Assembly: GCA_022824395.1 (NCBI GenBank)
Contig: JAJDZX010000015.1
Coordinates: 1 to 64,000, forward strand
DNA from: Alphaproteobacteria bacterium
GTDB lineage: Bacteria; Pseudomonadota; Alphaproteobacteria; TMED109
Reading direction: 5' to 3'
Length of the DNA: 64,000 bases
The notes beneath the pieces were generated by a model. That model did no database searches and was not told where the DNA came from. It worked only from the letters and a program-made list of their open reading frames with translations. How positions within the stretch are numbered: position 1 is the stretch's first letter; each line of letters begins with the position of its first letter. Positions 1 to 64,000 of the stretch are shown piece by piece. A program made the translations under genes and the position numbers.

Positions 1-7
1 ACTGGCC

Positions 8-148
8 CAAGGCCAGGATCCGACACCCGTGGCCAAGCCAGCGGCTGGTCGTCAAGACCCAAGGGAGGAGCCCGGTGCGTTAGCGCGCACGCCGGGAACT
101 GCGCGGGGGGACCGGGGCAACCCGGTTCCCTACCGCGATAACCTGGCC
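8..148. other. Possible structured non-coding RNA
   Basis: No convincing protein is encoded here. The segment folds well on paper. GGCCAGG at 11-17 is perfectly complementary to CCTGGCC at 142-148. Inside lie a CCCGG/CCGGG hairpin (about 71-96) and a strong hairpin with a GCAA tetraloop (about 102-137). A closing stem around internal hairpins is reminiscent of 6S-like RNAs, but I cannot match the 6S, RNase P, tmRNA or SRP consensus. The RNA may extend left of the window. The strand is unknown and the identity is not established. Confidence 0.25.
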
Positions 149-239
149 CAAGCTTGACCACGCCGCTTCGCCGCCGGCGCAGTTGGTATACTGATCACAA
201 GCCGCGCCGCAGCAAGCGAGCGGATCAGGCCAAGTGAGC

Positions 240-313
240 TGGGGAATAGTTTAACGGTAGAACTCTCGGCTCTGGACCGAGCAATCCTGGTTCGAATCCA
301 GGTTCCCCAGCCA
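240..313 (+). tRNA. tRNA-Gln (anticodon CTG)
   Basis: A 74-nt cloverleaf with CCA encoded at 311-313. The acceptor arm pairs TGGGGAA with TTCCCCA, followed by discriminator G. The anticodon stem CTCGG/CCGAG holds the loop CTCTGGA, giving anticodon CTG, which reads CAG glutamine codons. The T-arm contains GGTTCGAATCC. A TATACT hexamer at 187-192 is a plausible -10 box, but no good -35 is visible. A second glutamine tRNA (TTG) lies near 18.6 kb, so both isoacceptors occur in this window. Confidence 0.93.
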
Positions 314-358
314 ACCCCGTCCTAGCCGCCCGGCTCGGCTGACAGGACCCCGTCCGCT

Positions 359-1120
359 TCAGGACCAACCGGGCGGCGCCGCCAGATGTTGCCGGAAGAG
401 TTGGTACATGCGCTCCCAATGGCGCTCCGCGGCATCGCGGTGGTAAACGGGCCGTTTCCAGAACGCGAAGCCGTGTTCGGTTCCCGGATAGAGTTCGACG
501 CGATGGGGCCTGCCCTCGCCGGTAAAGATCTCCCGAATCCGGTCAAGAGTGTCGTTCGGCACCCAGTGATCGCGCTCGGCAAAGGCCAGATAGAGCGTTC
601 CCTTGACCTGGTCAGCCCGGAGATGCGGTGAGTCATCTTCGTCGGTCACGATTCGAACCCCGTAATACGACGCACCACAGGCGAACGCTTCCGGGAAGGC
701 GGCCATCACCGAGACGACGTACTGGCCGCTCATGCAGTAGCCGAGTGCGGCCGTCGACGGGGCCGCGGCGTCTTCGCGCGCGATGTACGCGAGCATCGTT
801 TCCGTGTCGCTGATCACCTTGGCGTTCGTCAAGCCGGCCATGGTGTCGGCCATGATCTGGCGCTCTTTCGGATCGTTGCGGATGGCCGCCTGATCGAAGG
901 GATAGTTGCGCTCGGTGCCGACCCGGTAGAACAGGTTCGGCAGCAGGACGAAATAACCGGCAGTGGCAAGTCGCCGTGCCATGTCACGAAGTTCCCCGCG
1001 GATGGCCGGTGCATCCATGTAAAAAAGGACGCTCGGAAACGGGCCCCCTTCTTCCGGATGGACGGAGAAGCAATCCATCGATCCGTCCTGGGTTTCCAGG
1101 TAGAACCTTCGTTCAATCAT
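359..1120 (-). CDS. Dienelactone hydrolase family protein
   Basis: A 253-residue cytoplasmic alpha/beta hydrolase of the dienelactone hydrolase family. That family opens dienelactones in chlorocatechol breakdown or acts as a general carboxylesterase. The triad is visible: nucleophile Cys129 in GYCMSG, Asp184 in AERDHW and His216 in GTEHGF. The length is typical. The ATG at 1120 begins MIERRFYL with no signal peptide. The gene stands alone, divergent from the DsbA-like gene at 1225, with no catechol-pathway genes nearby, so the substrate cannot be inferred. Confidence 0.85.
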   Translation of the reverse strand: MIERRFYLETQDGSMDCFSVHPEEGGPFPSVLFYMDAPAIRGELRDMARRLATAGYFVLLPNLFYRVGTERNYPFDQAAIRNDPKERQIMADTMAGLTNAKVISDTETMLAYIAREDAAAPSTAALGYCMSGQYVVSVMAAFPEAFACGASYYGVRIVTDEDDSPHLRADQVKGTLYLAFAERDHWVPNDTLDRIREIFTGEGRPHRVELYPGTEHGFAFWKRPVYHRDAAERHWERMYQLFRQHLAAPPGWS

Positions 1121-1224
1121 CGCGTTGTGAATCCTGGCGCGGCTGGCTGGGACGGTCGTCTATGGTGTCGCCGAGCGTAGCACAGCGGCTCGTGCTACAC
1201 GCCGCACGGTATTAGGAGTTTCGC

Positions 1225-1827
1225 ATGGCCCGCCCGATCGAGTTCTTTCTTGCCCTGACGTCGCCGTGGACCTACCTCGCAACCCCGAGAGTGCGAGCGC
1301 TAGCGGCCGAACACGACCTCGAGCTCCGTCTTCGGCCGTTCGATATTTTCTCGGTGTTCCAGCGGAACGGCATCAAGGCGCTGGGCGACCGGCCGGTGGC
1401 GGTGCGACAGAACCGTCTCAACGAGCTGCGCCGGTGGCGAGCCCATCTCGGCATGGACCTCAACCTGGAACCGAGGCATTTTCCGGTCGATCCCACGTTG
1501 TCGGGCAAGATGCTGATCGCGGCTCTGGATGGCCCCGGCGATGCGTCCGAATTCGCATTCCGCATGATGCGCGCGTGCTGGGCCGAGGAGCGTGATATCT
1601 CCGACGAAGCGACGCTGACGGACGTTGCCGGAGGCTGCGGATTCGATGGTGAGAGGCTCTTGGTCGCCGTCAAGGGAGGCGGCGCGGATCGAACGCTGGC
1701 GCAGAACACCGAAGACGCGATTGCCGCCAACGTGTTTGGGGCGCCGACCTTCCTATTCGATGGTGAGCTCTACTGGGGACAGGACCGAATCGAGTTTCTC
1801 CGCCGGGCGGCCGAGGCCGCTGCGTGA
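1225..1827 (+). CDS. DsbA-family / 2-hydroxychromene-2-carboxylate isomerase-like protein
   Basis: A 200-residue thioredoxin-fold protein of the GST-kappa/NahD group. Relatives isomerise 2-hydroxychromene-2-carboxylate with glutathione during naphthalene degradation. The N-terminal strand carries TSPWTYL (about residues 10-16), where the family keeps its catalytic Ser instead of a CxxC pair. The C-terminal part has the VFGAPTFLFDGELYWGQDR signature. AGGAG sits at a good distance before the ATG. Its stop overlaps the next start by 4 bp. No aromatic-ring genes are adjacent, so a generic glutathione-dependent role is as likely as the named one. Confidence 0.8.
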   Translation: MARPIEFFLALTSPWTYLATPRVRALAAEHDLELRLRPFDIFSVFQRNGIKALGDRPVAVRQNRLNELRRWRAHLGMDLNLEPRHFPVDPTLSGKMLIAALDGPGDASEFAFRMMRACWAEERDISDEATLTDVAGGCGFDGERLLVAVKGGGADRTLAQNTEDAIAANVFGAPTFLFDGELYWGQDRIEFLRRAAEAAA

Positions 1828-2624
1828 GTGCGGCACGGGCCATCGCGCCGCTGCTGCTGGCCGTGGTGGCGCCGTCGGCCGCCGCCGAGACGGCCGAGTC
1901 CAGCCTCGTCGTCGGAATCGTCGGCTCATCCCTCTCCGGCGACAGCTGTCACCTGTCGTTCCAGATCAGGAATCGGCTGTTTGGTGATCTGAGCCGATTT
2001 GTCGCCGATTTCACGGCGAGAAGCGCGGCCGGAGCGGAGATCGGCGAAGGAGTTTTTGCGGCCGGGCGGGTCCGCCGGCTGCAGCCTTTTCAGAGAGTGG
2101 CGTCGTTCTCGGTCCCGCAAGCGGACGCGGACGCTTGTCGCGCCGTCGCGTCGGTGGAACTCGAGATCCAGAGTTGCGTGCTGGACGGAACCGGTGATGT
2201 GGGGGTCGCGTACTGTGAGAACGCCTTTCGGCCGGCCAGCGGCGAGATCCGGGTGGAACTGGCCGGCCAGGTGCCTGACGGCCCGGCCGAAGAACTTCTG
2301 GTCGACGACCTTGGTGTCACCTTTTCCAACCTGACCCGCGCCCTGGCGACCGCCCACGGCATCCACGGTACTGTCCAGGGCCTTGTCGTGGTCGCCATAC
2401 CGCAGCCCGCGGCGGCCCGGGGGCTGCGCGAAGGCGACCTGGTGGTTGAGGTTGACCAGGAGCGGGTCCCGACCCTGGACGCTCTCGCCGAGTTCGTCCG
2501 CGCAGCCCGAGACCGCGGTCAGAAATCGGTGCTGTGCATGGTCGTGCGGGACGGTGAGCGGCATTGGCTGGTCGCCCACTTTCTCGCCGAAACGGCTCCC
2601 GTGAAAGGGGATTCATCCGGCTGA
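1824..2624 (+). CDS. Secreted PDZ-domain protein
   Basis: A 266-residue protein with a probable Sec signal peptide (hydrophobic residues about 7-22 ending in Ala residues), so probably periplasmic. The C-terminal third (about residues 170-255) is a PDZ domain like those of HtrA proteases: ARGLREGDLVVEV followed by a helix and a closing strand. There is no protease domain. The middle region, with a few cysteines, is not recognised. GTG start overlaps the upstream stop by 4 bp, suggesting cotranslation with the thioredoxin-fold protein. A scaffold or client-recognition role is inference. Confidence 0.65.
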   Translation: MSAARAIAPLLLAVVAPSAAAETAESSLVVGIVGSSLSGDSCHLSFQIRNRLFGDLSRFVADFTARSAAGAEIGEGVFAAGRVRRLQPFQRVASFSVPQADADACRAVASVELEIQSCVLDGTGDVGVAYCENAFRPASGEIRVELAGQVPDGPAEELLVDDLGVTFSNLTRALATAHGIHGTVQGLVVVAIPQPAAARGLREGDLVVEVDQERVPTLDALAEFVRAARDRGQKSVLCMVVRDGERHWLVAHFLAETAPVKGDSSG

Positions 2625-2682
2625 CCAGCTTGAAGGCGGCGGGACGGTACCGTACCATCGCCCGCACCAAGCGAGTCGCCTG

Positions 2683-3333
2683 ATGCTCTCCATACCCGAA
2701 GAAATCCTCCTTCTTACTCTGGACGATGAAAAGGGTACGCCGGTCGACGTCCCAGCGATCCAGATCGACTGCGCGATCGCGGGTGCCATCCTCATGGATC
2801 TGGCGCTGCGGTGCCGGATCGATACTGGTCTTGATGAGCTGTTCACCGTCAGCACTGAACCCACCGGGGATCCACTGCTCGACGAGGTGCTCGAATGCAT
2901 CGTGGCCGACCCGGAACCGCATGACGCTGCCTACTGGGTGCAGGTGTTGAGTCATCGCTCGGGCGACTACCGGGACCGAATTGCCGAGCGGCTGGTCGAA
3001 GCGAAGATCCTCAAGCGGGTTGAGGAACGACTGCTTTGGTTCTTCGGCTCACGGCGTTATCCGCAGATCGATGGCGGCGAGGAGCGCGAAGTGAAGCGCC
3101 GGATCGTGAATGTTCTGCTTGATGACGGGCTTCCCGACCCGCGGGACATCGTGATCCTGACGCTGGCCGATACGTGCGGCGTGCTCGACCGCATCCTCTC
3201 GACGCGCGAATTGAAGAACGTGGAGGGACGCCTGCGCCAGCTCGAACGCATGGACTTGATCGGGCAGGCGGTCACCAGAACGGTGTACGACATCCGCTCC
3301 TCCATACCGCCGCTGGTTGCCCCCATTATGTAA
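2683..3333 (+). CDS. GPP34 (Golgi phosphoprotein 3-like) family protein
   Basis: A 216-residue, mostly helical protein. Its start, LSIPEEILLLTLDDEKG, and the following IDCAIAGAILMDLAL are typical of the GPP34 domain. Eukaryotic GOLPH3/Vps74 members bind PI4P at the Golgi; the function of bacterial members is largely unknown. No signal peptide or transmembrane segment is visible. ATG at 2683 gives the canonical N-terminus. The gene lies just after the PDZ gene and before the ABC importer, but an operon is not proven. Confidence 0.75.
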   Translation: MLSIPEEILLLTLDDEKGTPVDVPAIQIDCAIAGAILMDLALRCRIDTGLDELFTVSTEPTGDPLLDEVLECIVADPEPHDAAYWVQVLSHRSGDYRDRIAERLVEAKILKRVEERLLWFFGSRRYPQIDGGEEREVKRRIVNVLLDDGLPDPRDIVILTLADTCGVLDRILSTRELKNVEGRLRQLERMDLIGQAVTRTVYDIRSSIPPLVAPIM

Positions 3334-3505
3334 GGCTGGCCGTTCCTTCATCGGCCGGGGGCGGCGTCCGCATGTGGGTGGAACATTCAGTCTGGTTGCA
3401 CTATCGATGGCTCGACAATCCACCCGCCGGTGCTTCGCACGCCTGCCACGAGCGGAAAAGAACAGGGGTTCGCCGCGGCCCGCCTGGCCGAACCGGGATC
3501 GTGTC

Positions 3506-5197
3506 GTGGCGAAGCCGTGGTACCACCGACAGCGGCTGCGAGCGGTTCCACGCGTCGCGGCCCTGATCGTTGCCGGCGTGCTCGGTTACCTGTCACCGGC
3601 GACCGGGGCTACCGATACGCTGACGATCGGCATCACACAGTTCCCTTCCACTTTTCATCCCGCCATCAATCTCATGGCGGCAAAGCAGTACATCCTCGCG
3701 ATGACGCTACGGCCGGTGACCGACTACGGGCACGACTGGAAACTGCGCTGCTTTCTCTGCACGGAGCTCCCGACCATCGAGAACGGTCTCGCCAAGCCCA
3801 CCGAACTGGTGGATGGCGGAACCGGGGTGGCCGTGACCTACCGGCTACACCCCGATGCGATCTGGGGCGACGGCACGCCGGTGACGAGTGCCGATGTCGT
3901 GTTCACCTGGGAGACCGCCCTTCGTGAGGGAACGGGCTTCGCGGCCCGGGAGGAATACGCGCGCATCCTCAAGATCGACGTGATCGATGCGAAGACATTC
4001 ACGCTGCATGTCGACCGGCTCACTTACACGTACAACGCGTTTGGCGGCGCCATCCTGCCGGCCCATCTGGAGGCCGCCCAGGCGGTTGAACCGGCCGAGT
4101 ACCGCAATCGGACGCTCTATGACACTCGGCCGACCGAGCCAGGGCTGTGGTACGGGCCATACCGGATCTCCGAAGTCGTGTCCGGCAGCCATGTGGTGCT
4201 CGAGCCCAACCCCACGTGGTACGGCCCGGAACCCGCGTTCGGGCGGATCGTGGTACGGGTGATCGAGAACACCGCGGCGCTTCGGGCCAACCTGCTGTCC
4301 GGCGCGATCGACTATGTCTCCGGGCAAGTCGGTTTCAATACCGACGAGGCCCTGGCGTTCGAGCGCGACGGCAGCGGGACATTCAATGTTTCGTTCGTGC
4401 CCAGTCTCGTCTACGAGCACGTCGACTTCAATCTTGACTCTGTGTACTTCCGGGACCGACGCGTGCGCCAGGCGTTGATGTATGCGATCGACCGGGAGGC
4501 GATGGTCGGCGCGCTGTTCGGGGGCAAGCAGCAGGTAGCACACTCCCTGATGCATCCGCTGGCCCCCGGCTTCGATTCGGACGTAATGACCTATGCGTAC
4601 GATGCCGCCCGCGCCGCGCAGCTCCTCGACGAGGCGGGGTGGAAGCCGGGACCGGACGGGATTCGGGTCAACGCGGACGGGGACCGCCTGTCCTTCCCAC
4701 TCATGACGACGGCCGGCTCGCGCGTACGCGAGCTGGTCCAGCAGGTGCTGCAGGCGCAGTTCCGCAACGTGGGTGTGGAGGCGCTGCTTCGGAACCAGCC
4801 CGCGCGCGTGTTCTTCGGCGAGACGGTCAGCCAACGGACCAACCCCGGCCTCAACATGTACGCGTTCCTCTCGACGCCCGAGGGCGTGCCGGTCGAGATG
4901 CTCCGGTCGGATCGAATTCCCTCCGAGGACAACGGTTTCTCGGGGCAGAATTTTCCCGGTTACCGGTCCGATCGCATGGACGAGCTGCTCGACACCCTCG
5001 AGCTTGAGCTGGATCCCGGCCGGCGCGAAGCAATGTGGTCGGAGTTGCAGCGGATGTATGCCGAGGACCTGCCGGCGATGCCGTTGTATTTCCGGGTTGA
5101 GCCCTACGTGGTTCCCGTTTGGCTGAGAGGAATCCGGCCGACCGGGCACCAGGTGCCAGCGACCATGTGGATCGAGGAGTGGCGCGCCGTCGAATAG
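3506..5197 (+). CDS. ABC importer substrate-binding protein, peptide/nickel type
   Basis: Periplasmic SBP of the DppA/OppA family (SBP_bac_5), about 563 residues. I chose the GTG at 3506 because it places a normal signal peptide (short basic n-region, then AALIVAGVLGYLSPATGA) at the N-terminus. An upstream in-frame ATG at 3407 would add 33 basic residues before it, and the frame is open to 3317. Family features include DAIWGDGTPVTSADVVFTWE and RVRQALMYAIDREAMV. The two permease genes follow after a 16-bp gap. Ligand could be a peptide, opine or sugar. Confidence 0.85.
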   Translation: MAKPWYHRQRLRAVPRVAALIVAGVLGYLSPATGATDTLTIGITQFPSTFHPAINLMAAKQYILAMTLRPVTDYGHDWKLRCFLCTELPTIENGLAKPTELVDGGTGVAVTYRLHPDAIWGDGTPVTSADVVFTWETALREGTGFAAREEYARILKIDVIDAKTFTLHVDRLTYTYNAFGGAILPAHLEAAQAVEPAEYRNRTLYDTRPTEPGLWYGPYRISEVVSGSHVVLEPNPTWYGPEPAFGRIVVRVIENTAALRANLLSGAIDYVSGQVGFNTDEALAFERDGSGTFNVSFVPSLVYEHVDFNLDSVYFRDRRVRQALMYAIDREAMVGALFGGKQQVAHSLMHPLAPGFDSDVMTYAYDAARAAQLLDEAGWKPGPDGIRVNADGDRLSFPLMTTAGSRVRELVQQVLQAQFRNVGVEALLRNQPARVFFGETVSQRTNPGLNMYAFLSTPEGVPVEMLRSDRIPSEDNGFSGQNFPGYRSDRMDELLDTLELELDPGRREAMWSELQRMYAEDLPAMPLYFRVEPYVVPVWLRGIRPTGHQVPATMWIEEWRAVE

Positions 5198-5213
5198 CCG
5201 GTCCACTCCGGCC

Positions 5214-6176
5214 ATGATTCGCTATCTCTGCCGGCGCGCCGTCGGGGCGGCCCTGGTGCTGGTCATCATGTCGATGGTGCTCTACGCGCTGATCGGTCTC
5301 ATGCCGGGCGACCCGATCGACGTCATGGTGCAGGCCGACCCGCGGTTGACCCCGGCGGACGCGGCCCGCCTCAAGGCCCTCTACGGCCTCGACCTGCCGC
5401 TTCACGAGCGCTACCTGAACTGGCTGGCGGCCGCGCTCACCGGTGATTTCGGTTATTCGCGACTCCACCATCGACCGGTTCTGGAACTGCTCTGGCCGCG
5501 TCTCGGCGTGACCGTGGAGTTGCTCGGTCTCAGCCTCCTGCTGTCGCTCGTGGTGGCGATTCCAGCCGGTGTGCTGGCTGCCCGGCGCGCCTACTCGTGG
5601 CTCGACCATCTGGTTAGCCTGCTGTCGCTCGGCGCCTACTCGGTTCCAGCGTTCTGGCTGGCCCTGATGCTGATCATGGCGTTCTCGGTGGAACTCGGAT
5701 GGTTGCCGGCGAGCGGCATCGGCGACCTGCCCGGCGACAGCACGCCGGTCTGGCACCACATGGTGCTGCCGGTCCTTACCTTGAGTGCCGCCACCGTCGG
5801 CGGGTTCATCCGGTTCGTGCGCGCGGCAATGATGGAGGAGTTGCGCCGGGATTACGTTCGAACGGCCCGGGCCAAGGGCCTGCGTGAACGCCGCGTGATC
5901 TACCGCCACGCGCTCAAGAATGCCCTGGTGCCGGTCATCACGATCGTCGGGCTGTCACTAGGGACGCTGGTTTCCGGCGCGCTCGTGACCGAGACCATGT
6001 TTGCGTATCCGGGCATGGGAAAGCTCATCTACGACGCGGTCATGGCGAGCGACTACAACCTTGCCCTCGTGAGCCTGCTCTTCGCGACCCTGCTCGTGCT
6101 GCTGGGCAATCTGGCCGCCGATCTCACGTACGCCTGGATGGATCCGCGCGTTCGGATCGGGGCGGGGCTGGCGTGA
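5214..6176 (+). CDS. ABC transporter permease, DppB/OppB type
   Basis: A 320-residue inner-membrane permease with about six transmembrane helices. The N-terminus MIRYLCRRAVGAALVLV is the usual first helix of DppB-type subunits. The cytoplasmic coupling loop DYVRTARAKGL, which contacts the ATPase, lies around residues 215-225. It is the first half of the permease heterodimer, and its stop overlaps the next gene by 4 bp. No ATP-binding subunit follows, so ATPases must come from elsewhere. Confidence 0.9.
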   Translation: MIRYLCRRAVGAALVLVIMSMVLYALIGLMPGDPIDVMVQADPRLTPADAARLKALYGLDLPLHERYLNWLAAALTGDFGYSRLHHRPVLELLWPRLGVTVELLGLSLLLSLVVAIPAGVLAARRAYSWLDHLVSLLSLGAYSVPAFWLALMLIMAFSVELGWLPASGIGDLPGDSTPVWHHMVLPVLTLSAATVGGFIRFVRAAMMEELRRDYVRTARAKGLRERRVIYRHALKNALVPVITIVGLSLGTLVSGALVTETMFAYPGMGKLIYDAVMASDYNLALVSLLFATLLVLLGNLAADLTYAWMDPRVRIGAGLA

Positions 6177-7084
6177 GGCCGGCCCCCGGCCCCCGCCTCG
6201 GAGCCTGGAGGCGATTCCGCCGCCACGGTCCGGCGGTCGTCGCCGGCGCCGTGCTGGCGGTCCTGGGCTTCATGGCATTGGCCTTCCCCCTGGCCGAAGC
6301 GGCGCTCGGGCTGCAGGTCGAGACCATCGATCTCCTGGCCCGGCTGTCCGGCCCGAGCTGGGCCCACCCGATCGGTACCGACGAACTGGGCCGCGATCTC
6401 CTGCTTCGCCTCCTGCAGGGTGCCCGGGTGTCGCTGTTCGTCGGGCTGGCCGCAGCGCTGGTGACGACGTTCATCGGTGCGGTGCTGGGACTCGCGGCCG
6501 GGTATTTCGGCGGCTGGCTCGATGCGGTGCTCATGCGCATCACGGACTTCGTGATCGCCCTGCCGTTGCTGCCCTTGCTGATCGTCATGGCCGCAGCGGA
6601 TCTCTCGCGTCTCGGTCTCGATGCAGACCGGCCGGAGCACGCGACACTTCGGATCATCCTGATCCTGGCGCTGGTCGGCTGGACCACCGTCGCCCGCCTG
6701 GCGAGGGGGTCGGCACTGGTGGTGCGCGAGCGCGAGTACGTGCAGGCCGCACGGGCCCTGGGCACGGGTCCGGTCGCCATCCTGGTGCGCCACGTGCTGC
6801 CGAACTCACTGTCGCCGATTGTCGTGGCGGCAACGCTTTCGGTGGGAAACCTGATCCTGACCGAATCGGTGCTCAGCTTCCTCGGCCTTGGCATCCAGCC
6901 GCCGCTGGCCAGCTGGGGCGGCATGCTGACCGGTGCCCAGGCGATGATTCGCGACGCGCCGCAGCTGGCGATCTGGCCCGGTCTCCTCATCTTCGTGACG
7001 GTCGTCGCCTTCAACGTGCTGGGGGACGGCATTCGCGACGCGTTCGACGTCGAGGCCGACGTGCCGGGGTTGCGGACACGGTAA
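6173..7084 (+). CDS. ABC transporter permease, DppC/OppC type
   Basis: A 303-residue inner-membrane protein, the partner of the preceding DppB-type permease. It shows the DppC-specific HPIGTDELGRDLLLRLLQGARVS motif region in its first periplasmic stretch and a coupling loop YVQAARALGTG near residue 190. GTG start within a 4-bp overlap implies translational coupling. The expected dppD/dppF ATPase genes are absent; a broken vapC remnant follows instead. The cassette may have been truncated or may borrow ATPases encoded elsewhere. Confidence 0.9.
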   Translation: MRPAPGPRLGAWRRFRRHGPAVVAGAVLAVLGFMALAFPLAEAALGLQVETIDLLARLSGPSWAHPIGTDELGRDLLLRLLQGARVSLFVGLAAALVTTFIGAVLGLAAGYFGGWLDAVLMRITDFVIALPLLPLLIVMAAADLSRLGLDADRPEHATLRIILILALVGWTTVARLARGSALVVREREYVQAARALGTGPVAILVRHVLPNSLSPIVVAATLSVGNLILTESVLSFLGLGIQPPLASWGGMLTGAQAMIRDAPQLAIWPGLLIFVTVVAFNVLGDGIRDAFDVEADVPGLRTR

Positions 7085-7154
7085 GGGGCCGCTCGGCGCC
7101 GTGGGGCATAGTTCACCGGGGCGAGGCGAGCCGCACCGGCCACTCGCATCATGC

Positions 7155-7349
7155 CTGCAACCAGGACCGCGAGCGTGGCGGCTTTTGAGCGCGATGTGCA
7201 AGGAAGGCCAGGCGAGGGGCGCCATGGTGATGGATGCGCATCTTGCGGCTCTGGCGATCGAGCACGGCGCATCGATTGCCACGACGGATCGTGATTTCAC
7301 CCGTTTCCCGGACGTTGAGCTTGTGAATCCGGTCAACCCGGCCATCTGA
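7155..7349 (+). pseudogene. Truncated VapC-type PIN-domain toxin remnant
   Basis: About 62 codons match the C-terminal part of VapC ribonuclease toxins: PGPRAWRLL, then DAHLAALAIEHGASIATTDR and FTRFPDVELVNP. This covers the late acidic residues of the PIN active site (the D of MDAH and of TTDRD). The N-terminal half with the first catalytic Asp is missing, and no antitoxin gene precedes it. The open frame extends upstream to about 7101, but that part is unrelated to PIN proteins. I read it as a decayed toxin-antitoxin locus downstream of the ABC permeases. Confidence 0.7.
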
Positions 7350-7777
7350 CGACGAATGGCGAAGGCGGTGCCGTGCGGCCCGCCCGCGAGCGCAATACCG
7401 GGTGGCGATGGAGCTTTCGCTCCTACACCCTGCGCAGGGGGCGCAATCTGTTGGACGTCCATGGCTTGAGCGAGCTGGCTTGGTTGCGCGATCGATGGAC
7501 TGCCGCGGCGTCCTCATGCTCGAAGCACCGATCGGCGATGCCGCAGGCCTTCGAGAACGACGTGTTGTCCTTGCCAGCCATGGGATGGGGTTCGGACATG
7601 GAGAAGAGGGCCTTGCGGACCTGGCAGGCCCAGGTGTCCGTCTCCAGGATGACGACCGACAGCCCGGGATTGACGGCGGTGGTGCGAAGGACGCAGGCGC
7701 GCTCGCGGGCGTGTTGAGCCTTGGTGCTGCCGCAGCAAATCCCGTAGGGTGTGCGTCAGGAGCGGAGCGAGGCGCCA
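7350..7777. other. Non-coding stretch, no gene supported
   Basis: About 430 bases between the vapC remnant and the NYN gene. Open frames on both strands are short, arginine-rich and without recognisable domains, so I call none. The 3' part should hold the promoter of the NYN gene, but no clear -35/-10 pair is visible. It may contain more decayed sequence from the toxin-antitoxin locus. Confidence 0.5.
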
Positions 7778-8548
7778 ATGCCAGCCAAAAGGAACGCGGA
7801 CAGTCTCGCCGTGCTGATTGACGCGGACAATACCAGCCCTGGCTTCGCGCAGGCGATCTTCCACGAGATCGTCAGGCTGGGCGAAGCCAGCGTGCGGCGG
7901 ATCTATGGGGACTTCTCCGGTCCCCGGCTTGCCTCGTGGGACGAGGCGATCAAGTCGCTGGCGATCCTTCAGCACCAGCAGCGCAGCAACACCACCGGCA
8001 AGAACGCCTCGGACATCGCGCTGGTCATCGATGCCATGGATCTGATGCACAAGGGCCGGCTCGACGGCTTTTGTCTGGTTTCATCGGACAGTGACTTCAC
8101 GCGGCTGGCGCAGCGTCTGCGCGAGGAAGGGATGATGGTCTACGGTTTCGGCGAGCAGAAGACGCCCGAGGCGTTCCGCCACGCCTGCAACCGGTTCATC
8201 TATGTCGAGAACCTTCTCGAAAGCGGAACGGAGGAGAAGAAGGGTGCCGGGGCCCCGGTGGATACCGCGGCGCAGAAGAAGGACCCGCCGCGCAAGGCCC
8301 GAAAGCTGATCGCCAGCGCGATCGGAGACCCGGACGGCGACGGTTGGGCGAACCTCGGCAATGTCGGGCACCGGATCCAGGGCGAGCAGCCGGATTTCGA
8401 CCCGCGCAGCTACGGTTGCCCGAACCTGAGCACTTTGGTCGAAAAGAGCGGGGGGTTCGATATCCGCAGGGACCAGGGCGCCGTCTATGTCCGGCGCCAG
8501 GCAACCGGCGGCGGGCGTGGGAGCAAAGCCAAGGCGCGGTCCGCCTGA
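7778..8548 (+). CDS. NYN ribonuclease domain protein with C-terminal OST-HTH/LOTUS domain
   Basis: A 256-residue protein with two parts. Residues about 8-150 form a NYN (LabA/DUF88, PIN-like) nuclease domain with acidic motifs LIDADN, LVIDAMD and SSDSDF that would bind Mg2+. After a charged linker, residues about 172-250 form an OST-HTH/LOTUS fold (GWANLGNVGHRIQ and FEATURES such as SYGCPNLSTLVE). ATG at 7778 gives the compact family start; an in-frame GTG at 7751 is possible. LOTUS domains are linked to RNA binding, so the protein is probably an RNA-processing nuclease; its target is unknown. Confidence 0.85.
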   Translation: MPAKRNADSLAVLIDADNTSPGFAQAIFHEIVRLGEASVRRIYGDFSGPRLASWDEAIKSLAILQHQQRSNTTGKNASDIALVIDAMDLMHKGRLDGFCLVSSDSDFTRLAQRLREEGMMVYGFGEQKTPEAFRHACNRFIYVENLLESGTEEKKGAGAPVDTAAQKKDPPRKARKLIASAIGDPDGDGWANLGNVGHRIQGEQPDFDPRSYGCPNLSTLVEKSGGFDIRRDQGAVYVRRQATGGGRGSKAKARSA

Positions 8549-8838
8549 CCCTTGGGGAATTCGATACAGGCAGCCGGATAGAGTCGCCGGCTTCGGGTCT
8601 GCCGGTGCTGGCGAACGGGCAGAAGCCCGACGGGCGTTCTTGGGGCGGCGGGTCGAAAGGACCACAAGTCTTCGGACTGCACCCGGGGAGGCATCAAGTC
8701 GCTTGATCCTCGCCGCTCTCGAGGAGCTCCACGGCCTCTTCCGGCGCCGTGCAATCGTAGACTGCCCCTTTGCGCCCCTCCGACGCACCGGCAGCGGGCC
8801 AGCACCGGATATCCGCCTCGGAGCCGTACTGCGAGCCT

Positions 8839-10740
8839 TCAGCCTATGCGTTCGCCGTCGACCCGCGTGATCGCGATCACGGCCGAGCGGGGGACCGAAT
8901 CCCCGCCGCCGGGGAAGTGACTACCGCCCTGTTCTCCGGGATGCTGGATTCCGACAAACATGGTCCTGCGGTCAGCACTCCAGGTGACCCCGGTGACCTC
9001 GCACTCTCTTGGGCCCACCAGGAACCGGCGGATCTCGCCGCTCGCCGGGTCGCCGAGCAGCATCTGGTTGTTGCCCTGACCCGCAAAGTCGCCTTCATTC
9101 GAGTACGCACCGTCGGTCTGGATCCACAGCATCCCCCTACTGTCAAAGGCCAGCCCGTCCGGGGAATTGAACATGTTTTCTCGCGTGAGGTTGGGGGAGC
9201 CGGCGTTCGGGCCGGCGTGGACCGCCGGATTGCCGGCCATCACGTAGAGATCCCAGGAGAAATCCGGTGACACGTGATCGCCGTTGGCCGGCCGCCAGCG
9301 CACGATCTGGCCGTACTGGTTGTCTGCCCTGGGGTTCGGGCCGTTGATCGGCATCGGGTCCCCGCCGCGGTTGGGCCGCCGGCCGCGACCTTTGTTGTTG
9401 GTAAGGCAGCAGTACACCTCGGTACCGTCCGGGTGTGCGGCGACCCATTCCGGGCGATCCATCGTCGTTGCCCCGACGGCGGACGCCGCCTGGCGCGTGT
9501 GCACGCAGACGTCCGCCTTGGATGCTAAGCCGGTCGTCGCGGGCGAGAGTTCAAGCCACCGGCCGCGGCCATGGTCGTCGAAGCGCGCCACGAACAAGGT
9601 TCCCGCCTCCAGCAGTTCGGCGTTGTCCCCTCCTTCGCGGTAACGGCCTTTGCTGATGAACCGGTAGAGGAATTCGCCGCTTTCATCGTCCCCCATGTAG
9701 ACCACCACCTGTCCGGAATCGGCGATCACCAGTTCCGCGTTCTCGTGCTTGAATCGCCCGAGCGCGGTCCGTTTTCTCGGAATCGAGGCGGGATCGGCCG
9801 GGTCGATTTCCACCACGTACCCCACGCGATTCGGTTCGTGGGGGTGTTTCGCGACGTCGAAGCGCTCGTCGTGCGCACTCCAACCGACGTTCCGGTCGGA
9901 TGTGCGGATCCCGTAGCGCTCGAACGCGTGGGGGAGCTGCATGTCGGGGTCGCTCGCGGCGAAATAGAAATGGAAGTTCTCCTCGCAGGTGAGGAATGTG
10001 CCCCAGGGCGTCTTGCCGCTGCCGCAATTGTTCCAGGTGCCGAGACTCCGGACGCCGGAGGGATCGGCCGCAGTTCGGAGCAGGGGGTGTCCACGCGCCG
10101 GCCCGGTAATGTCCATCGGTGTATCCGCGGTGATCCGCCGGTTGAAGGGGGAGTCCAGAACGACAGACCAGATGCCGGCTTCCTGCCGGATCTCGACGAT
10201 CGAGACGCCATGCGCGGCCTTGCTCTTGCGCACGTCGTCGGCGGATTGAGGCAGTCCGGAACCCGAGGTGCCGAACAGGACGTGACGGTTCACATATTCG
10301 TTGTTGACCGCCAGCAGCGTCCGTTGCCCGACCGAGAACAGTTCCATGCCGTCGTTGTTGTCGCCGAATGCTTTTTCCTGGCTGGCGCCGGTCCCGCCGG
10401 TGACCGGATCCAATGCATGCCCGTCCGACCAAATCGGGTCGGCCCAACGAACGACGACATGCCAGTCATAGCCCTCGGGTAGCGTGACGGTGTCCCGGGT
10501 GTTGGCGGCGACAGGCTCGAAGCGGAAGGAAGCATCCCCGGCTCCGGCGGTTCGGGCGCCGCCTGCGCTCATCACGAATGCGCTCGCGCCGAGAGCCGCG
10601 GCCCCGCCGACGAACCCCCGCCGCGAGAGGAGCCGCCGGGTCAGTTCGGCAAAGTCGTTGGACGTCGGGGCCCGCCCGCGCAAAGCGGCGGTCGGACACG
10701 CGAAAGTGGCGGTTCTTGGCGCGGTTCGTCGGGATCCCAT
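8839..10740 (-). CDS. phoX: PhoX-family alkaline phosphatase (DUF839), Tat-exported
   Basis: A 633-residue beta-propeller phosphatase of the PhoX type, which releases phosphate from organic esters in the periplasm using iron and calcium. The twin-arginine signal LLSRRGFVGG is followed by a hydrophobic stretch (about residues 38-66), so it is folded before export. Family motifs include LPEGYDWHVVVRW near the mature N-terminus, FLTCEENFHFYF and the late GVTWSADRRTMFVGIQHPG. ATG start at 10740. No Pho box was recognised upstream. PhoX is often induced by phosphate starvation. Confidence 0.9.
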   Translation of the reverse strand: MGSRRTAPRTATFACPTAALRGRAPTSNDFAELTRRLLSRRGFVGGAAALGASAFVMSAGGARTAGAGDASFRFEPVAANTRDTVTLPEGYDWHVVVRWADPIWSDGHALDPVTGGTGASQEKAFGDNNDGMELFSVGQRTLLAVNNEYVNRHVLFGTSGSGLPQSADDVRKSKAAHGVSIVEIRQEAGIWSVVLDSPFNRRITADTPMDITGPARGHPLLRTAADPSGVRSLGTWNNCGSGKTPWGTFLTCEENFHFYFAASDPDMQLPHAFERYGIRTSDRNVGWSAHDERFDVAKHPHEPNRVGYVVEIDPADPASIPRKRTALGRFKHENAELVIADSGQVVVYMGDDESGEFLYRFISKGRYREGGDNAELLEAGTLFVARFDDHGRGRWLELSPATTGLASKADVCVHTRQAASAVGATTMDRPEWVAAHPDGTEVYCCLTNNKGRGRRPNRGGDPMPINGPNPRADNQYGQIVRWRPANGDHVSPDFSWDLYVMAGNPAVHAGPNAGSPNLTRENMFNSPDGLAFDSRGMLWIQTDGAYSNEGDFAGQGNNQMLLGDPASGEIRRFLVGPRECEVTGVTWSADRRTMFVGIQHPGEQGGSHFPGGGDSVPRSAVIAITRVDGERIG

Positions 10741-11231
10741 GGTCTCGGTTCAGGCTGGCGGACGATGCCGGGCTTCACACGCCCCGAGTTATTCCATAGT
10801 CTGCCACTGTTAAGCGTTCGTGACACGACGACCTTGATGTTCCCTGATGTGCTCTGCGGCCATCAGAGTCACGTGTCCTGATCGTTGTCTCGGTACACGG
10901 GGTCTCCGGCGCTGAACTGCCCGGCTGCTGCTGCGGCGACGGGATCCGGCGGAACGCGGGTGGAAGAAGACGCTGGATTTCCGGCCTACGTGCCAAGCAA
11001 CTGACCTTTCGCGATCGGGGGCATCGCGCCCCGAGGGATCAGTGAGGGGTTCCGTATGATCCCCAGGTTGGAGAGGCTTGTAGTTGCGATGGTTGGGGGC
11101 TGACACGAAGCGGCCGCCTGCCCTTGCCAGTAGGCAAGCTGGTATACAAGGCGTCGCCAGCGGCTCTTGAGTCATGGGCTTCGCCGGAACCACTCGATCC
11201 TGCCGGTTACGCAGAAGGAGACCCGATTCCT
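10741..11231. other. Intergenic region between phoX and TRAP genes
   Basis: About 490 bases separating divergent genes. No coding region is supported. It holds a TTGCC-AGTA-GGCAA inverted repeat at 11124-11137 and a possible GntR-type operator at 11140-11149 (separate entry). AAGGAG at 11215-11220 is the likely ribosome-binding site for the TRAP gene. Confidence 0.5.
11140..11149. promoter_or_regulatory. Possible GntR/FadR-type operator
   Basis: TGGTATACAA is a near-palindrome fitting the T-GT-N-AC-A pattern bound by FadR-subfamily GntR regulators, which often control TRAP operons for organic acids. It lies about 90 bases before the TRAP small-permease start. No regulator gene is adjacent, so this is a weak, pattern-based call. 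Confidence 0.25.
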
Positions 11232-11897
11232 ATGTCCATGGACAATTCTGGGAGTGTGCCCGTACCGGAGCGGCATCCGCTGGTGCGCCTGAGTCGCGTG
11301 CTCGACCGCGGGCTGACCTTGGCCGGTATGGTCGGGTCCTGGCTGGCGATCCCCCTGATCTTCATCATCATCTTCGACATCGTGACGCGCCGGTTCCTGG
11401 TGCTGGGTTCGACCAAGCTGCAGGAGATGGAATGGCACCTCCATGCGGCGCTGTTTCTGTTGGCGCTGGGCTTCGGCTACCTCCGGAACTCCCACGTCCG
11501 CATCGAGGTCGTCCGCGAGCGGTTTTCGCAGATCTGGAAGGCTCGTTTGGAGGTCACCGGAATCTCGTTGTTCCTGATCCCGTACGCCGCCCTCGTGATC
11601 TGGTTCGGCCTCGATTTCGCCGAACGATCATTCAGCATTGATGAAGTGTCGTCCGCGCTTACCGGCCTGTCCCATCGCTGGATCATCAAGTCCTTCGTGC
11701 CATTCGGGATGCTGCTTCTGCTCTTGGCAGGCATCGCGGTCCTCCTGCGGAATTTGGCGTACCTGGTGCTGCTCGAGACCGGCCAGACAGCGGCCGCGAT
11801 GGAATTGTCCAAGTCGTTGCCCGAGCTGCGCAACCCGGAGGAGGAACTCCGTGCGGCGGCTGCTCAGGAAGCGCAAGCCATCAGGGGAGAGCAGTAA
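11232..11897 (+). CDS. TRAP transporter small permease (DctQ family)
   Basis: A 221-residue integral membrane protein with four predicted helices, the small subunit of a tripartite ATP-independent periplasmic transporter. The segment FDIVTRRFLVLGSTKLQEMEW matches the conserved DctQ region after the first helix. I chose ATG 11232 (MSMDNSG) because AAGGAG lies 11 bases upstream; the frame stays open back to 11124. Its stop overlaps the large-subunit ATG by one base. No substrate-binding DctP gene is next to it. Confidence 0.88.
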   Translation: MSMDNSGSVPVPERHPLVRLSRVLDRGLTLAGMVGSWLAIPLIFIIIFDIVTRRFLVLGSTKLQEMEWHLHAALFLLALGFGYLRNSHVRIEVVRERFSQIWKARLEVTGISLFLIPYAALVIWFGLDFAERSFSIDEVSSALTGLSHRWIIKSFVPFGMLLLLLAGIAVLLRNLAYLVLLETGQTAAAMELSKSLPELRNPEEELRAAAAQEAQAIRGEQ

Positions 11898-13264
11898 TGG
11901 ACACTCTCATCACCCTGATGCCGGTCCTGATGTTCCTGGCGCTCGCGATGCTCCTGTTTAGCGGGTTTCCCGTCGCGTTCGTGCTGGGTGGCGTGGCCCT
12001 CGGCTTCGGTTTCCTCGGCCTTGCCGCCGACGTGTTTTCGTTCATTGAGTTCTTCAACATCATTTCCCGCATCTGGGGTGGGGTCTGCGAAAACCTGATT
12101 CTCGTCGCCGTGCCCATGTTCATCTTCATGGGCACGATGCTGGAGCGCTCCGGGGTCGCGAACGACCTCCTCCACTGCCTGCAGGTCCTGCTCCGGCGGG
12201 TACCCGGCGGACTGGCCATGTCGGTAACGATCATGGGCACCATCATGGCCGCAACGACCGGAATCATCGGCGCTTCGGTCGTGATGATGACGCTGCTCGC
12301 ATTGCCGGTGATGCTCGAGCGCCAGTACCACCCGTCCCTGGCGACGGGGACGATCAGCGCATCCGGGACGCTCGGGATTCTCATTCCGCCCTCGATCATG
12401 CTGGTCATCATGGCGGACCTGCTGTCGATCTCGGTGGGCACGCTGTTCGTGGCGGCGGTGTTCCCCGGGCTGGTCCTCGCTTCGCTGTACATCGTCTATC
12501 TGTTCTTCCGCACGCGCCTCAATCCGACGCTGGCGCCGCCCCTGCCGGCTTCGGAAGGCCCGGAGAGCAACGCCGAGCTGGTGTCGATGGTGTTCCGGTC
12601 ATTCGTGCCGCCAATCTTCCTGATCTTCCTCGTGCTGGGCTCGATCTTCGCTGGTTTCGCCACGCCCACGGAGGCCGCCGGGGTGGGTGCGCTGGGGTCG
12701 ATTCTCCTGGCGCTGTTCAACCGCCGGCTGCAGAGGGCCGTCCTGAAGGACGTGGTCGCGCGGACCGGTCTGACGTGCGCCATGATCTTCGGGATCTTCA
12801 TCGGCGCGACGGCGTTCTCGTACGTCTTCCGGTCGCTGGGCGGCGACGATCTGATCCACGCCTTCGTCGAGCACATGGGCCTCGGGTCGTGGGGCATCCT
12901 GTTCCTGATGATGGGGATGGTGTTCCTGCTGGGCTTCTTCTTCGACTGGGTCGAGATCACCCTGATCGTGCTGCCGCTGTTTGCCCCGATCATGGAAACC
13001 CTGGACTTCGGAACGCACGTCGCCGCCGGGCTGGTCATCCCGTGGGTGGCCGTGCTGATCGCGGTCAACCTGCAAACGTCGTTCCTGACGCCACCGTTCG
13101 GTTTCGCGCTCTTCTATCTGAAGGGAGTGGCGCCACCGAGCGTCAAGATCCAGATGGTCTACCGGGGGATCATTCCCTTCGTAGCCCTGCAGCTGGTGGG
13201 GCTCGGCTTCGTCATCGGCTTCCCGGAGATCGCTCTGTGGTTGCCCGGCGTCCTGCTCGACTGA
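11897..13264 (+). CDS. TRAP transporter large permease (DctM family)
   Basis: A 455-residue, about 12-helix permease that uses sodium or proton gradients to import a ligand delivered by a binding protein. Typical DctM signatures are GTISASGTLGILIPPSIMLV and ATPTEAAGVGALGS (in the form ATPTEAAG at about residue 255). It is translationally coupled to DctQ. The binding protein is missing from the locus, so the substrate is open. The DhlA-like hydrolase gene follows after 88 bases. Confidence 0.92.
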   Translation: MDTLITLMPVLMFLALAMLLFSGFPVAFVLGGVALGFGFLGLAADVFSFIEFFNIISRIWGGVCENLILVAVPMFIFMGTMLERSGVANDLLHCLQVLLRRVPGGLAMSVTIMGTIMAATTGIIGASVVMMTLLALPVMLERQYHPSLATGTISASGTLGILIPPSIMLVIMADLLSISVGTLFVAAVFPGLVLASLYIVYLFFRTRLNPTLAPPLPASEGPESNAELVSMVFRSFVPPIFLIFLVLGSIFAGFATPTEAAGVGALGSILLALFNRRLQRAVLKDVVARTGLTCAMIFGIFIGATAFSYVFRSLGGDDLIHAFVEHMGLGSWGILFLMMGMVFLLGFFFDWVEITLIVLPLFAPIMETLDFGTHVAAGLVIPWVAVLIAVNLQTSFLTPPFGFALFYLKGVAPPSVKIQMVYRGIIPFVALQLVGLGFVIGFPEIALWLPGVLLD

Positions 13265-13352
13265 GCCGGGCGCGCGCCGGGAACCCTCCGCCGTTCCGGA
13301 CGGGACTTAGGGTCCTGCCGGGACGGTTGGCGCGGGCGGAGCCGCGGCGTTG

Positions 13353-14318
13353 GTGACGGGAGCGGTCCTCCGGACGGCGGACGACCGGTTTCGGGAACTC
13401 CCCGGCTGGTCGTTTACCGCGCGCTATCTGGAGGCGGTGCCCGGCTTTGACGCCTGCGATCCGCTACGCATGCATTACGTGGACGAGGGGGCGGCCGAGG
13501 CTTCCCACTCGCTCACGTTCCTGATGCTGCACGGCCATCCCACGTGGGGATACCTCTACCGGTACCTCATTCCCGAGATCGTGCGGCAGGGGCACCGGGC
13601 GGTCGTGCCGGACCTGCCGGGGTTCGGTCGGTCGGACAAGCCGGCCGATCCCGAGGCCTACACGTTCGCCGGCCTCCGTTCCAGCCTGATCGCCTTGATC
13701 GAGCAGCTCGATCTGCGGGACATCGTGCTCGTCGTGCATGAATGGGGCGGCACCCTCGGGATGACGATTCCATGTGAGATGCCCGAGCGGTTCGCCGGTC
13801 TGGTGTGCTTCAACACCTGGCTGGCCACCGGGGCGCGGTCGTTGCCTGCCGGCTACCACAACTGGCTGGCGACTGCCCGGTCGGAGCCGGACATGAACGT
13901 CCGGTCGCTGATGGCCCGCACCAACCGGATTCTGACGCTCGCCCAGTGCAACGCGTACCAGGCGCCGTTCCCGGACGCTGCGCACAAGGCGGCGCTCAAC
14001 GCGCTGCCGCGGATCTTCCCGGCTTCGCCGAAGGATCCGGGCGCCGAGATGTCCCGGACGGCGGAGGCTTGGTGGGGCGAGGCCTACGACGGCTTCGCGA
14101 TGCTGCTGGCGGGCATGCGCGATCCCGTCCTTCCCCCCGACGCCATGCGCGGACTCGCCAGGCGGATCCGGGGGCTCGGCTCGCCCGTGGCGATCGGCAA
14201 CGCGGGCCATTTCGTCCCGGAATGGGGCACCGAGTTCGCGCCGGACCTGGTGGCGGAGGTGACAGCCCTCCGTCGCCGCCAGATGGCCGGGGATGCGGCC
14301 GGGGAAACCGCGGCATGA
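13353..14318 (+). CDS. Haloalkane dehalogenase-like alpha/beta hydrolase (DhlA type) with Glu at the nucleophile position
   Basis: A 321-residue protein collinear with haloalkane dehalogenase DhlA. Shared features are HGHPTWGYLYR (60-70), PGFGRSDKPAD, YTFAGLR, Asp257 in GMRDPVL and catalytic His286 in NAGHFVPE. The nucleophile elbow reads VVHEWGG, so Glu130 (codon GAA at 13740) stands where dehalogenases have Asp; the following halide-binding Trp131 is kept. GTG 13353 is taken as start, with TTG 13350 as alternative. The stop overlaps mnmA by 4 bp. True dehalogenation is doubtful given the substitution. Confidence 0.8.
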   Translation: MTGAVLRTADDRFRELPGWSFTARYLEAVPGFDACDPLRMHYVDEGAAEASHSLTFLMLHGHPTWGYLYRYLIPEIVRQGHRAVVPDLPGFGRSDKPADPEAYTFAGLRSSLIALIEQLDLRDIVLVVHEWGGTLGMTIPCEMPERFAGLVCFNTWLATGARSLPAGYHNWLATARSEPDMNVRSLMARTNRILTLAQCNAYQAPFPDAAHKAALNALPRIFPASPKDPGAEMSRTAEAWWGEAYDGFAMLLAGMRDPVLPPDAMRGLARRIRGLGSPVAIGNAGHFVPEWGTEFAPDLVAEVTALRRRQMAGDAAGETAA

Positions 14319-15448
14319 ACCGCCGGTCCCGGGTCGTCGTCGCGATGTCGGGCGGCGTGGACAGCTCCGTGGTCGCCGCGTTGCTGCACGAGGCAGGACA
14401 CGACGTCATCGGCATCACGTTGCAGCTGTACGCCCGGGGGAGCCGCAGTGCCGGCACGAAGACCTGCTGTGCCGGTCAGGACGTGTACGACGCCCGTCGG
14501 GTGGCCGACCATCTGGGAATCCCGCACTACGTGCTCGATTACGAGAAGCGTTTCCACGACGGCGTCATGCAGGACTTCGCCGACCGCTATGCGGAAGGCG
14601 TGACTCCGGTTCCCTGTGTCCTTTGCAATCAACGGGTGAAGTTCCGCGATCTGCTGGCAACGGCGCTTGAGCTGGATGCCGACTGGATGGCCACCGGCCA
14701 TTACGTCCGTCGGGTCGAGGGGGCGGCCGGCCCGGAACTTCACCGGGCCGCGGACGCCGCCAAGGACCAGAGCTACTTCCTGTTCGCCACCGCCCGCAGC
14801 CAGCTCGAGCGCCTCCGTTTTCCCCTGGGGGGCTTTTCCAAGGAACAGACGCGCCGGGCCGCGGCGCGGGCCGGCATCGGCGTGGCGGAAAAGCCGGAGA
14901 GCCAGGACATCTGCTTCGTTCCCGGCGGCAACTACCGCGACGTCGTCCGGTCGCTGCGGCCTGACACCGCCGCGGCGGGCGACGTCGTCCACGTGGATGG
15001 TCGCGTGCTGGGCCGGCACGCCGGCATCTCCGGCTTCACGGTTGGCCAGCGCCGCGGCCTGGGGATTGCCGACGCGGGCCGGCCGCTCTACGTGATCCGG
15101 ATCGATGCGTCGGAACGGCGCGTTGTCGTGGGGCCGAAGGAGACGCTTGGTGTCTCCAGCATCACGATTCGCGATGTCAACTGGATCGCCGACGAAGCGT
15201 CGGCGCCCGGGACCGAGCTGCGCGACGTGATGCTCCGGGTGCGCTCCACGCATCGTGGCACGCCCGGCCGGGTCCGGCTGTTGGCGGGCGGGCGGGCAGA
15301 AGTGTCATTCGTGGCGCCGGAACGGGCGGTCGCGCCTGGCCAGGCGGCGGTGTTCTATCGGGACTCCCGCGTCTTGGGGGGAGGCTGGATCGAGCCCCGG
15401 TCGTGCTGGCCACCGGTGCGGGCCGATGACGAGGTCAGAGCGGCGTGA
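14315..15448 (+). CDS. mnmA: tRNA-specific 2-thiouridylase MnmA
   Basis: A 377-residue cytoplasmic enzyme that thiolates U34 of tRNA-Lys, -Glu and -Gln using persulfide sulfur and ATP. It has the PP-loop SGGVDSS (12-18), catalytic Cys104 in CVLCNQRVKF and Cys200 in ESQDICFVPGG, with GHYVRR in between. ATG 14315 overlaps the stop of the hydrolase by 4 bp; the frame is open further upstream but that sequence is antisense-like to no family. It is coupled downstream to the YbdK gene. Confidence 0.95.
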   Translation: MNRRSRVVVAMSGGVDSSVVAALLHEAGHDVIGITLQLYARGSRSAGTKTCCAGQDVYDARRVADHLGIPHYVLDYEKRFHDGVMQDFADRYAEGVTPVPCVLCNQRVKFRDLLATALELDADWMATGHYVRRVEGAAGPELHRAADAAKDQSYFLFATARSQLERLRFPLGGFSKEQTRRAAARAGIGVAEKPESQDICFVPGGNYRDVVRSLRPDTAAAGDVVHVDGRVLGRHAGISGFTVGQRRGLGIADAGRPLYVIRIDASERRVVVGPKETLGVSSITIRDVNWIADEASAPGTELRDVMLRVRSTHRGTPGRVRLLAGGRAEVSFVAPERAVAPGQAAVFYRDSRVLGGGWIEPRSCWPPVRADDEVRAA

Positions 15449-16599
15449 AGGGTGATCCCGACATCACGCTGGGCATCGAGGAGGAGTTCTTTCTCGTCGA
15501 CCGCGACACACTCGATCTGGTGGCCGATCCCGACGCCGGTCTGCTCGCGGCCCTTGGCGAGCTCGAAGGCACGTGCCGGGTCGTACCGGAGCTCCTCCGC
15601 TCCCAGGTCGAGCTGAACACGCCCGTATGCCGTTCGGTGGCCGAGGTCCGGGAGGCGATCGTGGCCGCCCGGCGGGCGGTGCTCGAGCATACCGACCGGT
15701 ACGGGATCGGCCTGATGGGTTCGTCCACGCACCCGTTTGCGGCCTGGGAAACCCAGGCCGTCACCCCGAACGAACGCTACCGCGAGTTCGCGGTCCTGTA
15801 CCAGACCGTGATCCGGCAGCTCCTGGCGAGCGGAATGCACGTGCATGCAGGTTTCGGGAACCCGGACGAGCGCGTTCAGGTCCTCACCGCGGTGCGCCGC
15901 TACCTGCCGCTTTTCCTGACGCTGTCCGGATCGTCCCCGTTCAGCGGCGGCCACATCACGGGTTTCAAGTCGGCGCGCATGAATCTCATGGCGGCGCTAC
16001 CCCGCTCGGGGCTGCCCCCCGTACTCTCGTCCTGGGCTGACTATGAGCAGATCGTCGACAACTACCGTCGTCTCGGTTTTGTCCAGAACGGTTCCGAGAT
16101 CTGGTGGGATCTCCGGCCCTCGGTCCGGTTTCCCACGCTGGAACTTCGCATCGTCGACCTCTGTCCCGACGTCGACGACGCCATGTCCATCGTGGCCCTC
16201 TACGCCTGCCTGGTGCGCCATCTGCTGCACGCGGTCCGTGCCGGTTGCCTGCCCGCCGACCCGCCACCGGAGATCATCGAGCAAAATCGATGGCTGGCCC
16301 AGCGCTACGGTGTGGTGGCGTTCCTGGCGGATTTCGAGTCCGGGACCCGCGTCGACCTCGTGGACTATGTCGAGGAGTTGCTCGGCGTGCTGGCTGCCGA
16401 CGCGGCTGCGCTGGCCTGCGAGCGGGAAGTCCAGCACGTGCGCACCATCATTCGCGAGGGAAGCAGCGCCGACCGGCAGCTCGACCATTTCCGGCTCTGT
16501 CGCCTCGACGGGGCGGGCGTTGAAGAGGCGCTCCGGTCGGTGGCACAGCTCATCGTGGACGAAACCCGGCGAGGGGTGCGCGAGAACGCCGGGACCTGA
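15445..16599 (+). CDS. YbdK-type carboxylate-amine ligase (glutamate-cysteine ligase family 2)
   Basis: A 384-residue ATP-grasp-like ligase of the GCS2 family. It begins with ITLGIEEEFFLVD, the hallmark N-terminus whose Glu residues bind metal and ATP. Later signatures are GMHVHAGF (about 131-138) and RFPTLELRIVDLCPDVDDA. E. coli YbdK makes gamma-glutamylcysteine only weakly, so the real substrate is uncertain. A full GshA is encoded at 58.7 kb, so this is unlikely to be the main glutathione enzyme. GTG start overlaps mnmA by 4 bp. It ends 6 bases from convergent nadK. Confidence 0.85.
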   Translation: MKGDPDITLGIEEEFFLVDRDTLDLVADPDAGLLAALGELEGTCRVVPELLRSQVELNTPVCRSVAEVREAIVAARRAVLEHTDRYGIGLMGSSTHPFAAWETQAVTPNERYREFAVLYQTVIRQLLASGMHVHAGFGNPDERVQVLTAVRRYLPLFLTLSGSSPFSGGHITGFKSARMNLMAALPRSGLPPVLSSWADYEQIVDNYRRLGFVQNGSEIWWDLRPSVRFPTLELRIVDLCPDVDDAMSIVALYACLVRHLLHAVRAGCLPADPPPEIIEQNRWLAQRYGVVAFLADFESGTRVDLVDYVEELLGVLAADAAALACEREVQHVRTIIREGSSADRQLDHFRLCRLDGAGVEEALRSVAQLIVDETRRGVRENAGT

Positions 16600-16605
16600 G
16601 GCCCG

Positions 16606-17370
16606 TCAGGGACTGAACTGCTCGGCGAGAATCCGTTCTTCGAGATGATGCTCGGGATCGAACAGCAGCGTCAGCGACGTTGAGCGGTCCGCGGTCACGG
16701 TGACCTGCCGGACGTTTCGCACCTCCAGCTCGCTGGCCGTCGCGCTCACGGGGCGCTTGTCCGCCTCCAGGACTTCAAAGGTCACTTCAGCCGGCTCCGG
16801 AAGCAGCGCGCCGCGCCAACGTCGCGGCCGGAACGGGCAGATCGGGGTGAGCGCAAGCAGCGGGGTTCCTAGCGGCAGAATCGGGCCGTGCGCGGACAGG
16901 TTGTAGGCGGTGCTTCCGGCCGGTGTGGACACGAGCACGCCGTCGCAGGACAGTGCCGCCAGTCGCTCGCGGCCGTCGACCAGGATTCGGATGCTGGCCG
17001 TCATGCGGGTCTGCCGGAGGAGGGAGACTTCGTTGATGGCGAGTCCCGTGCGGCGCGCTCCCTCGGCGGTGACGGCGTCCATGCGCAGCGGATGGACGAC
17101 CGCGTCCTGGGCGGCCTCCAGTCGTGCGCCAAGGCCGTCCTCGCGGTAACGATTCATCAGGAACCCGACGGTCCCCTTGTTCATGCCGTAGATCCGCTTG
17201 CCCTGCGTGCCCCACTGCGAGAGCACGTTGAGCATCATTCCGTCGCCGCCCAGCACAATGATGACGGCCGCGTCGGCCGGCGGCACGTGATCGTACCGCC
17301 GACACAGCGAGTGCAGCGCCGCCTGGGCGTCGTCGGTCGAGGCCGCGACAAAGGCGATGGGAATGGACAT
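16606..17370 (-). CDS. nadK: NAD kinase
   Basis: A 254-residue cytosolic enzyme phosphorylating NAD to NADP. The GGDGMMLN motif (41-48) contains the catalytic Asp43. INEVSLLR and the glycine-rich [22 protein letters not shown] supply the second signature. Length fits the short alphaproteobacterial form. ATG start at 17370. It lies tail-to-tail with the YbdK gene and 35 bases downstream of moaA on the same strand, so it may be cotranscribed with moaA. Confidence 0.93.
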
Positions 17371-17405
17371 GGCGGGGAAGGGTAGCGGCGCGAGGCCAGG
17401 TCGGC

Positions 17406-18431
17406 TCAGCCGCCGGTTACGCTCATGTGACGGGACACGGAAGGGACACGCTCGCGCCGGCTGATGACGAAATCGTGGCCCTTCGGTTTGCGGCCGATGG
17501 CGTCGGTGACCGCGGCGCGGAGCACGTCATCGTCGTCGGTGGAACGCAGTACCTCCCGGAGGTCGGCGCTGTCGTCCTGGCCGAGACACATATAGAGCGT
17601 TCCGGTGCAGGTCAGGCGAACGCGATTGCAGGATTCGCAGAAGTTGTGGGTCATCGGGGTGATGAAGCCGACCCGCCCGCCGGTTCGCTGGGCCCGGAAG
17701 TACCGGGCCGGACCTCCGGTCTGGTAGCTGATTTCCTCGAGACCGTAGATGTCGCGCAGGCGGGCCCGCACCATCGAGAGAGGGAGATATTGATCGGTCC
17801 GGTCGCCGGTGATGTCGCCCATGGGCATCGTCTCGATCAGCGTGAAGTCGAACCCGCGATGGTGGCACCACTCAAGCATCGCCGGGATCTCATCCTCGTT
17901 GACGCCTTTCAGGGCGACGGTATTGATCTTCACGTGCAGACCCGCTTCCGTCGCCGCCTCGATCCCGTCCAGTACCCGCTCGAACCGTCCCCACCGGGTG
18001 ATCTCGCCGAACCGGTCGGGGTCCAGGGTGTCGAGCGAGACATTGACCCGGCGCACGCCGGCGGCGTGGAGGGCTCCGGCGTGACGCCGGAGCTGGGAGC
18101 CGTTGGTGGTGAGCGTCAGCTCATCGAGCCCACCATCGCCGAGCATGGCCCCGAGGTCGGCGAAGAGCTGCATGACGTTCTTTCGCACCAGCGGTTCGCC
18201 GCCGGTCAGCCGGAGTTTGCGCACGCCAAGCGACACGAAGACGCCGCACAGGCGGCGCAGTTCGTCGAGCGAGAGCACGTCCTTCTTCGGGAGGAACGTC
18301 ATGTCCTCCGCCATGCAGTACACACAGCGGAAGTCGCACCGGTCGGTCACCGATACCCGGAGGTAGGTGATACCGCGACCGTACGGGTCCACCACGGGGG
18401 CGACCCCGGGCAGGGCATGACCATCAGGCAT
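17406..18431 (-). CDS. moaA: GTP 3',8-cyclase MoaA
   Basis: A 341-residue radical SAM enzyme for the first step of molybdenum cofactor synthesis. The SAM-binding cluster uses Cys32, Cys36 and Cys39 (CDFRCVYC). The second 4Fe-4S cluster uses Cys265, Cys268 and Cys282. It ends in Gly-Gly as MoaA proteins do, where the tail enters the active site. I prefer the ATG at 18431, preceded by CGGAG, over the TTG at 18449. A promoter lies just upstream. No other moa genes are nearby. Confidence 0.95.
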
Positions 18432-18458
18432 AGGTGGCTCCGGGCTCAACCCTTTAAC

Positions 18459-18486
18459 TATATATCAGCGAATATAACGCCAGCAA
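18459..18486 (-). promoter_or_regulatory. Predicted sigma70-type promoter of moaA
   Basis: On the minus strand, TTGCTG (18486-18481) and TATATA (18464-18459) are separated by 16 bases, about 28 bases before the moaA ATG. The tract is strikingly A/T-rich against the surrounding sequence. No molybdenum cofactor riboswitch fits in the short leader. Confidence 0.45.
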
Positions 18487-18606
18487 GCAACTGGCCAGCG
18501 TGCGCAGGTCTCGATCGCGGTCGTCGGCCCGGCAGCATACTCTGGTGCGTGCGGCTCGTGACTCCACCGTATATCAGGCTCTGCCGCCTCCTGCAGCGCA
18601 CATTTC

Positions 18607-18680
18607 TGGCTGGGCGGGCTGGACTCGAACCAACATTTACGGGACCAAAACCCGCCGTCCTACCATTAGACGACCGCCCA
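18607..18680 (-). tRNA. tRNA-Gln (anticodon TTG)
   Basis: A 74-nt cloverleaf on the minus strand with encoded CCA. The acceptor pairs TGGGCGG with CCGCCCA. The anticodon stem GCGGG/CCCGT encloses TTTTGGT, giving anticodon TTG for CAA codons. The T-arm has GGTTCGAGTCC. It follows tRNA-Pro by 19 bases and is likely cotranscribed with it. It is also a substrate of MnmA, encoded 3 kb away. Confidence 0.93.
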
Positions 18681-18699
18681 GGATCCGGGACGCGAGACA

Positions 18700-18777
18700 T
18701 GGTCGGAGCGGCCGGATTTGAACCGGCGACCCCTTGTCCCCCAGACAAGTGCGCTAACCAGGCTGCGCCACGCTCCG
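18700..18777 (-). tRNA. tRNA-Pro (anticodon GGG)
   Basis: A 78-nt cloverleaf on the minus strand with encoded CCA. Acceptor arm CGGAGCG/CGCTCCG with discriminator A. The anticodon stem CTTGT/ACAAG surrounds CTGGGGG, so the anticodon is GGG, reading CCC and CCT. The T-arm contains GGTTCAAATCC. It is the upstream member of a two-tRNA minus-strand unit. TATATC at about 18797-18802 may be its -10 box. Confidence 0.93.
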
Positions 18778-19056
18778 CCACGCTCGAATGTGCAGGATAT
18801 ACGGAGGGAGGTTGCGGACAAGGCGATCCCGCCACGTCCCGGCGAGGGCAGGCGAAGCAGGCAGCCGCGCCCGGCGGAAGGTCCAGCCGGAACCAGCAGC
18901 TGCTCCACGCCGGGATCACGGTCGCGACGACAGGCTTCCTGAGCCGTCCGGCCGCGTGGGCGGTGCGGCTCCGGCTGGCACCGCCTGCAGCCGACCGATA
19001 CACTCCCGCGAAGCCGCTTAGGTGCCGGAATTCGGCGGTTTGCAGGAGACTTTGAC

Positions 19057-20514
19057 GTGGCTGCGACGGAACTCTCGAATGAAGGTGGGCCGCCGCCCGG
19101 GGAACTTCATGATGCCACGGCGGCCGAGCTTCTGGCCCGCTATGCACGGAAGGCGCTGTCGCCGGTCGAAGTCGCGGAAGCGGTTCTGGCTCGCATCGAT
19201 GCCCTTAACCCGAGATTGAACTGCTTCGTCGCCGTCGATGCCGAGCGAACCCTGCAGGATGCCCGCGCCTCGGAAGCGCGCTGGCACAAGGGAACGCCCT
19301 GCGGCGCGCTCGACGGGGTGCCCGTGTCCGTCAAGGATCTGCTGTTGACCTCTGGCTGGCCCACGCGCAAGGGTTCGCTCACGGTGCCGGCCGACGGGCC
19401 CTGGGAGGAGGATGCGCCGTCCGTGGCCCGCCTCCGCGAGCACGGCGCCGTGCTCCTCGGCAAGACATCGACACCGGAATACGGCCACAAGGGCACGACC
19501 TCGAGCATCCTCTGCGGCGTCACGCGGAATCCGTGGAATCCTGACCTCACCCCGGGCGGATCGTCGGGGGGCGCCGGAGCGGCGGTCGCGGGGGGGATGG
19601 GGCCGCTCGCGCTCGGCACGGACGGTGGCGGCTCGGTGCGCATCCCCTCAAGCTTCACGGGGCTCTTCGGTCACAAGCCCTCGTTCGGGCGGGTTCCAGC
19701 GTGGCCGTTGTCACTGTTTGGGACGGTGGCGAACGTCGGCCCGATGGCCCGCACGGTGACGGACGGTGCCTTGCTCTATGAGGTCATCACCGGGCCGGAC
19801 CATCGCGACTTTCACGCACTGCCGCCCGACGACACCGATTACCGCGCGGCGGCACTGGCGGGCGCCCGGGGTCTCCGGGTGGGCTACACCCCAGACTTCG
19901 GCATGCTGCACGCGATCGGCGAGCAGGGCATCGATCCTGCCGTCGCCGCGGTAACCTGCGATGCTGCCGCCGCACTCCGAAGGGCGGGTGCCGATGTGCA
20001 AGAGATCTCGCTCGAATGGCCCCGCGATCCGGCCCGCATCTTCCGTCTGATCTGGATCATGGGGGCGGCCCGTCTGGCGGACGATCTGGGTGCCGACGAT
20101 TTCGAACTTCTCGATCCTAACCTTCAGTCGTTCTGCGAGGCTGGGAAGACCTGCGGCCTGACCGAGTACTACGAGGCTCAGGACGGGCGGGAAGTGCTAT
20201 GGACGTGGCTGTCCGAGCAATTTCGGACGGGCCCCTTCGACTTGCTGCTCGGGCCGACGATGCCGGTGCTGCCGTTCAAGGCCGACCGGAATTACCCGGA
20301 CGGCTGGGAGAGCAACCCGTTGGCATGGGTGCCCTTCACGCCCATCTTCAATCTGACCCGCCATCCGGCCGCATCCGTGAACGCGGGCTTCTCAGGGGGC
20401 CTCCCAGTCGGCGTGCAGCTGGTCGGGCCGTGGTACCACGATCACCTCGTGTTTCAGGCGGCGGGGGCGCTGGAACGGGAACTCGGACTGGTCACCCGGC
20501 GCCCGCCGCTCTGA
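19057..20514 (+). CDS. Amidase signature family protein
   Basis: A 485-residue amidase of the AS superfamily, which hydrolyses amides with a Ser-cisSer-Lys triad. Visible residues are Lys93 in SVKDLLL, the cis-Ser in PGGSSGGAG (169-170) and nucleophile Ser193 in DGGGSVRIPSSF. The C-terminal NAGFSGGLPVGVQLVGPWY is also typical. GTG start at 19057 follows CAGGAG by 8 bases. No gatB/gatC is adjacent and the sequence fits stand-alone amidases better than GatA. Substrate not predictable. Confidence 0.88.
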   Translation: MAATELSNEGGPPPGELHDATAAELLARYARKALSPVEVAEAVLARIDALNPRLNCFVAVDAERTLQDARASEARWHKGTPCGALDGVPVSVKDLLLTSGWPTRKGSLTVPADGPWEEDAPSVARLREHGAVLLGKTSTPEYGHKGTTSSILCGVTRNPWNPDLTPGGSSGGAGAAVAGGMGPLALGTDGGGSVRIPSSFTGLFGHKPSFGRVPAWPLSLFGTVANVGPMARTVTDGALLYEVITGPDHRDFHALPPDDTDYRAAALAGARGLRVGYTPDFGMLHAIGEQGIDPAVAAVTCDAAAALRRAGADVQEISLEWPRDPARIFRLIWIMGAARLADDLGADDFELLDPNLQSFCEAGKTCGLTEYYEAQDGREVLWTWLSEQFRTGPFDLLLGPTMPVLPFKADRNYPDGWESNPLAWVPFTPIFNLTRHPAASVNAGFSGGLPVGVQLVGPWYHDHLVFQAAGALERELGLVTRRPPL

Positions 20515-20524
20515 TATAGGCCGC

Positions 20525-21520
20525 TTAGCCGCCGGCCAGCCGCACGACGGTGCGGCCGGTGACGCCGCCCTTCAGGATGGTGGTGAGCGTTGCCTGCAGG
20601 TCGTCGAACGCGACCTCCGTGGTCATTGAGTTCAGGTCCGCTGGCCGGAGTTCCCCTGCCATCCGGGCCCACAGGGGGACGCGCTCGGCCATCGGGCACA
20701 TCACGGAATCGATGCCGAGCAGCGAGACGCCGCGAAGGATGAACGGAAAGACGGTCGACTGGAGCCCCGGGCCGCCGGTGAGGCCGGTGGCGGCGCACAC
20801 GCCGCGATAGGCCATGGTCGAGAGAGTCCAGGCCAGGACGCGCCCGCCCACCTGGTCGACGGCTCCCGCCCACCGGGCCCTGCCGATGGGACGGGGCTCT
20901 TCACTGACGGCCTCCCGGCTCAAGATGCTCTCCGCCCCGAGGCCGGTGAGGAATGCCGCTGCATCTGCCTTGCCGGTGGCGGCGGCGACGCGATGCCCGA
21001 GGTTGGCCAGCATGGCGACCGCCATGCTCCCCACGCCGCCCGAGGCGCCGGTCACCAGCACTTCCCCGTTGCCAGGAACGAGCCCGTTCCGTTCCATCTG
21101 CTGGATGGCCAGCGCCGCCGTGAAGCCCGCCGTGCCGAAGGTCATGCAGTCACGCAGGCTGAGGCCGTCCGGTCGGCGGAACAGCCAGTCGCCGGGGACG
21201 CAGCACTGTTCCGCGTAACCGCCGTCGTGGTTGACGCCGAAGTCGTAGCCGGTGCAGACCACCTCGTCGCCTTCCCGGAATCGCTGGTCGCGCGAGGCCG
21301 CGACCACGCCGGCCATGTCCACGCCGGGCACCCGAGGCCAGGCCCGCACCACGCCCCCTTTCGGCAGGGTCGCCAGGCCATCCTTGTAGTTCACGCAACT
21401 CCAGGCGATCCGGACGACTACCTCGCCGTCTTGCGGTTCCGGCGCGGGGCGTTCCTCGTATGCCAATCGGGTGGCGTCGTCGTCCTTGTGGACGACAAAG
21501 GCGCGGTAGGTCTCGGTCAT
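20525..21520 (-). CDS. acuI: Acrylyl-CoA reductase / YhdH-type MDR oxidoreductase
   Basis: A 331-residue NADPH-dependent medium-chain reductase of the YhdH/AcuI group, which reduces acryloyl-CoA to propionyl-CoA, for instance in DMSP or 3-hydroxypropionate metabolism. It starts MTETYRAFVVHKDDD after a GAGGA site; upstream in-frame starts lack this. GYDFGVNHDGGYAE, the cofactor motif VTGASGGVGSMAV and MAYRGVCAATGLTGG match the family. Zinc ligands of classic alcohol dehydrogenases are lacking. It converges on the amidase gene. Confidence 0.85.
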   Translation of the reverse strand: MTETYRAFVVHKDDDATRLAYEERPAPEPQDGEVVVRIAWSCVNYKDGLATLPKGGVVRAWPRVPGVDMAGVVAASRDQRFREGDEVVCTGYDFGVNHDGGYAEQCCVPGDWLFRRPDGLSLRDCMTFGTAGFTAALAIQQMERNGLVPGNGEVLVTGASGGVGSMAVAMLANLGHRVAAATGKADAAAFLTGLGAESILSREAVSEEPRPIGRARWAGAVDQVGGRVLAWTLSTMAYRGVCAATGLTGGPGLQSTVFPFILRGVSLLGIDSVMCPMAERVPLWARMAGELRPADLNSMTTEVAFDDLQATLTTILKGGVTGRTVVRLAGG

Positions 21521-21754
21521 GGTTGATCCTCGTGTAAAGGCGCGTGATGGAGCGGGCCCCGAAGCAGGGCCCCGTCCTGGATGAAGGCAACTGATCGGAC
21601 GCTGACGGACAGCCGCACTGCGCGGCATTTATATCCGTAACGCCCCATTCGGCTACCCCGGCTGCTCTCGTCCCTGAGTGCAGGTGGCGGCCATCGCGAT
21701 CTTCGTCCCTTGATCGGGTGGGGCGGCGGCACATACCGGGCGGAAGAGGCGCGA

Positions 21755-22330
21755 TCAGGCGGATTGAAGTTCGGGCCCGGGCGACGGCGGCGAGCCCTCA
21801 CGGAGTCGGCGGGCGAGTTCGAACACGTGGGGGTCGTCGATCGCCAGGCGCCGAAGGGCCGTTTCCAACTCCCGGACGTAGTCGACGTTGGTCCCGCTGG
21901 GACCTGCCGCCCGCGAGATCTGGGCAACCATCTCATCCAGCGGGGCCGGTCCGAGGAATGCACGGTTGCCGACCGGCGCGATGTAGACAATGCCGGCACC
22001 GGTCCCTCCCGGGCGAAACTCCAGCCGAACGTTGCGCCGCTGGTAGCCGTTCTTCTCACGGTGGTCGAGCCCCGCAAATGTCGCTGCGACCTGGTCGATG
22101 TGGAGGCGATAGGCGACGCCTTCACATGAGGCGCCGGGCTCCTGGACCAGCGTTACGACCCGTCCGGGGGCATGGGGAAGGCCTCGGTGGTCGTGCGAGC
22201 CTTGCCAGAAACGTCGCGCCCAGCCGCGGATGCGCGCGACCCGGCGTTCGGCAAACGCCATGCCCGGGCGCCAGATCAGCGACCCGTACCCGAAAACCCA
22301 GACGCCTTCCCGAATCCCGTCTTCCTTCAT
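21755..22330 (-). CDS. ChaC-type gamma-glutamylcyclotransferase
   Basis: A 191-residue cytosolic enzyme that releases 5-oxoproline from glutathione. The substrate-binding VFGYGSLIW sits at residues 12-20 and the catalytic Glu92 in LDHREKNGY. HDHRGLPHAPGRVVTLV is also conserved. ATG 22330 is chosen because it puts the first strand at the N-terminus; the frame extends upstream to 22411 with a cysteine-rich, unconvincing leader. With gshA at 58.7 kb the window encodes both synthesis and turnover steps of glutathione. Confidence 0.88.
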   Translation of the reverse strand: MKEDGIREGVWVFGYGSLIWRPGMAFAERRVARIRGWARRFWQGSHDHRGLPHAPGRVVTLVQEPGASCEGVAYRLHIDQVAATFAGLDHREKNGYQRRNVRLEFRPGGTGAGIVYIAPVGNRAFLGPAPLDEMVAQISRAAGPSGTNVDYVRELETALRRLAIDDPHVFELARRLREGSPPSPGPELQSA

Positions 22331-22624
22331 GCTTTGGACGACGTCCCCGCAAGGTGTGCGGCAAGTTGCCGGAGGCTGCACGCATGCCACGGCGACCCGG
22401 CGGCGCCGCACATTGCGTATCGCATCATGGCGGTCAGCACACTCCGGGCAAGCGGGGGTACGGGCCGCGGCCCTGCCAGCGGCGCTGCCTCGCCGCGCTT
22501 GAGTCGGCCGTTCCGGCGACGCTTACGGGCGCACGGTCCGGTTCGCGCCGCGCATTGGCGTCCCCTAGTATCCCACCACTGGTCGCACCGACGGGTGGCG
22601 GCGCATGACCTGGGGAGTTTGAGG

Positions 22625-24355
22625 ATGGCCAAAGGCAACGGGGAATCGGCGTATCGGAGCCACGCCTGGTTCGGCGGCGACGAGATGATGAATTTCGCGC
22701 ATCGGTCGTGGATGAAGAACCAGGGGTTCGCGGCCGAGAATTTCGACGGCCGGCCGGTGATCGGGATCTGCAACACGGCCAGCGAGGTGACCCCCTGCAA
22801 CGCGCACCTCGGCCGGGTGGCGGAGGCGGTGAAGCGCGGGGTCTGGAAGGCCGGCGGCTTCCCCCTTGAATTCCCGGTGATGAGCCTGGGCGAGCCGGTC
22901 ATGCGGCCGACGACCATGCTGTACCGCAACCTCACCAGCATCGACGTCGAGGAATCCATTCGCGCCAATCCGTTCGACGGGGTCGTCCTGCTGTGCGGCT
23001 GCGACAAGACCACCCCTGCGACCATCATGGGGGCGTCATCGGTCGACATCCCCACGCTGGTGGTGACCGGCGGGCCGATGCTGAATGGGAAGTACCGCGG
23101 CCGCGACATCGGATCGGGGACCGACGTCTGGCGCCTGACCGATGATCTCCGGGCCGGGGTCATTTCGCTGGAGGACTACCAGGAAGCCGAAGCGTGCATG
23201 TCGCGCAGTGCCGGTCACTGCATGACCATGGGGACGGCCTCCACGATGGCGAGCGTGTCCGAGGCGCTGGGGCTGCAGCTGCCCGGCTCGGCGGCAATTC
23301 CGGCCGTCGATTCCCGCCGCTATTCGCTGTCCGAGCGCGCCGGCATGCAGATCGTCCAGAACGTGCAGGCCGGCCTCAAGCTCTCCGATGTGCTTGACCG
23401 CAAGGCGTTCGAGAACGCGATCAAGGTCAACGCCGCGATCGGCGGCTCGACCAACGCCATCGTGCACCTGCTGGCGATTGCCGGTCGAATCGGTGTGCAG
23501 CTCCGCCTGCAGGACTTTGACGACCTCATCCGTGACGTGCCGTTCATCGTGAACCTGCAGCCGTCCGGCGAGTTCCTGATGGAGGACTTCTTCTATGCCG
23601 GCGGGCTTCCCGTGGTCATGAAGGAGATCCTTCCGCACCTGCACGGAGACGCCATCACGGTCACCGGCCGTTCGGTGGCCGAGAACGTGGGCGGTGCCAA
23701 GAACTGGAACGAGGAGGTCATCCGGCCGGCGGGCCAGCCGATCAACGTGGGGGCGGGCACGGCGATTCTCCGCGGCAACCTGGCGCCGGACGGTGCGGTC
23801 ATCAAGATTTCGGCGGCGGATGCGGACCTCATGCAGCACCGCGGCCGGGCGGTCGTCTTCGAGTCGGTTGAAGACCTGCACGCACGCCTCGATCAGCCGG
23901 ACCTCGACATCGACGAGACTTGCGTCATGGTGCTGAAAGGGGCCGGACCGAAGGGTTATCCCGGCATGCCGGAGGTCGGCAACCTGCCGCTTCCCAAGAA
24001 GGTCCTGGAGCGGGGCATCCGCGACATGGTGCGGATTTCGGACGCGCGCATGTCGGGAACCTGCTTCGGCACCGTGGTGCTGCACGTGGCTCCCGAAGCC
24101 GCAGTGGGCGGGCCGCTGGCGATGGTTCGGGACGGCGACATGATCGAGCTTGACGTCGCGGGCCGACGGCTGCACCTGGATGTTGACGATGACGAGCTAC
24201 GGCGCCGTCGCGAGGCGTGGCAGGCGCCGCCGCCAGCGTCGGAACGGGGCTGGGTCAACCTCTACACTGAGCGGGTCCTGCAGGCGAATGAAGGTGCGGA
24301 CCTCGACTTCCTGCGTGGCAGCAGCGGGTCAGGCGTCCCCAGGCCATCGCACTAA
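22625..24355 (+). CDS. IlvD/Edd-family dehydratase, probable L-arabinonate (sugar acid) dehydratase
   Basis: A 576-residue dehydratase using a 2Fe-2S cluster and Mg2+. Cluster ligands are Cys58 (SEVTPCN), Cys126 (LLCGCDK) and Cys199 (AGHCMTMG). Asp127 and the probably carbamylated Lys128 bind Mg2+. The spacing and the opening ESAYRSHAWFGG resemble L-arabinonate dehydratases, not IlvD, as I recall them. It would convert an aldonate to its 2-keto-3-deoxy form. ATG 22625 follows a GAGG site. The adjacent 2-hydroxyacid dehydrogenase and TRAP genes support a sugar-acid role. Confidence 0.85.
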   Translation: MAKGNGESAYRSHAWFGGDEMMNFAHRSWMKNQGFAAENFDGRPVIGICNTASEVTPCNAHLGRVAEAVKRGVWKAGGFPLEFPVMSLGEPVMRPTTMLYRNLTSIDVEESIRANPFDGVVLLCGCDKTTPATIMGASSVDIPTLVVTGGPMLNGKYRGRDIGSGTDVWRLTDDLRAGVISLEDYQEAEACMSRSAGHCMTMGTASTMASVSEALGLQLPGSAAIPAVDSRRYSLSERAGMQIVQNVQAGLKLSDVLDRKAFENAIKVNAAIGGSTNAIVHLLAIAGRIGVQLRLQDFDDLIRDVPFIVNLQPSGEFLMEDFFYAGGLPVVMKEILPHLHGDAITVTGRSVAENVGGAKNWNEEVIRPAGQPINVGAGTAILRGNLAPDGAVIKISAADADLMQHRGRAVVFESVEDLHARLDQPDLDIDETCVMVLKGAGPKGYPGMPEVGNLPLPKKVLERGIRDMVRISDARMSGTCFGTVVLHVAPEAAVGGPLAMVRDGDMIELDVAGRRLHLDVDDDELRRRREAWQAPPPASERGWVNLYTERVLQANEGADLDFLRGSSGSGVPRPSH

Positions 24356-24364
24356 TCCAGCGCT

Positions 24365-25381
24365 GTGCACGTCATCCTCTATCCCGACTCGGTTGCCCAG
24401 GACGGGCTGGCGACCGAGCGGGACGAGGCGGCCGGTCGGGCGGAGGTGGTCGTCTATCCGGGGCGCGCCCGCAGCGATGTTCCCGAGGCTGACTGGGCGC
24501 GGGCCGACGCGCTGGTGACCGGCCTGCACATGCCGATTGACGAAGAGATTATCGACGGGCTCGGGCAGTGCCGGATCATCACGCGGCTCGGCGTCGGCTA
24601 CGACTTGATTGACGCCCGTGCCGCCGGTCGGCGCGGGATCAGGGTGTGCAACGTCCCTGACTACGGGACCACCGAGGTCGCCGATCACGCCATCGCATTG
24701 GTGCTGGCCTTTGCGCGCGGCATCGTGCAGTTCAACGAACGGTTCATCCAGGAAAGGGATCCGGTCTGGGACTATTCCGCATCACCCACGGTTACGCGGC
24801 TCGCCGGCCGGCGCCTTGGCGTGATCGGTCTGGGCCGGATTGGGACGGCCTCGGCCATGCGGGCCAAGGGTTTCGGCCTGCACGTGGCGGCCTATGACCC
24901 GTACATCCCGGACGGCCAGGAACTTGCCCTGGGCGTCGAGCGGTTTCACGACCTGCACGCGATGCTCGGGGTCTGCGACTTCGTGACGGTTCACTGCCTT
25001 GCGAGCGCGGAGACGGCCAATCTGATCGATCGCGCAGCCGTCGCGGCGATGAAGTTGGGCACGGTGCTCGTCAATACCGCGCGCGGCGCGATCGTCGACC
25101 TGGATGCGGTGCAGTGGGGGCTCGAGTCCGGACACCTCGGCGGCGCCGGCCTCGATGTGTTCCCCGAAGAGCCGCCGCCCGCCGCTCACCCGCTGATCCG
25201 GGCGTGGCGGGCGCGCGAGGCATGGGTTCGCGATCGGCTGGTGATCACACCGCACGCCGCCTTCTACAGCGCCGCAGGGTTTGATTTCCTCCGGCGCAAG
25301 GCACTGCGAACGTGCCTGGACTTTCTGGAAGACGGTCGGCTGAACAACTGTGTCAACACGCAGTACCTGGCGATCCGGTAG
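24365..25381 (+). CDS. D-isomer-specific 2-hydroxyacid dehydrogenase (CtBP-like)
   Basis: A 338-residue NAD(P)-dependent dehydrogenase interconverting a 2-keto and a 2-hydroxy acid. The Rossmann motif VIGLGRIG lies near residue 158. Catalytic residues are Arg in NTARGAIVD, Glu in FPEEPPP and His in TPHAAFYS. The N-terminal LGVGYDLID and DYGTTEVADHAIAL segments match the family. GTG start 9 bases after the dehydratase stop indicates one transcript. It probably acts on a product of the same sugar-acid pathway. Confidence 0.88.
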   Translation: MHVILYPDSVAQDGLATERDEAAGRAEVVVYPGRARSDVPEADWARADALVTGLHMPIDEEIIDGLGQCRIITRLGVGYDLIDARAAGRRGIRVCNVPDYGTTEVADHAIALVLAFARGIVQFNERFIQERDPVWDYSASPTVTRLAGRRLGVIGLGRIGTASAMRAKGFGLHVAAYDPYIPDGQELALGVERFHDLHAMLGVCDFVTVHCLASAETANLIDRAAVAAMKLGTVLVNTARGAIVDLDAVQWGLESGHLGGAGLDVFPEEPPPAAHPLIRAWRAREAWVRDRLVITPHAAFYSAAGFDFLRRKALRTCLDFLEDGRLNNCVNTQYLAIR

Positions 25382-25820
25382 CCCCCGCCGCGGCCCGTCG
25401 ACGGCCCGGTCCGGCCGAAGGGTTCCGCTCGCCTGCCTGATTGCGGGGCTGGCAGCGGTATGGCTTACCGAGGGGGCCCTCGCGGAACGAGAGTCTGACT
25501 TGGCCAATGAGACCTGCCAGTCGCTGGTGGACACGATTGCCCGGGCGGCTGAGCAATGGCCGAGCTCTCCCCACTATTTCCTGGAGGATCAGATCAGCCG
25601 GTCGTTCATCGCGGGCTACAACCGGGTTCGTACAGGTGGGGAGGAGCTTCGGGCCGATACGGTCGTGATCTTTCCGATGCTCAAGTTCGATACCTGGTAT
25701 GTGCTGGCGGGGTTGGACGGTTGCTTCGTCTTCTGGACGGAACTTGCTCCGGACCTGATGCAGAAGCTGATGGACAATGGTCCGCGCGGACCGGTCGACC
25801 CGCGCGACGAAGAATTCTGA
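25350..25820 (+). CDS. Small putative secreted protein of unknown function
   Basis: A 156-residue protein I do not recognise. A basic N-terminus is followed by a hydrophobic stretch (LACLIAGLAAVWL) and GALA, a likely signal peptide with cleavage before ERESD. The mature part has two cysteines (ETCQSLVD and GLDGCFVFW), which could form a disulfide, and a predicted helix-plus-strand pattern. GTG 25350 overlaps the dehydrogenase gene by 32 bases; another start is possible. Position between the dehydrogenase and the TRAP binding protein hints at a periplasmic accessory role. Confidence 0.55.
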   Translation: MSTRSTWRSGSPRRGPSTARSGRRVPLACLIAGLAAVWLTEGALAERESDLANETCQSLVDTIARAAEQWPSSPHYFLEDQISRSFIAGYNRVRTGGEELRADTVVIFPMLKFDTWYVLAGLDGCFVFWTELAPDLMQKLMDNGPRGPVDPRDEEF

Positions 25821-25976
25821 GTCATTGCCCTGCCCTCGGACGTGCCGAATCGCCCGGTTGGCGGTCGGCGGAGGACTCGCCGCGGGTGAGCGAAGGTCCC
25901 GATGCCGTTATGTTCCACGGGGACCAGCCAGACCGGCGGCTGCATCGAAAGTAGGGTTGAGAACTGGAGCACGATC

Positions 25977-26927
25977 ATGAGATGGATGCTTGTCGCCGTC
26001 GCGGCGTTCACCGCCATGCCGTCTGTTGCCGAAGAGGTGACGCTCCGCGGCGTGAGCGCGTTCGCGCTCGGCACGACGTTCTCGCGACCTTTCGAGGCGT
26101 TCGTCCATTGGGTCAACGCGAACGGCGAAGGCACAATTCAGATCGATCTGCGCGGCGGTCCCGAGACGATGTCGCCGTTCGAGGTCGGCAACGCGGTCTC
26201 GACCGGCGTCGTGGACATTGCCAACAACACAAGCGCCTTTTACACGGGACTGGTGCCGACGGGTGACGCCCTGCATCTCGCCACGAACACGATTCAGGAT
26301 CAGCGCGCCAACGGATGCTACGAGCAGATCGATGCCATCCATCGCGAGCAGATGAACGTCAAGTACCTCGCGCGCACCGGCGATCACATCGCATTCCATC
26401 TCTATCTCACGAAGCGCATCGATCGTCCTGACTTGAGCGGCCTGACGATCCGCACCACCCCGGTGTATCGGGCCATGTTCGAGACGCTCGGCGCGACACT
26501 GGTCCGCACCGCGCCGGGGGAGGTGTATACCGCCCTCGAGCGCGACGCGATCGACGGCTATGGATGGCCGGTCCAGGGCGTGCTCGACCTCGGCTGGGAA
26601 GAGCAAACGAAGTACCGCGTCGATCCGGGGTTCTACCAGGTGGACGTGAACTTCCTGGTCAATCTGGACACGTGGAAGGCCCTCGATGAAACCCAGCGGG
26701 CGGTTCTGGAGCGGGGCGCCGAATGGATCGAGGCGGCGAACGCGGAGAACATCCTGCTCAATGCGGAGGCGACTCGGAAGCAGGCCGAGGCGGGCATCGA
26801 GATCATCACATTTGACGAGGGCGATACGACGCACTGGCTCGAGGTCGCGCAGACGGCAGGCTGGGCGGCCGTGGCCGACATCGATCCGGGAATCGCCGCG
26901 GCTCTCAAGGCCTGTCTACTGAACTGA
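25977..26927 (+). CDS. TRAP transporter substrate-binding protein (DctP family)
   Basis: A 316-residue periplasmic receptor. Residues 1-18 form a signal peptide ending in SVAEE. The conserved DctP region is LSGLTIRTTPVYRAMFETLG with Arg binding the ligand carboxylate, followed by EVYTALERDAIDGYGWP. ATG 25977 gives this standard start; the frame stays open upstream. Two permease genes follow, completing DctPQM. With the dehydratase and dehydrogenase just upstream, a sugar acid or related carboxylate is the likely ligand. Confidence 0.9.
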   Translation: MRWMLVAVAAFTAMPSVAEEVTLRGVSAFALGTTFSRPFEAFVHWVNANGEGTIQIDLRGGPETMSPFEVGNAVSTGVVDIANNTSAFYTGLVPTGDALHLATNTIQDQRANGCYEQIDAIHREQMNVKYLARTGDHIAFHLYLTKRIDRPDLSGLTIRTTPVYRAMFETLGATLVRTAPGEVYTALERDAIDGYGWPVQGVLDLGWEEQTKYRVDPGFYQVDVNFLVNLDTWKALDETQRAVLERGAEWIEAANAENILLNAEATRKQAEAGIEIITFDEGDTTHWLEVAQTAGWAAVADIDPGIAAALKACLLN

Positions 26928-26967
26928 ACGGCCGGTTGAGGCCTCCGGGACCACCGGCCTGGCGCGA

Positions 26968-27468
26968 GTGATGGGCCGGCTTGAACGGGCGTTCGACGCG
27001 GCCCTGCGGACGATGGCCCGGCTGGCGGCCGCCGTGTTCGCGTGCATAGCGGCGCTGATCCCCATCGATCTGGTCCTGCGCAACGCGTTCGATGCGTCGA
27101 TCTACGGACTGCTCGACGCGATCGAGTACGGACTGCTGGCGGCGACCTTCCTGGCGGCGCCCTGGGTGCTGTCGATCAATGCCCACGTGTCGGTGGACCT
27201 GTTTGTGGCCCCCCTTGCTGGCAGGGCTCGCCGGGTGGCCGACACGCTTGCCAACCTGGTGGGTGCTGGCGCCGCCGCGGTCTTCCTGTGGTTCGCCGTG
27301 GTTGCCGCGGCGCAGTCGATCGAACGCGGGACGATGATCCGAACAGCGTTCGTCATTCCCGAGTGGTGGGTCCTCGCGGTGGCACCGGTGTCGATGGGGC
27401 TCATTCTGGTCGAATTCGCCCGCCGGCTCGTGCGCACCGGCGGTGCCAGCGCCAGGACCGGGCTGTGA
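26968..27468 (+). CDS. TRAP transporter small permease (DctQ family)
   Basis: A 166-residue membrane protein with four hydrophobic segments, the DctQ subunit of this TRAP system. It carries IDAIEYGLLAATFLAAPWVL-like DctQ features and INAHVSVDLF after the second helix. Start is GTG 26968 or ATG 26971, immediately adjacent. It overlaps the large-subunit gene at ATGA-like junction 27466-27468. Unlike the system at 11.2 kb it sits in a complete set with a binding protein. Confidence 0.87.
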   Translation: MMGRLERAFDAALRTMARLAAAVFACIAALIPIDLVLRNAFDASIYGLLDAIEYGLLAATFLAAPWVLSINAHVSVDLFVAPLAGRARRVADTLANLVGAGAAAVFLWFAVVAAAQSIERGTMIRTAFVIPEWWVLAVAPVSMGLILVEFARRLVRTGGASARTGL

Positions 27469-28784
27469 TGGACTGGGTGCTCCCGCTCGCGCTGATGCTG
27501 GGTGGCCTTGGCGCCCTGCTGATGCTAGGCGTGCCGGTGGCCTTCGCTTTCCTGGCGGTGACGGTGGCCGGTGCGTGGGAGATTCTGGGGGGAGAGCAGG
27601 GGCTGGTGCAGCTTGCCCGAAGCGCCGCCCAGAGTATTGCCAACTTCCAGCTGGCGCCGATTCCGCTGTTCATCCTGATGGGGGAACTGCTGTTCCAGAC
27701 CGGTGTCGCACGCCGGGCCATTGACGCGATCGAGCGCGTGACCGCACGGGTTCCCGGCCGCCTGTCCGTGGTCACCGTCTTCGGCGGCACGGTCTTTGCC
27801 GCCCTCTCCGGTTCGACCATTGCGAACACCGCCATGCTTGGATCGACGCTGCTCCCCAGGATGTTGTCCAAGGGATACCACCCGTCGATGGCGATGGGAC
27901 CGATCATGGCTTCCGGCGCCATCGCCATGCTGATCCCGCCCTCGGCCCTGGCGGTCCTTGTTGGCAGTCTGGCCGGGATCTCGATCGCCGGCCTCATGCT
28001 CGCCGGCGTGGTGCCCGCTCTGCTGCTGGCGGCGCTCTTCGTCACCTACATTGTGGTTCGCTGCACTGTTTCGCCCGCGCTTGCACCGCCGGACAGCGGC
28101 GACGCTGTGCCGGCCGGCGAGCGTTGGCGACCGTTCCTCGTCTACGTGGCTCCGCTGTCGCTGGTGTTTGTCGTCGTCATCGGCAGCCTGCTGGCGGGAT
28201 TGGCGACCCCGACTGAGAGCGCGGCACTAGGCTGCGTGGCCGCTTTGGCCGCGAGCGCGGCCTACGGATCGCTCACGCGGGAGCGGCTGGGCCGTGCGCT
28301 GATGGAGACGGTCAAGCTGTCGGCAATGATCCTGTTCATCATTGCTGCAAGCCAGACCTTCAGCCAGGTGTTGAGCTTCTCCGGCGCGACATCGGGTTTG
28401 ATCCAGACGATCGAGCGTTATCACCTTACCGAGTCCGAGGTGCTGCTCGGCATCGTCGTGCTTCTCTTGTTGCTCGGCTGCTTCATTGATCAGGTCTCGA
28501 TGCTGATGGTGACCGTGCCCATTTTCGTCCCGTTGGCGGCCCAGGCCGGAATCGACCCGCTGATCCTCGGCGTCATCTACCTGCTGACGATGGAGATCGC
28601 GTTGCTGACACCCCCCTTTGGGCTACTCCTCTTCGTGATGCGCGGCGTGGCGCCCGAGGGGTTCGACATGCGGCAGGTGTACGCGGCAGTGGGCCCGTTC
28701 CTGGTCATCAAGCTGCTGGTGCTTGCACTGCTCTTGTGGCAGCCGGGCGTGGGTACGTGGCTGCCTGGACAAGTGACGCGGTAG
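27468..28784 (+). CDS. TRAP transporter large permease (DctM family)
   Basis: A 438-residue DctM permease with about 12 helices. The family pattern GPIMASGAIAMLIPPSALAV and ATPTESAALGCVAAL is present, plus LTPPFGLLLFVMRG near the C-terminus. ATG 27468 shares a base with the DctQ stop; an upstream open frame is only the antiparallel reading of DctQ. It ends the sugar-acid locus, and a 212-base intergenic space separates it from the convergent iorB-like gene. Confidence 0.92.
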   Translation: MDWVLPLALMLGGLGALLMLGVPVAFAFLAVTVAGAWEILGGEQGLVQLARSAAQSIANFQLAPIPLFILMGELLFQTGVARRAIDAIERVTARVPGRLSVVTVFGGTVFAALSGSTIANTAMLGSTLLPRMLSKGYHPSMAMGPIMASGAIAMLIPPSALAVLVGSLAGISIAGLMLAGVVPALLLAALFVTYIVVRCTVSPALAPPDSGDAVPAGERWRPFLVYVAPLSLVFVVVIGSLLAGLATPTESAALGCVAALAASAAYGSLTRERLGRALMETVKLSAMILFIIAASQTFSQVLSFSGATSGLIQTIERYHLTESEVLLGIVVLLLLLGCFIDQVSMLMVTVPIFVPLAAQAGIDPLILGVIYLLTMEIALLTPPFGLLLFVMRGVAPEGFDMRQVYAAVGPFLVIKLLVLALLLWQPGVGTWLPGQVTR

Positions 28785-28996
28785 GCGGCTGGCCGGGCCT
28801 CTTGATAACCCGGAGCAACACGGGCGCCGGATCATCGCTGGACGGCCCTGCCCGGAAGGTGGGCGATCGGGAATTCCGGAGGTGACTGCATGCGAGGCCC
28901 GGGCCGGGATGGCCAGCATCCCGGCCGGTCCGGTACGAGGGAAGAACAGGGGGAGCGGCCGGACGGTTCAGATTGATCGCCCCGAACGACCTGGTA

Positions 28997-30490
28997 CTAC
29001 GAGGCCGCTGCGGCGGACGCGAACGCCTTGAGCTCCGCTTCAAGCGCGTTGCCATGTTCGTCCTGCAGGGCGGCTTCGCGCAATCGGCGCAGAACATCCG
29101 CAGCGTCGCTACGATCCTTCAGCAAGGGCAATGCCTGCAGCACGGCGTTGAATTTCGACTCGCCACGCGTCCGGGTGTCGGAATACCCCTTGATCAGTCT
29201 CCGGCAGGCCAGGACCTCGGCAGCCAGCGCACGGTCTTCGGCCGCCGTCGTGATCGCCAGGTCCATCCAGTCGTCAAGATGCCTTATCTCGATCCGATGG
29301 CGGTAGGTGCTTCGCCGCCAGCGCTTCAGGCCAGCGACAACGTAGAGCGCGGCAAACCAGAACAGGCCGCTCGTCCGCACCTTTCGCCCCTTGTTGATCC
29401 GCCGATCGAGCCACCTCGCAAGCCGGGGCCGGGCTTCGATCCAGGCACCCAGCGGTGCCGGCAGGGTGCCGCATGCCTCCTCGATCCGCGGGTGCATGAA
29501 CTCAGTGATGTGGGCGACGTCGCCGGTGCCCAGTCGCATGTCCTCGCGCACGCGGGCGAAACGTGCACGGCGGGTTTTCAGGTCTGCCACCCGGACCACA
29601 TCGTCATAGACCATCGCGTTGGCGAGGTACTTTGCGGCCGTCACCGACAGATCGAACGGCCCCTCGTCGATCGCCACGAAACGGTCGAGGCGATCGAGAT
29701 ATTCCTCGCCATACGACAAGTCCTGAAAGTCGACCACGTGCCGAAGGCCGGTCGTCGCCATCTGCTGGACGGGATCCGGCAACGCCGACACCCGTGCTTC
29801 GAGCGCCGCCCAGGCTGCCACCAGGCTCTCCGGTCCGGCCGGCGGCAATTGCCCCGTCGCCGCCACTTCGCCTTCCTGGCGGTCGTCGGTTAGGGCTGCC
29901 TCGAATGCCCGGAAGCTTGCCTCCGCGCTGCGACCGGAACTCCTGACCACGTCTACGAAGCTCCGGCGCGGAAACGGCAGCACCTCGGACCGCGCCAGCG
30001 CGCCAAAGAGACTGGCTGAAATCACGGAACCCGCCTGCACGGCAATTCGCTGGAAATCTTCCGCAATCAGGTGTTTGGCCGATCGTTCCATGGCAGCGAA
30101 GATCCGCTCTTCAGGAGCCTGCCCGTCTCCGGGCACGATCTTTTCCGAGACCGCGTGAATCCGGTGGGTCGATGCAATTAGGGTCGTGCGGTCGGGTGTC
30201 ACGAACCCGCGGAGTACCGCGCGTCCCGCCTCCATCAGCTCGGCGGCGATCAGAATGTCGACATCGCCGGCGGCGGGGGCCAGTGCCAGTACGGGGGCAC
30301 GCGGTCCCATTGGACACAATTCGAGGTAGTAGATCGTCGCGCCCGTGCGCTGCGCCACGCCCGCGACTGCGGTCGACTGCACGCGCCACCCGTTGGCCTC
30401 GGCCAGCGCGACGATCCACCCGGTCAGCACCCCGCCGCCCTGGCCGCCGACCGCCAGGATCGCGATCTTGATGATGTCGGGCTTGTTCAT
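28997..30490 (-). CDS. iorB: Indolepyruvate oxidoreductase beta-like subunit with helical C-terminal extension
   Basis: A 497-residue protein. Residues about 6-195 form the gamma/beta domain of 2-oxoacid:acceptor oxidoreductases (ILAVGGQGGGVLTGW at the N-terminus, VAGVAQRTGATIYY). The remaining 300 residues are helical and match the extension (DUF6537) found in long IorB proteins. With IorA it would oxidise arylpyruvates to aryl-CoA with an electron acceptor. ATG 30490 overlaps the iorA stop by 4 bp. The frame is open upstream to 30583 inside iorA. Confidence 0.85.
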   Translation of the reverse strand: MNKPDIIKIAILAVGGQGGGVLTGWIVALAEANGWRVQSTAVAGVAQRTGATIYYLELCPMGPRAPVLALAPAAGDVDILIAAELMEAGRAVLRGFVTPDRTTLIASTHRIHAVSEKIVPGDGQAPEERIFAAMERSAKHLIAEDFQRIAVQAGSVISASLFGALARSEVLPFPRRSFVDVVRSSGRSAEASFRAFEAALTDDRQEGEVAATGQLPPAGPESLVAAWAALEARVSALPDPVQQMATTGLRHVVDFQDLSYGEEYLDRLDRFVAIDEGPFDLSVTAAKYLANAMVYDDVVRVADLKTRRARFARVREDMRLGTGDVAHITEFMHPRIEEACGTLPAPLGAWIEARPRLARWLDRRINKGRKVRTSGLFWFAALYVVAGLKRWRRSTYRHRIEIRHLDDWMDLAITTAAEDRALAAEVLACRRLIKGYSDTRTRGESKFNAVLQALPLLKDRSDAADVLRRLREAALQDEHGNALEAELKAFASAAAAS

Positions 30491-32637
30491 CCGCGTTCCT
30501 CGAACACCAGTCGTCGCCGGTCCCGCCAGTGCTGGAGGGAACCGATGCAAAGATTGGACACCCGGGAGGCGAAGCGGTCCCACGGTCGGGGATTGTGGAC
30601 AACATCGACCCGGTGGAACGAGGGGCAGAGGACAGCCGCATCAGCGACCTCGCCGCAGTTGCCGCAACCGACGCAGCTCTCGTCGATGGCGGCGACCGGG
30701 TCGTCGCGCAACGGGTCGTCCAGCGTCTTGACCGACAACGATGGGCAGCCGGACAAGCGCATGCATGCGTGATCGCCGGTGCACACGTCCTCGTCCACCC
30801 CGAAGCGCGGCACGACGACGCGCGCACCCGACTTGATCGCGTCGTTCCTTAGCGGCCGCTCTCGCCGCTGCTTGTTCAGCATGCACTCGGACGAGGCGAT
30901 GATCACTTTCGGGCCCGTCTCTTCGGTGGTCAGCGCTTCGGTTAGGAGATTCTTGAGCCGGTTCACGTCGTAGGTTCGGTCGACTTCCCTGACCCATCGG
31001 ACACCGAGTCCGCGGACGGCATCCGCAATCGGGTGATGCGTCGATCTTGACGTGTTGTCCGCCCGGGAAGACGGGACGTCCTGGCCGCCGGTCGCGGCGG
31101 AATAGAAATTGTCCACCACGACGATCACGTTGTCGCTCTCGTTGTAGACCGCGTTCCCGATAGAGGACGTCAGCCCGTTGTGCCAGAGGCCTCCGTCGCC
31201 GATGAAGCTGATCGAGCGCCGTGCGCCTTTGGCGCTGAGTGCGGCGGCGGAGGCTGGCCCGAGGCCGTAGCCCATGGTGGTCGATCCAATCTCGAAGGGC
31301 GGCAGGATCGAGAAGAGGTGGCAGCCAATGTCGCCCGCGATGTGGTGCGGGCCGAGATTCTCCTCCACGAGCTTGGTTGCGGCAAAGATCGGGCGTTCCG
31401 GGCAACCCGTACAGAAGCCGGGTGGCCGAATGGGCACGGTGCGCTCAAGCTCCGGGTCAACGGACTCCGCCGCCTGGCCATTGGTTACGCGATGGACGTG
31501 AGGGAGCAGGTCGTCCGCATGCTCGCGCAGGAACGCGGTGACGCCGTCCATCAGCACGGTCCCGGTGTACTCACCGGCCATCGGGAGGGGACCCTTTCCC
31601 ACCAGTGCGCACGACGCCTGATGGCGGAAGAGCAGCGCGGCGATGGCATCCTCGATATAGGCGGGCTGTCCCTCCTCGACGACCAGGACCGCTCGCTTGC
31701 CGGAGCAGAACGCCAGGACTTCGGTGTCAACCAGCGGGTAGGTGACGTTGAGCACGTAGAGCGGTATGTCGCTCTCGCCGTAGGCGTCCGCGAGCTCCAG
31801 CCGCTGCAGCGCTCGGATCACCCCGTTGTACATGCCGCCCTGCACGATGATCCCGATCTCGCCGTCGCCGCCGAAACGTTCATTGAGCTGCCGTTCCTCA
31901 ATGAAACGCGAGGCGGCCGGCATGCGTTCCGCCACCTTCTCCACTTCATGCCGGTAGGTGAAAGGTGGAAGCGTGATGCGTTCCGTCCGGCGCCGCGGAT
32001 CCTCCAGCGCGTCGCGCACGGTAACGGGTGGGCGCTGGTTGTCGCGTGCGGTAAACGAGCCGTAGACGTGGCAGGCGCGGATTCGAACCTGGAGGATCAC
32101 AGGCGTATTCGATGCTTCTGACAGCTCGAACCCGTCGCGGACGGCTTTCACGATCGACGGAAGGTTGGGGCGCGGGTCCAACAGCCAGAGCTGGGACTTG
32201 GTGGCAAAGGCGTGGGTGCGCTCCTGCATGATCGAAGAGCCCTCGCCGTAGTCCTCGCCCAGGATGACCATCGCGCCGCCCATCACGCCGCCCGATGACA
32301 AGTTGGCCAAGGCATCCGCGGCCACGTTGGCTCCCACCGGTCCCTTGAACGTTACGGCACCCCGAATCGGGTAGTTGACGGAACCCGCCAGCATGGCTGC
32401 GGCGGCCGCCTCCGAAGCATTCGCTTCGAAATGGACTCCCAAGTCGTTGAGAATGTCTTCGGCGTCGGAGAGGACATCAATCAGATGCGACACCGGCGCA
32501 CCCTGGTAGCCGCCCACGTACCCGACGCCGCATTCGAGCAGCGCCTTGGTAATGGCCAGAATCCCTTCACCACGGAACTCCTGTCCAGCGCCGATCCGGA
32601 GATGCTGCACTTCCTTTGCAAATGAGCGCTCGGCCAT
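30487..32637 (-). CDS. iorA: Indolepyruvate ferredoxin oxidoreductase alpha subunit
   Basis: A 716-residue thiamine-diphosphate enzyme subunit. The N-terminal pyrimidine-binding part has GYVGGYQGAPVSHLID. The TPP-binding domain has GDIGCHLFSILPP and FIGDGGLWHNGL (GDG motif). The C-terminal ferredoxin-like domain has CVGCGNCGEVADAAVLCP and an upstream CTGDHACMRLSGCP set, to carry electrons from 4Fe-4S clusters. It is encoded with iorB in one minus-strand unit; aromatic amino acid catabolism is the likely role. Confidence 0.92.
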   Translation of the reverse strand: MAERSFAKEVQHLRIGAGQEFRGEGILAITKALLECGVGYVGGYQGAPVSHLIDVLSDAEDILNDLGVHFEANASEAAAAAMLAGSVNYPIRGAVTFKGPVGANVAADALANLSSGGVMGGAMVILGEDYGEGSSIMQERTHAFATKSQLWLLDPRPNLPSIVKAVRDGFELSEASNTPVILQVRIRACHVYGSFTARDNQRPPVTVRDALEDPRRRTERITLPPFTYRHEVEKVAERMPAASRFIEERQLNERFGGDGEIGIIVQGGMYNGVIRALQRLELADAYGESDIPLYVLNVTYPLVDTEVLAFCSGKRAVLVVEEGQPAYIEDAIAALLFRHQASCALVGKGPLPMAGEYTGTVLMDGVTAFLREHADDLLPHVHRVTNGQAAESVDPELERTVPIRPPGFCTGCPERPIFAATKLVEENLGPHHIAGDIGCHLFSILPPFEIGSTTMGYGLGPASAAALSAKGARRSISFIGDGGLWHNGLTSSIGNAVYNESDNVIVVVDNFYSAATGGQDVPSSRADNTSRSTHHPIADAVRGLGVRWVREVDRTYDVNRLKNLLTEALTTEETGPKVIIASSECMLNKQRRERPLRNDAIKSGARVVVPRFGVDEDVCTGDHACMRLSGCPSLSVKTLDDPLRDDPVAAIDESCVGCGNCGEVADAAVLCPSFHRVDVVHNPRPWDRFASRVSNLCIGSLQHWRDRRRLVFEERG

Positions 32638-33376
32638 GGGTTTTGCTCCTCAATCCCTCACTGAATTATGCACAACTGCTGGGGAGATCATGCTGACCGC
32701 CGATGGGACAATCGACACCCTTGCCTCGAGGATGTCGTGAATCCCGTACGATACGCCGGGCGTTCTCAAGTTCGTCGTCGGCGTCCGATATGTTGCTGAC
32801 GCAGGCTCTGTTTTCCGACGCCGGCGCTTTTCCGTTGCATGTCGCAGAACCAGTGAATTTCTGCAGCGCGCATGGTCGAGTGCGGGCGCAACTCTCGAAG
32901 GATCGAGGCAGGGTTTGGTGCACGAGATGAGCAGACATATGACTTGGCAGGGGAAGTTTGTTCGAGACAAAGTGCAACGCTGGATCGCAAAGATGGCCGT
33001 GCACCACCATGCTTACTTGCGATACAACATCGGTGTGACGCAGTTGAGGATAAAATCGGCATTTCCTGTCAGGAAACGTATTATGGTACCTATTCCTCGA
33101 TTGAAGGCGAATTCGATCTCTATCTTTGTTTTTCGCACGTGCATGTGAATGGAGAGACGAACGTATTGAGAAAGGATGCCTGTCAAGAGTACGAATAGAT
33201 GCGGACGCGCGGGCGGCTTGGCTTGATGCGTATGACCATTTGGCCTTAGGTCTGTGTCGCTGTCCTGCGGATGTACGGATCGCCGAACTGACCGTTACAA
33301 ACGACGTTTGCATTGCTGCGTGATTGTCTTATGTTCAAGTGTTATCTGCCGTTCTTGACACCATGGGGTCGCTGAC
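32638..33376. other. Long A/T-richer intergenic region before the first TonB receptor
   Basis: About 740 bases. Open frames on either strand (the largest on the minus strand, about 215 codons) have no domain resemblance and unusual composition, so I do not call them. A 6-bp-arm dyad, CAAACG-A-CGTTTG, lies at 33298-33310, about 67 bases before the receptor ATG, and could be an operator. The base composition is visibly less GC-rich than the neighbouring iorA gene. Confidence 0.5.
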
Positions 33377-35845
33377 ATGCGTACGCAGTTTTTCACGTGC
33401 CGGTTCATCTCGGCAAGCATCTTGGCGTCGATGCTGTTGGCCCCTAGTGCATCTGCGCAGGAAGATGGCTTGACGGCTCTTGAAGAAGTTGTCGTCCTCG
33501 GATCGCGGCGGCAGCAGCCGCGTTCAGTTACCGCCTCGCCCGTTCCGGTGGACGTGATCAGCGGCGAGCAATTCAGCCGCACCGGTAATACAGCCGACGC
33601 TACCGACAACCTGCTGGCTACGGTTCCGTCGTTCAACGCTACTACGGCGTCCGGCGATTCCGACAGTTTTTCCAGACCAGTGTCGTTGCGTGGCATGGCT
33701 CAGGACCAAATCTTGCTGATGGTCAATGGAAAACGCCGCCACCGTTCGTCGGTGATCGCGCAGTTCGCTCCCGCAGCAGGGGCCGGTGCCCAAGGTCCCA
33801 ACATTGGCATGATCCCACCAATCGCCGCGGAGAGCGTTGAAGTTCTGCGCGACGGCGCCTCTGCGCAATACGGGGCAGACGCTATTGCGGGCGTCATCAA
33901 CTTCCGGTTGAAGGATGCAGCTGATGGTGGTGAAACGCGGATTCAATACGGGCAGTTCTACGAAGGAGAACTGAGCACTCGATGGGAAAGCAATGTCGGA
34001 ATTCCCCTTGGTGTCAAGGGTTTCGCCAACATCAGCATTGACTACACCGACAACGATGGTCTTTCCCGCGGATTTCAGCGGCCAGACGCACAGGCGCTGA
34101 TTGACCAGGGAGTAACGGGCGTTGGCGCAGATTCGCCGTTTGGCGACGGCTTCGCGCAGAGCTGGGGACGTCCCGAAACCCGAAACATCCTTTTCTTCGT
34201 CAATTCCGGGTATGACATTTCAGACAGTGCTGAAGCTTACTTCTTCGGAAACTATGCCAGCACTACCGGACGCTTCCGGTTCTTTTATCGCCCTCCCGAC
34301 CACGAGACGCGAACTCTTTGGCTGGCAGAACGGGGCTATACGGGCTCGGTGCTTGATACGGGTTACACCCCGTACCTGGACGGAAAGCAGCTGGATTACA
34401 GCATGGTGGGCGGGGTCCGCGGGCTTCTCGCCAATGGCCTCTCGTACGATGTAAGCGCCGCAGTTGGTTCCAACGAGCTCGACCACTACCTGCACAACGC
34501 GGTGAGTTACGCGATCGATCCGGAACCGAATGACATCGGGAAGCGGTCGTTCTACATCGGTGCTTTCGGACAGCAGGAAACCAGCCTCAATGCCGACTTT
34601 ACGAGGCTAATGACGGATGAACTGCACCTCGCGTTTGGCGCGGAATGGCGCGAAGAGACGTGGCGACTACGCCAGGGTGAGCCCGATTCTTATGAAGGCG
34701 AGTATCGGGGTCAATTCGGGACTTCCCCGGCTGGCATGGAGGGGTTCAGGCCGGAGAACGCGGGTTCATGGTCGAGGGATAACCTGGGGCTGTATGCGGA
34801 GTTGGAACAGGACGCGACCGACCGGATGTTCTTGCAGTATGCACTCCGTTTCGAAGATTACTCGGACTTCGGTGACGTAGTGATTGGGAAGGCCGCCGCT
34901 CGATTCGATGCCACCGACGACATAGTCCTCCGAGGTTCCGTCTCCACCGGGTTCCATGCACCCACCCCCGGACAGTCGAACTTCCAGCGTGAAACCACCA
35001 CGTTTGACTGCCCGGAAGCAGGTGCCGGCTTCATCGGCGACTGTGTCCTCGGAGACGTGAGGCCGGGCAGCGACGCAGCGGTCGCCCAAGGCGGCGGCCC
35101 ACTCAAGGAGGAGGAATCTGTCAATTTCACCGTCGGGACGGGTTTCCAGCTGGGTGCACTCGGAAACGTCACGGTCGACCTCTACCGCATCGATGTGGAA
35201 GACAGGATCTACAAGGTAACGCCGGCCGGGGTGCATACGGATGCCGACGGCAACGTCACCCAGGACATCGCCGCAGCAACAAGGTTCGCCGGAGCATCGT
35301 TCTATACAAACGTGCTGGATGTACGGTCTTCCGGGTTGGATCTGGTCCTGACGAAGGCAATCAATTGGAACGACAGTGTGCGCTCGGACGTGACACTTGC
35401 ATACAATTTCAACAACTTCGAGGTAGTCGGGCAGGATGAAATCAACGGTCAGCGGCTGGTGAGCGACAACCAGATCGCGAGAATTGAACACAGCTACCCG
35501 CAACACCGTTTAGTGGCCGGTATCAATACGACATTTGGCGGCTGGGATTTCTTGGTCAGGGCTAACTACTTTGGCAAGCATTACGATGTTGACAGGGGTA
35601 GTATCCCAGAGGGCACATCGTCGCCGATTGACCCTGTTGTATTTATTGACGTCGAACTTGGTTACCAGCTCAGCGATACGTTGCGCTTGGTTGCGGGGGC
35701 ATCGAACATTTTCGACGAGTACGTCGACAGGGTGGACCCCGACAGATACGCAAATCGATACGGGAACGGGCTACCCTATCCCCGCCGAGCTGCACCGAAT
35801 TACGAGGGTGGCTCGTGGTACGTCCGAGCCCAGTACTCGTTCTAG
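33377..35845 (+). CDS. TonB-dependent outer-membrane receptor
   Basis: An 822-residue receptor. Signal peptide about 1-27 ending SASAQ. A TonB-box-like stretch EEVVVLGS follows directly. The plug domain (about 50-170) includes LRGMAQDQILLMVNGKRRH and EVLRDGASAQYGADAIAGVI. The rest is a 22-strand barrel ending in Phe (VRAQYSF), the outer-membrane insertion signal. The ligand is not evident; siderophores, vitamins and glycans are all possible. No exbB/exbD/tonB genes are nearby. A paralogue follows 0.9 kb downstream on the same strand. Confidence 0.92.
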   Translation: MRTQFFTCRFISASILASMLLAPSASAQEDGLTALEEVVVLGSRRQQPRSVTASPVPVDVISGEQFSRTGNTADATDNLLATVPSFNATTASGDSDSFSRPVSLRGMAQDQILLMVNGKRRHRSSVIAQFAPAAGAGAQGPNIGMIPPIAAESVEVLRDGASAQYGADAIAGVINFRLKDAADGGETRIQYGQFYEGELSTRWESNVGIPLGVKGFANISIDYTDNDGLSRGFQRPDAQALIDQGVTGVGADSPFGDGFAQSWGRPETRNILFFVNSGYDISDSAEAYFFGNYASTTGRFRFFYRPPDHETRTLWLAERGYTGSVLDTGYTPYLDGKQLDYSMVGGVRGLLANGLSYDVSAAVGSNELDHYLHNAVSYAIDPEPNDIGKRSFYIGAFGQQETSLNADFTRLMTDELHLAFGAEWREETWRLRQGEPDSYEGEYRGQFGTSPAGMEGFRPENAGSWSRDNLGLYAELEQDATDRMFLQYALRFEDYSDFGDVVIGKAAARFDATDDIVLRGSVSTGFHAPTPGQSNFQRETTTFDCPEAGAGFIGDCVLGDVRPGSDAAVAQGGGPLKEEESVNFTVGTGFQLGALGNVTVDLYRIDVEDRIYKVTPAGVHTDADGNVTQDIAAATRFAGASFYTNVLDVRSSGLDLVLTKAINWNDSVRSDVTLAYNFNNFEVVGQDEINGQRLVSDNQIARIEHSYPQHRLVAGINTTFGGWDFLVRANYFGKHYDVDRGSIPEGTSSPIDPVVFIDVELGYQLSDTLRLVAGASNIFDEYVDRVDPDRYANRYGNGLPYPRRAAPNYEGGSWYVRAQYSF

Positions 35846-35856
35846 CAGTTCGAATA

Positions 35857-35924
35857 GCCCCGCACGCTGATCGGGAACGGCACGTAGGCCGCTGCTTCCG
35901 GTCAGCCGTTGGGGCATTTGTTTT
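35857..35924 (+). terminator. Probable rho-independent terminator after the first TonB receptor gene
   Basis: GCCCC (35857-35861) pairs with GGGGC (35911-35915), and inner bases around ACGCTGATCG and CGGTCAGCCGT extend the stem. ATTTGTTTT follows directly. The loop is long, so strength is uncertain, but the T-rich tail and position 12 bases after the stop fit a terminator. Confidence 0.45.
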
Positions 35925-36645
35925 CCCGACGTGAGGTTGAGCATCACGCGGTGACGACCCCAACTCGGGTTGGGGCTTCGTCTTAGTTGACCGTCATCAG
36001 TGCGCGGTGCGCGCGCCGGCAGGCGTTGAATCAGGTTCGTTCAGGCATCGTCGAACAATGGCGTCTTCGGTAGGCCGTTAGCCAGTTCCGTTGGCTAACT
36101 GATTGCGCTGCATTGCGGGCGGATATTCGACGGAGCCAGACGTAAAGCGTCCTTGGCGGCTGTTCGCATGTTGCTGGCCCGCTTCGCTCACCGACGCCTG
36201 GTCTGACGGGGTCTGGCGGCGTTGGTGAGCGGAGCGGTCTAGCTCAGAAAGGCGCAGCCAATAACAGAATGAAGCTACGAATCCGTGGCCGTCGGATTCC
36301 CAAGTCGTACCTGCTGAGCGACTCGAGGTCGAATCGTCCGAGATAGCTTCCACCGACTTAACCCCGTCGGCGTCCAATTGGTGAACTGCAGAGGGATGCG
36401 ACTGGGCCGATGCATGCCATCCGAGCGTTGTTCATGGCGAACGGCTCTCCTGATGACATCGTTCGGGTATCTGGCTTCGTTAGAGAGCGGGAATAAGTGT
36501 GCCGAATTGGGTGCTTTGCACAGAATTTAGGAGCGTCCTTCTATCGGCATACAATGACTGAACATTGGGTCAATGCGGCACTGGTGCGGCAAATGCCAAG
36601 ATGCCATTGAAATGCCGCGATAGCTGAATCAAGAAATTGCAGAAG
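35925..36645. other. Intergenic region between the two TonB receptor genes
   Basis: About 720 bases with no supported gene; open frames are short and without domain character. It contains the 20-bp inverted repeat at 36179-36237 (separate entry). The last 200 bases are A/T-rich and lead into a predicted promoter for the second receptor. Confidence 0.5.
36179..36237. repeat. Inverted repeat, 20-bp arms
   Basis: Arms at 36179-36198 (CCGCTTCGCTCACCGACGCC) and 36218-36237 (GGCGTTGGTGAGCGGAGCGG) are complementary at 18 of 20 positions, and both mismatches would be G-U pairs in RNA. The 19-base loop lacks a poly-T tail, so it is not a classic terminator. It may be a degenerate palindromic repeat or a processed RNA hairpin. 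No copy was seen elsewhere in the window by eye. Confidence 0.55.
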
Positions 36646-36673
36646 TTGAAATTTCCTGACCGGATATTAAGAT
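36646..36673 (+). promoter_or_regulatory. Predicted sigma70-type promoter of the second TonB receptor gene
   Basis: TTGAAA (36646-36651) and TAAGAT (36668-36673) are spaced by 16 bases, within an A/T-rich tract 39 bases before the chosen ATG at 36712. Consistent with a short leader; the -10 match is moderate. Confidence 0.4.
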
Positions 36674-36711
36674 TCCATATTTCCGGACGCGTTGTAACCG
36701 AGGATAGTTCC

Positions 36712-39267
36712 ATGTCTCGATACAAGGTTTTGACTCGCTATCTACTTTCGGTTTTCGTGGCAGGAGCGTTCGCGATTGACGCCGTGGCTCAAGATGACGT
36801 CCCGGCTCAGGGTCCTGAGATCACGGTGCTGGAAGCGGTCCCGGTAATCGGTTCACGAAGGGCAGCTCGGTCCGCGTCCGAATCTCCGGCTCCCGTGGAC
36901 ATCATCAATAGAGAAACTCTCACTACGCAGCGTAGTATCGATTTGGACAGCCAAATAGCCCGGGTGGTGCCGTCCTACAATGTGGACGACCAAGCCATCA
37001 ACGATGCTGCGACGTTGGTTCGTCCAGCCAGTCTTCGGGGCTTGCCGCCGGACACCGCCTTGGTCTTGATCAATGGCAAGAGGCGGCATCGCGCGTCCGT
37101 GATAACTTGGCTTGGCGGCGGGATCGCGAACGGTTCTCACGGGCCTGACATCGCGGCGATTCCGGCGATTGCGATCAAGCGCCTTGAAGTATTGCGTGAT
37201 GGAGCATCTGCGCAGTACGGGTCCGATGCCATAGCAGGGGTCCTCAACTTTGTTCTTCGGGACGCACCTACGGGCGGCGAGGTTAATATTGAAGTCGGTC
37301 GGCACTATGAAGACGATGGTGCCGCGCACAGCTTTGCAGCCAACGTCGGCGTGCCGCTAGGCGAAGGCGGATTCTCCAATCTGAGCCTGGAATTTAGCGG
37401 GCTTGATCCGACCAGTCGTAGCGTTCAGCGTGGCGATGCACAGGCCTTGATCGACGCGGGCAATTTGAGCGTACGCGCTCCCGCCGCGCAAGTTTGGGGT
37501 ACGCCGGCGGTCGACGGAAATTTCAAATTCTTCGGTAACGCGGAAGCCGAGATAAGTGACACCGTAACAGCTTATGCCTTCGGGAATGTTTCGAGCCGAA
37601 CCGTGGAAGGAGGATTCTACTATCGCAACCCAACAAGCCGTTCAGGCGTGTTTAGTAATGACAACGGCCAAACGCTCCTTGTCGCTGACCTTTCCGCCGA
37701 CGCGTCAGCGAATTGCCCGGTAGTCCCCATTACGGATCACCTACCCGATGCGAACGCGCTTGCCGGTGTCAGTGCGAATCCCGATTGCTTTGCATTCGTC
37801 GAACGGTTCCCCGGAGGGTTCACCCCGCAGTTTGGTGGCGAAGTCGACGACAGGAGTTTGGCGGTCGGTATCAGAGGGAGCCTGAGCGATGACTGGAGCT
37901 ACGACCTCAGCGCAGTGACCGGACAGCATCGCACCGAGTTTTACATGGAAAACACCATCAACCCGCAGTTGGCCGCACAACAACTGGATATTCCGACGAA
38001 CTATCAGCCGGGAGCGTACGAGGAAGTCGACGTGGTGGTGAACGCAGATATTGCTGGTCTGGTTGACGTCCCAATGCTGGTAGCTCCGCTTTCCACCGCG
38101 TTCGGCCTTGAATATCGAAGGGAATCTTTCGAGGTGTTCGCGGGTGACCCCAACTCCTACTACGTAAATCCAAGTCTCGCGCGTCAAGGTTTCGGGGTCG
38201 GATCGAACGGGTTTCCAGGCTTTCAGCCGCGTATTGCCGGGAAAGAAAGCCGCGACAGCGTTGCCGGTTATATCGATCTTGAGGCGGATCTCACGGAGAA
38301 TCTTCTGACCGCAGTTGCCGTTCGTTACGAGAGTTACAGCGGTTTCGACGACACGCTGGATGGCAAGCTGGCCGCGCGTTGGCAAGCCACGAATAACATT
38401 GCGCTCCGAGGCTCCGTGGGAACGGGTTTCCGAGTCCCGACCATTGGGCAAGCTACGGTCGAAAACGTAACCACTTCATTTGAAGGCGGGCAGCTATCCG
38501 ACGAAGCGACGCTGTCTCCCACCAACCCTATTGCAGTGCGAAAGGGTGCGAAGCCGTTGCGTCCCGAAGAATCCGAGAATTTCAACCTCGGCGCCGTATT
38601 ACAATTGGGCAATCTGGACGCCACGATTGATGCATACAGGATCAATCTGAATGGCAGAATCGCCACGACGAGCAATCAGACTTTGACGCCCGAAGACAAG
38701 CAGGCATTATTTGCATTAGGCATATTAGATGCACCGAGTTACACGGCAATCAAATTCTTCACCAATGACTTTGACACGGTAACGCGCGGCATCGATGTTG
38801 CCACCACCTATACTTCTGATGCCCTGAGCGGCCAAACTACTTACTACGTGTCCTTAAGTTATCTCGATACGGAAGTGACTAAGTTCAATCCAGACATTAT
38901 TTCAGACCACAGGGTGCGACTTCTGGAAGAGTCGCTTCCCAAGACCCGTGCGGTAGTTGAGGCCAACCATCGAAGGGGCGCGCTCAGAATTATGGGCAGA
39001 GTCCGCTACTACGACAGCTTCTACAATGAACCGACCGGCGATGTGGCCGACATCGCGTATACCGCGGGTAGCAAAGTGTTCCTTGATGCAGAGATTGCTT
39101 ACACCCTTGCCAGCAATCTCACGCTTGCGATCGGTGCCGAGAATCTGCTTGATGAGTATCCGGACGAGAATCCGCTCGCCGCGATATTGGGAGACCGGTA
39201 CGCGGTCAAGGCACCTTACGGCTTCAATGGCGGTTTCTATTATGCCCGTGCGAACTGGAGTTTCTAG
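36712..39267 (+). CDS. TonB-dependent outer-membrane receptor (second copy)
   Basis: An 851-residue receptor, paralogous to the preceding one. ATG 36712 follows GAGGA and gives a signal peptide ending AVAQ; the frame is open to a TTG at 36637. The plug has LRGLPPDTALVLINGKRRH and EVLRDGASAQYGSDAIAGVL, almost the same wording as the first receptor. The barrel ends in ARANWSF with terminal Phe. It differs strongly in the extracellular loops, so ligands probably differ. Base composition is less GC-rich than most of the window. Confidence 0.92.
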   Translation: MSRYKVLTRYLLSVFVAGAFAIDAVAQDDVPAQGPEITVLEAVPVIGSRRAARSASESPAPVDIINRETLTTQRSIDLDSQIARVVPSYNVDDQAINDAATLVRPASLRGLPPDTALVLINGKRRHRASVITWLGGGIANGSHGPDIAAIPAIAIKRLEVLRDGASAQYGSDAIAGVLNFVLRDAPTGGEVNIEVGRHYEDDGAAHSFAANVGVPLGEGGFSNLSLEFSGLDPTSRSVQRGDAQALIDAGNLSVRAPAAQVWGTPAVDGNFKFFGNAEAEISDTVTAYAFGNVSSRTVEGGFYYRNPTSRSGVFSNDNGQTLLVADLSADASANCPVVPITDHLPDANALAGVSANPDCFAFVERFPGGFTPQFGGEVDDRSLAVGIRGSLSDDWSYDLSAVTGQHRTEFYMENTINPQLAAQQLDIPTNYQPGAYEEVDVVVNADIAGLVDVPMLVAPLSTAFGLEYRRESFEVFAGDPNSYYVNPSLARQGFGVGSNGFPGFQPRIAGKESRDSVAGYIDLEADLTENLLTAVAVRYESYSGFDDTLDGKLAARWQATNNIALRGSVGTGFRVPTIGQATVENVTTSFEGGQLSDEATLSPTNPIAVRKGAKPLRPEESENFNLGAVLQLGNLDATIDAYRINLNGRIATTSNQTLTPEDKQALFALGILDAPSYTAIKFFTNDFDTVTRGIDVATTYTSDALSGQTTYYVSLSYLDTEVTKFNPDIISDHRVRLLEESLPKTRAVVEANHRRGALRIMGRVRYYDSFYNEPTGDVADIAYTAGSKVFLDAEIAYTLASNLTLAIGAENLLDEYPDENPLAAILGDRYAVKAPYGFNGGFYYARANWSF

Positions 39268-39326
39268 GAGGTCGGTGCGCCGGAGTGCTTGTCTCTTGGC
39301 CATTCCGTAAGCAGGATTGGGTTGCA

Positions 39327-39393
39327 GGAGGCAGGTCGGGTTCCTCTGCTCATCCCGGTGACCTCTTTGCTTGGCATACGTACGCCTGCCTCC
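39327..39393. repeat. Inverted repeat with 9-bp perfect arms
   Basis: GGAGGCAGG at 39327-39335 is the exact reverse complement of CCTGCCTCC at 39385-39393, in the short non-coding space between the converging receptor and amine oxidase genes. The 49-base loop and the lack of a T-run make a standard terminator unlikely, though it may stop transcription from either side. Confidence 0.3.
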
Positions 39394-39508
39394 GCGTTAC
39401 CGGGCAAAGTTGTAGCCAGTGGTGCTGTCCGGCAGGATTTCTCAGTGGAGGCGGCCTTACCTGCTGAACGCGCTGACCGGATTTGCCGGACTTCCGATGA
39501 AGTTCCGG

Positions 39509-40873
39509 CTACATGGAAATGATCTCGCGTGCGGCTCTCTCGCCGGATTCCATAGTGCCCTCCATGCCTCTAGCAGTGCGGGCGAGGTGTTCGCCACAAA
39601 AGTGAATGCGGCCATGTGACTGGCTCATCGTCGCACCAAACTTCGCAATCTGTCCGGGCTTGAAATACGCCCAGGCGCCTTTCGCGCAGGGGTCCTTGCC
39701 CCATGCCTTGTGCCCCAGGTACTCGAGCTTTCCCTTAGCGGCAGGCCGAACCGACTCGATGGCCCCCAGCACCGCGCGTACGCCATCCTCTTCGGGTAGA
39801 GAAGCGAGACGCTTTGCTCTTGCTCCCATGATCCAGGCCGTGAAGCTCGTGACTTCCTCAGGGTTCTTGCCATTCCGGGCGGCGGCGAACATCCCGGCTG
39901 GTCCATCCGTGAACATGCTGGGTGCGTAACCATCGTCGTCCCAGAAGTTGGACCGATGTGCGAAGTACATTTGTGTGACTGGCTGGGACGCCAATGAGCG
40001 GAGAGCTTCGCCTGACAGAGCCATCGGTGTTGGTTCGATGGTCACGTCCCGGAGCACGCCGACTGGCAGCGCGCAGACGACGTGCGGGGCCACGTGCACG
40101 TCACCGCTGGCACAGCGAACCTCTGCTTCGTGGTTTCCGGTGGTGATCGCGGTGACCGTTTGGCAGAATTGCACCCCCTCGTCGAGGAGATCCGCCATGG
40201 CCGCCGGAATTCGCTGCACGCCGTTCTCGACCGTATAGCCAAGCACGCCGTCGGGAGCTGACCGGCGTTGGGCGACGGAAAAGGCTGCCCGGAAGAACAG
40301 GAGCAAGGCCGACACGTCGCCGGCGTGATCGCCGAAACTGGGGTTTACGTCGTAGGCGATCCGCACTCCCGCTTCGTCCAGTCCCAATCCCGCCAGCCAC
40401 GACCGCACCGACACGTCGTGGCCCGCGAATTTGGGATCGAGCCACCGCTCGGGAGCAGGAAGAGGGTTGTCCTGAACCGCTAGCACGCGATGCAGGTTCC
40501 AGGGCATACGCGTCTTGAATGGTTCCGGGAAGACATTGCGCGGATGCCCGGGCCATTCGGATTGGCGGATCAGCTCGCCGTCCAGCACCAAGTCCTGTTC
40601 CCGGAAGAACGCCAGCATCGGGGTGACGTCGACCAGCTCGATGCCGACCCGTGCGCAGACGGCCGTGATCCGTTCGTAGCCGGCCCCAATGTAGGTGCCG
40701 CCGGCTTCCTGTGAATGGCCCTGTTGCCGCATCGAATGCACCCGGCCCCCGACGTGGTCCCGTGCTTCGAGCACTTGGACCCGGGCACCGCCTTCCTGCA
40801 GGTGCAGGGCCGCGTTGAGCCCGGCCAGTCCCGCGCCGATGACAATGACGTCTGCGCCCGTGTAGCGCCTCAT
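39509..40873 (-). CDS. FAD-dependent amine oxidase family protein in the heme operon
   Basis: A 454-residue flavoprotein. The Rossmann motif GAGLAG (13-18) and EARDHVGGRVHS bind FAD; the C-terminal segment FCGEHLARTARGMEGTMESG is of the monoamine-oxidase type. ATG 40873 overlaps the ferrochelatase stop by 4 bp, so it is tightly coupled to heme genes. The related enzyme CgoX (HemY), which oxidises coproporphyrinogen III, belongs to the same FAD superfamily. The sequence looks more like an amine oxidase than canonical CgoX, so assignment to that step is inference. Confidence 0.75.
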   Translation of the reverse strand: MRRYTGADVIVIGAGLAGLNAALHLQEGGARVQVLEARDHVGGRVHSMRQQGHSQEAGGTYIGAGYERITAVCARVGIELVDVTPMLAFFREQDLVLDGELIRQSEWPGHPRNVFPEPFKTRMPWNLHRVLAVQDNPLPAPERWLDPKFAGHDVSVRSWLAGLGLDEAGVRIAYDVNPSFGDHAGDVSALLLFFRAAFSVAQRRSAPDGVLGYTVENGVQRIPAAMADLLDEGVQFCQTVTAITTGNHEAEVRCASGDVHVAPHVVCALPVGVLRDVTIEPTPMALSGEALRSLASQPVTQMYFAHRSNFWDDDGYAPSMFTDGPAGMFAAARNGKNPEEVTSFTAWIMGARAKRLASLPEEDGVRAVLGAIESVRPAAKGKLEYLGHKAWGKDPCAKGAWAYFKPGQIAKFGATMSQSHGRIHFCGEHLARTARGMEGTMESGERAAREIISM

Positions 40874-41973
40874 CGGAACCACCGCGGTCCCGGCAAGGGA
40901 CTGCCACCGAGAGCAGCGGCCGGCAGGCCCGGCCTTCCCGACAGGCAGCAGTTAGCGGGGCAGAAGTCGTGGCTCGGTCCGTGCCGGCCGAGTGCGATGC
41001 GCTCGGAGCGCGGCTCGGAGCGCTCCCGAAGGAGATCGCAGACCATGGCGATGAACGCCGGGTGGGTTCCGACCGTCCCCGCCCGGACGAGGTTGATCCC
41101 GGCTGCATCAGCCGCGTCCCTGGCTTCATGGTCGAGATCCAGGGTCACCTCCAGGTGATCGCAGACGAAGCCAATTGGGGCGACCACGATGTCCCGCTCG
41201 CCGCAATCCCGTTCCTCCACGACGGCATCACAGATGTCGGGACCGAGCCATCGTTCGCCGCCGTAACGCGCGTTGTTGCTCTGGTACGCGAGCCGCCACC
41301 GGCGGGCGTTCCGCTCGCCCAGCGCGAGGTTCACCAGCCTGCATGCCTCGCGCAACTGGGCGACGTAGGGTGCGGCTCGGGCGGCTGCCTCGGGCAGACT
41401 GTGCGCCGTGAACACGATCGGCGTTCGGGACCGCCGCCCCGCCGGGATCTCCGCGAGTGCGGAGCGCACCCGGTCGGCGAATGCCTCGAGGAAGCCCGGA
41501 TGGTTGTAGCCGTACCGAAGCCGGTCGATAGCGGGGGCCTGCTCCAACCCTTCTGTGGCATGGTGCAGGTCTTCGCGGTAGCGCCGGCAGCCGCTGTAGG
41601 AACTGAACATGCTGGTGACAAAGGCCGCGGCGCGACCGATCCCGTCTGTCGCCATCGTCCGAAGGGTGTCGGACAAGAAGGGATGCCAGTTGCGGTTTCC
41701 CAGGTAGACGGGCAGCTGGAGTTCGCGCCGCGCGAGTTCCTCCCGTACCGCCGCAACCAGATTCCGGGTGTGCTCGGCGATGGGGCTCACGCCACCGAAC
41801 CGCGCGTACCGGTCGACGATCATGCGTCGCGTGGAGTCTGGCAGTGTCAATCCGTGGAGCACGTTGTCGAGGAACGGCTCCACGTCCGCCATCCCTTCCG
41901 GTCCGCCGAACGAGACGATCAGGAGCGCGTCGTACCGCTTAGCCGTTGAATCGGCGAACGGTGAATCACTCAC
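40870..41973 (-). CDS. cpfC: Coproporphyrin ferrochelatase CpfC-type (HemH)
   Basis: A 367-residue ferrochelatase. Catalytic His191 (FTAHSLP) and Glu275 (CDHLEV) are present. SFGGPEG, GVSPI, GNRNWHPFL and SSYSGCRRYRED resemble actinobacterial CpfC enzymes more than proteobacterial protoporphyrin ferrochelatases. Cys129 with C-terminal Cys338, Cys342 and Cys343 could ligate a 2Fe-2S cluster, as described for mycobacterial ferrochelatase. GTG 41973 shares GTGA with the stop of the decarboxylase gene. The neighbour supports insertion of iron into coproporphyrin III. Confidence 0.85.
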   Translation of the reverse strand: MSDSPFADSTAKRYDALLIVSFGGPEGMADVEPFLDNVLHGLTLPDSTRRMIVDRYARFGGVSPIAEHTRNLVAAVREELARRELQLPVYLGNRNWHPFLSDTLRTMATDGIGRAAAFVTSMFSSYSGCRRYREDLHHATEGLEQAPAIDRLRYGYNHPGFLEAFADRVRSALAEIPAGRRSRTPIVFTAHSLPEAAARAAPYVAQLREACRLVNLALGERNARRWRLAYQSNNARYGGERWLGPDICDAVVEERDCGERDIVVAPIGFVCDHLEVTLDLDHEARDAADAAGINLVRAGTVGTHPAFIAMVCDLLRERSEPRSERIALGRHGPSHDFCPANCCLSGRPGLPAAALGGSPLPGPRWFR

Positions 41974-42737
41974 TCCGGGGAACCGTCCAGATTCGCGCCG
42001 CGGCCCTGCCAAGCGACACGCCCTACAAAGAACGGGCCCAGGCTGTCCAGGTACTGCGATGTCTGCTCGGTGCTGCGCATGGCCTGCACGACAGCGGAAA
42101 GGGGATGCAGCTCCTTACCCACGAGTCCGACGACGAAGTCGTTGTCGTTCTTGTCGAGACCGTGGCAGGCGAGTCGGATGTCGTGGGCCAGCCCGGCCGA
42201 TCCGAAGCGGTGCCCGAGCGTTCCGTGTTCGGCGAGGATCTGTCGCTGATGGCCGACATCCAGCGCCGCGAAGCCCTTGGCCCGCCGGAGCGGGTACCAG
42301 ACCGCCCACCGCAGGTCCGGGTCAGTGATCCGCTCGATCGGGCGGTCGAAGAGCACGTGCTCGAGGTCCGATTCGTAACCGATCGCGTAGGTGCGGCCGA
42401 ACATCTCGAACTCTTCCTTGCGAACGAGGTTCGCGAACGGCACGCGGTTCAGCAGGACGCGGAGGTTGTCGACGAAGTAGTCCGGATCTTCGTTCACGAC
42501 TGCCAGCCCGATGCCGGTCGGGTCACCAACCTCAAGGTACAAGGCCCCCACCACGCCGGCGGCCGAGAGCGCTTCGATCACGGGGGCGGGATCCGGGCAG
42601 CCTCCGTAGGCGGTGAATCGCACGAACAGACGCCGATCAAGAGAGATCGGCGTCGCACCACGCCGTCCCTTTTCGCTGATGTCGATGGGTTCCGGACCAC
42701 TCAGATGTTCCGGACGCTGCACGTGCTGCTCGGTCAT
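41970..42737 (-). CDS. chdC: Coproheme decarboxylase ChdC (HemQ, chlorite dismutase family)
   Basis: A 255-residue protein of the Dyp/chlorite-dismutase superfamily. In ChdC it converts coproheme III to heme b with peroxide. Tyr148 in WYPLRRAKGF corresponds to the radical-forming catalytic tyrosine, and His171 in LAEHGTLGHRF to the proximal heme ligand. RTYAIGYE and the late QTSQYLDSLGPFFVGR also fit. ATG 42737 follows a strong GGAGGG; the frame extends upstream without such a site. It lies between hemE and the ferrochelatase gene, matching the coproporphyrin-dependent pathway. Confidence 0.85.
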   Translation of the reverse strand: MTEQHVQRPEHLSGPEPIDISEKGRRGATPISLDRRLFVRFTAYGGCPDPAPVIEALSAAGVVGALYLEVGDPTGIGLAVVNEDPDYFVDNLRVLLNRVPFANLVRKEEFEMFGRTYAIGYESDLEHVLFDRPIERITDPDLRWAVWYPLRRAKGFAALDVGHQRQILAEHGTLGHRFGSAGLAHDIRLACHGLDKNDNDFVVGLVGKELHPLSAVVQAMRSTEQTSQYLDSLGPFFVGRVAWQGRGANLDGSPE

Positions 42738-42866
42738 CGAACCCTCCGCTCCAGAAGGACTTGGGCTGGTGCGGTCGACGGGTTGGCTTCGCACGAGCGA
42801 CACCTCGCCGGGTTCCGCCCGTTTCGAGAATTCCTGCCCGCCAAGATCAACGCTGCCAGCTTTCGG

Positions 42867-43940
42867 TCAATGTGCCTCTCCACGAACGGTCTCCACAAGC
42901 GCTGCAACACTTTCGACCGGGGTGTTCGGTAGCACCCCGTGGCCCAGGTTGACGATATGGCCACGTGGGTGCACCTCGTTCAGGAGAGTCTTCGCCGCCG
43001 TCCGGGTGGGCCCGGGGCCAGCGGTCAGGATCGCCGGATCGAGGTTGCCCTGCACGGCACGCCGGTGCCCGTGGCGGTCCTGCAGGGCCCGGAGGTCGAC
43101 CCGCCAATCCACGGCGAGCCCCTCTGCCGGCAATGCTGCGTAGGCCTCGACGAGATGAGGGGCGTTGTTTACGAACAGGATTCGCTTGATCCCGGCATCG
43201 CCGACGGCGTCCAGCATGGCCTCGAGATGCGGCCTGACCAGACGTTGCCACGCAGCAAGCGGTAACAGGCCGGCCCACGAATCAAAGATCTGGACCGCGT
43301 TGGCGCCGGCCTGACCCTGACGGATCAGGTAGTCCGCCATGAGGCGGGAGAGGCGGGCAAGCAGCCGCTCGAGCGCCTGGGGCTCAGCCGCTGCAAACGC
43401 GCGGAGGAGGGGGAAATCCTTGATGCCCCGGCCCTCGATGAGATAGGCCGCCAGGGTCCAGGGGGCGCCGCAGAATCCCAGGAGCGCCGTGTCGGCCGGC
43501 AGATCTCGGCGGACCAGCCCGATCGCTTCGATGACTTCGGGCGCCGCTTCCGCCACGTCGGCATCCGGCAGGGCCGCCACGTCGGCGGCGCTCCGGATCG
43601 GTTCCGCCACGACCGGCCCCGGGGCGAAATCGAATTCGATGCCCAAGGCCGGGAGCGGGCTCATGATGTCGGCGAAGATGATGGCCGCATCCAGCGGAAA
43701 CCGGCGGAGCGGCTGCAGGGTAACCTCGGCGGCGAGGTCGGCGCTGCCGGCCAGTTCCTTGAAGCTGTGCTGCTCGCGGAGCTTCCGGTACTCGGGCAGG
43801 TAGCGTCCGGCCTGGCGGTTGATCCACAACGGCCGCCGTGGCGTCGGCTCGCGCACCAGCGCGCGATCCAGCAGTGTGCGCGGGTCTGCGCCCGCTTCTG
43901 GTGTCGCGGCCGCGATCGAGGTGACACCGGAACCCGTCAC
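42867..43940 (-). CDS. hemE: Uroporphyrinogen decarboxylase
   Basis: A 357-residue cytosolic enzyme that decarboxylates uroporphyrinogen III to coproporphyrinogen III. The signature WINRQAGRYLPEYR lies near residues 39-52, and FADIMSPLPALG and GFCGAPWTLAAY follow. The C-terminal GHGVLPNTPVE is typical. GTG start at 43940. It provides the branch substrate for the downstream decarboxylase/ferrochelatase genes on the same strand, 129 bases away. Confidence 0.94.
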   Translation of the reverse strand: MTGSGVTSIAAATPEAGADPRTLLDRALVREPTPRRPLWINRQAGRYLPEYRKLREQHSFKELAGSADLAAEVTLQPLRRFPLDAAIIFADIMSPLPALGIEFDFAPGPVVAEPIRSAADVAALPDADVAEAAPEVIEAIGLVRRDLPADTALLGFCGAPWTLAAYLIEGRGIKDFPLLRAFAAAEPQALERLLARLSRLMADYLIRQGQAGANAVQIFDSWAGLLPLAAWQRLVRPHLEAMLDAVGDAGIKRILFVNNAPHLVEAYAALPAEGLAVDWRVDLRALQDRHGHRRAVQGNLDPAILTAGPGPTRTAAKTLLNEVHPRGHIVNLGHGVLPNTPVESVAALVETVRGEAH

Positions 43941-44001
43941 GAGGACAGCGGTCCGTTATGGGCTGACGCAGACACCTGTCCGCCGGCCATGACAGCGGGG
44001 C

Positions 44002-45003
44002 TCACAGCCACCGCTCCCGAAGGGCGTCGCGGCAGTGGTAGGTGATGATCAGGTCGGCGCCGGCCCGGGCGATCGCCAGCAGGTTTTCCCGCACCACCCG
44101 GGCTTCGTCCAGCCAGCCGCGCTCCGCCGCGGCCTTCACAGCGGAATACTCGCCGGAGACGTTGTAGGCGGCGAGCGGCCTGACCGTGGCTGCCCGCACG
44201 GCCGCGATCACGTCCAGGTACGCAAGCGCCGGCTTCACCATGAGCATGTCCGCGCCCTCCTGCTCGTCCAGATCCGCCTCGCGGATCGCCTCCAGCACAT
44301 TGCGGCAGTCCATCTGGTATCCCTGCCGGTCGCCTTCCGATGGAGCGGAGTCGGCGGCCTCACGGAAGGGACCGTAGTAGGCCGAGGCGTACTTCGCTGT
44401 GTAAGCGAGAATGGCCACTCCCTGGCGGCCGTCGGCATCGAGCGCGTCGCGGATCGCGCCGACCCGTCCGTCCATCATGTCCGACGGGGCGACGACGTCG
44501 GCCCCGGCGCGAGCGTGGCTGAGCGCCGTTTCGACAAGGGGCCGGAGAGAACGGTCGTTGTCCACATCGCCGCCCTCGATCAATCCGCAGTGGCCGTGGT
44601 CGGTGTAGGCGCAGAGACAGACGTCCGTCATCACGACCAGATCGTCCCCGAACGCATCCTTCAGGCGTGCAACCGCACGTTGCACGGCGCCGCCGTCGTC
44701 GGTTGCCGCCCGCCCGTCCGGAGCCTTGGTGCCGGGAGCCGGCTGACCGAAGAGCAGCACGGTGCGAATCCCGAGGGCGAGGTCGGCTTCCACCTGCGGA
44801 ACCAGTCGGTCCACCCCCATGCAGGCGATGCCGGGCATGGCGGACACGGGCTCTTCGGCTCTGTCCGCCGGCAGGACGAAGTGCGGCAGCACGAACTGGC
44901 TGGGCGCGATGCGGGTTTCGGCCACCAGGTCCCGCACGGCGCGGCTCCGCCGCAGGCGCCTCGGCCGGTCACGGCCGGGAAGCGTGATCTTCAGTTCGCG
45001 CAA
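44002..45003 (-). CDS. hemB: Delta-aminolevulinic acid dehydratase (porphobilinogen synthase)
   Basis: A 333-residue enzyme that condenses two ALA molecules to porphobilinogen. Schiff-base Lys257 (LMVKPALAYLD) and Lys204 (YTAKYASAYYGPFR) are present. Cys129, Cys131 and Cys139 (DVCLCAYTDHGHC) make a zinc-type site. The TTG start at 45003 lies within the end of hemD (13-bp overlap) and I see no better start nearby. Confidence 0.94.
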   Translation of the reverse strand: MRELKITLPGRDRPRRLRRSRAVRDLVAETRIAPSQFVLPHFVLPADRAEEPVSAMPGIACMGVDRLVPQVEADLALGIRTVLLFGQPAPGTKAPDGRAATDDGGAVQRAVARLKDAFGDDLVVMTDVCLCAYTDHGHCGLIEGGDVDNDRSLRPLVETALSHARAGADVVAPSDMMDGRVGAIRDALDADGRQGVAILAYTAKYASAYYGPFREAADSAPSEGDRQGYQMDCRNVLEAIREADLDEQEGADMLMVKPALAYLDVIAAVRAATVRPLAAYNVSGEYSAVKAAAERGWLDEARVVRENLLAIARAGADLIITYHCRDALRERWL

Positions 45004-45728
45004 TGCAGTGTCTCCATCAGTCCCGGCAGCCCGGGCTGCGGCGCCTCTCCCGTTACGTCAAGTCCGGCGGCCCGTGCTGCACGGGTCGTCGACGGTCCGA
45101 TCGTGAAGATATCTAGGGTTGTATCCAAACGTACCTGATTGCAGAAACCTGTGACGGCCGACGGGCTGGCAAGGAACACGTTGCGCGCGCCGAGTTCCGA
45201 GGCGGCCAGCCGGTGGCGAAGGCGGGGGAGAGGGGAAGTTCGATAGAGCTCGGCACGCATGCAGGCATGCCCGGAGGCCTCGAAGGCGTCCTCGAGGGCC
45301 CGGCCGGCGTTCTCCGCGACCGCGATCAGCACCCGGTCTTCGGGCGCGAGGCGCGGTACCAGCTCTGCCGCCAGCGCGGCGGCGGTCCCGCCGGTCCCCA
45401 CCAGGTCGATGCGGCCAAGGCGCGTCCGCGCTTCCGCTGCCGTGACGGGCCCGACGGCCGCCACGTTGATGCGGCCAAGGGGCAGCGAACGCGGCGGGCA
45501 GAGGCGCGCCAATGCCGCCACGCCGCGTTTGGACGTGAACGCCATCCACTGCACGCGGGGGACTTCCCGCGCCAGTTGCGCGCGCAGCACCGAAGTCGTG
45601 ACGTCTTCGCATCGGATGCAGGGAAAGATGACCGGAACCGCCCCGAGGTCTTCGATTTCGGCGGCCCATTCGGCACAGTCCTCGCGGGTTCGCGTGAGGA
45701 GGATTCGATCGCGCGGAGGCGGCCGCAT
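44991..45728 (-). CDS. hemD: Uroporphyrinogen-III synthase
   Basis: A 245-residue, poorly conserved two-domain enzyme that cyclises hydroxymethylbilane with ring D inversion. ILLTRTREDCAEWAAEIEDLG at the N-terminus, VQWMAFTSKRGVAAL in the first domain and FLASPSAVTGF near residue 207 are characteristic. The position between hemC and hemB makes the call firm. ATG 45728 follows hemC by 93 bases on the minus strand. Confidence 0.9.
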   Translation of the reverse strand: MRPPPRDRILLTRTREDCAEWAAEIEDLGAVPVIFPCIRCEDVTTSVLRAQLAREVPRVQWMAFTSKRGVAALARLCPPRSLPLGRINVAAVGPVTAAEARTRLGRIDLVGTGGTAAALAAELVPRLAPEDRVLIAVAENAGRALEDAFEASGHACMRAELYRTSPLPRLRHRLAASELGARNVFLASPSAVTGFCNQVRLDTTLDIFTIGPSTTRAARAAGLDVTGEAPQPGLPGLMETLHCAN

Positions 45729-45821
45729 CAGCGTATCTCGGTCACAGTATCTTGCGGAGCTTCGGACGGATCGCCGGCATGACGGTGCGCTTGGAGGGTC
45801 CGCATTTTCAACCGTCGCCTA

Positions 45822-46760
45822 TCAGGAAGTTGACGGAGTGCCGGTCCGCGTCGGGTTCAACAGCCGCCAGAGATCGTCAGCCACGGCCGAAGGCTCGGTG
45901 CCGTGGCCGGTTTCCGCCGTTATGCGCCCCTCCCGCTCCAGCATCGCGTGCATGATGCATTTGCTGTCGCTCGAGTCGCAGTACGCCCCGAACGCCAGTT
46001 CACAGCCACCTTCCAGCCGACCCAGCAGCAGTCGCTCGGCGTCGATGGCGTTGCGGGTGTCCAAATGGTCGATCGGAGCCAGCACTTCCTGCACATCGAC
46101 GCGGTCCCGCCGGCATTGCAGCGCCAGCGCGCCCTGGGCAGGCGCAGGCACGAATTGCTCCGGATCGAGGCGCTCGACGGTAATGCCTGCAGAACTGAAG
46201 ACCGTCGGTTCGTCTGGCCCGCTGGTTTGGAGACGCGCAAGGCCGGCCGCGGCCAGCACGATGGCGTCGTAACCACCTTCCTGAAGGCGTCGAATGCGTG
46301 TGGGCACGTTGCCCCGAAGGGGCTCGGGCCTCAGGTCCGTGCGGAGATGATGGAGCCAGGCCTGCCGGCGCACCGAGGAAGTCCCCACCCGCGCTCCCTC
46401 GGGTAACGGCAGGAACCCGTTGCCGCGGTCCACGAGTTCAGTGCGGATGAGCAGGCAGTCCGCGGCATCGATCCTGGGCGGTACGGCCGCGATGGCGAGT
46501 TCGTCTGAACCGCTTGTGGGGACATCCTTGTAGGAGTGAACGGCGAGATCGATGGCCCCTGCAGCCAGGGCCTGACTGATTTCCCGCACGAATACGCCTT
46601 GGGGCCCGATGGATGCGAACACGGGCGCCCTTGACCGGTCGCCGGCAGTGGTGATCGGCACCAGTTCGGTCGTGTGACCGGCTGCAACGAGTTCCCTTGC
46701 GATGCTCTCGGACTGGGCACGCGCGAGATGGGAGTTGCGTGTGCCGATGCGCAGCCTCAT
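45822..46760 (-). CDS. hemC: Hydroxymethylbilane synthase (porphobilinogen deaminase)
   Basis: A 312-residue enzyme polymerising four porphobilinogens. Dipyrromethane cofactor attachment is Cys253 in LEGGCELAFG. RIGTRNSHLARAQS at the start and VHSYKDVPT, GTSSVRRQAWL and RGNVPTRIRRL are hallmark motifs. ATG 46760 follows GGAG; the frame stays open upstream to 46844. It is the first gene of the minus-strand heme run. Confidence 0.95.
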   Translation of the reverse strand: MRLRIGTRNSHLARAQSESIARELVAAGHTTELVPITTAGDRSRAPVFASIGPQGVFVREISQALAAGAIDLAVHSYKDVPTSGSDELAIAAVPPRIDAADCLLIRTELVDRGNGFLPLPEGARVGTSSVRRQAWLHHLRTDLRPEPLRGNVPTRIRRLQEGGYDAIVLAAAGLARLQTSGPDEPTVFSSAGITVERLDPEQFVPAPAQGALALQCRRDRVDVQEVLAPIDHLDTRNAIDAERLLLGRLEGGCELAFGAYCDSSDSKCIMHAMLEREGRITAETGHGTEPSAVADDLWRLLNPTRTGTPSTS

Positions 46761-47019
46761 CCGCTTCTCCCCTCCGGTGCCGAACTTGCTCACCCCGGCC
46801 GAAGACGCCGACAGTACGCGTCCCCATCTGCATGGAGGTCGCAAGGGGCTACCTTAACCGACGCTAGATTGGTGATCAGCCAGTATCCGGGTGCCGGTCC
46901 AGTGCGAGCCACCCCGTCCCGGCGATGGCGATCATGGCGACATGCGGTCGGTGGTGAGTAGCGGCTAAAGGTGTCGGGATGGTGACCGTTGCCTTGCCCC
47001 AGCGAAGAGGGACGACGGG

Positions 47020-47685
47020 ATGACATTCCTATTTCGATGCGTGCTGGTGACCTTGCTCGTTCCGTGGCCCGCTCGTGCCGACGTAGCCGGGCACCCCACG
47101 GTTTTGGACGGCGACACGTTGGAGATCGACGTTCAGCGCATCCGTTTGCACGGCATCGATGCGCCTGAGAGGCGTCAGACGTGCGCCGTTGGAGGGAAAC
47201 CGTGGGATTGCGGGGCGGAAGCGACGCGAGCGCTCGTCGCGCGCATTGCCGACCGTCGCGTGGAGTGCGCAGCAACCGACACGGATCGCTATGGCCGAGT
47301 GGTGGCTGTCTGCAGGTCCGGCGGCGCCGACTTGAACGCGTGGATGGTCGCCAACGGATGGGCCCTCGCGTATCGGCGCTACACTCTGGACTACGTCGAT
47401 CAGGAGCTTGCAGCGCAGGCCGCCCGGCGCGGCATCTGGCGCGGCGAATTCGTCGCGCCATGGGAGTGGCGGCGGGGGAGGCGGCTTGCCAGCTCCGGCG
47501 AGGATGCCGCGAGACCGCCGACGGAATGCCGGATCAAGGGCAACATCAGCCGTCGTGGCGAGCGGATTTACCACGTGCCCGGTGGACGGTACTACGCGCG
47601 CACCCGCATCGATGCGGGGAAGGGGGAACGCTGGTTCTGCTCGGAGCAGGAGGCGCTGTCCGCCGGTTGGCGTTCCGCGCGATAG
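47020..47685 (+). CDS. Thermonuclease-like (SNase) secreted nuclease with extra C-terminal domain
   Basis: A 221-residue protein with an N-terminal signal peptide (about 1-20, ending PARAD). Residues about 25-150 form a staphylococcal-nuclease fold: VLDGDTLEI, RIRLHGIDAPERRQ, DRYGRVVA and GWALAYRRY give the Ca2+-binding and catalytic Arg/Glu set. A conserved tail (CRIKGNISRRGERIYHVPGG, then ERWFCSEQEA, AGW) is typical of proteobacterial members. Probably a periplasmic or extracellular nuclease. Lies divergent from hemC. Confidence 0.85.
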   Translation: MTFLFRCVLVTLLVPWPARADVAGHPTVLDGDTLEIDVQRIRLHGIDAPERRQTCAVGGKPWDCGAEATRALVARIADRRVECAATDTDRYGRVVAVCRSGGADLNAWMVANGWALAYRRYTLDYVDQELAAQAARRGIWRGEFVAPWEWRRGRRLASSGEDAARPPTECRIKGNISRRGERIYHVPGGRYYARTRIDAGKGERWFCSEQEALSAGWRSAR

Positions 47686-48008
47686 TCGGCGGCCAGGCCG
47701 CTTCCCGCGCCCTGTAGTCCAACCTCAGGGGATGATCGTCCCCAGCCCGCTGACAATCCAGATGCCGGGCCGAGTGGAGGCAAAATCGTTTCTTGCATTA
47801 GCGCCCGGATATGGCATCGTTTGCGCGTGTGCAGACCTTGGTGGCCTACCGGCGCCTCACCGTTTTCGTTGTCCTGATCGGCCAATAGGTCGTCCCGCGG
47901 CCGGGCGTCTACCGCCATTGGCCGAAGCCTGTTTGCGCTCTCTCTCCGGGCCGGAGTGGGATGCCAAGTCAGGGACGGCCAACCGCCGCGGCGACGGGAA
48001 ACCGCGAC
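47686..48008. other. Intergenic region upstream of hemA
   Basis: About 320 bases between the nuclease and hemA. No gene or clear terminator is seen. It should contain the hemA promoter, but no confident -35/-10 pair could be identified by eye. GGGA about 10 bases before the hemA ATG may serve as ribosome-binding site. Confidence 0.45.
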
Positions 48009-49220
48009 ATGGACTACCAGCAGTTTTTTTCCGATCGGATCGCCGATCTGAAGGCGGAAGGGCGGTACCGCGTGTTTGCCGACCTGGAACGGCAGGCCGG
48101 GCGGTTCCCGCGGGCGATCAGGCATGCGGGCAGCGCTGCCGATCCCGTTACGGTCTGGTGTTCCAACGACTACCTCGGGATGGGGCAGCACGACGTGGTC
48201 CGCTCGGCGATGCGGACGGCGATCGACGAAGTCGGCGCCGGGGCCGGCGGGACCCGCAACATCTCCGGGACGACCCACCGCCACGTGCTGCTGGAGGAGG
48301 AGCTTGCCGACCTGCACGAGCGGGAGGCAGCGCTGCTGTTTACCTCCGGCTACGTGGCGAACGAGGCGACGCTGTCCACCATCGGGCGTCACCTGCCGGG
48401 GTGCATCCTGTTTTCCGACGAGGCCAACCACGCCTCGATGATCGCCGGCGTCCGGCACGCCATGACCGAGAAATGCATCTTTCGCCACAACGATCGGGAC
48501 GATCTCGAGCAGAGGCTGCGGGCGGCTGATCCGGACCGCCCCAAGGTGATTGCCTTCGAATCGGTGTATTCGATGGATGGCGACATCGCGCCGATCGGGG
48601 CGTTTTGCGAGCTCGCGGCCAAGTACGGGGCCATGACCTATCTCGACGAGGTGCACGCCGTCGGCATGTACGGGCCGCGCGGTGCCGGGGTGGCGGCCCG
48701 TGACGGTGTCATGCACGACATCACGGTCATCCAGGGAACCCTGGCCAAGGCGTTCGGCGTGGTCGGGGGCTACATCGCCGCCTCGGCCTCGGCGGTGGAT
48801 TTCATCCGCTCGTACGCCCCGGGCTTCATCTTCACGACGGCCCTGCCGCCGGCGGTCGCGGCCGGGGCCCTGGCGAGCGTCCGGCATCTGAAGGCGAGTG
48901 ACGCCGAGCGTCGGCTCCATCGGGAGCGCGTCGCGGCGTTGAAGCGGGCGCTTGCGGACTCGGGCCTGCCCGTCATGCCGTCGGAATCGCACATCGTGCC
49001 GGTCCTGGTCGGCGACCCCGTGGTCTGCAAGCGGGCGACGGATCTGCTGCTCGACCGCTACAAGATCTACGTGCAGCCGATCAACTATCCCACCGTGCCG
49101 CGGGGCACTGAACGATTGCGTCTCACGCCGACGCCGCTCCACAGCGATGCCGACATCGCGGCCCTGGTGTCCGCCCTGCAGGCCGTGTGGAAGGAGCTTT
49201 CGATCAGCGTCTCGATCTGA
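48009..49220 (+). CDS. hemA: 5-aminolevulinate synthase
   Basis: A 403-residue PLP enzyme condensing glycine and succinyl-CoA to 5-aminolevulinate, the first step of the Shemin pathway. PLP Lys247 lies in [20 protein letters not shown] holds the PLP-stacking residues. [11 protein letters not shown] and [13 protein letters not shown] are typical of ALAS rather than of KBL or BioF. ATG 48009 follows an open upstream extension. It is 1.2 kb from hemC, transcribed away from it. This is a marker of Alphaproteobacteria. Confidence 0.95.
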
Positions 49221-49268
49221 CTCGCTTTACCGCCGCGTCCGCGCCCGGCGGCCTGCCCCGAGATCGTC

Positions 49269-50564
49269 TCAGACGCCGCCGAGCGCCTGGTCGAGATCGC
49301 GGAGGAGGTCATCCACGGTCTCGAGTCCGACCGAGAGTCGGACCACGTCCGGGCCTGCGCCGGCCGCGATCTTCTGGTCGTCCGTCAGCTGGTTGTGCGT
49401 GGTGGAGGCGGGATGGATGATCAGGCTCCGTGTGTCGCCGATGTTGGCCAGGTGCGAGAAGATCTGGACGTTCTCGACCAGCCGAACCCCGGCTTCGTAG
49501 CCGCCGCGCACGCCGAACGTGAAGACCGCGCCCGGCCCCTTGGGGAAGTACTTCTCGGCCAGGCCTGCGTACGGGCTGGAAGGCAGTCCGGCATAGCTCA
49601 CCCAGGCCACGGCCGGGTGCTGCTCAAGGAATTCGGCGACGGCCTGCGCGTTGGCCACGTGCCGCTCCATCCGGAGCGGCAGCGTCTCGATCCCGGTGAG
49701 GATGTGGAAGGCGTTTTGCGGCGCGAGCGCGGGGCCCAGGTCGCGGAGCGCATCGGCCCGTACCTTCATGGTGTAGGCGAAGTCGCCGAAGGTCTCGGCG
49801 AAGCGGAGCCCGTGATAGGACGGCGTGGGTTCGGTCATGGCCGGGAACCGATCGCTCGCGAACCAGTCGAATTTCCCCGATTCCACCACGACGCCGCCCA
49901 GGGAGCTGCCGTGCCCGCCCATGAACTTGGTCAGCGAGTGGACGACGATGTCGGCGCCGTACTCGAACGGGCGATGCAGCCAGGGAGTCGCGAGGGTGTT
50001 GTCGACGACCAGCGGAATCCCGTGCTCGTGCGCGATGGCGGCCATCCGCTCCACGTCGACGATGATCCCACCGGGGTTGGCGAGGCTCTCCACGAACAGG
50101 CACTTGGTCCGCTCGGTGATCGCGGCGCGGACCGCCGCCTCGTCGCCGGGGTCGACGAAGGCGACCTGCCAGCCGAACCGCCGGAAGGTGTGCGTGAACT
50201 GGGTGACCGAACCACCGTAGAGGTACCGGCTTGCGACGAGCTCGTCGCCGGACTGCATCAGCGGGTAGAGCGCGAGCTGCTGGGCGGCGTGTCCGGACGC
50301 GCAGGCGACCGCGCCACGGCCGCCTTCGAGGTTGGCCACGCGTTCTTCGAGGACGGACACCGTCGGATTGGTGATGCGTCCGTAGATGAACCCGAAGTCC
50401 TGGAGGTTGAACAGCGACTGGGCGTGGTCGACGTCGTCGAACACGAAGCTCACCGACTGGTAGATGGGCGTGGTCCGGGCCCCGGTGGCAGGATCTGGTG
50501 CGGCGCCGGCGTGCACGGCGCGGGTCTCGAAGCCGAATTCCAGCGGCGTATCCGAGTCAATCAT
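49269..50564 (-). CDS. metY: O-acetylhomoserine sulfhydrylase (MetY-type PLP enzyme)
   Basis: A 431-residue Cys/Met-metabolism PLP enzyme. It forms homocysteine from O-acetylhomoserine and sulfide. The PLP lysine lies in VHSLTKFMGGHGSSLGG; FGFETRAVHAGAAPDPATGA at the N-terminus is the MetY opening. Length and the long insert fit MetY, not MetB. ATG 50564 overlaps the CoA-binding protein stop by 4 bp. Convergent with hemA, with a weak CCGCCG/CGGCGG stem between. Confidence 0.9.
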   Translation of the reverse strand: MIDSDTPLEFGFETRAVHAGAAPDPATGARTTPIYQSVSFVFDDVDHAQSLFNLQDFGFIYGRITNPTVSVLEERVANLEGGRGAVACASGHAAQQLALYPLMQSGDELVASRYLYGGSVTQFTHTFRRFGWQVAFVDPGDEAAVRAAITERTKCLFVESLANPGGIIVDVERMAAIAHEHGIPLVVDNTLATPWLHRPFEYGADIVVHSLTKFMGGHGSSLGGVVVESGKFDWFASDRFPAMTEPTPSYHGLRFAETFGDFAYTMKVRADALRDLGPALAPQNAFHILTGIETLPLRMERHVANAQAVAEFLEQHPAVAWVSYAGLPSSPYAGLAEKYFPKGPGAVFTFGVRGGYEAGVRLVENVQIFSHLANIGDTRSLIIHPASTTHNQLTDDQKIAAGAGPDVVRLSVGLETVDDLLRDLDQALGGV

Positions 50565-51115
50565 GTCAATTTCGTCCGCGTTCTGAGCGGCCGCCGCCGG
50601 TTGGAAAACAGCCCTGAGTTGATGCCGCCCCAGCCGAGTTCCCCGTACAGGCGCCCGTATTCAATCTTGGGACAGCGGTTCATGATGACGTCAAGGCCGG
50701 CTGCCTTGGCCCGGGCCGCAGCGCCGTCGTTCCGGATCCCGAGCTGCATCCAGACCGTCCTGGCGCCGATCCGGATCGCGGAGTCGGTGATCGCGCCGGC
50801 CTCCTCGGACCGACGGAAGATGTCGACCATGTCGACGTCGACGTCGATCGAATCCAGGTCCGCCACGACGGTTTCACCGAGCAGGTCGGTCCCGGCCGCC
50901 GGCGGGTTAACCGGAATGACACGGTAGCCGCGTTCGCGGAGGTACTTGTAGGCGAAATAGCTCGGGCGGCGCACGTTGGTGCTGGCGCCGACCATCGCGA
51001 TGACGCGCGTCCGTTCGAGGATCGCGCGCAAGTAGGAGTCCGAGTAGGGGATCGGTTCCAAGACGGGTTCAGCTCCCGGTCCAGACCGGGGTGCGCTTGG
51101 AAAGGAACGCGTCAA
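50561..51115 (-). CDS. CoA-binding domain protein (YccU-like)
   Basis: A 184-residue protein with a CoA-binding Rossmann-type domain like YccU: VIAMVGASTNVRRPSYFAYKYL, VIPVNPPA and GARTVWMQLGIRNDGAAARA. It may sense or bind acyl-CoA. ATG 51115 overlaps the crotonase by 47 bases; an in-frame TTG at 51061 avoids this and is equally plausible. Coupled to metY through ATGA. Often found with O-acetylhomoserine sulfhydrylase genes in Alphaproteobacteria (from memory). Confidence 0.8.
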   Translation of the reverse strand: MTRSFPSAPRSGPGAEPVLEPIPYSDSYLRAILERTRVIAMVGASTNVRRPSYFAYKYLRERGYRVIPVNPPAAGTDLLGETVVADLDSIDVDVDMVDIFRRSEEAGAITDSAIRIGARTVWMQLGIRNDGAAARAKAAGLDVIMNRCPKIEYGRLYGELGWGGINSGLFSNRRRPLRTRTKLT

Positions 51116-51872
51116 TTCCCTCCTCGGCGTCCCGCGCCAGCATGTTTTGCGTCATGACTTCGCTGGCGTAGGCATAGGCCTCGTCGATGGGCAGCTCGGC
51201 CTGCCGGTAGAACGCCTCCTTGCCGATCCGCAGCGTCAGGGGCGATTTCCCGGCGATCGTGCGGGCGAGTGCCATCACCGTGTCGTCGAGGTCGTCCATA
51301 TCGACGACGCGATTGACCAGACCGAACGCGCGCGCCGTGTCGGGATCGATCGTCTCGCCGGTCAGCAGCATTTCCATGGCCTGCTTGCGGCCGACCGCGC
51401 GCGACAGGGCCACCATGGGCGTGGAGCAGAAAAGACCGATATTGACCCCGGGCGTCGCAAACCGGGCCGCCTGCGACGCCACCACCAGATCACAGGAGGC
51501 CACCAGCTGGCAGCCGGCGGCCGTGGCAATGCCCGCGACCTTGGCGATCACCGGGCGCGGATGGCGCGTGACAGACAGCATCAGCCGGCTGCATTCCGCG
51601 AACAGTTTCTCGTAGGCCTCCCGGTTCGGCTCGGCCCGGATCTCGCGCAAATCGTGACCAGCGCAGAATGCGGGACCGGCACCTTCGATGACGAGAACCT
51701 TCACGCTCTCGTCGTGCGCGGTGGCATCGAGCTCCGCCTGCAGGTGGAACATCAGTTCGCTCGACAGGGCGTTCCGGGCTTCCGGGCGATTCAGCGTGAG
51801 CACGCACACGCCGTCGTCATCGCGCCTCAGGAGCATGGGAGCGGTCTGCACCCGTTCCGCCGTTGCAACCAT
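51069..51872 (-). CDS. Enoyl-CoA hydratase/isomerase family protein
   Basis: A 267-residue crotonase-fold protein. The N-terminal TLNRPEARNALSSELM and the oxyanion-hole segments AFCAGHDLREI and GIATAAGCQLVASCDLVVA are typical. The usual catalytic Glu region reads GVNIGLFCSTPMVAL, resembling ECHDC3-like members which may lack hydratase activity. The function is therefore uncertain: CoA-ester chemistry of some kind. Same strand as the CoA-binding and metY genes, probable operon. Confidence 0.8.
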   Translation of the reverse strand: MVATAERVQTAPMLLRRDDDGVCVLTLNRPEARNALSSELMFHLQAELDATAHDESVKVLVIEGAGPAFCAGHDLREIRAEPNREAYEKLFAECSRLMLSVTRHPRPVIAKVAGIATAAGCQLVASCDLVVASQAARFATPGVNIGLFCSTPMVALSRAVGRKQAMEMLLTGETIDPDTARAFGLVNRVVDMDDLDDTVMALARTIAGKSPLTLRIGKEAFYRQAELPIDEAYAYASEVMTQNMLARDAEEGIDAFLSKRTPVWTGS

Positions 51873-51967
51873 GGTCTGGCTCCGGGGGGAGTTGGTCGAA
51901 GCACAGTATATGGGGTAGGTGGCCGCCGGTGCGGGCGGCGGTACCCGCTCGCGGGGCGCCTCTGAAG

Positions 51968-52681
51968 TCAGGCGCCCGCCTGGGTCCGGGCCACTCGCCC
52001 TGCTCCGGAGTGGGGGCTCGGTGACCGGTAGCGGGCGTACCCGCTCCCGTCGTCGATGTCGGCCAGGATGTCAGGGAGGATCAGCACGCGTGCGTGCGGC
52101 CCGGCGGAGCGCACGGTATCCGCGAGGGCGGCCGGTGTCGACCAGCGAACGTTCAGCATGATGGTCCCTGCCGGCCGCCGGTTGGCAAAACCCGCGAGCC
52201 AGTACCCGCCGTCTGCGGCCGGACCGAAGACGAAGTCGTGGCGACGTAGGGCCGCCACGGCGGTTCGGAGGTGACGGGGCTCCAGGCCGGGGACGTCGGT
52301 GCCAACGATCAGTGCAGGTCCGGGCTGGCAGGCCGCAGTTCTTCGCATGCGCGCACCGAGATCGCCCGAACCCTGTGGAATGGCCGGAACACGGAACGTG
52401 CGCGCCATGATCCCGCAGGCGTGATCAGGCGTGACGGCCAGCACCGTGCGCCACGATCGGTGGGCCACAAGGCGGCGGAGCAGCCGAGCGAGCGTTGCGC
52501 GGTAGAAGCGCCGGGCCTCCACCTTGCCGATATCAGCAGCCAGTCGGGTCTTCACGGTCCCCAGCACCGGCTGGCGGGCGAACACCAGGACCGTCGGCCT
52601 GCGTGCTGAATGCGCCGGGCGGTCAATGCCTGGCGACGCGCTGGCGCGTTCCCGGACCCGGGGTCGGGTCCGCGCGTGCAT
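51968..52681 (-). CDS. DUF2064 glycosyltransferase-like protein (selenodomain-associated transferase 1)
   Basis: A 237-residue nucleotidyl/glycosyltransferase-like protein. RPTVLVFARQPVLGTVKTRLA is the family N-terminus, ALIVGTDVPGL carries the DxD-like motif, and FVFGPAADGGYWLAGF is the signature. ATG 52681 is chosen, GTG 52699 is possible; real translation may start closer to residue 28. The partner family (transferase 2) is encoded at 55.6 kb, as these two usually travel together. Substrate unknown. Confidence 0.82.
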   Translation of the reverse strand: MHARTRPRVRERASASPGIDRPAHSARRPTVLVFARQPVLGTVKTRLAADIGKVEARRFYRATLARLLRRLVAHRSWRTVLAVTPDHACGIMARTFRVPAIPQGSGDLGARMRRTAACQPGPALIVGTDVPGLEPRHLRTAVAALRRHDFVFGPAADGGYWLAGFANRRPAGTIMLNVRWSTPAALADTVRSAGPHARVLILPDILADIDDGSGYARYRSPSPHSGAGRVARTQAGA

Positions 52682-52934
52682 TGGTCTTGACGAAGCCACG
52701 GCCAGCGTGTCCGGACGCGCAGGGAATCCTCTGTCGGAAGTTCACGACCGGCCGACTCTAGCGGCGGGCCGGCTCTTCATCAGCGGGCGGCGCCAAGCCG
52801 GCGATCGCGCGGTCGCCAGGCTCCGCACCAGGTTCCCAGGCTGACATTTCGTTGGAAACCGCTAGCTTCCAAGTTAACGGCAGAAGCATGCCGTCACGGG
52901 GGCGCGCACCGCTACCGGGCTGGAGGCAAGAGAA

Positions 52935-54071
52935 ATGAAGCACAGGAAATCACTGAACGCCGCGCTGTTCATGGCCGGGCTGATCGGTCTTGCAGGTTGC
53001 GTTGCCCCGCCGCCCGTCCAAACAGATTCGAAGCCGGCTCCGATGGCGCTGACGTTCGATGCCTTCCATGGCGAGGGCGCGGCCTGCTACGACCGCGCCA
53101 GCCAACCGCACACGGCAGTCGTCGACAGCCACCTCCATTTCCGCCCATTTGGCGGTCCCGCGCTCCCGTTCGACGAGGTCGTGCAGTACCTCGAGGATAG
53201 CGGCGTCCTGTTCGCCAACGTGTACGGGATCGGGCAGATGCTTCCGGTCAATTCGCCCTGCACCTACTACCTCGACTGCATCGGCACGCTGGTGAGCCCG
53301 ACAATGAAGAACGACTTCGTGAATGCCATGAATGTCGTCACCATGGGTTCGGACGCGGTTCATCTCACCATGTCCATGACCTTCCCCGACTTGGAGGAGC
53401 CCGAATCGGTGCTCACGGGCATGCGGATTCTTGACCGGGAATTCCCCGGCGTCTTCAGCTGGATGGGCGAGGTCAACCTGGTCAAGCAGGCGCTCTTCGG
53501 GAATTTCCACCAGGCGGTGCCCCTGGCAACCATTGCACGCTGGGTGCCATTCATGGCGGTGCTGCGTGCGCGCGGCATGCCGCTTGCGATCCATTCGGAC
53601 CTCGGCAACGACGCGGATCCAACCCGGTACCTGCGGTGGATCAAGGAGGTGCTCCGCCTCTATCCCGACAACAAGATCATCTGGATGCATCTCGGTCTGT
53701 CGCGTGAACTCGTGACCGTCGACCCCGACACGCATATCGGGATTCTCCAGTCGCTGCTTGACCGCTATCCCAACCTGATGGTGGACATTTCGTGGCGCGT
53801 CATCGACGACGCCGTGTTCTCCGACCCGGAGCTTCGGGACCGGTACATCCCGTTCCTGAACGCTTATTCGGACCGCATCCTTCCCGGCACGGATTTCGTC
53901 GCGTCCGCCAACAAGAATTTCGACATCTACCAGACGGAACTCGACGTCACGAGTCGCATTCTCGGCTATCTGGACGATGAAGCGTTCCGCAACATCGCCC
54001 TCGGGGAGAACTACTTCCGGCTGCTGGACCTCGACTACGTGGCGCCGCCGGTTTGTGCCCCGTCGTCCTGA
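52935..54071 (+). CDS. Amidohydrolase-family lipoprotein
   Basis: A 378-residue protein. The signal peptide ends in a lipobox LAGC (Cys22), so the protein is membrane-anchored. VVDSHLHFRPFG gives the metal-binding HxH (His66, His68) of the amidohydrolase 2 superfamily; later WMHLGLSRE and GTDFVASANKN are consistent with the metal-binding His and Asp. Catalysis likely uses one or two metals on a cyclic or carboxylated substrate. ATG 52935 has AGAG upstream. Stands alone among glycosyltransferase-like genes. Confidence 0.82.
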   Translation: MKHRKSLNAALFMAGLIGLAGCVAPPPVQTDSKPAPMALTFDAFHGEGAACYDRASQPHTAVVDSHLHFRPFGGPALPFDEVVQYLEDSGVLFANVYGIGQMLPVNSPCTYYLDCIGTLVSPTMKNDFVNAMNVVTMGSDAVHLTMSMTFPDLEEPESVLTGMRILDREFPGVFSWMGEVNLVKQALFGNFHQAVPLATIARWVPFMAVLRARGMPLAIHSDLGNDADPTRYLRWIKEVLRLYPDNKIIWMHLGLSRELVTVDPDTHIGILQSLLDRYPNLMVDISWRVIDDAVFSDPELRDRYIPFLNAYSDRILPGTDFVASANKNFDIYQTELDVTSRILGYLDDEAFRNIALGENYFRLLDLDYVAPPVCAPSS

Positions 54072-54383
54072 GGGACCGGTTGCACGCCCCGCCGGGCATG
54101 GGATGTCGCTGGCTGGCGACGGGCTGGCGCACGAGCGTCGTGTCGGGTTCGTGGCGGGTCCGATCCCTGCCCCTCTCGGTGGGGACGACCGCCGCCGTCA
54201 CTGCCTTCGGGCCTTGGACCGGTCTACGCACTTAGCGCGATGTTTGTTGCCGGCTCGCGTCGCCCGGCCCGCTCGTCCGCCGACGCGCCCGAGCCGGTGG
54301 ATCTGATCGCGCGCCAGGATCTCCTGAAGGCCGGGCCCGGACTGCTTGCCGTCGGGGCCCGGCACGTCGGAACGGGGCCGCGG
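54072..54383. other. Intergenic region between lipoprotein gene and fused GT gene
   Basis: About 310 bases between converging genes. No gene, RNA or terminator was recognised. Open frames are arginine-rich and antiparallel to nothing known. Confidence 0.45.
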
Positions 54384-55625
54384 TTACTCGCTGTTGCTGT
54401 TCCGCACGAGAAACATCCCCATCGAGCCGAGGAGGAGCGGCAAACTCGCATCGATCAGGATCCAGACCAGCGACACGGTGTCCGCTCCGATCGCGGTGAA
54501 CGCGGGCGAGAGAAGGTTGAACCAGTTCCACAGCATCAGGATGCCGACGGCCAAAAGGCCGAAGAACTGCGTGTTGGCGATCAGGAATTCCCGCGTGACC
54601 GGCCCGCTGTCCGCTTCGCCGTCCGCGCGGCGTTTGCGCGCATAGCCAAAGATCAGGCCCAGCGCGATCCCCAGCACCATGAGGGGATTGAGAATGGCCC
54701 AGAGCGGGCTGTACGGCTGCGCCTCAGTGGAAGTGTGATAGAGCGGATCTGCGACCGTGTGGACGGCAACCGCGACCGCGAGTGCAAGCAGAAACGTCCC
54801 ACAGATTCGATTGAGCATGGAAGGTCTCCCGTGGTGTGGCGCGCCGGCCACGTGCTCACGACGATAGCAAGCGGCGCGCGACGTCGAAGAGCGCGCCGAA
54901 CCGGCCGCAGCGACAGTTTCGTACACCTTCAGGATGCGTACCGGGGGCATGCCCGCGAACCAGAGGGCGAGGCACAGGCCGTTCCGCAGGCTCCGCCGGA
55001 GCCAGCCATCGCGCCGGTAGCGCTCCGCTGAGGTGCGGATCACGGCGCCCAGGAAGCGGAGCCGGCGCCGGCCGATGCGGCGCACGATGTCCACGTCCTC
55101 CATGATCGGCAGGTCGCGGAAGCCGCCGATCTCGTCGAGCAGCGTGCGGGAGATCAGAAGGCCTTGGTCACCGTACGGGAGCGCCAGCAGCCGGGACCGC
55201 AGATTGGCGAGGGCCGCGGTCCTGCGCGCCGGCCACGAATCTTCGTCGAACGCGAGGCGGAAGCACGCCGCCCGGCGCCGGTGTTCCGGCGCAGTGACGA
55301 AGGCCCGGACCCTGTCGGCCCACTCCGCCGGCAGCGACGAATCCGCATGCAGGATCAGGAGCCACGCATGTGACGCCAGCGCACAGCCTGCGCGAATCTG
55401 GGTGCCGCGTCCCCGGGACGCCTTGGCGAAGCGGGCACCGTTTGACCGGGCGTGGCTCGCCGTGGCAGCGTGATCACGCGACTGGCCGTCGACCACCCAG
55501 ACTTCACCGGCCACCGGTGCCACCGACCGAAGCAACGGCTCCAGGGTCCCCGACGACTCGAGCGTAGGGATCACGACAGAGAGGTTTGTGATCGGTTGGG
55601 CGGTCGGTTGGCAGTGGGCCGGCAC
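54384..55625 (-). CDS. Family 2 glycosyltransferase (selenodomain-associated transferase 2) fused in frame to a membrane protein
   Basis: 413 codons without an internal stop. Residues 1-240 are a GT2-type transferase: NLSVVIPTLESSGTL, WVVDGQSRDHA, ILHADSSLP (DxD-like) and YGDQGLLISR. Residues about 270-413 form a separate-looking membrane protein with about four helices beginning MLNRICGTFLL and ending LVRNSNSE. The two are normally separate genes in similar loci. GTG 55625 follows GAGGAGG and is the likely start. The fused product may be real, or the membrane part may start at its own ATG (54818) with a GGGAGA site. Confidence 0.72.
   Translation of the reverse strand: MPAHCQPTAQPITNLSVVIPTLESSGTLEPLLRSVAPVAGEVWVVDGQSRDHAATASHARSNGARFAKASRGRGTQIRAGCALASHAWLLILHADSSLPAEWADRVRAFVTAPEHRRRAACFRLAFDEDSWPARRTAALANLRSRLLALPYGDQGLLISRTLLDEIGGFRDLPIMEDVDIVRRIGRRRLRFLGAVIRTSAERYRRDGWLRRSLRNGLCLALWFAGMPPVRILKVYETVAAAGSARSSTSRAACYRREHVAGAPHHGRPSMLNRICGTFLLALAVAVAVHTVADPLYHTSTEAQPYSPLWAILNPLMVLGIALGLIFGYARKRRADGEADSGPVTREFLIANTQFFGLLAVGILMLWNWFNLLSPAFTAIGADTVSLVWILIDASLPLLLGSMGMFLVRNSNSE
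54816..54830 (-). promoter_or_regulatory. Internal ribosome-binding site and possible second start inside the fused gene
   Basis: GGGAGA at 54830-54825 precedes an in-frame ATG (54818-54816) by 6 bases. The membrane protein would begin here (144 residues). This could allow a separate short product from the same transcript. Confidence 0.45.
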
Positions 55626-55856
55626 GACTTCCTCCTCGCCGCGATGTCCGTCCCGTACCTCGGCCCGGTCGGGGCGCCTGATAGTGCCAGTTTGCCGGCC
55701 GGCAGGGTGGGGCCGTTCGAATTCCACCGGGATGTTCCATCTGCGCCTGCGCGCGCCTGACGTGAAGCTGTCCGCACGTGCACCCGCCCGGGCTCGGGGA
55801 CCTGTCCCACCCAGTTCGGTCGGCGGCGCTTGCCCCTTCATGTTCTCAATATGATC

Positions 55857-55884
55857 TTTTCCTGATGCCAATGTTTGCTACAAT
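55857..55884 (+). promoter_or_regulatory. Predicted promoter of the radical SAM gene, possibly leaderless
   Basis: TACAAT (55879-55884) is a good -10 box; TTTTCC (55857-55862) at 16 bases is a weak -35. Transcription would start near 55891, the A of the ATG, so the mRNA may be leaderless. No Shine-Dalgarno sequence is visible. Confidence 0.4.
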
Positions 55885-55890
55885 GTCGGG

Positions 55891-57000
55891 ATGAACAAGC
55901 GCGCGGACGGTGGAGGAATCCGGTTCGCGCCGCCGGCCGATGCGCCTGGGCGGCGGCGCGGCCGCGGGGCGGTCAGCAATCGCAGCGGGCGCTTCGAGGC
56001 ACTTGTTCGCGAGGCCGACGCGCTCGCGCTTGCCGAGTGTCCGCCGCCACCGTCCGTCGAGACGACGGTCCAGATCAGCGAAACCCGGACCGGGCTGACC
56101 TGGAACCGGTCGCCGGACGTCGACTTCGATCGCTCGGTGAATCCCTACCAGGGCTGCGAGCACGGCTGCATCTACTGCTACGCGCGCCCGACCCACGCCT
56201 ATCTCGGGCTGTCCCCGGGCATCGATTTCGAGACCCGGATCTTTGCCAAGGAGGCGACACCCGAGCGCTTGCGCGAGACGTTCGCCCAGCGGGGCTACCA
56301 GCCGGCGACAATCGCGCTTGGGGCCAACACCGATCCGTACCAGCCGACGGAACAGAAGCTGCAGCTCACGCGCCGCGTACTGGAATGCCTGCTGGAACAC
56401 CGGCACCCGGTGAGCATTGTGACCAAGTCGGCGCGCGTGCTCCGTGATCTGGACCTGCTTGAGGAACTGTCAGCCATGAATCTGGTCCGCGTGCTGGTAT
56501 CGATCACCACGCTGGACCACCGGCTGGCCAACCGCATGGAGCCGAGGGCCAGCACGCCGGCGCGGCGGCTCGAAGCTGTGGCGCGACTGCACGATGCCGG
56601 GGTGCCCGTCGTCGTGATGAATGCTCCGGTCATCCCGGGCCTCACGGACATGGAGATCGAGCGCCTGGTGGCCGCAGCGGCCGACGCCGGGGCTGAGTCG
56701 GCGCACTACGTTCTGCTCCGGTTGCCGGGCGAGGTGGCGGAACTGTTCGAGGAGTGGCTCCACGCGCACGTTCCGGGCGCGGCCAGGCGGGTTCTTGCGC
56801 TCGTTCGCGAGACGCGCGGCGGGGCCCTGTACCAGCCGGAATTCGGTCTTCGGAGGCGCGGAAGCGGCCCGTATGCAGATCTGATCCGAACCCGGTTCAG
56901 GGCGGCGGTACGGCGCCACGGCCTGGATGCCCGGATGCCGGTTCTGGATACGAGCTGGTTTCGTCCGGACCCGGCGCAGGGAGAGCTGGCACTCAGCTGA
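55891..57000 (+). CDS. PA0069-family radical SAM protein
   Basis: A 369-residue radical SAM protein of the PA0069/Rv2578c type, distantly like spore photoproduct lyase. Cys89, Cys93 and Cys96 (CEHGCIYC) bind the 4Fe-4S cluster. NPYQGC before and ALGANTDPYQPTE, SIVTKSARVLRDLD after are family features. N-terminal RGRGAVSNRSGRFE is also typical. ATG 55891. Function unknown; it overlaps the ubiA end by 8 bases in tail-to-tail fashion. Confidence 0.88.
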   Translation: MNKRADGGGIRFAPPADAPGRRRGRGAVSNRSGRFEALVREADALALAECPPPPSVETTVQISETRTGLTWNRSPDVDFDRSVNPYQGCEHGCIYCYARPTHAYLGLSPGIDFETRIFAKEATPERLRETFAQRGYQPATIALGANTDPYQPTEQKLQLTRRVLECLLEHRHPVSIVTKSARVLRDLDLLEELSAMNLVRVLVSITTLDHRLANRMEPRASTPARRLEAVARLHDAGVPVVVMNAPVIPGLTDMEIERLVAAAADAGAESAHYVLLRLPGEVAELFEEWLHAHVPGAARRVLALVRETRGGALYQPEFGLRRRGSGPYADLIRTRFRAAVRRHGLDARMPVLDTSWFRPDPAQGELALS

Positions 57001-57895
57001 CGATCGGACTGCTCGCGAGCAGGAGGTCGGCCGCCAGTCCGACAAACCACACCAACGCGGCGCGATGGGCCCCGCGGAAGGCGATCCAGCACGACGCGGC
57101 GCTGTCCAGGTCGACGGTGGCCGTGTACCAGGCAGATACGACGCTGAAACCCGCCAGCCCCAGCCAGGCCGCGGGGCCGGCACCGGTAACCGCGAGGGCA
57201 GCCGCAAACACGGTCGTGGCGACGACATAAGCGCCGGCCACGAACCAGCGACCACGGTGACCGAGCCGGACGGCCGCCGAACGGATGCCCGTCGTCACGT
57301 CGTCGGTGCGGTCCTGATAGGCGTACAGAGTGTCGTAGCCAATTGTCCATAGGATGCAGCCGGCATAAAGCAACAGTGCTCCTGCCGTCGGCCAGCTGGC
57401 GGTGGCGGCCGACCAGCCGACCAGGGCTCCCCAGTTGAAGGTGAGCCCGAGCCAGACCTGCGGCCACCATGTGAACCGCTTCGCCAGCGGGTAGAGCAGC
57501 ACCAGCGGCAGCGAACCGGGCACCAGCCACACGGCGGTGGCCGGCAGCAGCAGCAGGAGGGTTGCGGCTGCGATCACGTGGACCGCGATGAACGCGCATG
57601 CCGTGCCGATCCCAATCCGGCCGGCGGCCAGCGGCCGGTCGCGGGTGCGCGCCACCGAGGCGTCCAGCTCGCGGTCCATGAGGTCGTTCCACGCGCAGCC
57701 GCCGGCCCGGGCGAGTGCGGCGCCGGTCAGCAGGATGACGCAGAGCACGGCCAGCTCGGCTGGGGCTGGTCGGGCCAGGGCCGCCCCCCATGCGCAAGGC
57801 CAGGCCAGCAGCCAGATCCCGATGGGACGGTCGTACCGGCCGAGCGCCACGAGGTCGGCCAGCAGGGCAGTGGGGCGGTGGTTCGCGGGAGCCAT
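56993..57895 (-). CDS. ubiA: 4-hydroxybenzoate polyprenyltransferase UbiA
   Basis: A 300-residue, about nine-helix membrane enzyme that prenylates 4-hydroxybenzoate in ubiquinone synthesis. The first Asp-rich motif is NDLMDRELD (70-78) and the second is DRTDDVTTG. RYDRPIGIWLL at the N-terminus and YPLAKRFTWWPQ are conserved. ATG 57895 is chosen because the upstream 45 residues are charged and unlike the family. Divergent neighbour of the rsmE-like gene, as in many alphaproteobacteria. Confidence 0.93.
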   Translation of the reverse strand: MAPANHRPTALLADLVALGRYDRPIGIWLLAWPCAWGAALARPAPAELAVLCVILLTGAALARAGGCAWNDLMDRELDASVARTRDRPLAAGRIGIGTACAFIAVHVIAAATLLLLLPATAVWLVPGSLPLVLLYPLAKRFTWWPQVWLGLTFNWGALVGWSAATASWPTAGALLLYAGCILWTIGYDTLYAYQDRTDDVTTGIRSAAVRLGHRGRWFVAGAYVVATTVFAAALAVTGAGPAAWLGLAGFSVVSAWYTATVDLDSAASCWIAFRGAHRAALVWFVGLAADLLLASSPIVS

Positions 57896-58047
57896 GCCCG
57901 CATGGGTAGGGGGCTGGCGAACGCGGTGCAACCGGCCGACCTTGAGGCCATCCTTCGAAGTCGTGGCGGGCCCGCGTGCCGGCGCCCCCGGGCGCGCTGC
58001 CGGAAGGCAGGTCTTCGCGTGGTCGAGCAATGAGGAGGACGACGACT

Positions 58048-58572
58048 ATGACGAAGCTACGAGAGACCGGCGGCAGCTGGTTGCTGTGCACCCCCACGGT
58101 CGAGTCGGTGCCGGCGCTTCAATACGTTACCGAGTGGGGGGTTGAGCGGATCATCTGCGTCACCCCCTCTGTGGAGGCCGTTCCGCTGCTGGATCTCGCC
58201 TCGACCCGGGATGCCATCGCGGATTCAGGGCAGCGGAGTTCCCGCGCCGACCCGCCCGAAATCGGCCCATGGATGTCGCTGTCGACGGCGCTCGGAGCGG
58301 TGCGCGAAGCGGAACGAACCCTGTTCGTACTGGACGAATTGCATCGGGGCCTGGCCTTGGCCGAAGCGTGCCGCGGCCTGCCGTCCGGAAGGATCGCCCT
58401 CCTGGTCGGACCACGGGCCGGTTTCGGATCACGGGAACGGTCCATGCTTGGTGCAGCGAAGCCGCCGGCGCGTCACGTCACGCTGGGCCCGAGGCAGTTC
58501 TCGCCCGAGGCGGCGGCCTGTGCAGCGGTGGCGGTCGTGCAACACCTTGCCGGGCTGGAGCCGGACGGCTGA
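58048..58572 (+). CDS. Truncated RsmE-like SPOUT-domain protein
   Basis: A 174-residue protein. It resembles the C-terminal SPOUT methyltransferase domain of RsmE (m3U1498 of 16S rRNA) but lacks the N-terminal PUA-like domain. The knot motifs are changed: GPRAGFGSRE where RsmE has GPEGGFS-E, and LGPRQFSPEAAA where it has LGxRILRxETA. ATG 58048 follows GAGGAGG, so it is expressed as its own gene. It occupies the ubiA-rsmE-gshA position. Probably not an active RsmE. Confidence 0.68.
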   Translation: MTKLRETGGSWLLCTPTVESVPALQYVTEWGVERIICVTPSVEAVPLLDLASTRDAIADSGQRSSRADPPEIGPWMSLSTALGAVREAERTLFVLDELHRGLALAEACRGLPSGRIALLVGPRAGFGSRERSMLGAAKPPARHVTLGPRQFSPEAAACAAVAVVQHLAGLEPDG

Positions 58573-58724
58573 CCCGGCCGCTGGCGCGGCGGAACGACCG
58601 GGCCGGGTGCCGCCCGTCCTTGCCCGTCGGGCCAAATGCGCAATACTGCGATGAGCTGGCGCAGCGATTTCGCCCTGTCCCGGTGACGCCGGGCGCGTCT
58701 GAACTTCCCGACCCGCAGGACTCT

Positions 58725-60086
58725 ATGGTCGAAACGCCTTCGCCCGCTCCGGCGGTCGGCCATGTTCGGGAGCTCGTCGAGTGGCTCGAAGCGGGCTGCA
58801 AGGCGCCGGCAGACTGGCGGATCGGCACTGAGCACGAGAAATTCGTGTATGTCGCCGAGCACTGCGAGCGCGCTCCCTACGACGGCCCTGCCGGCATTCA
58901 GGCGGTCCTGGACCGGCTGGCGGCCGGCGGATGGGAGCGCGTCGAAGAGACGGGTCGAGTGGTCGGACTGCGCAAGGGCCGGCAGTCCGTCACGCTGGAG
59001 CCCGGCGGCCAGCTGGAGCTTTCCGGGGCGCCGCTCGCGACCCTGCACGAGACGTGCGACGAGATCAACGACCATCTCTACGAGCTCCGGGCCATTGGCG
59101 ATGCCCTCGGGCTCTTTTTCGTCGGGATCGGATCGGACCCGCTGACACCGGTGGACCGCGTCCCCCTCATGCCGAAAGGGCGCTACGGAATCATGCGGCG
59201 ATACATGCCGACCCGCGGTGCGCTCGGTCTCGACATGATGATGAACACGGCGACAGTGCAGGTGAACCTCGACTTTTCGGACGAGCGCGACATGGTCCGG
59301 AAATTTCGCACGGCCTTGGCACTGCAGCCCATCCTGGCCGCCCTGCTCGCCAATTCACCATTCCGGGCGGGCCGTCCGTCCGGGTACCTGAGCTGGCGCA
59401 GCCACGCCTGGTCGGACACCGACCCCGACCGCTGCGGGATCCCGGAGTTCGTGTTCGAGGACGGCATGGGGTTCGAGCGCTGGACCGACTACGCGCTCGA
59501 CGTTCCCATGTACTTCGTCTACCGGGACGGGCGCTACATCGACGTTGCCGGGATTCCGTTCCGCCGGTTCCTGGCGGGGCAGCTGGACGCGCTGCCGGGG
59601 GAACGGCCCACGCTGCGGGACTGGGAAGATCACCTCACGACGATCTTTTCCGAAACCCGGCTCAAGCGGTTCCTCGAGATGCGAAGCGCCGATGCCGGAC
59701 CGTGGAAGCGGTTGTGCGCCCTGCCCGCGCTTTGGACCGGTGTGCTGTACGACGCGACCGCCCTCGACGAGGCCGAGGCGTTGGTCCGGTCGTGGGGACC
59801 GGAAGATCGGGAGGATCTGTTTCTCGAGGCCCCGCGGCGTGGGCTGGGCCTCGATGTCGCCGGGCGGCCGCTGCTCGCGGTGGCGGCCGAACTGGTGGAA
59901 ATCGCCCGGGGCGGCCTGAAGCGGCGGGCACGCCTGAACCCGGCAGGCGACGACGAGAGCGGTTTTCTCGATGTCCTGACGACCATCGTGGAGCAGGGCA
60001 GCACGCCCGCCGAGGCGCTGCTCGATACGTGGCGTTCGGGCGGACAGGACGGGCTGGACCGGCTCCTGGTGGACGAGGCCTACTGA
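58725..60086 (+). CDS. gshA: Glutamate-cysteine ligase, alphaproteobacterial/plant type
   Basis: A 453-residue enzyme for the first step of glutathione synthesis. WRIGTEHEKFVYV near residue 30 is the ATP/Glu-binding start; MPKGRYGIMRRYMP, LGLDMMMNTATVQVNLDFSDE and SYLSWRSHAW-like (GYLSWRSHAWSDTD) regions are conserved. ATG 58725 has AGGA upstream; the frame runs back to 58269. Complements the GCS2-type YbdK gene at 15.4 kb. Confidence 0.92.
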   Translation: MVETPSPAPAVGHVRELVEWLEAGCKAPADWRIGTEHEKFVYVAEHCERAPYDGPAGIQAVLDRLAAGGWERVEETGRVVGLRKGRQSVTLEPGGQLELSGAPLATLHETCDEINDHLYELRAIGDALGLFFVGIGSDPLTPVDRVPLMPKGRYGIMRRYMPTRGALGLDMMMNTATVQVNLDFSDERDMVRKFRTALALQPILAALLANSPFRAGRPSGYLSWRSHAWSDTDPDRCGIPEFVFEDGMGFERWTDYALDVPMYFVYRDGRYIDVAGIPFRRFLAGQLDALPGERPTLRDWEDHLTTIFSETRLKRFLEMRSADAGPWKRLCALPALWTGVLYDATALDEAEALVRSWGPEDREDLFLEAPRRGLGLDVAGRPLLAVAAELVEIARGGLKRRARLNPAGDDESGFLDVLTTIVEQGSTPAEALLDTWRSGGQDGLDRLLVDEAY

Positions 60087-60399
60087 CGCTGCGGCGGCGA
60101 CCGCCCGCCGCGGCAGTCGCGCGGCGGCATGACTTTGCTATTGTGGGAGCGAAACTGGTGGCGCTCGCCCGGGATTGACCGGGCGACGCCTGCGGGATTC
60201 GCGCGCCATTGCCGGTTGGCGCATTGCCCGCTCTCCGTTCGTCCGCGCACTCCGCCGCGCCGGGCGACTTCCCGCAGTTTCTGGCCCGGTCCTGCGGCGG
60301 CTGCCGCTCGGGTACCGATGTCGGGCCTGCGCCGCTTGGCGCCCGGATTGCCGGGCCGGGTTGCGCCGGCACAACAAGGTTGACGTCCGAGGGTTGCTG
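60087..60399. other. Intergenic region upstream of gltB
   Basis: About 310 bases with no supported gene. It should contain the gltB promoter; no confident sigma70 or sigma54 pair and no T-tailed terminator were seen. Confidence 0.45.
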
Positions 60400-63300
60400 A
60401 TGCATCGACGATTCCTCGCCAAGGCGCCGGTTCGGCAAGGGCTGTACGACCCCGCAAACGAGCACGATTCGTGCGGGATCGGCTTTGTTGCCGATCTCAA
60501 GGGCCGGCCGAGTGCAGCGATCATTGCGCAGGGCCTCGAGCTCGTGGTCAACCTCACGCACCGGGGTGCGGTCGGCGCGGATCCGACCGTTGGGGACGGG
60601 GTCGGGCTGCTGATGCAGGTGCCCGACGCGCTGTTCCGCGCAGCGGCTGCGGGCTTCGCGCTCCCGGATGGACCCTACGGGGTCGGGCAGATCTTCCTCC
60701 CGCGCGACGGCACGGCGCGGGAACGTTGCGAACGCGAAACCGAGGCCGCCCTGCGCCGCAACGGCCTCACGGTATTCGGCTGGCGCGACGTGCCGGTCGA
60801 CCGGTCCGTACTGTCGGACGTCATCCGGGCCGGCGAACCGCTGGCCCGGCAGGTGTTTGCCGGCCTGAGCGGCGACGGCGACCAGGACACGCTCGAACGG
60901 CGGCTGTTCGTTGCGCGCAAGCAGCTCAGCAACGCCGTGCGGACGTTCGGTCCGGACTGCGACAGCTTCTATGTCGTCTCGATGTCGTCCCGGATCATCT
61001 GTTACAAGGGGATGATGCTGCCGGATGCGCTGGGTCCCTATTACCGGGACCTCCAGGATCCGCGCACCGCCAGCGCGCTGGCGCTCGTCCACCAGCGGTT
61101 CTCGACCAACACCTTTCCCTCGTGGCAGCTGGCGCAGCCGTTCCGGATGCTGTGCCACAACGGCGAGATCAATACCGTGCGCGGGAACTGCAACTGGATG
61201 GCCGCGCGGCGGCACGCGCTTCGTTCCCGGCTCCTGGGCCCGGACCTGGAGACGATCTGGCCGCTCATCTCCGAAGGCCAGTCCGATTCGGCCTGCCTCG
61301 ACAACGCGCTCGAGTTCCTGCTTGCTGGCGGCTACACGCTGAGTCACGCGCTCGCGCTGCTGGTGCCCGAGGCCTGGCAGGGTCATCCCGGGATGTCACC
61401 GGGCCGCCGGGCGTTCTACGAACGCCACGCCGTGCTCATGGAGCCCTGGGACGGCCCGGCCGCACTGGCGTTCACCGATGGTCGACAGATCGGTGGCCTG
61501 CTCGACCGCAACGGCCTGCGGCCGTCGCGCTACGTGGTCACCCGGGACGACCGCGTGATTCTCGCGTCCGAGGCCGGCGTGCTGGCGATTCCCGAGCGGG
61601 ACATCGTCGCCAGCCGGCGGCTCGAACCCGGCCGCATCCTGCTGCTCGACCTCGAGGAGGGCAGGATCGTCGGCAACGACGAGGTGAAGGATTCCCTCGC
61701 CGGGATGGCCAACTGGGCGGCGGAGGTGGCAGCGACCACGCTGCGGTTGTCGGAACTGCCGGCCGGCATCCCCCCGGGCGCCACCAACGTGGCCCGCCTG
61801 GATCGGCAGCAGGCCTTCGGCTACACCCAGGAGGATCTCACCTTCCTGATGATGCCGATGGCCGCCACCGGGGCGGAAGCGGTGGGATCGATGGGCACCG
61901 ACACCCCGCTCGCGGCGCTGTCGGGGCGCGCGAAGCTCCTCTACCAGTACTTCAAGCAGAACTTCGCGCAGGTGACGAACCCCGCGATCGATCCCATCCG
62001 GGAACAGATGGTGATGTCGCTGATCACCTTCGTCGGCCCGCGCCCCAACCTCCTGGGCCTCGGAGAGCCGGACACCACGCGGCGGATTCGCCTGGAACAG
62101 CCGATCCTGACCGACGCGGAGCTGGCCCGGATCACGGCTCTGGGCGCCAGCAACGAGACCGGTCTCCGGGTCGCCGTGCTCGACATGACGTTCGACGCGG
62201 CCGCCGGCGAAGGCGGCCTCGCCGCTGCCGTTGCCGAGCTCCGGCGCGAAGCGGAAGAGCAGGTGCGCGCCGGCATCACCGTGCTGGTGCTCTCCGACCG
62301 GGCCACCGGGCCCGACCGGATCCCGGTGCCGGCGCTGCTGGCGACGAGTGCCGTGCACAGTCACCTGATCCGCTGCGGCCTGCGGACCTCGACGGGTCTC
62401 GTCGTCGAGACCGGCGAGGCGCGCGAGGTGCATCACTTCTGCGTGCTGGCCGGCTACGGCGCCGAAGCGGTCAATCCGTATCTGGCGTTCGAGACGCTGA
62501 CCGGCGTGTGCGACCTGCTGCCGGGCGAGGTGTCGGCCGAGGCGGCCGCGGCGGCGTACATCGGCGCACTCGGCAAGGGCATCCTCAAGGTGATGTCGAA
62601 GATGGGGATCTCGACCTACCAGTCCTACTGCGGGGCCCAGATCTTCGATGCCGTGGGGCTGGCGAGCGGTTTCGTCGACGAGTACTTCCCGGGTACGGCG
62701 ACCGCGGTGGAAGGCGTGGACCTGCCGGTGATCGCCGCCGAAACGGTGGCGCGCCACCGCGATGCGTTCGGCAATGCGGCGGTGCTCCGCGACGCGCTGG
62801 AGGCAGGGGGCGAGTACGCGTTCCGCCTGCGCGGCGAGGAGCACATGTGGACGCCCGACACCGTCGCGGATCTCCAGCACGCGGTGCGGACCGACGCGCA
62901 GGAGCGCTACGACGCGTTTTCGGCCGCGGCCAACAGCCAGGCGGAGCGGGCCAGGACGCTGCGCGGCCTGTTCACGTTCCGGCCCGCCCGCGCGATCCCG
63001 CTCGAGGAGGTCGAGCCCGCCGCCGAAATCGTCAGGCGATTCGCCACCGGCGCCATGTCGTTCGGGTCGATTTCGCGCGAGGCGCACACCACGCTGGCCA
63101 TCGCCATGAACCGCCTTGGCGGCAAGTCGAACACGGGCGAGGGTGGCGAGGAGGCCGACCGGTTCGTGGTCCGGCCCAACGGCGACTCGATGCGTTCGGC
63201 GATCAAGCAGGTCGCGTCCGGGCGCTTCGGGGTGACCACCGAGTACCTGGTCAACGCCGACGACATCCAGATCAAGATCGCCCAGGGGGCGAAGCCCGGC

Positions 63301-64000
63301 GAGGGCGGCCAGCTGCCCGGCCACAAGGTCGACGCGGTGATCGCGAAGGTCCGGCATTCGACCCCGGGCGTGGGGCTGATTTCGCCCCCACCGCACCACG
63401 ACATCTATTCGATCGAGGATCTCGCACAGTTGATCTTCGACCTCAAGAATGTCAATCCGGAGGCACGGATCAGCGTGAAGCTGGTGGCCGAGGTGGGGGT
63501 CGGCACCGTGGCGGCCGGCGTCTCCAAGGCCCGGGCCGATCACGTGACGATCGCGGGCTACGACGGCGGCACGGGCGCCAGTCCGCTCACGTCCATCAAG
63601 CACGCCGGGTCTCCCTGGGAGATCGGCCTCGCCGAGACCCAGCAGACGCTGGTCCTCAACGGCCTGCGCGGCCGCATCGCCGTGCAGGTCGACGGCGGCC
63701 TGAAGACCGGACGCGACGTGGTCATCGGGGCCATCCTGGGGGCCGACGAATTCGGGTTCTCCACCGCGCCGCTCATCGCCGCCGGGTGCGTGATGATGAG
63801 GAAGTGCCACCTGAACACCTGTCCGGTTGGCATTGCCACCCAGAATCCCGTTCTTCGCCGCCGCTTCACCGGCACCCCCGAACACGTGATCCGGTACTTC
63901 TGGTTCGTGGCCGAGGAGGTTCGCCAACTCATGGCCCAGCTTGGCGTCCGGACGTTCAACGAGCTGATCGGCCGCACGGACCTTCTCGATACGGCCCGTG
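60400..64000 (+). CDS. gltB: Glutamate synthase large subunit (partial, runs off the window)
   Basis: Open for 1200 codons to the window end, so about 300 C-terminal residues are missing. A short propeptide precedes the N-terminal nucleophile Cys in HDSCGIGF of the glutaminase domain ([13 protein letters not shown] at residues 16-28). The FMN-binding synthase domain has [13 protein letters not shown] and [15 protein letters not shown]. The [13 protein letters not shown] segment near 63.8 kb ligates the 3Fe-4S cluster. It makes glutamate from glutamine and 2-oxoglutarate. gltD is presumably further right. Confidence 0.95.

Follow-up and report, generated by a model that had tools for sequence, protein, structure and literature searches.

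Organization of the heme locus

The window analysed, a stretch of 64,000 nucleotides of alphaproteobacterial DNA, carries on its minus strand a run of heme genes in the order hemC-hemD-hemB-hemE, which continues into chdC, cpfC and a gene for a FAD oxidase that overlaps cpfC. The four early genes were identified by family profiles: hemC (hydroxymethylbilane synthase, 45822-46844) by TIGR00212 (264 bits, cut-off 164), hemD (uroporphyrinogen-III synthase, 44991-45728) by PF02602 (138 bits, cut-off 27.5), with the NCBIfam hemD models matching below cut-off only, hemB (porphobilinogen synthase, 44002-45003) by NF006762 (448 bits, cut-off 297), and hemE (uroporphyrinogen decarboxylase, 42867-43940), whose product is coproporphyrinogen III, by TIGR01464 (357 bits, cut-off 303). 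According to the gap table, hemD and hemB overlap by 13 nt. On the plus strand, divergent from hemC and 1116 bp away from it, lies the gene for 5-aminolevulinate (ALA) synthase (47961-49220; TIGR01821, 651 bits, cut-off 338.55), the hallmark of a Shemin start, which is present in 7/7 genomes of the genus; a nuclease-like gene (47020-47685) sits between the two. The preliminary description of this DNA had reported both the minus-strand run into a ChdC-type protein and a ferrochelatase and a hemA (ALAS) gene about 1.2 kb away, and both are borne out by the profiles. An Rfam scan of positions 30000 to 58000 gave no match, and a scan for promoters and terminators gave nothing usable.

The order from hemC to the FAD oxidase is kept in all seven genomes of the genus, including one (G005) in which the oxidase gene is cut by the contig end, and this constancy argues that the arrangement is not due to chance. 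The GTGA overlap of chdC with cpfC and an ATGA or TTGA overlap of cpfC with the oxidase gene are likewise found in 7/7. It could be argued that the cassette is foreign DNA in a metagenome-assembled genome (MAG), that is, a binning or assembly artefact, and the five named relatives are indeed MAGs. This seems extremely improbable, however, given that all the cassette genes share one 102,582-base contig with ALA synthase and hemBCDE, that the identical order recurs in at least five differently named MAGs with a ChdC identity within the genus of 79 to 90%, and that the GC content of chdC and cpfC resembles that of the neighbouring genes.

A divergent ChdC-family protein

The gene downstream of hemE (41970-42803, minus strand) is assigned as a divergent chdC, encoding a putative coproheme decarboxylase, on the basis of an above-cut-off match to PF06778, residue alignments and its presence in 7/7 genus genomes. 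The match to this Pfam profile (Chlor_dismutase, 45.8 bits) covers the C-terminal half only (profile positions 92 to 188 of 189), none of the family models used recognises the N-terminal half, and the NCBIfam HemQ models give scores far under their cut-offs (28.2 bits versus 235 and 26.3 bits versus 253). The protein is far from every reference sampled; its genus type was found in 0 of 54 other genomes (21 from the family and 33 from the class), and scans of viral contigs for relatives found none. It may resemble planctomycete proteins, among which the donor of chdC might lie. The AlphaFold models were poor (mean pLDDT of 41.4 for ChdC and 33.7 for the FAD oxidase), and with the low-confidence ChdC model, Foldseek ranks 1 to 31 were all ChdC or chlorite dismutase (Cld) proteins.

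The alignments, from which two Cld rows (G037 and G382) were left out and in which, as in the ferrochelatase tree, some reference rows are N-terminally trimmed, place Tyr170 in the column of the catalytic tyrosine and His193 in that of the proximal histidine, together with the Tyr and His of seven ChdC references, and both residues are invariant across the seven genus rows. The column of Tyr170 holds Ile in 4/4 Cld rows, and the protein scores 37.6 to 38.3 bits against a ChdC profile versus 3.9 to 5.2 against a Cld profile (seven and four reference sequences, respectively). Arg210, in turn, falls in the column of the Cld distal arginine in four of five MAFFT settings with the mixed set, in five of five with Clds alone and in the HMM alignment to the Cld profile, while the HMM alignment to the mixed profile puts Asp208 there; it thus stands at, or within two residues of, that column. 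His214 and Asp222-Phe223 are also Cld-like. As read from these alignments, the protein may carry the decarboxylase tyrosine plus an arginine at or near the distal position of chlorite dismutases. A review (PMC7611857) describes the distal arginine as absent from ChdCs.

The protein shares with chlorite dismutases a fold family, the proximal histidine and possibly the distal arginine, and one may ask whether 41970-42803 encodes a chlorite dismutase, or a peroxidase of the same fold, that stands in a heme operon by chance next to a ferrochelatase that uses protoporphyrin IX. The placement of Arg210 in most alignments and the other Cld-like residues would fit such an enzyme, but its tyrosine and its low Cld profile score would not, and it is longer than the alphaproteobacterial Clds, which are mostly open frames of 185 to 211 aa. 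Furthermore, with no HemF or HemN and no HemJ or HemY above cut-off in the genus (see below), no known enzyme would be left to produce protoporphyrin IX. We consider this explanation improbable and retain the assignment as a ChdC, which agrees with the preliminary description of a ChdC-type protein.

An actinobacterial-type ferrochelatase

The next gene, cpfC (40870-41973, minus strand), probably begins at a GTG codon at 41973, where it overlaps the chdC stop codon (GTGA); a longer frame with a TTG codon starts at 42012, and the frame 40870-42012 matches PF00762 with 251 bits. Its assignment as an actinobacterial-type ferrochelatase rests on its nearest PDB match, a coproporphyrin III ferrochelatase (28wn, 5e-68), on the conserved overlap with chdC, on a tree and on individual residues. 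In a plasmid collection, the nearest sequences come from Streptomyces, Tsukamurella and Nonomuraea, with 43 to 46% identity. In the tree, whose non-genus alphaproteobacterial rows represent 19 of 39 ferrochelatase-bearing genomes (the best 20 loci, with L019 left out for want of a recovered reading frame), the genus CpfC groups with four actinobacterial CpfC sequences with a support of 100/100, and these rows fall within the coproporphyrin-dependent (CPD) group (100/99), with a Haloterrigena row outside.

The residues point in the same direction. The proximal column holds Phe in the genus, the four actinobacterial rows and Haloterrigena, versus Leu in 19/19 readable alphaproteobacterial HemH rows (among the best 20 of 39), and a C-terminal CX3CC motif is found in the genus and in 4/4 actinobacterial rows, reading CPANCC in the cpfC described here. 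The catalytic His and Glu are retained. Judged by its sequence, the protein is predicted to be a coproporphyrin ferrochelatase, CpfC. It had been called actinobacterial-looking, with gene transfer as the probable cause, and its grouping at 100/100 with actinobacterial CpfC confirms the first point and supports the second.

Heme gene content of the genus and its relatives

We compared the seven genus genomes with 21 other members of the family and 33 other members of the class. The genus genomes are 92 to 97% complete; a gene missing from one of them may simply lie in a gap, but this can hardly hold for all seven. HemF, HemJ, the HemG family and CgoN/DUF1444 each gave no match in any of the seven, neither HemN nor HemY (TIGR00562, cut-off 97.85) reached its cut-off in any of them, which leaves the genus with no above-cut-off HemY-type CgoX, and each genome has a single ferrochelatase, namely, cpfC. 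The genome-wide search proposed earlier thus found no complete protoporphyrin branch. In the rest of the family (n = 21), HemF was found in 16 genomes, HemJ in 11 and HemH in 14; in the other class members (n = 33), the corresponding numbers are 25, 24 and 25.

Several below-cut-off matches were examined as candidates. The HemN-like gene of G000 is HemW (TIGR00539, 271 bits, cut-off 205) rather than a hidden enzyme of the protoporphyrin-dependent (PPD) pathway; five other genus genomes have HemN matches of 96.5 to 102.1 bits (cut-off 324.95), and G001 has none. For HemY, G000 encodes, on a different contig, a FAD protein that scores 96.7 of 97.85 bits and that the tree places on the side of CgoX; the best stretches in the other six genomes reach 29.6 to 34.5 bits. 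Seven of the eight G000 stretches matching the HemY model were examined. Among the proteins rejected as CgoX, one (C118) is HpnE, one (C41) is the sarcosine oxidase beta subunit, and two FAD proteins on C46 are encoded close to YcaO and TfuA genes.

The overlapping FAD oxidase

The last gene of the run (39509-40882, minus strand), which the preliminary description did not cover, encodes a FAD oxidase of the PF01593 superfamily (204 bits) present in 7/7 genomes, and it shares 4 or 13 nt with cpfC, according to which start codon is used. It scores 27.5 bits against TIGR00562 (cut-off 97.85), versus 136.5 for the Tsukamurella CgoX. In a tree built without the truncated G005 sequence, and with a Streptomyces CgoX row of 1117 aa that reads too far upstream, the oxidase groups with enzymes of the monoamine oxidase (MAO) type, apart from CgoX (100/99). 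Its best PDB match is MAO-B (7e-32), and it is 37% identical to Novosphingobium proteins. Although it is near these enzymes by match, the columns of MAO-B Lys296, Cys397, Tyr398 and Tyr435, which we take to be the active-site lysine, the flavin-linking cysteine and the two tyrosines of the aromatic cage, hold Gln, Ala, Trp and a gap. Across the six full-length genus rows, Gln and Trp never vary, and the Ala position is filled by Ala in five rows and by Gly in one. The protein has lost the hallmark residues of a monoamine oxidase.

This protein is the leading candidate for the role of a non-orthologous coproporphyrinogen oxidase, as its place in the operon suggests. Alternatively, the CPD ending may be real and the oxidase may have another role, such as the supply of H2O2 to ChdC, with the oxidation carried out by an unrecognised enzyme elsewhere or non-enzymatically by oxygen. 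An oxidase that produces H2O2 would be sensible on its own beside a ChdC that uses it; the tree places the protein on the MAO side, members of its family also occur apart from heme operons, relatives with Tat-like leaders (judged by eye) are found where heme genes were not recognised, and the near-cut-off HemY-like protein of G000 could be an enzyme of the kind required. On the other hand, no porphyrinogen oxidase family that was searched for exceeds its cut-off in the seven genus genomes, the oxidase is fixed and overlapping in the operon, and it lacks the MAO hallmarks. Such a division of roles seems to us possible but rather unlikely.

Proposed pathway and significance

We propose, with a probability of roughly 70%, that the genus, one of uncultured alphaproteobacteria, has lost the usual last heme steps and uses a CPD ending in which the overlapping FAD oxidase performs the oxidation step. 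The gene content, the order, the overlaps, the placement of the ferrochelatase and the lack of above-cut-off matches to the searched PPD oxidase families can be read directly from the genomes, while the substrates of all CPD steps are predicted. ALA would be made by ALA synthase and converted to coproporphyrinogen III via HemB, HemC, HemD and HemE. The MAO-side FAD oxidase would then take the step of a HemY-type CgoX, oxidising coproporphyrinogen III to coproporphyrin III, into which the transferred actinobacterial-type CpfC would insert iron, and the divergent ChdC would convert coproheme to heme b through an H2O2-driven double decarboxylation. The ancestral HemF/HemJ/HemH branch, which other genera of the family possess, would have been lost in the genus. 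The Shemin start joined to a CPD end in one locus that had been suspected is supported at the level of sequence, with the addition that the third enzyme, CgoX, is not of the known type.

A more far-reaching version, for which we see the odds as even, is that a CPD branch of mixed origin replaced the protoporphyrin branch of the genus, combining an actinobacterial-type CpfC, a ChdC with both Tyr and Arg, and an independently recruited flavin enzyme from the amine oxidase side, which would be a fourth porphyrinogen oxidase beside HemY, HemG and CgoN. If one genus exchanged its last three steps while relatives of the same family kept the old branch, the reasons behind the distribution of the two branches could be put to a natural test; the FAD oxidase gives one concrete gene as a candidate new porphyrinogen oxidase; and the ChdC active site may combine traits taken to set decarboxylases apart from dismutases.

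Comparison with known systems

The FAD oxidase belongs to the same superfamily (PF01593) as the HemY-type CgoX, a superfamily relation stated in PMC10965808, but forms a separate group in the tree. With the CPD pathway of Actinomycetota and Bacillota (CgoX, CpfC and ChdC), the genus shares a CpfC nearest to actinobacterial ones, a ChdC-family protein with the catalytic Tyr and the proximal His, and a lack of above-cut-off matches to the searched PPD enzymes. It differs in its alphaproteobacterial host with ALA synthase, in having no above-cut-off HemY-type CgoX and in its distant ChdC. In a review (PMC10991733), alphaproteobacteria are listed as combining the Shemin start with the PPD branch. 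The gene arrangement also has a counterpart, since hemE, a FAD oxidoreductase and hemQ adjoin in Tsukamurella, as hemE stands beside the cassette in the genus.

The CPD pathway of diderm phyla offers a further parallel, drawn here from descriptions in papers, in that a diderm host carries ChdC, as in the genus. For instance, PMC10991733 cites Dailey et al. 2015 for the presence of ChdC in most of the Planctomycetota and Acidobacteria genomes that they analysed, and CX(3)CC ferrochelatase tails like that of the cpfC described here are mentioned for some Planctomycetes in PMC8529089.

Operon organization and predicted pathway

The preliminary description proposed that a Shemin start and a coproporphyrin-dependent (CPD) end are joined in one locus, and gene content substantially bears this out. 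ALA synthase (ALAS; 47961..49220, plus strand) lies beside a minus-strand operon in which hemC (45822..46844), hemD (44991..45728), hemB (44002..45003) and hemE (42867..43940) run on, in order of transcription, into genes for a ChdC-type coproheme decarboxylase (chdC, 41970..42803), a ferrochelatase (cpfC, 40870..41973) and an FAD oxidase (39509..40882); a nuclease-like gene shares the plus strand with ALAS. The source genome comprises 3.75 Mb in 133 contigs, the window being bases 1-64000 of contig 21, and our genus sample has seven genomes (completeness 92-97 %), whose five named contigs are MAGs (four "Alphaproteobacteria bacterium" and one "Rhodospirillales bacterium SB0662_bin_7"). The seven-gene order together with ALAS is common to all seven, with the oxidase of one (G005) interrupted by a contig end.

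The hemD and hemB reading frames share 13 nt, and gaps of 93, 61 and 63 nt separate hemC from hemD, hemB from hemE and hemE from chdC. Throughout the genus, a GTG start of cpfC overlaps the chdC stop (GTGA), and since a stop codon falls inside the longer upstream reading of cpfC in G003 and G005, its start there should lie at or near this GTG. The oxidase start, which overlaps the cpfC stop, is ATG in three genomes and TTG in four, with an alternative 9 nt upstream. Relative to the window proteins, ChdC is 79-90 % identical and CpfC 78-88 %; the oxidase, full-length in five of the other genomes, is 75-82 % identical.

Past the operon end, the window encodes two TonB-dependent receptors (33377-35845 and 36637-39267), and one such receptor occupies the same site in all five other genomes read there, at 27-30 % identity. 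Farther on, a gene with POR and DUF6537 domains (28997-30583) overlaps one with a TPP-enzyme C-terminal domain (30487-32637), a pair that we take to resemble indolepyruvate ferredoxin oxidoreductase.

Beyond the presence of the genes, we infer the pathway from protein families. ALAS would form ALA from glycine and succinyl-CoA, HemB, HemC, HemD and HemE would carry it to coproporphyrinogen III, oxidation would probably fall to the FAD oxidase, CpfC would insert iron, and ChdC with H2O2 would decarboxylate to heme b.

The protoporphyrin branch and the ferrochelatase

Six-frame searches covered 61 genomes (7 of the genus, 21 from the rest of the family and 33 from the rest of the class). As the hybrid reading had anticipated, no hemF, hemN, hemJ, hemG or hemY rose above cut-off in the seven genus genomes, and each holds one ferrochelatase (246-254 bits), which was found in 14 of the 21 and 25 of the 33 others. 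HemF was absent from the genus and present in 16/21 and 25/33, HemJ likewise absent and present in 11/21 and 24/33, while window-type ChdC occurred in all seven genus genomes and in none of the other 54. Many of the other family genomes are incomplete (54-97 %), so part of their misses may stem from this, but the absences in seven genomes, each more than 90 % complete, are hardly due to assembly gaps alone. HemN reached at most 104 bits in the genus (cut-off 325), and a HemN-like match in G000 was rejected as HemW. Neither the HemG family nor CgoN (DUF1444) was found in any of the seven. HemY (TIGR00562) exceeded its cut-off in one of the 61 genomes, outside the genus, and its best stretch in the six genus genomes other than G000 scored 29.6-34.5 bits. 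On contig 46 of G000 (L057), two HemY/HpnE-like FAD proteins (1242-2699 and 14109-15500, both plus strand) lie close to an outer-membrane efflux gene and to genes for YcaO and TfuA. Scanned as a whole protein, the second of the two scores 96.7 against HemY (cut-off 97.85).

The ferrochelatase had been described as actinobacterial-looking, and a 36-row tree agrees: the seven genus proteins form one group with four actinobacterial CpfC (both supports 100), nested within a CPD group (100/99) that includes Bacillota, Deinococcus and Chlorohelix, with a long-branched Haloterrigena row outside. Of 19 alphaproteobacterial HemH, 16 lie beyond a 100/100 branch and three join Haloterrigena in a weak group (84/62). 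At the proximal column, the genus shares Phe with the four actinobacterial rows and Haloterrigena; Bacillota, Deinococcus and Chlorohelix have Tyr, and all 19 readable alphaproteobacterial rows have Leu. Tyr in Firmicutes and Phe in Actinobacteria are what PMC10427985 gives. Tails around CPANCC are closely alike in genus and Streptomyces CpfC, and CX(3)CC tails are possible in planctomycete ferrochelatases according to PMC8529089. Tree grouping (without planctomycete ferrochelatases), Phe column and Streptomyces-like tail together suggest that cpfC was probably acquired by transfer from an actinobacterial-type source.

An unusual ChdC

By sequence, the window ChdC is distant from known family members: it had no match in the PDB at E 0.001, its best profile match was Corynebacterium diphtheriae ChdC (E 0.47), a pattern-based scan of genome contigs found no relative outside the genus, and plasmids gave two weak matches, one a chlorite-dismutase-family protein of Thermomicrobium. 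With a low-confidence model (mean pLDDT 41.4), Foldseek ranks 1-31 were all ChdC or chlorite dismutase (Cld), and the first was the ChdC of Streptomyces coelicolor (E 1.3e-5, TM about 0.3). Placement among true Clds, together with a complete protoporphyrin branch, would have spoken against the hybrid reading; by profile the protein is nearer ChdC. Aligned with seven ChdC and four Cld references, Tyr170 shares a column with the ChdC tyrosine, where Clds have Ile, while His193 shares one with the proximal His. These positions agree with the family features given in PMC7611857, and small profiles from these sequences score 37.6-38.3 bits for ChdC versus 3.9-5.2 for Cld.

Arg210, His214 and Asp222-Phe223 are Cld-like. 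Arg210 occupies the Cld distal-Arg column in four of five MAFFT settings with the mixed set, in all five with Clds alone (His193 being misaligned in one) and in a Cld-profile HMM alignment, whereas the mixed-profile HMM places Asp208 there and ChdC-only alignments disagree with the Arg210 placement in two of five settings. A mixed Tyr and Arg active site is thus plausible, short of proof.

PF06778 matched 11 of 385 class genomes, four of them from the genus; in five of the other seven the open frame is 185-211 aa long, in one a long frame matches the final two thirds of the profile, and in one there is a fragment below threshold. Among 398 phylum genomes there were 16 matches, nearly whole-profile only in G561, from another class, where L108:1276-2133 is a long Cld of the classical kind, showing both the Ile and the Arg of that family.

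The FAD oxidase

The oxidase matches PF01593 at 204 bits and the HemY model at 27.5 (cut-off 97.85), and its top PDB matches are monoamine oxidase (MAO) B. A 19-row tree places it with MAO-type proteins (100/99), separate from eight CgoX/PgoX (100/99) and nearest a Novosphingobium protein (37 %). The MAO-B active-site residues Lys296, Cys397, Tyr398 and Tyr435 align to Gln, Ala, Trp and a gap, and with these columns changed an ordinary amine oxidase is unlikely. The enzyme might instead supply ChdC with the H2O2 that decarboxylation would require, a rival to the oxidation of coproporphyrinogen III that we favour.

At E 1e-30, with up to four candidates scored in each genome, the family occurs in at least 7 of 385 class genomes and at least 3 of 276 genera. 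Tat-like leaders were seen by eye in a G006 paralogue (contig 106, L127:10-1470, minus strand) and a Novosphingobium humi plasmid protein (L073:8749-10341, plus strand), and no heme gene was recognised in their short or unannotated flanks. The heme-operon oxidase looks like a recruited, leaderless member of this family.

Comparison with known systems

In the open-access literature searched, as far as its texts were available, we found no report of a CPD ending in an alphaproteobacterium. The nearest case concerns Sulfitobacter donghicola, an alphaproteobacterium. PMC10965808 lists CgoN in single Gram-negative strains, including this one, and PMC10740692 confines CPD to Gram-positives "with a few exceptions". 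Novelty in the locus lies chiefly in the FAD oxidase and in the odd active site of ChdC. According to PMC10965808, HemY shares a superfamily with MAO, and flavin enzymes for porphyrinogen oxidation have arisen independently three times, as HemY, HemG and CgoN; if the operon oxidase acts on porphyrinogen, it would be another beside them.
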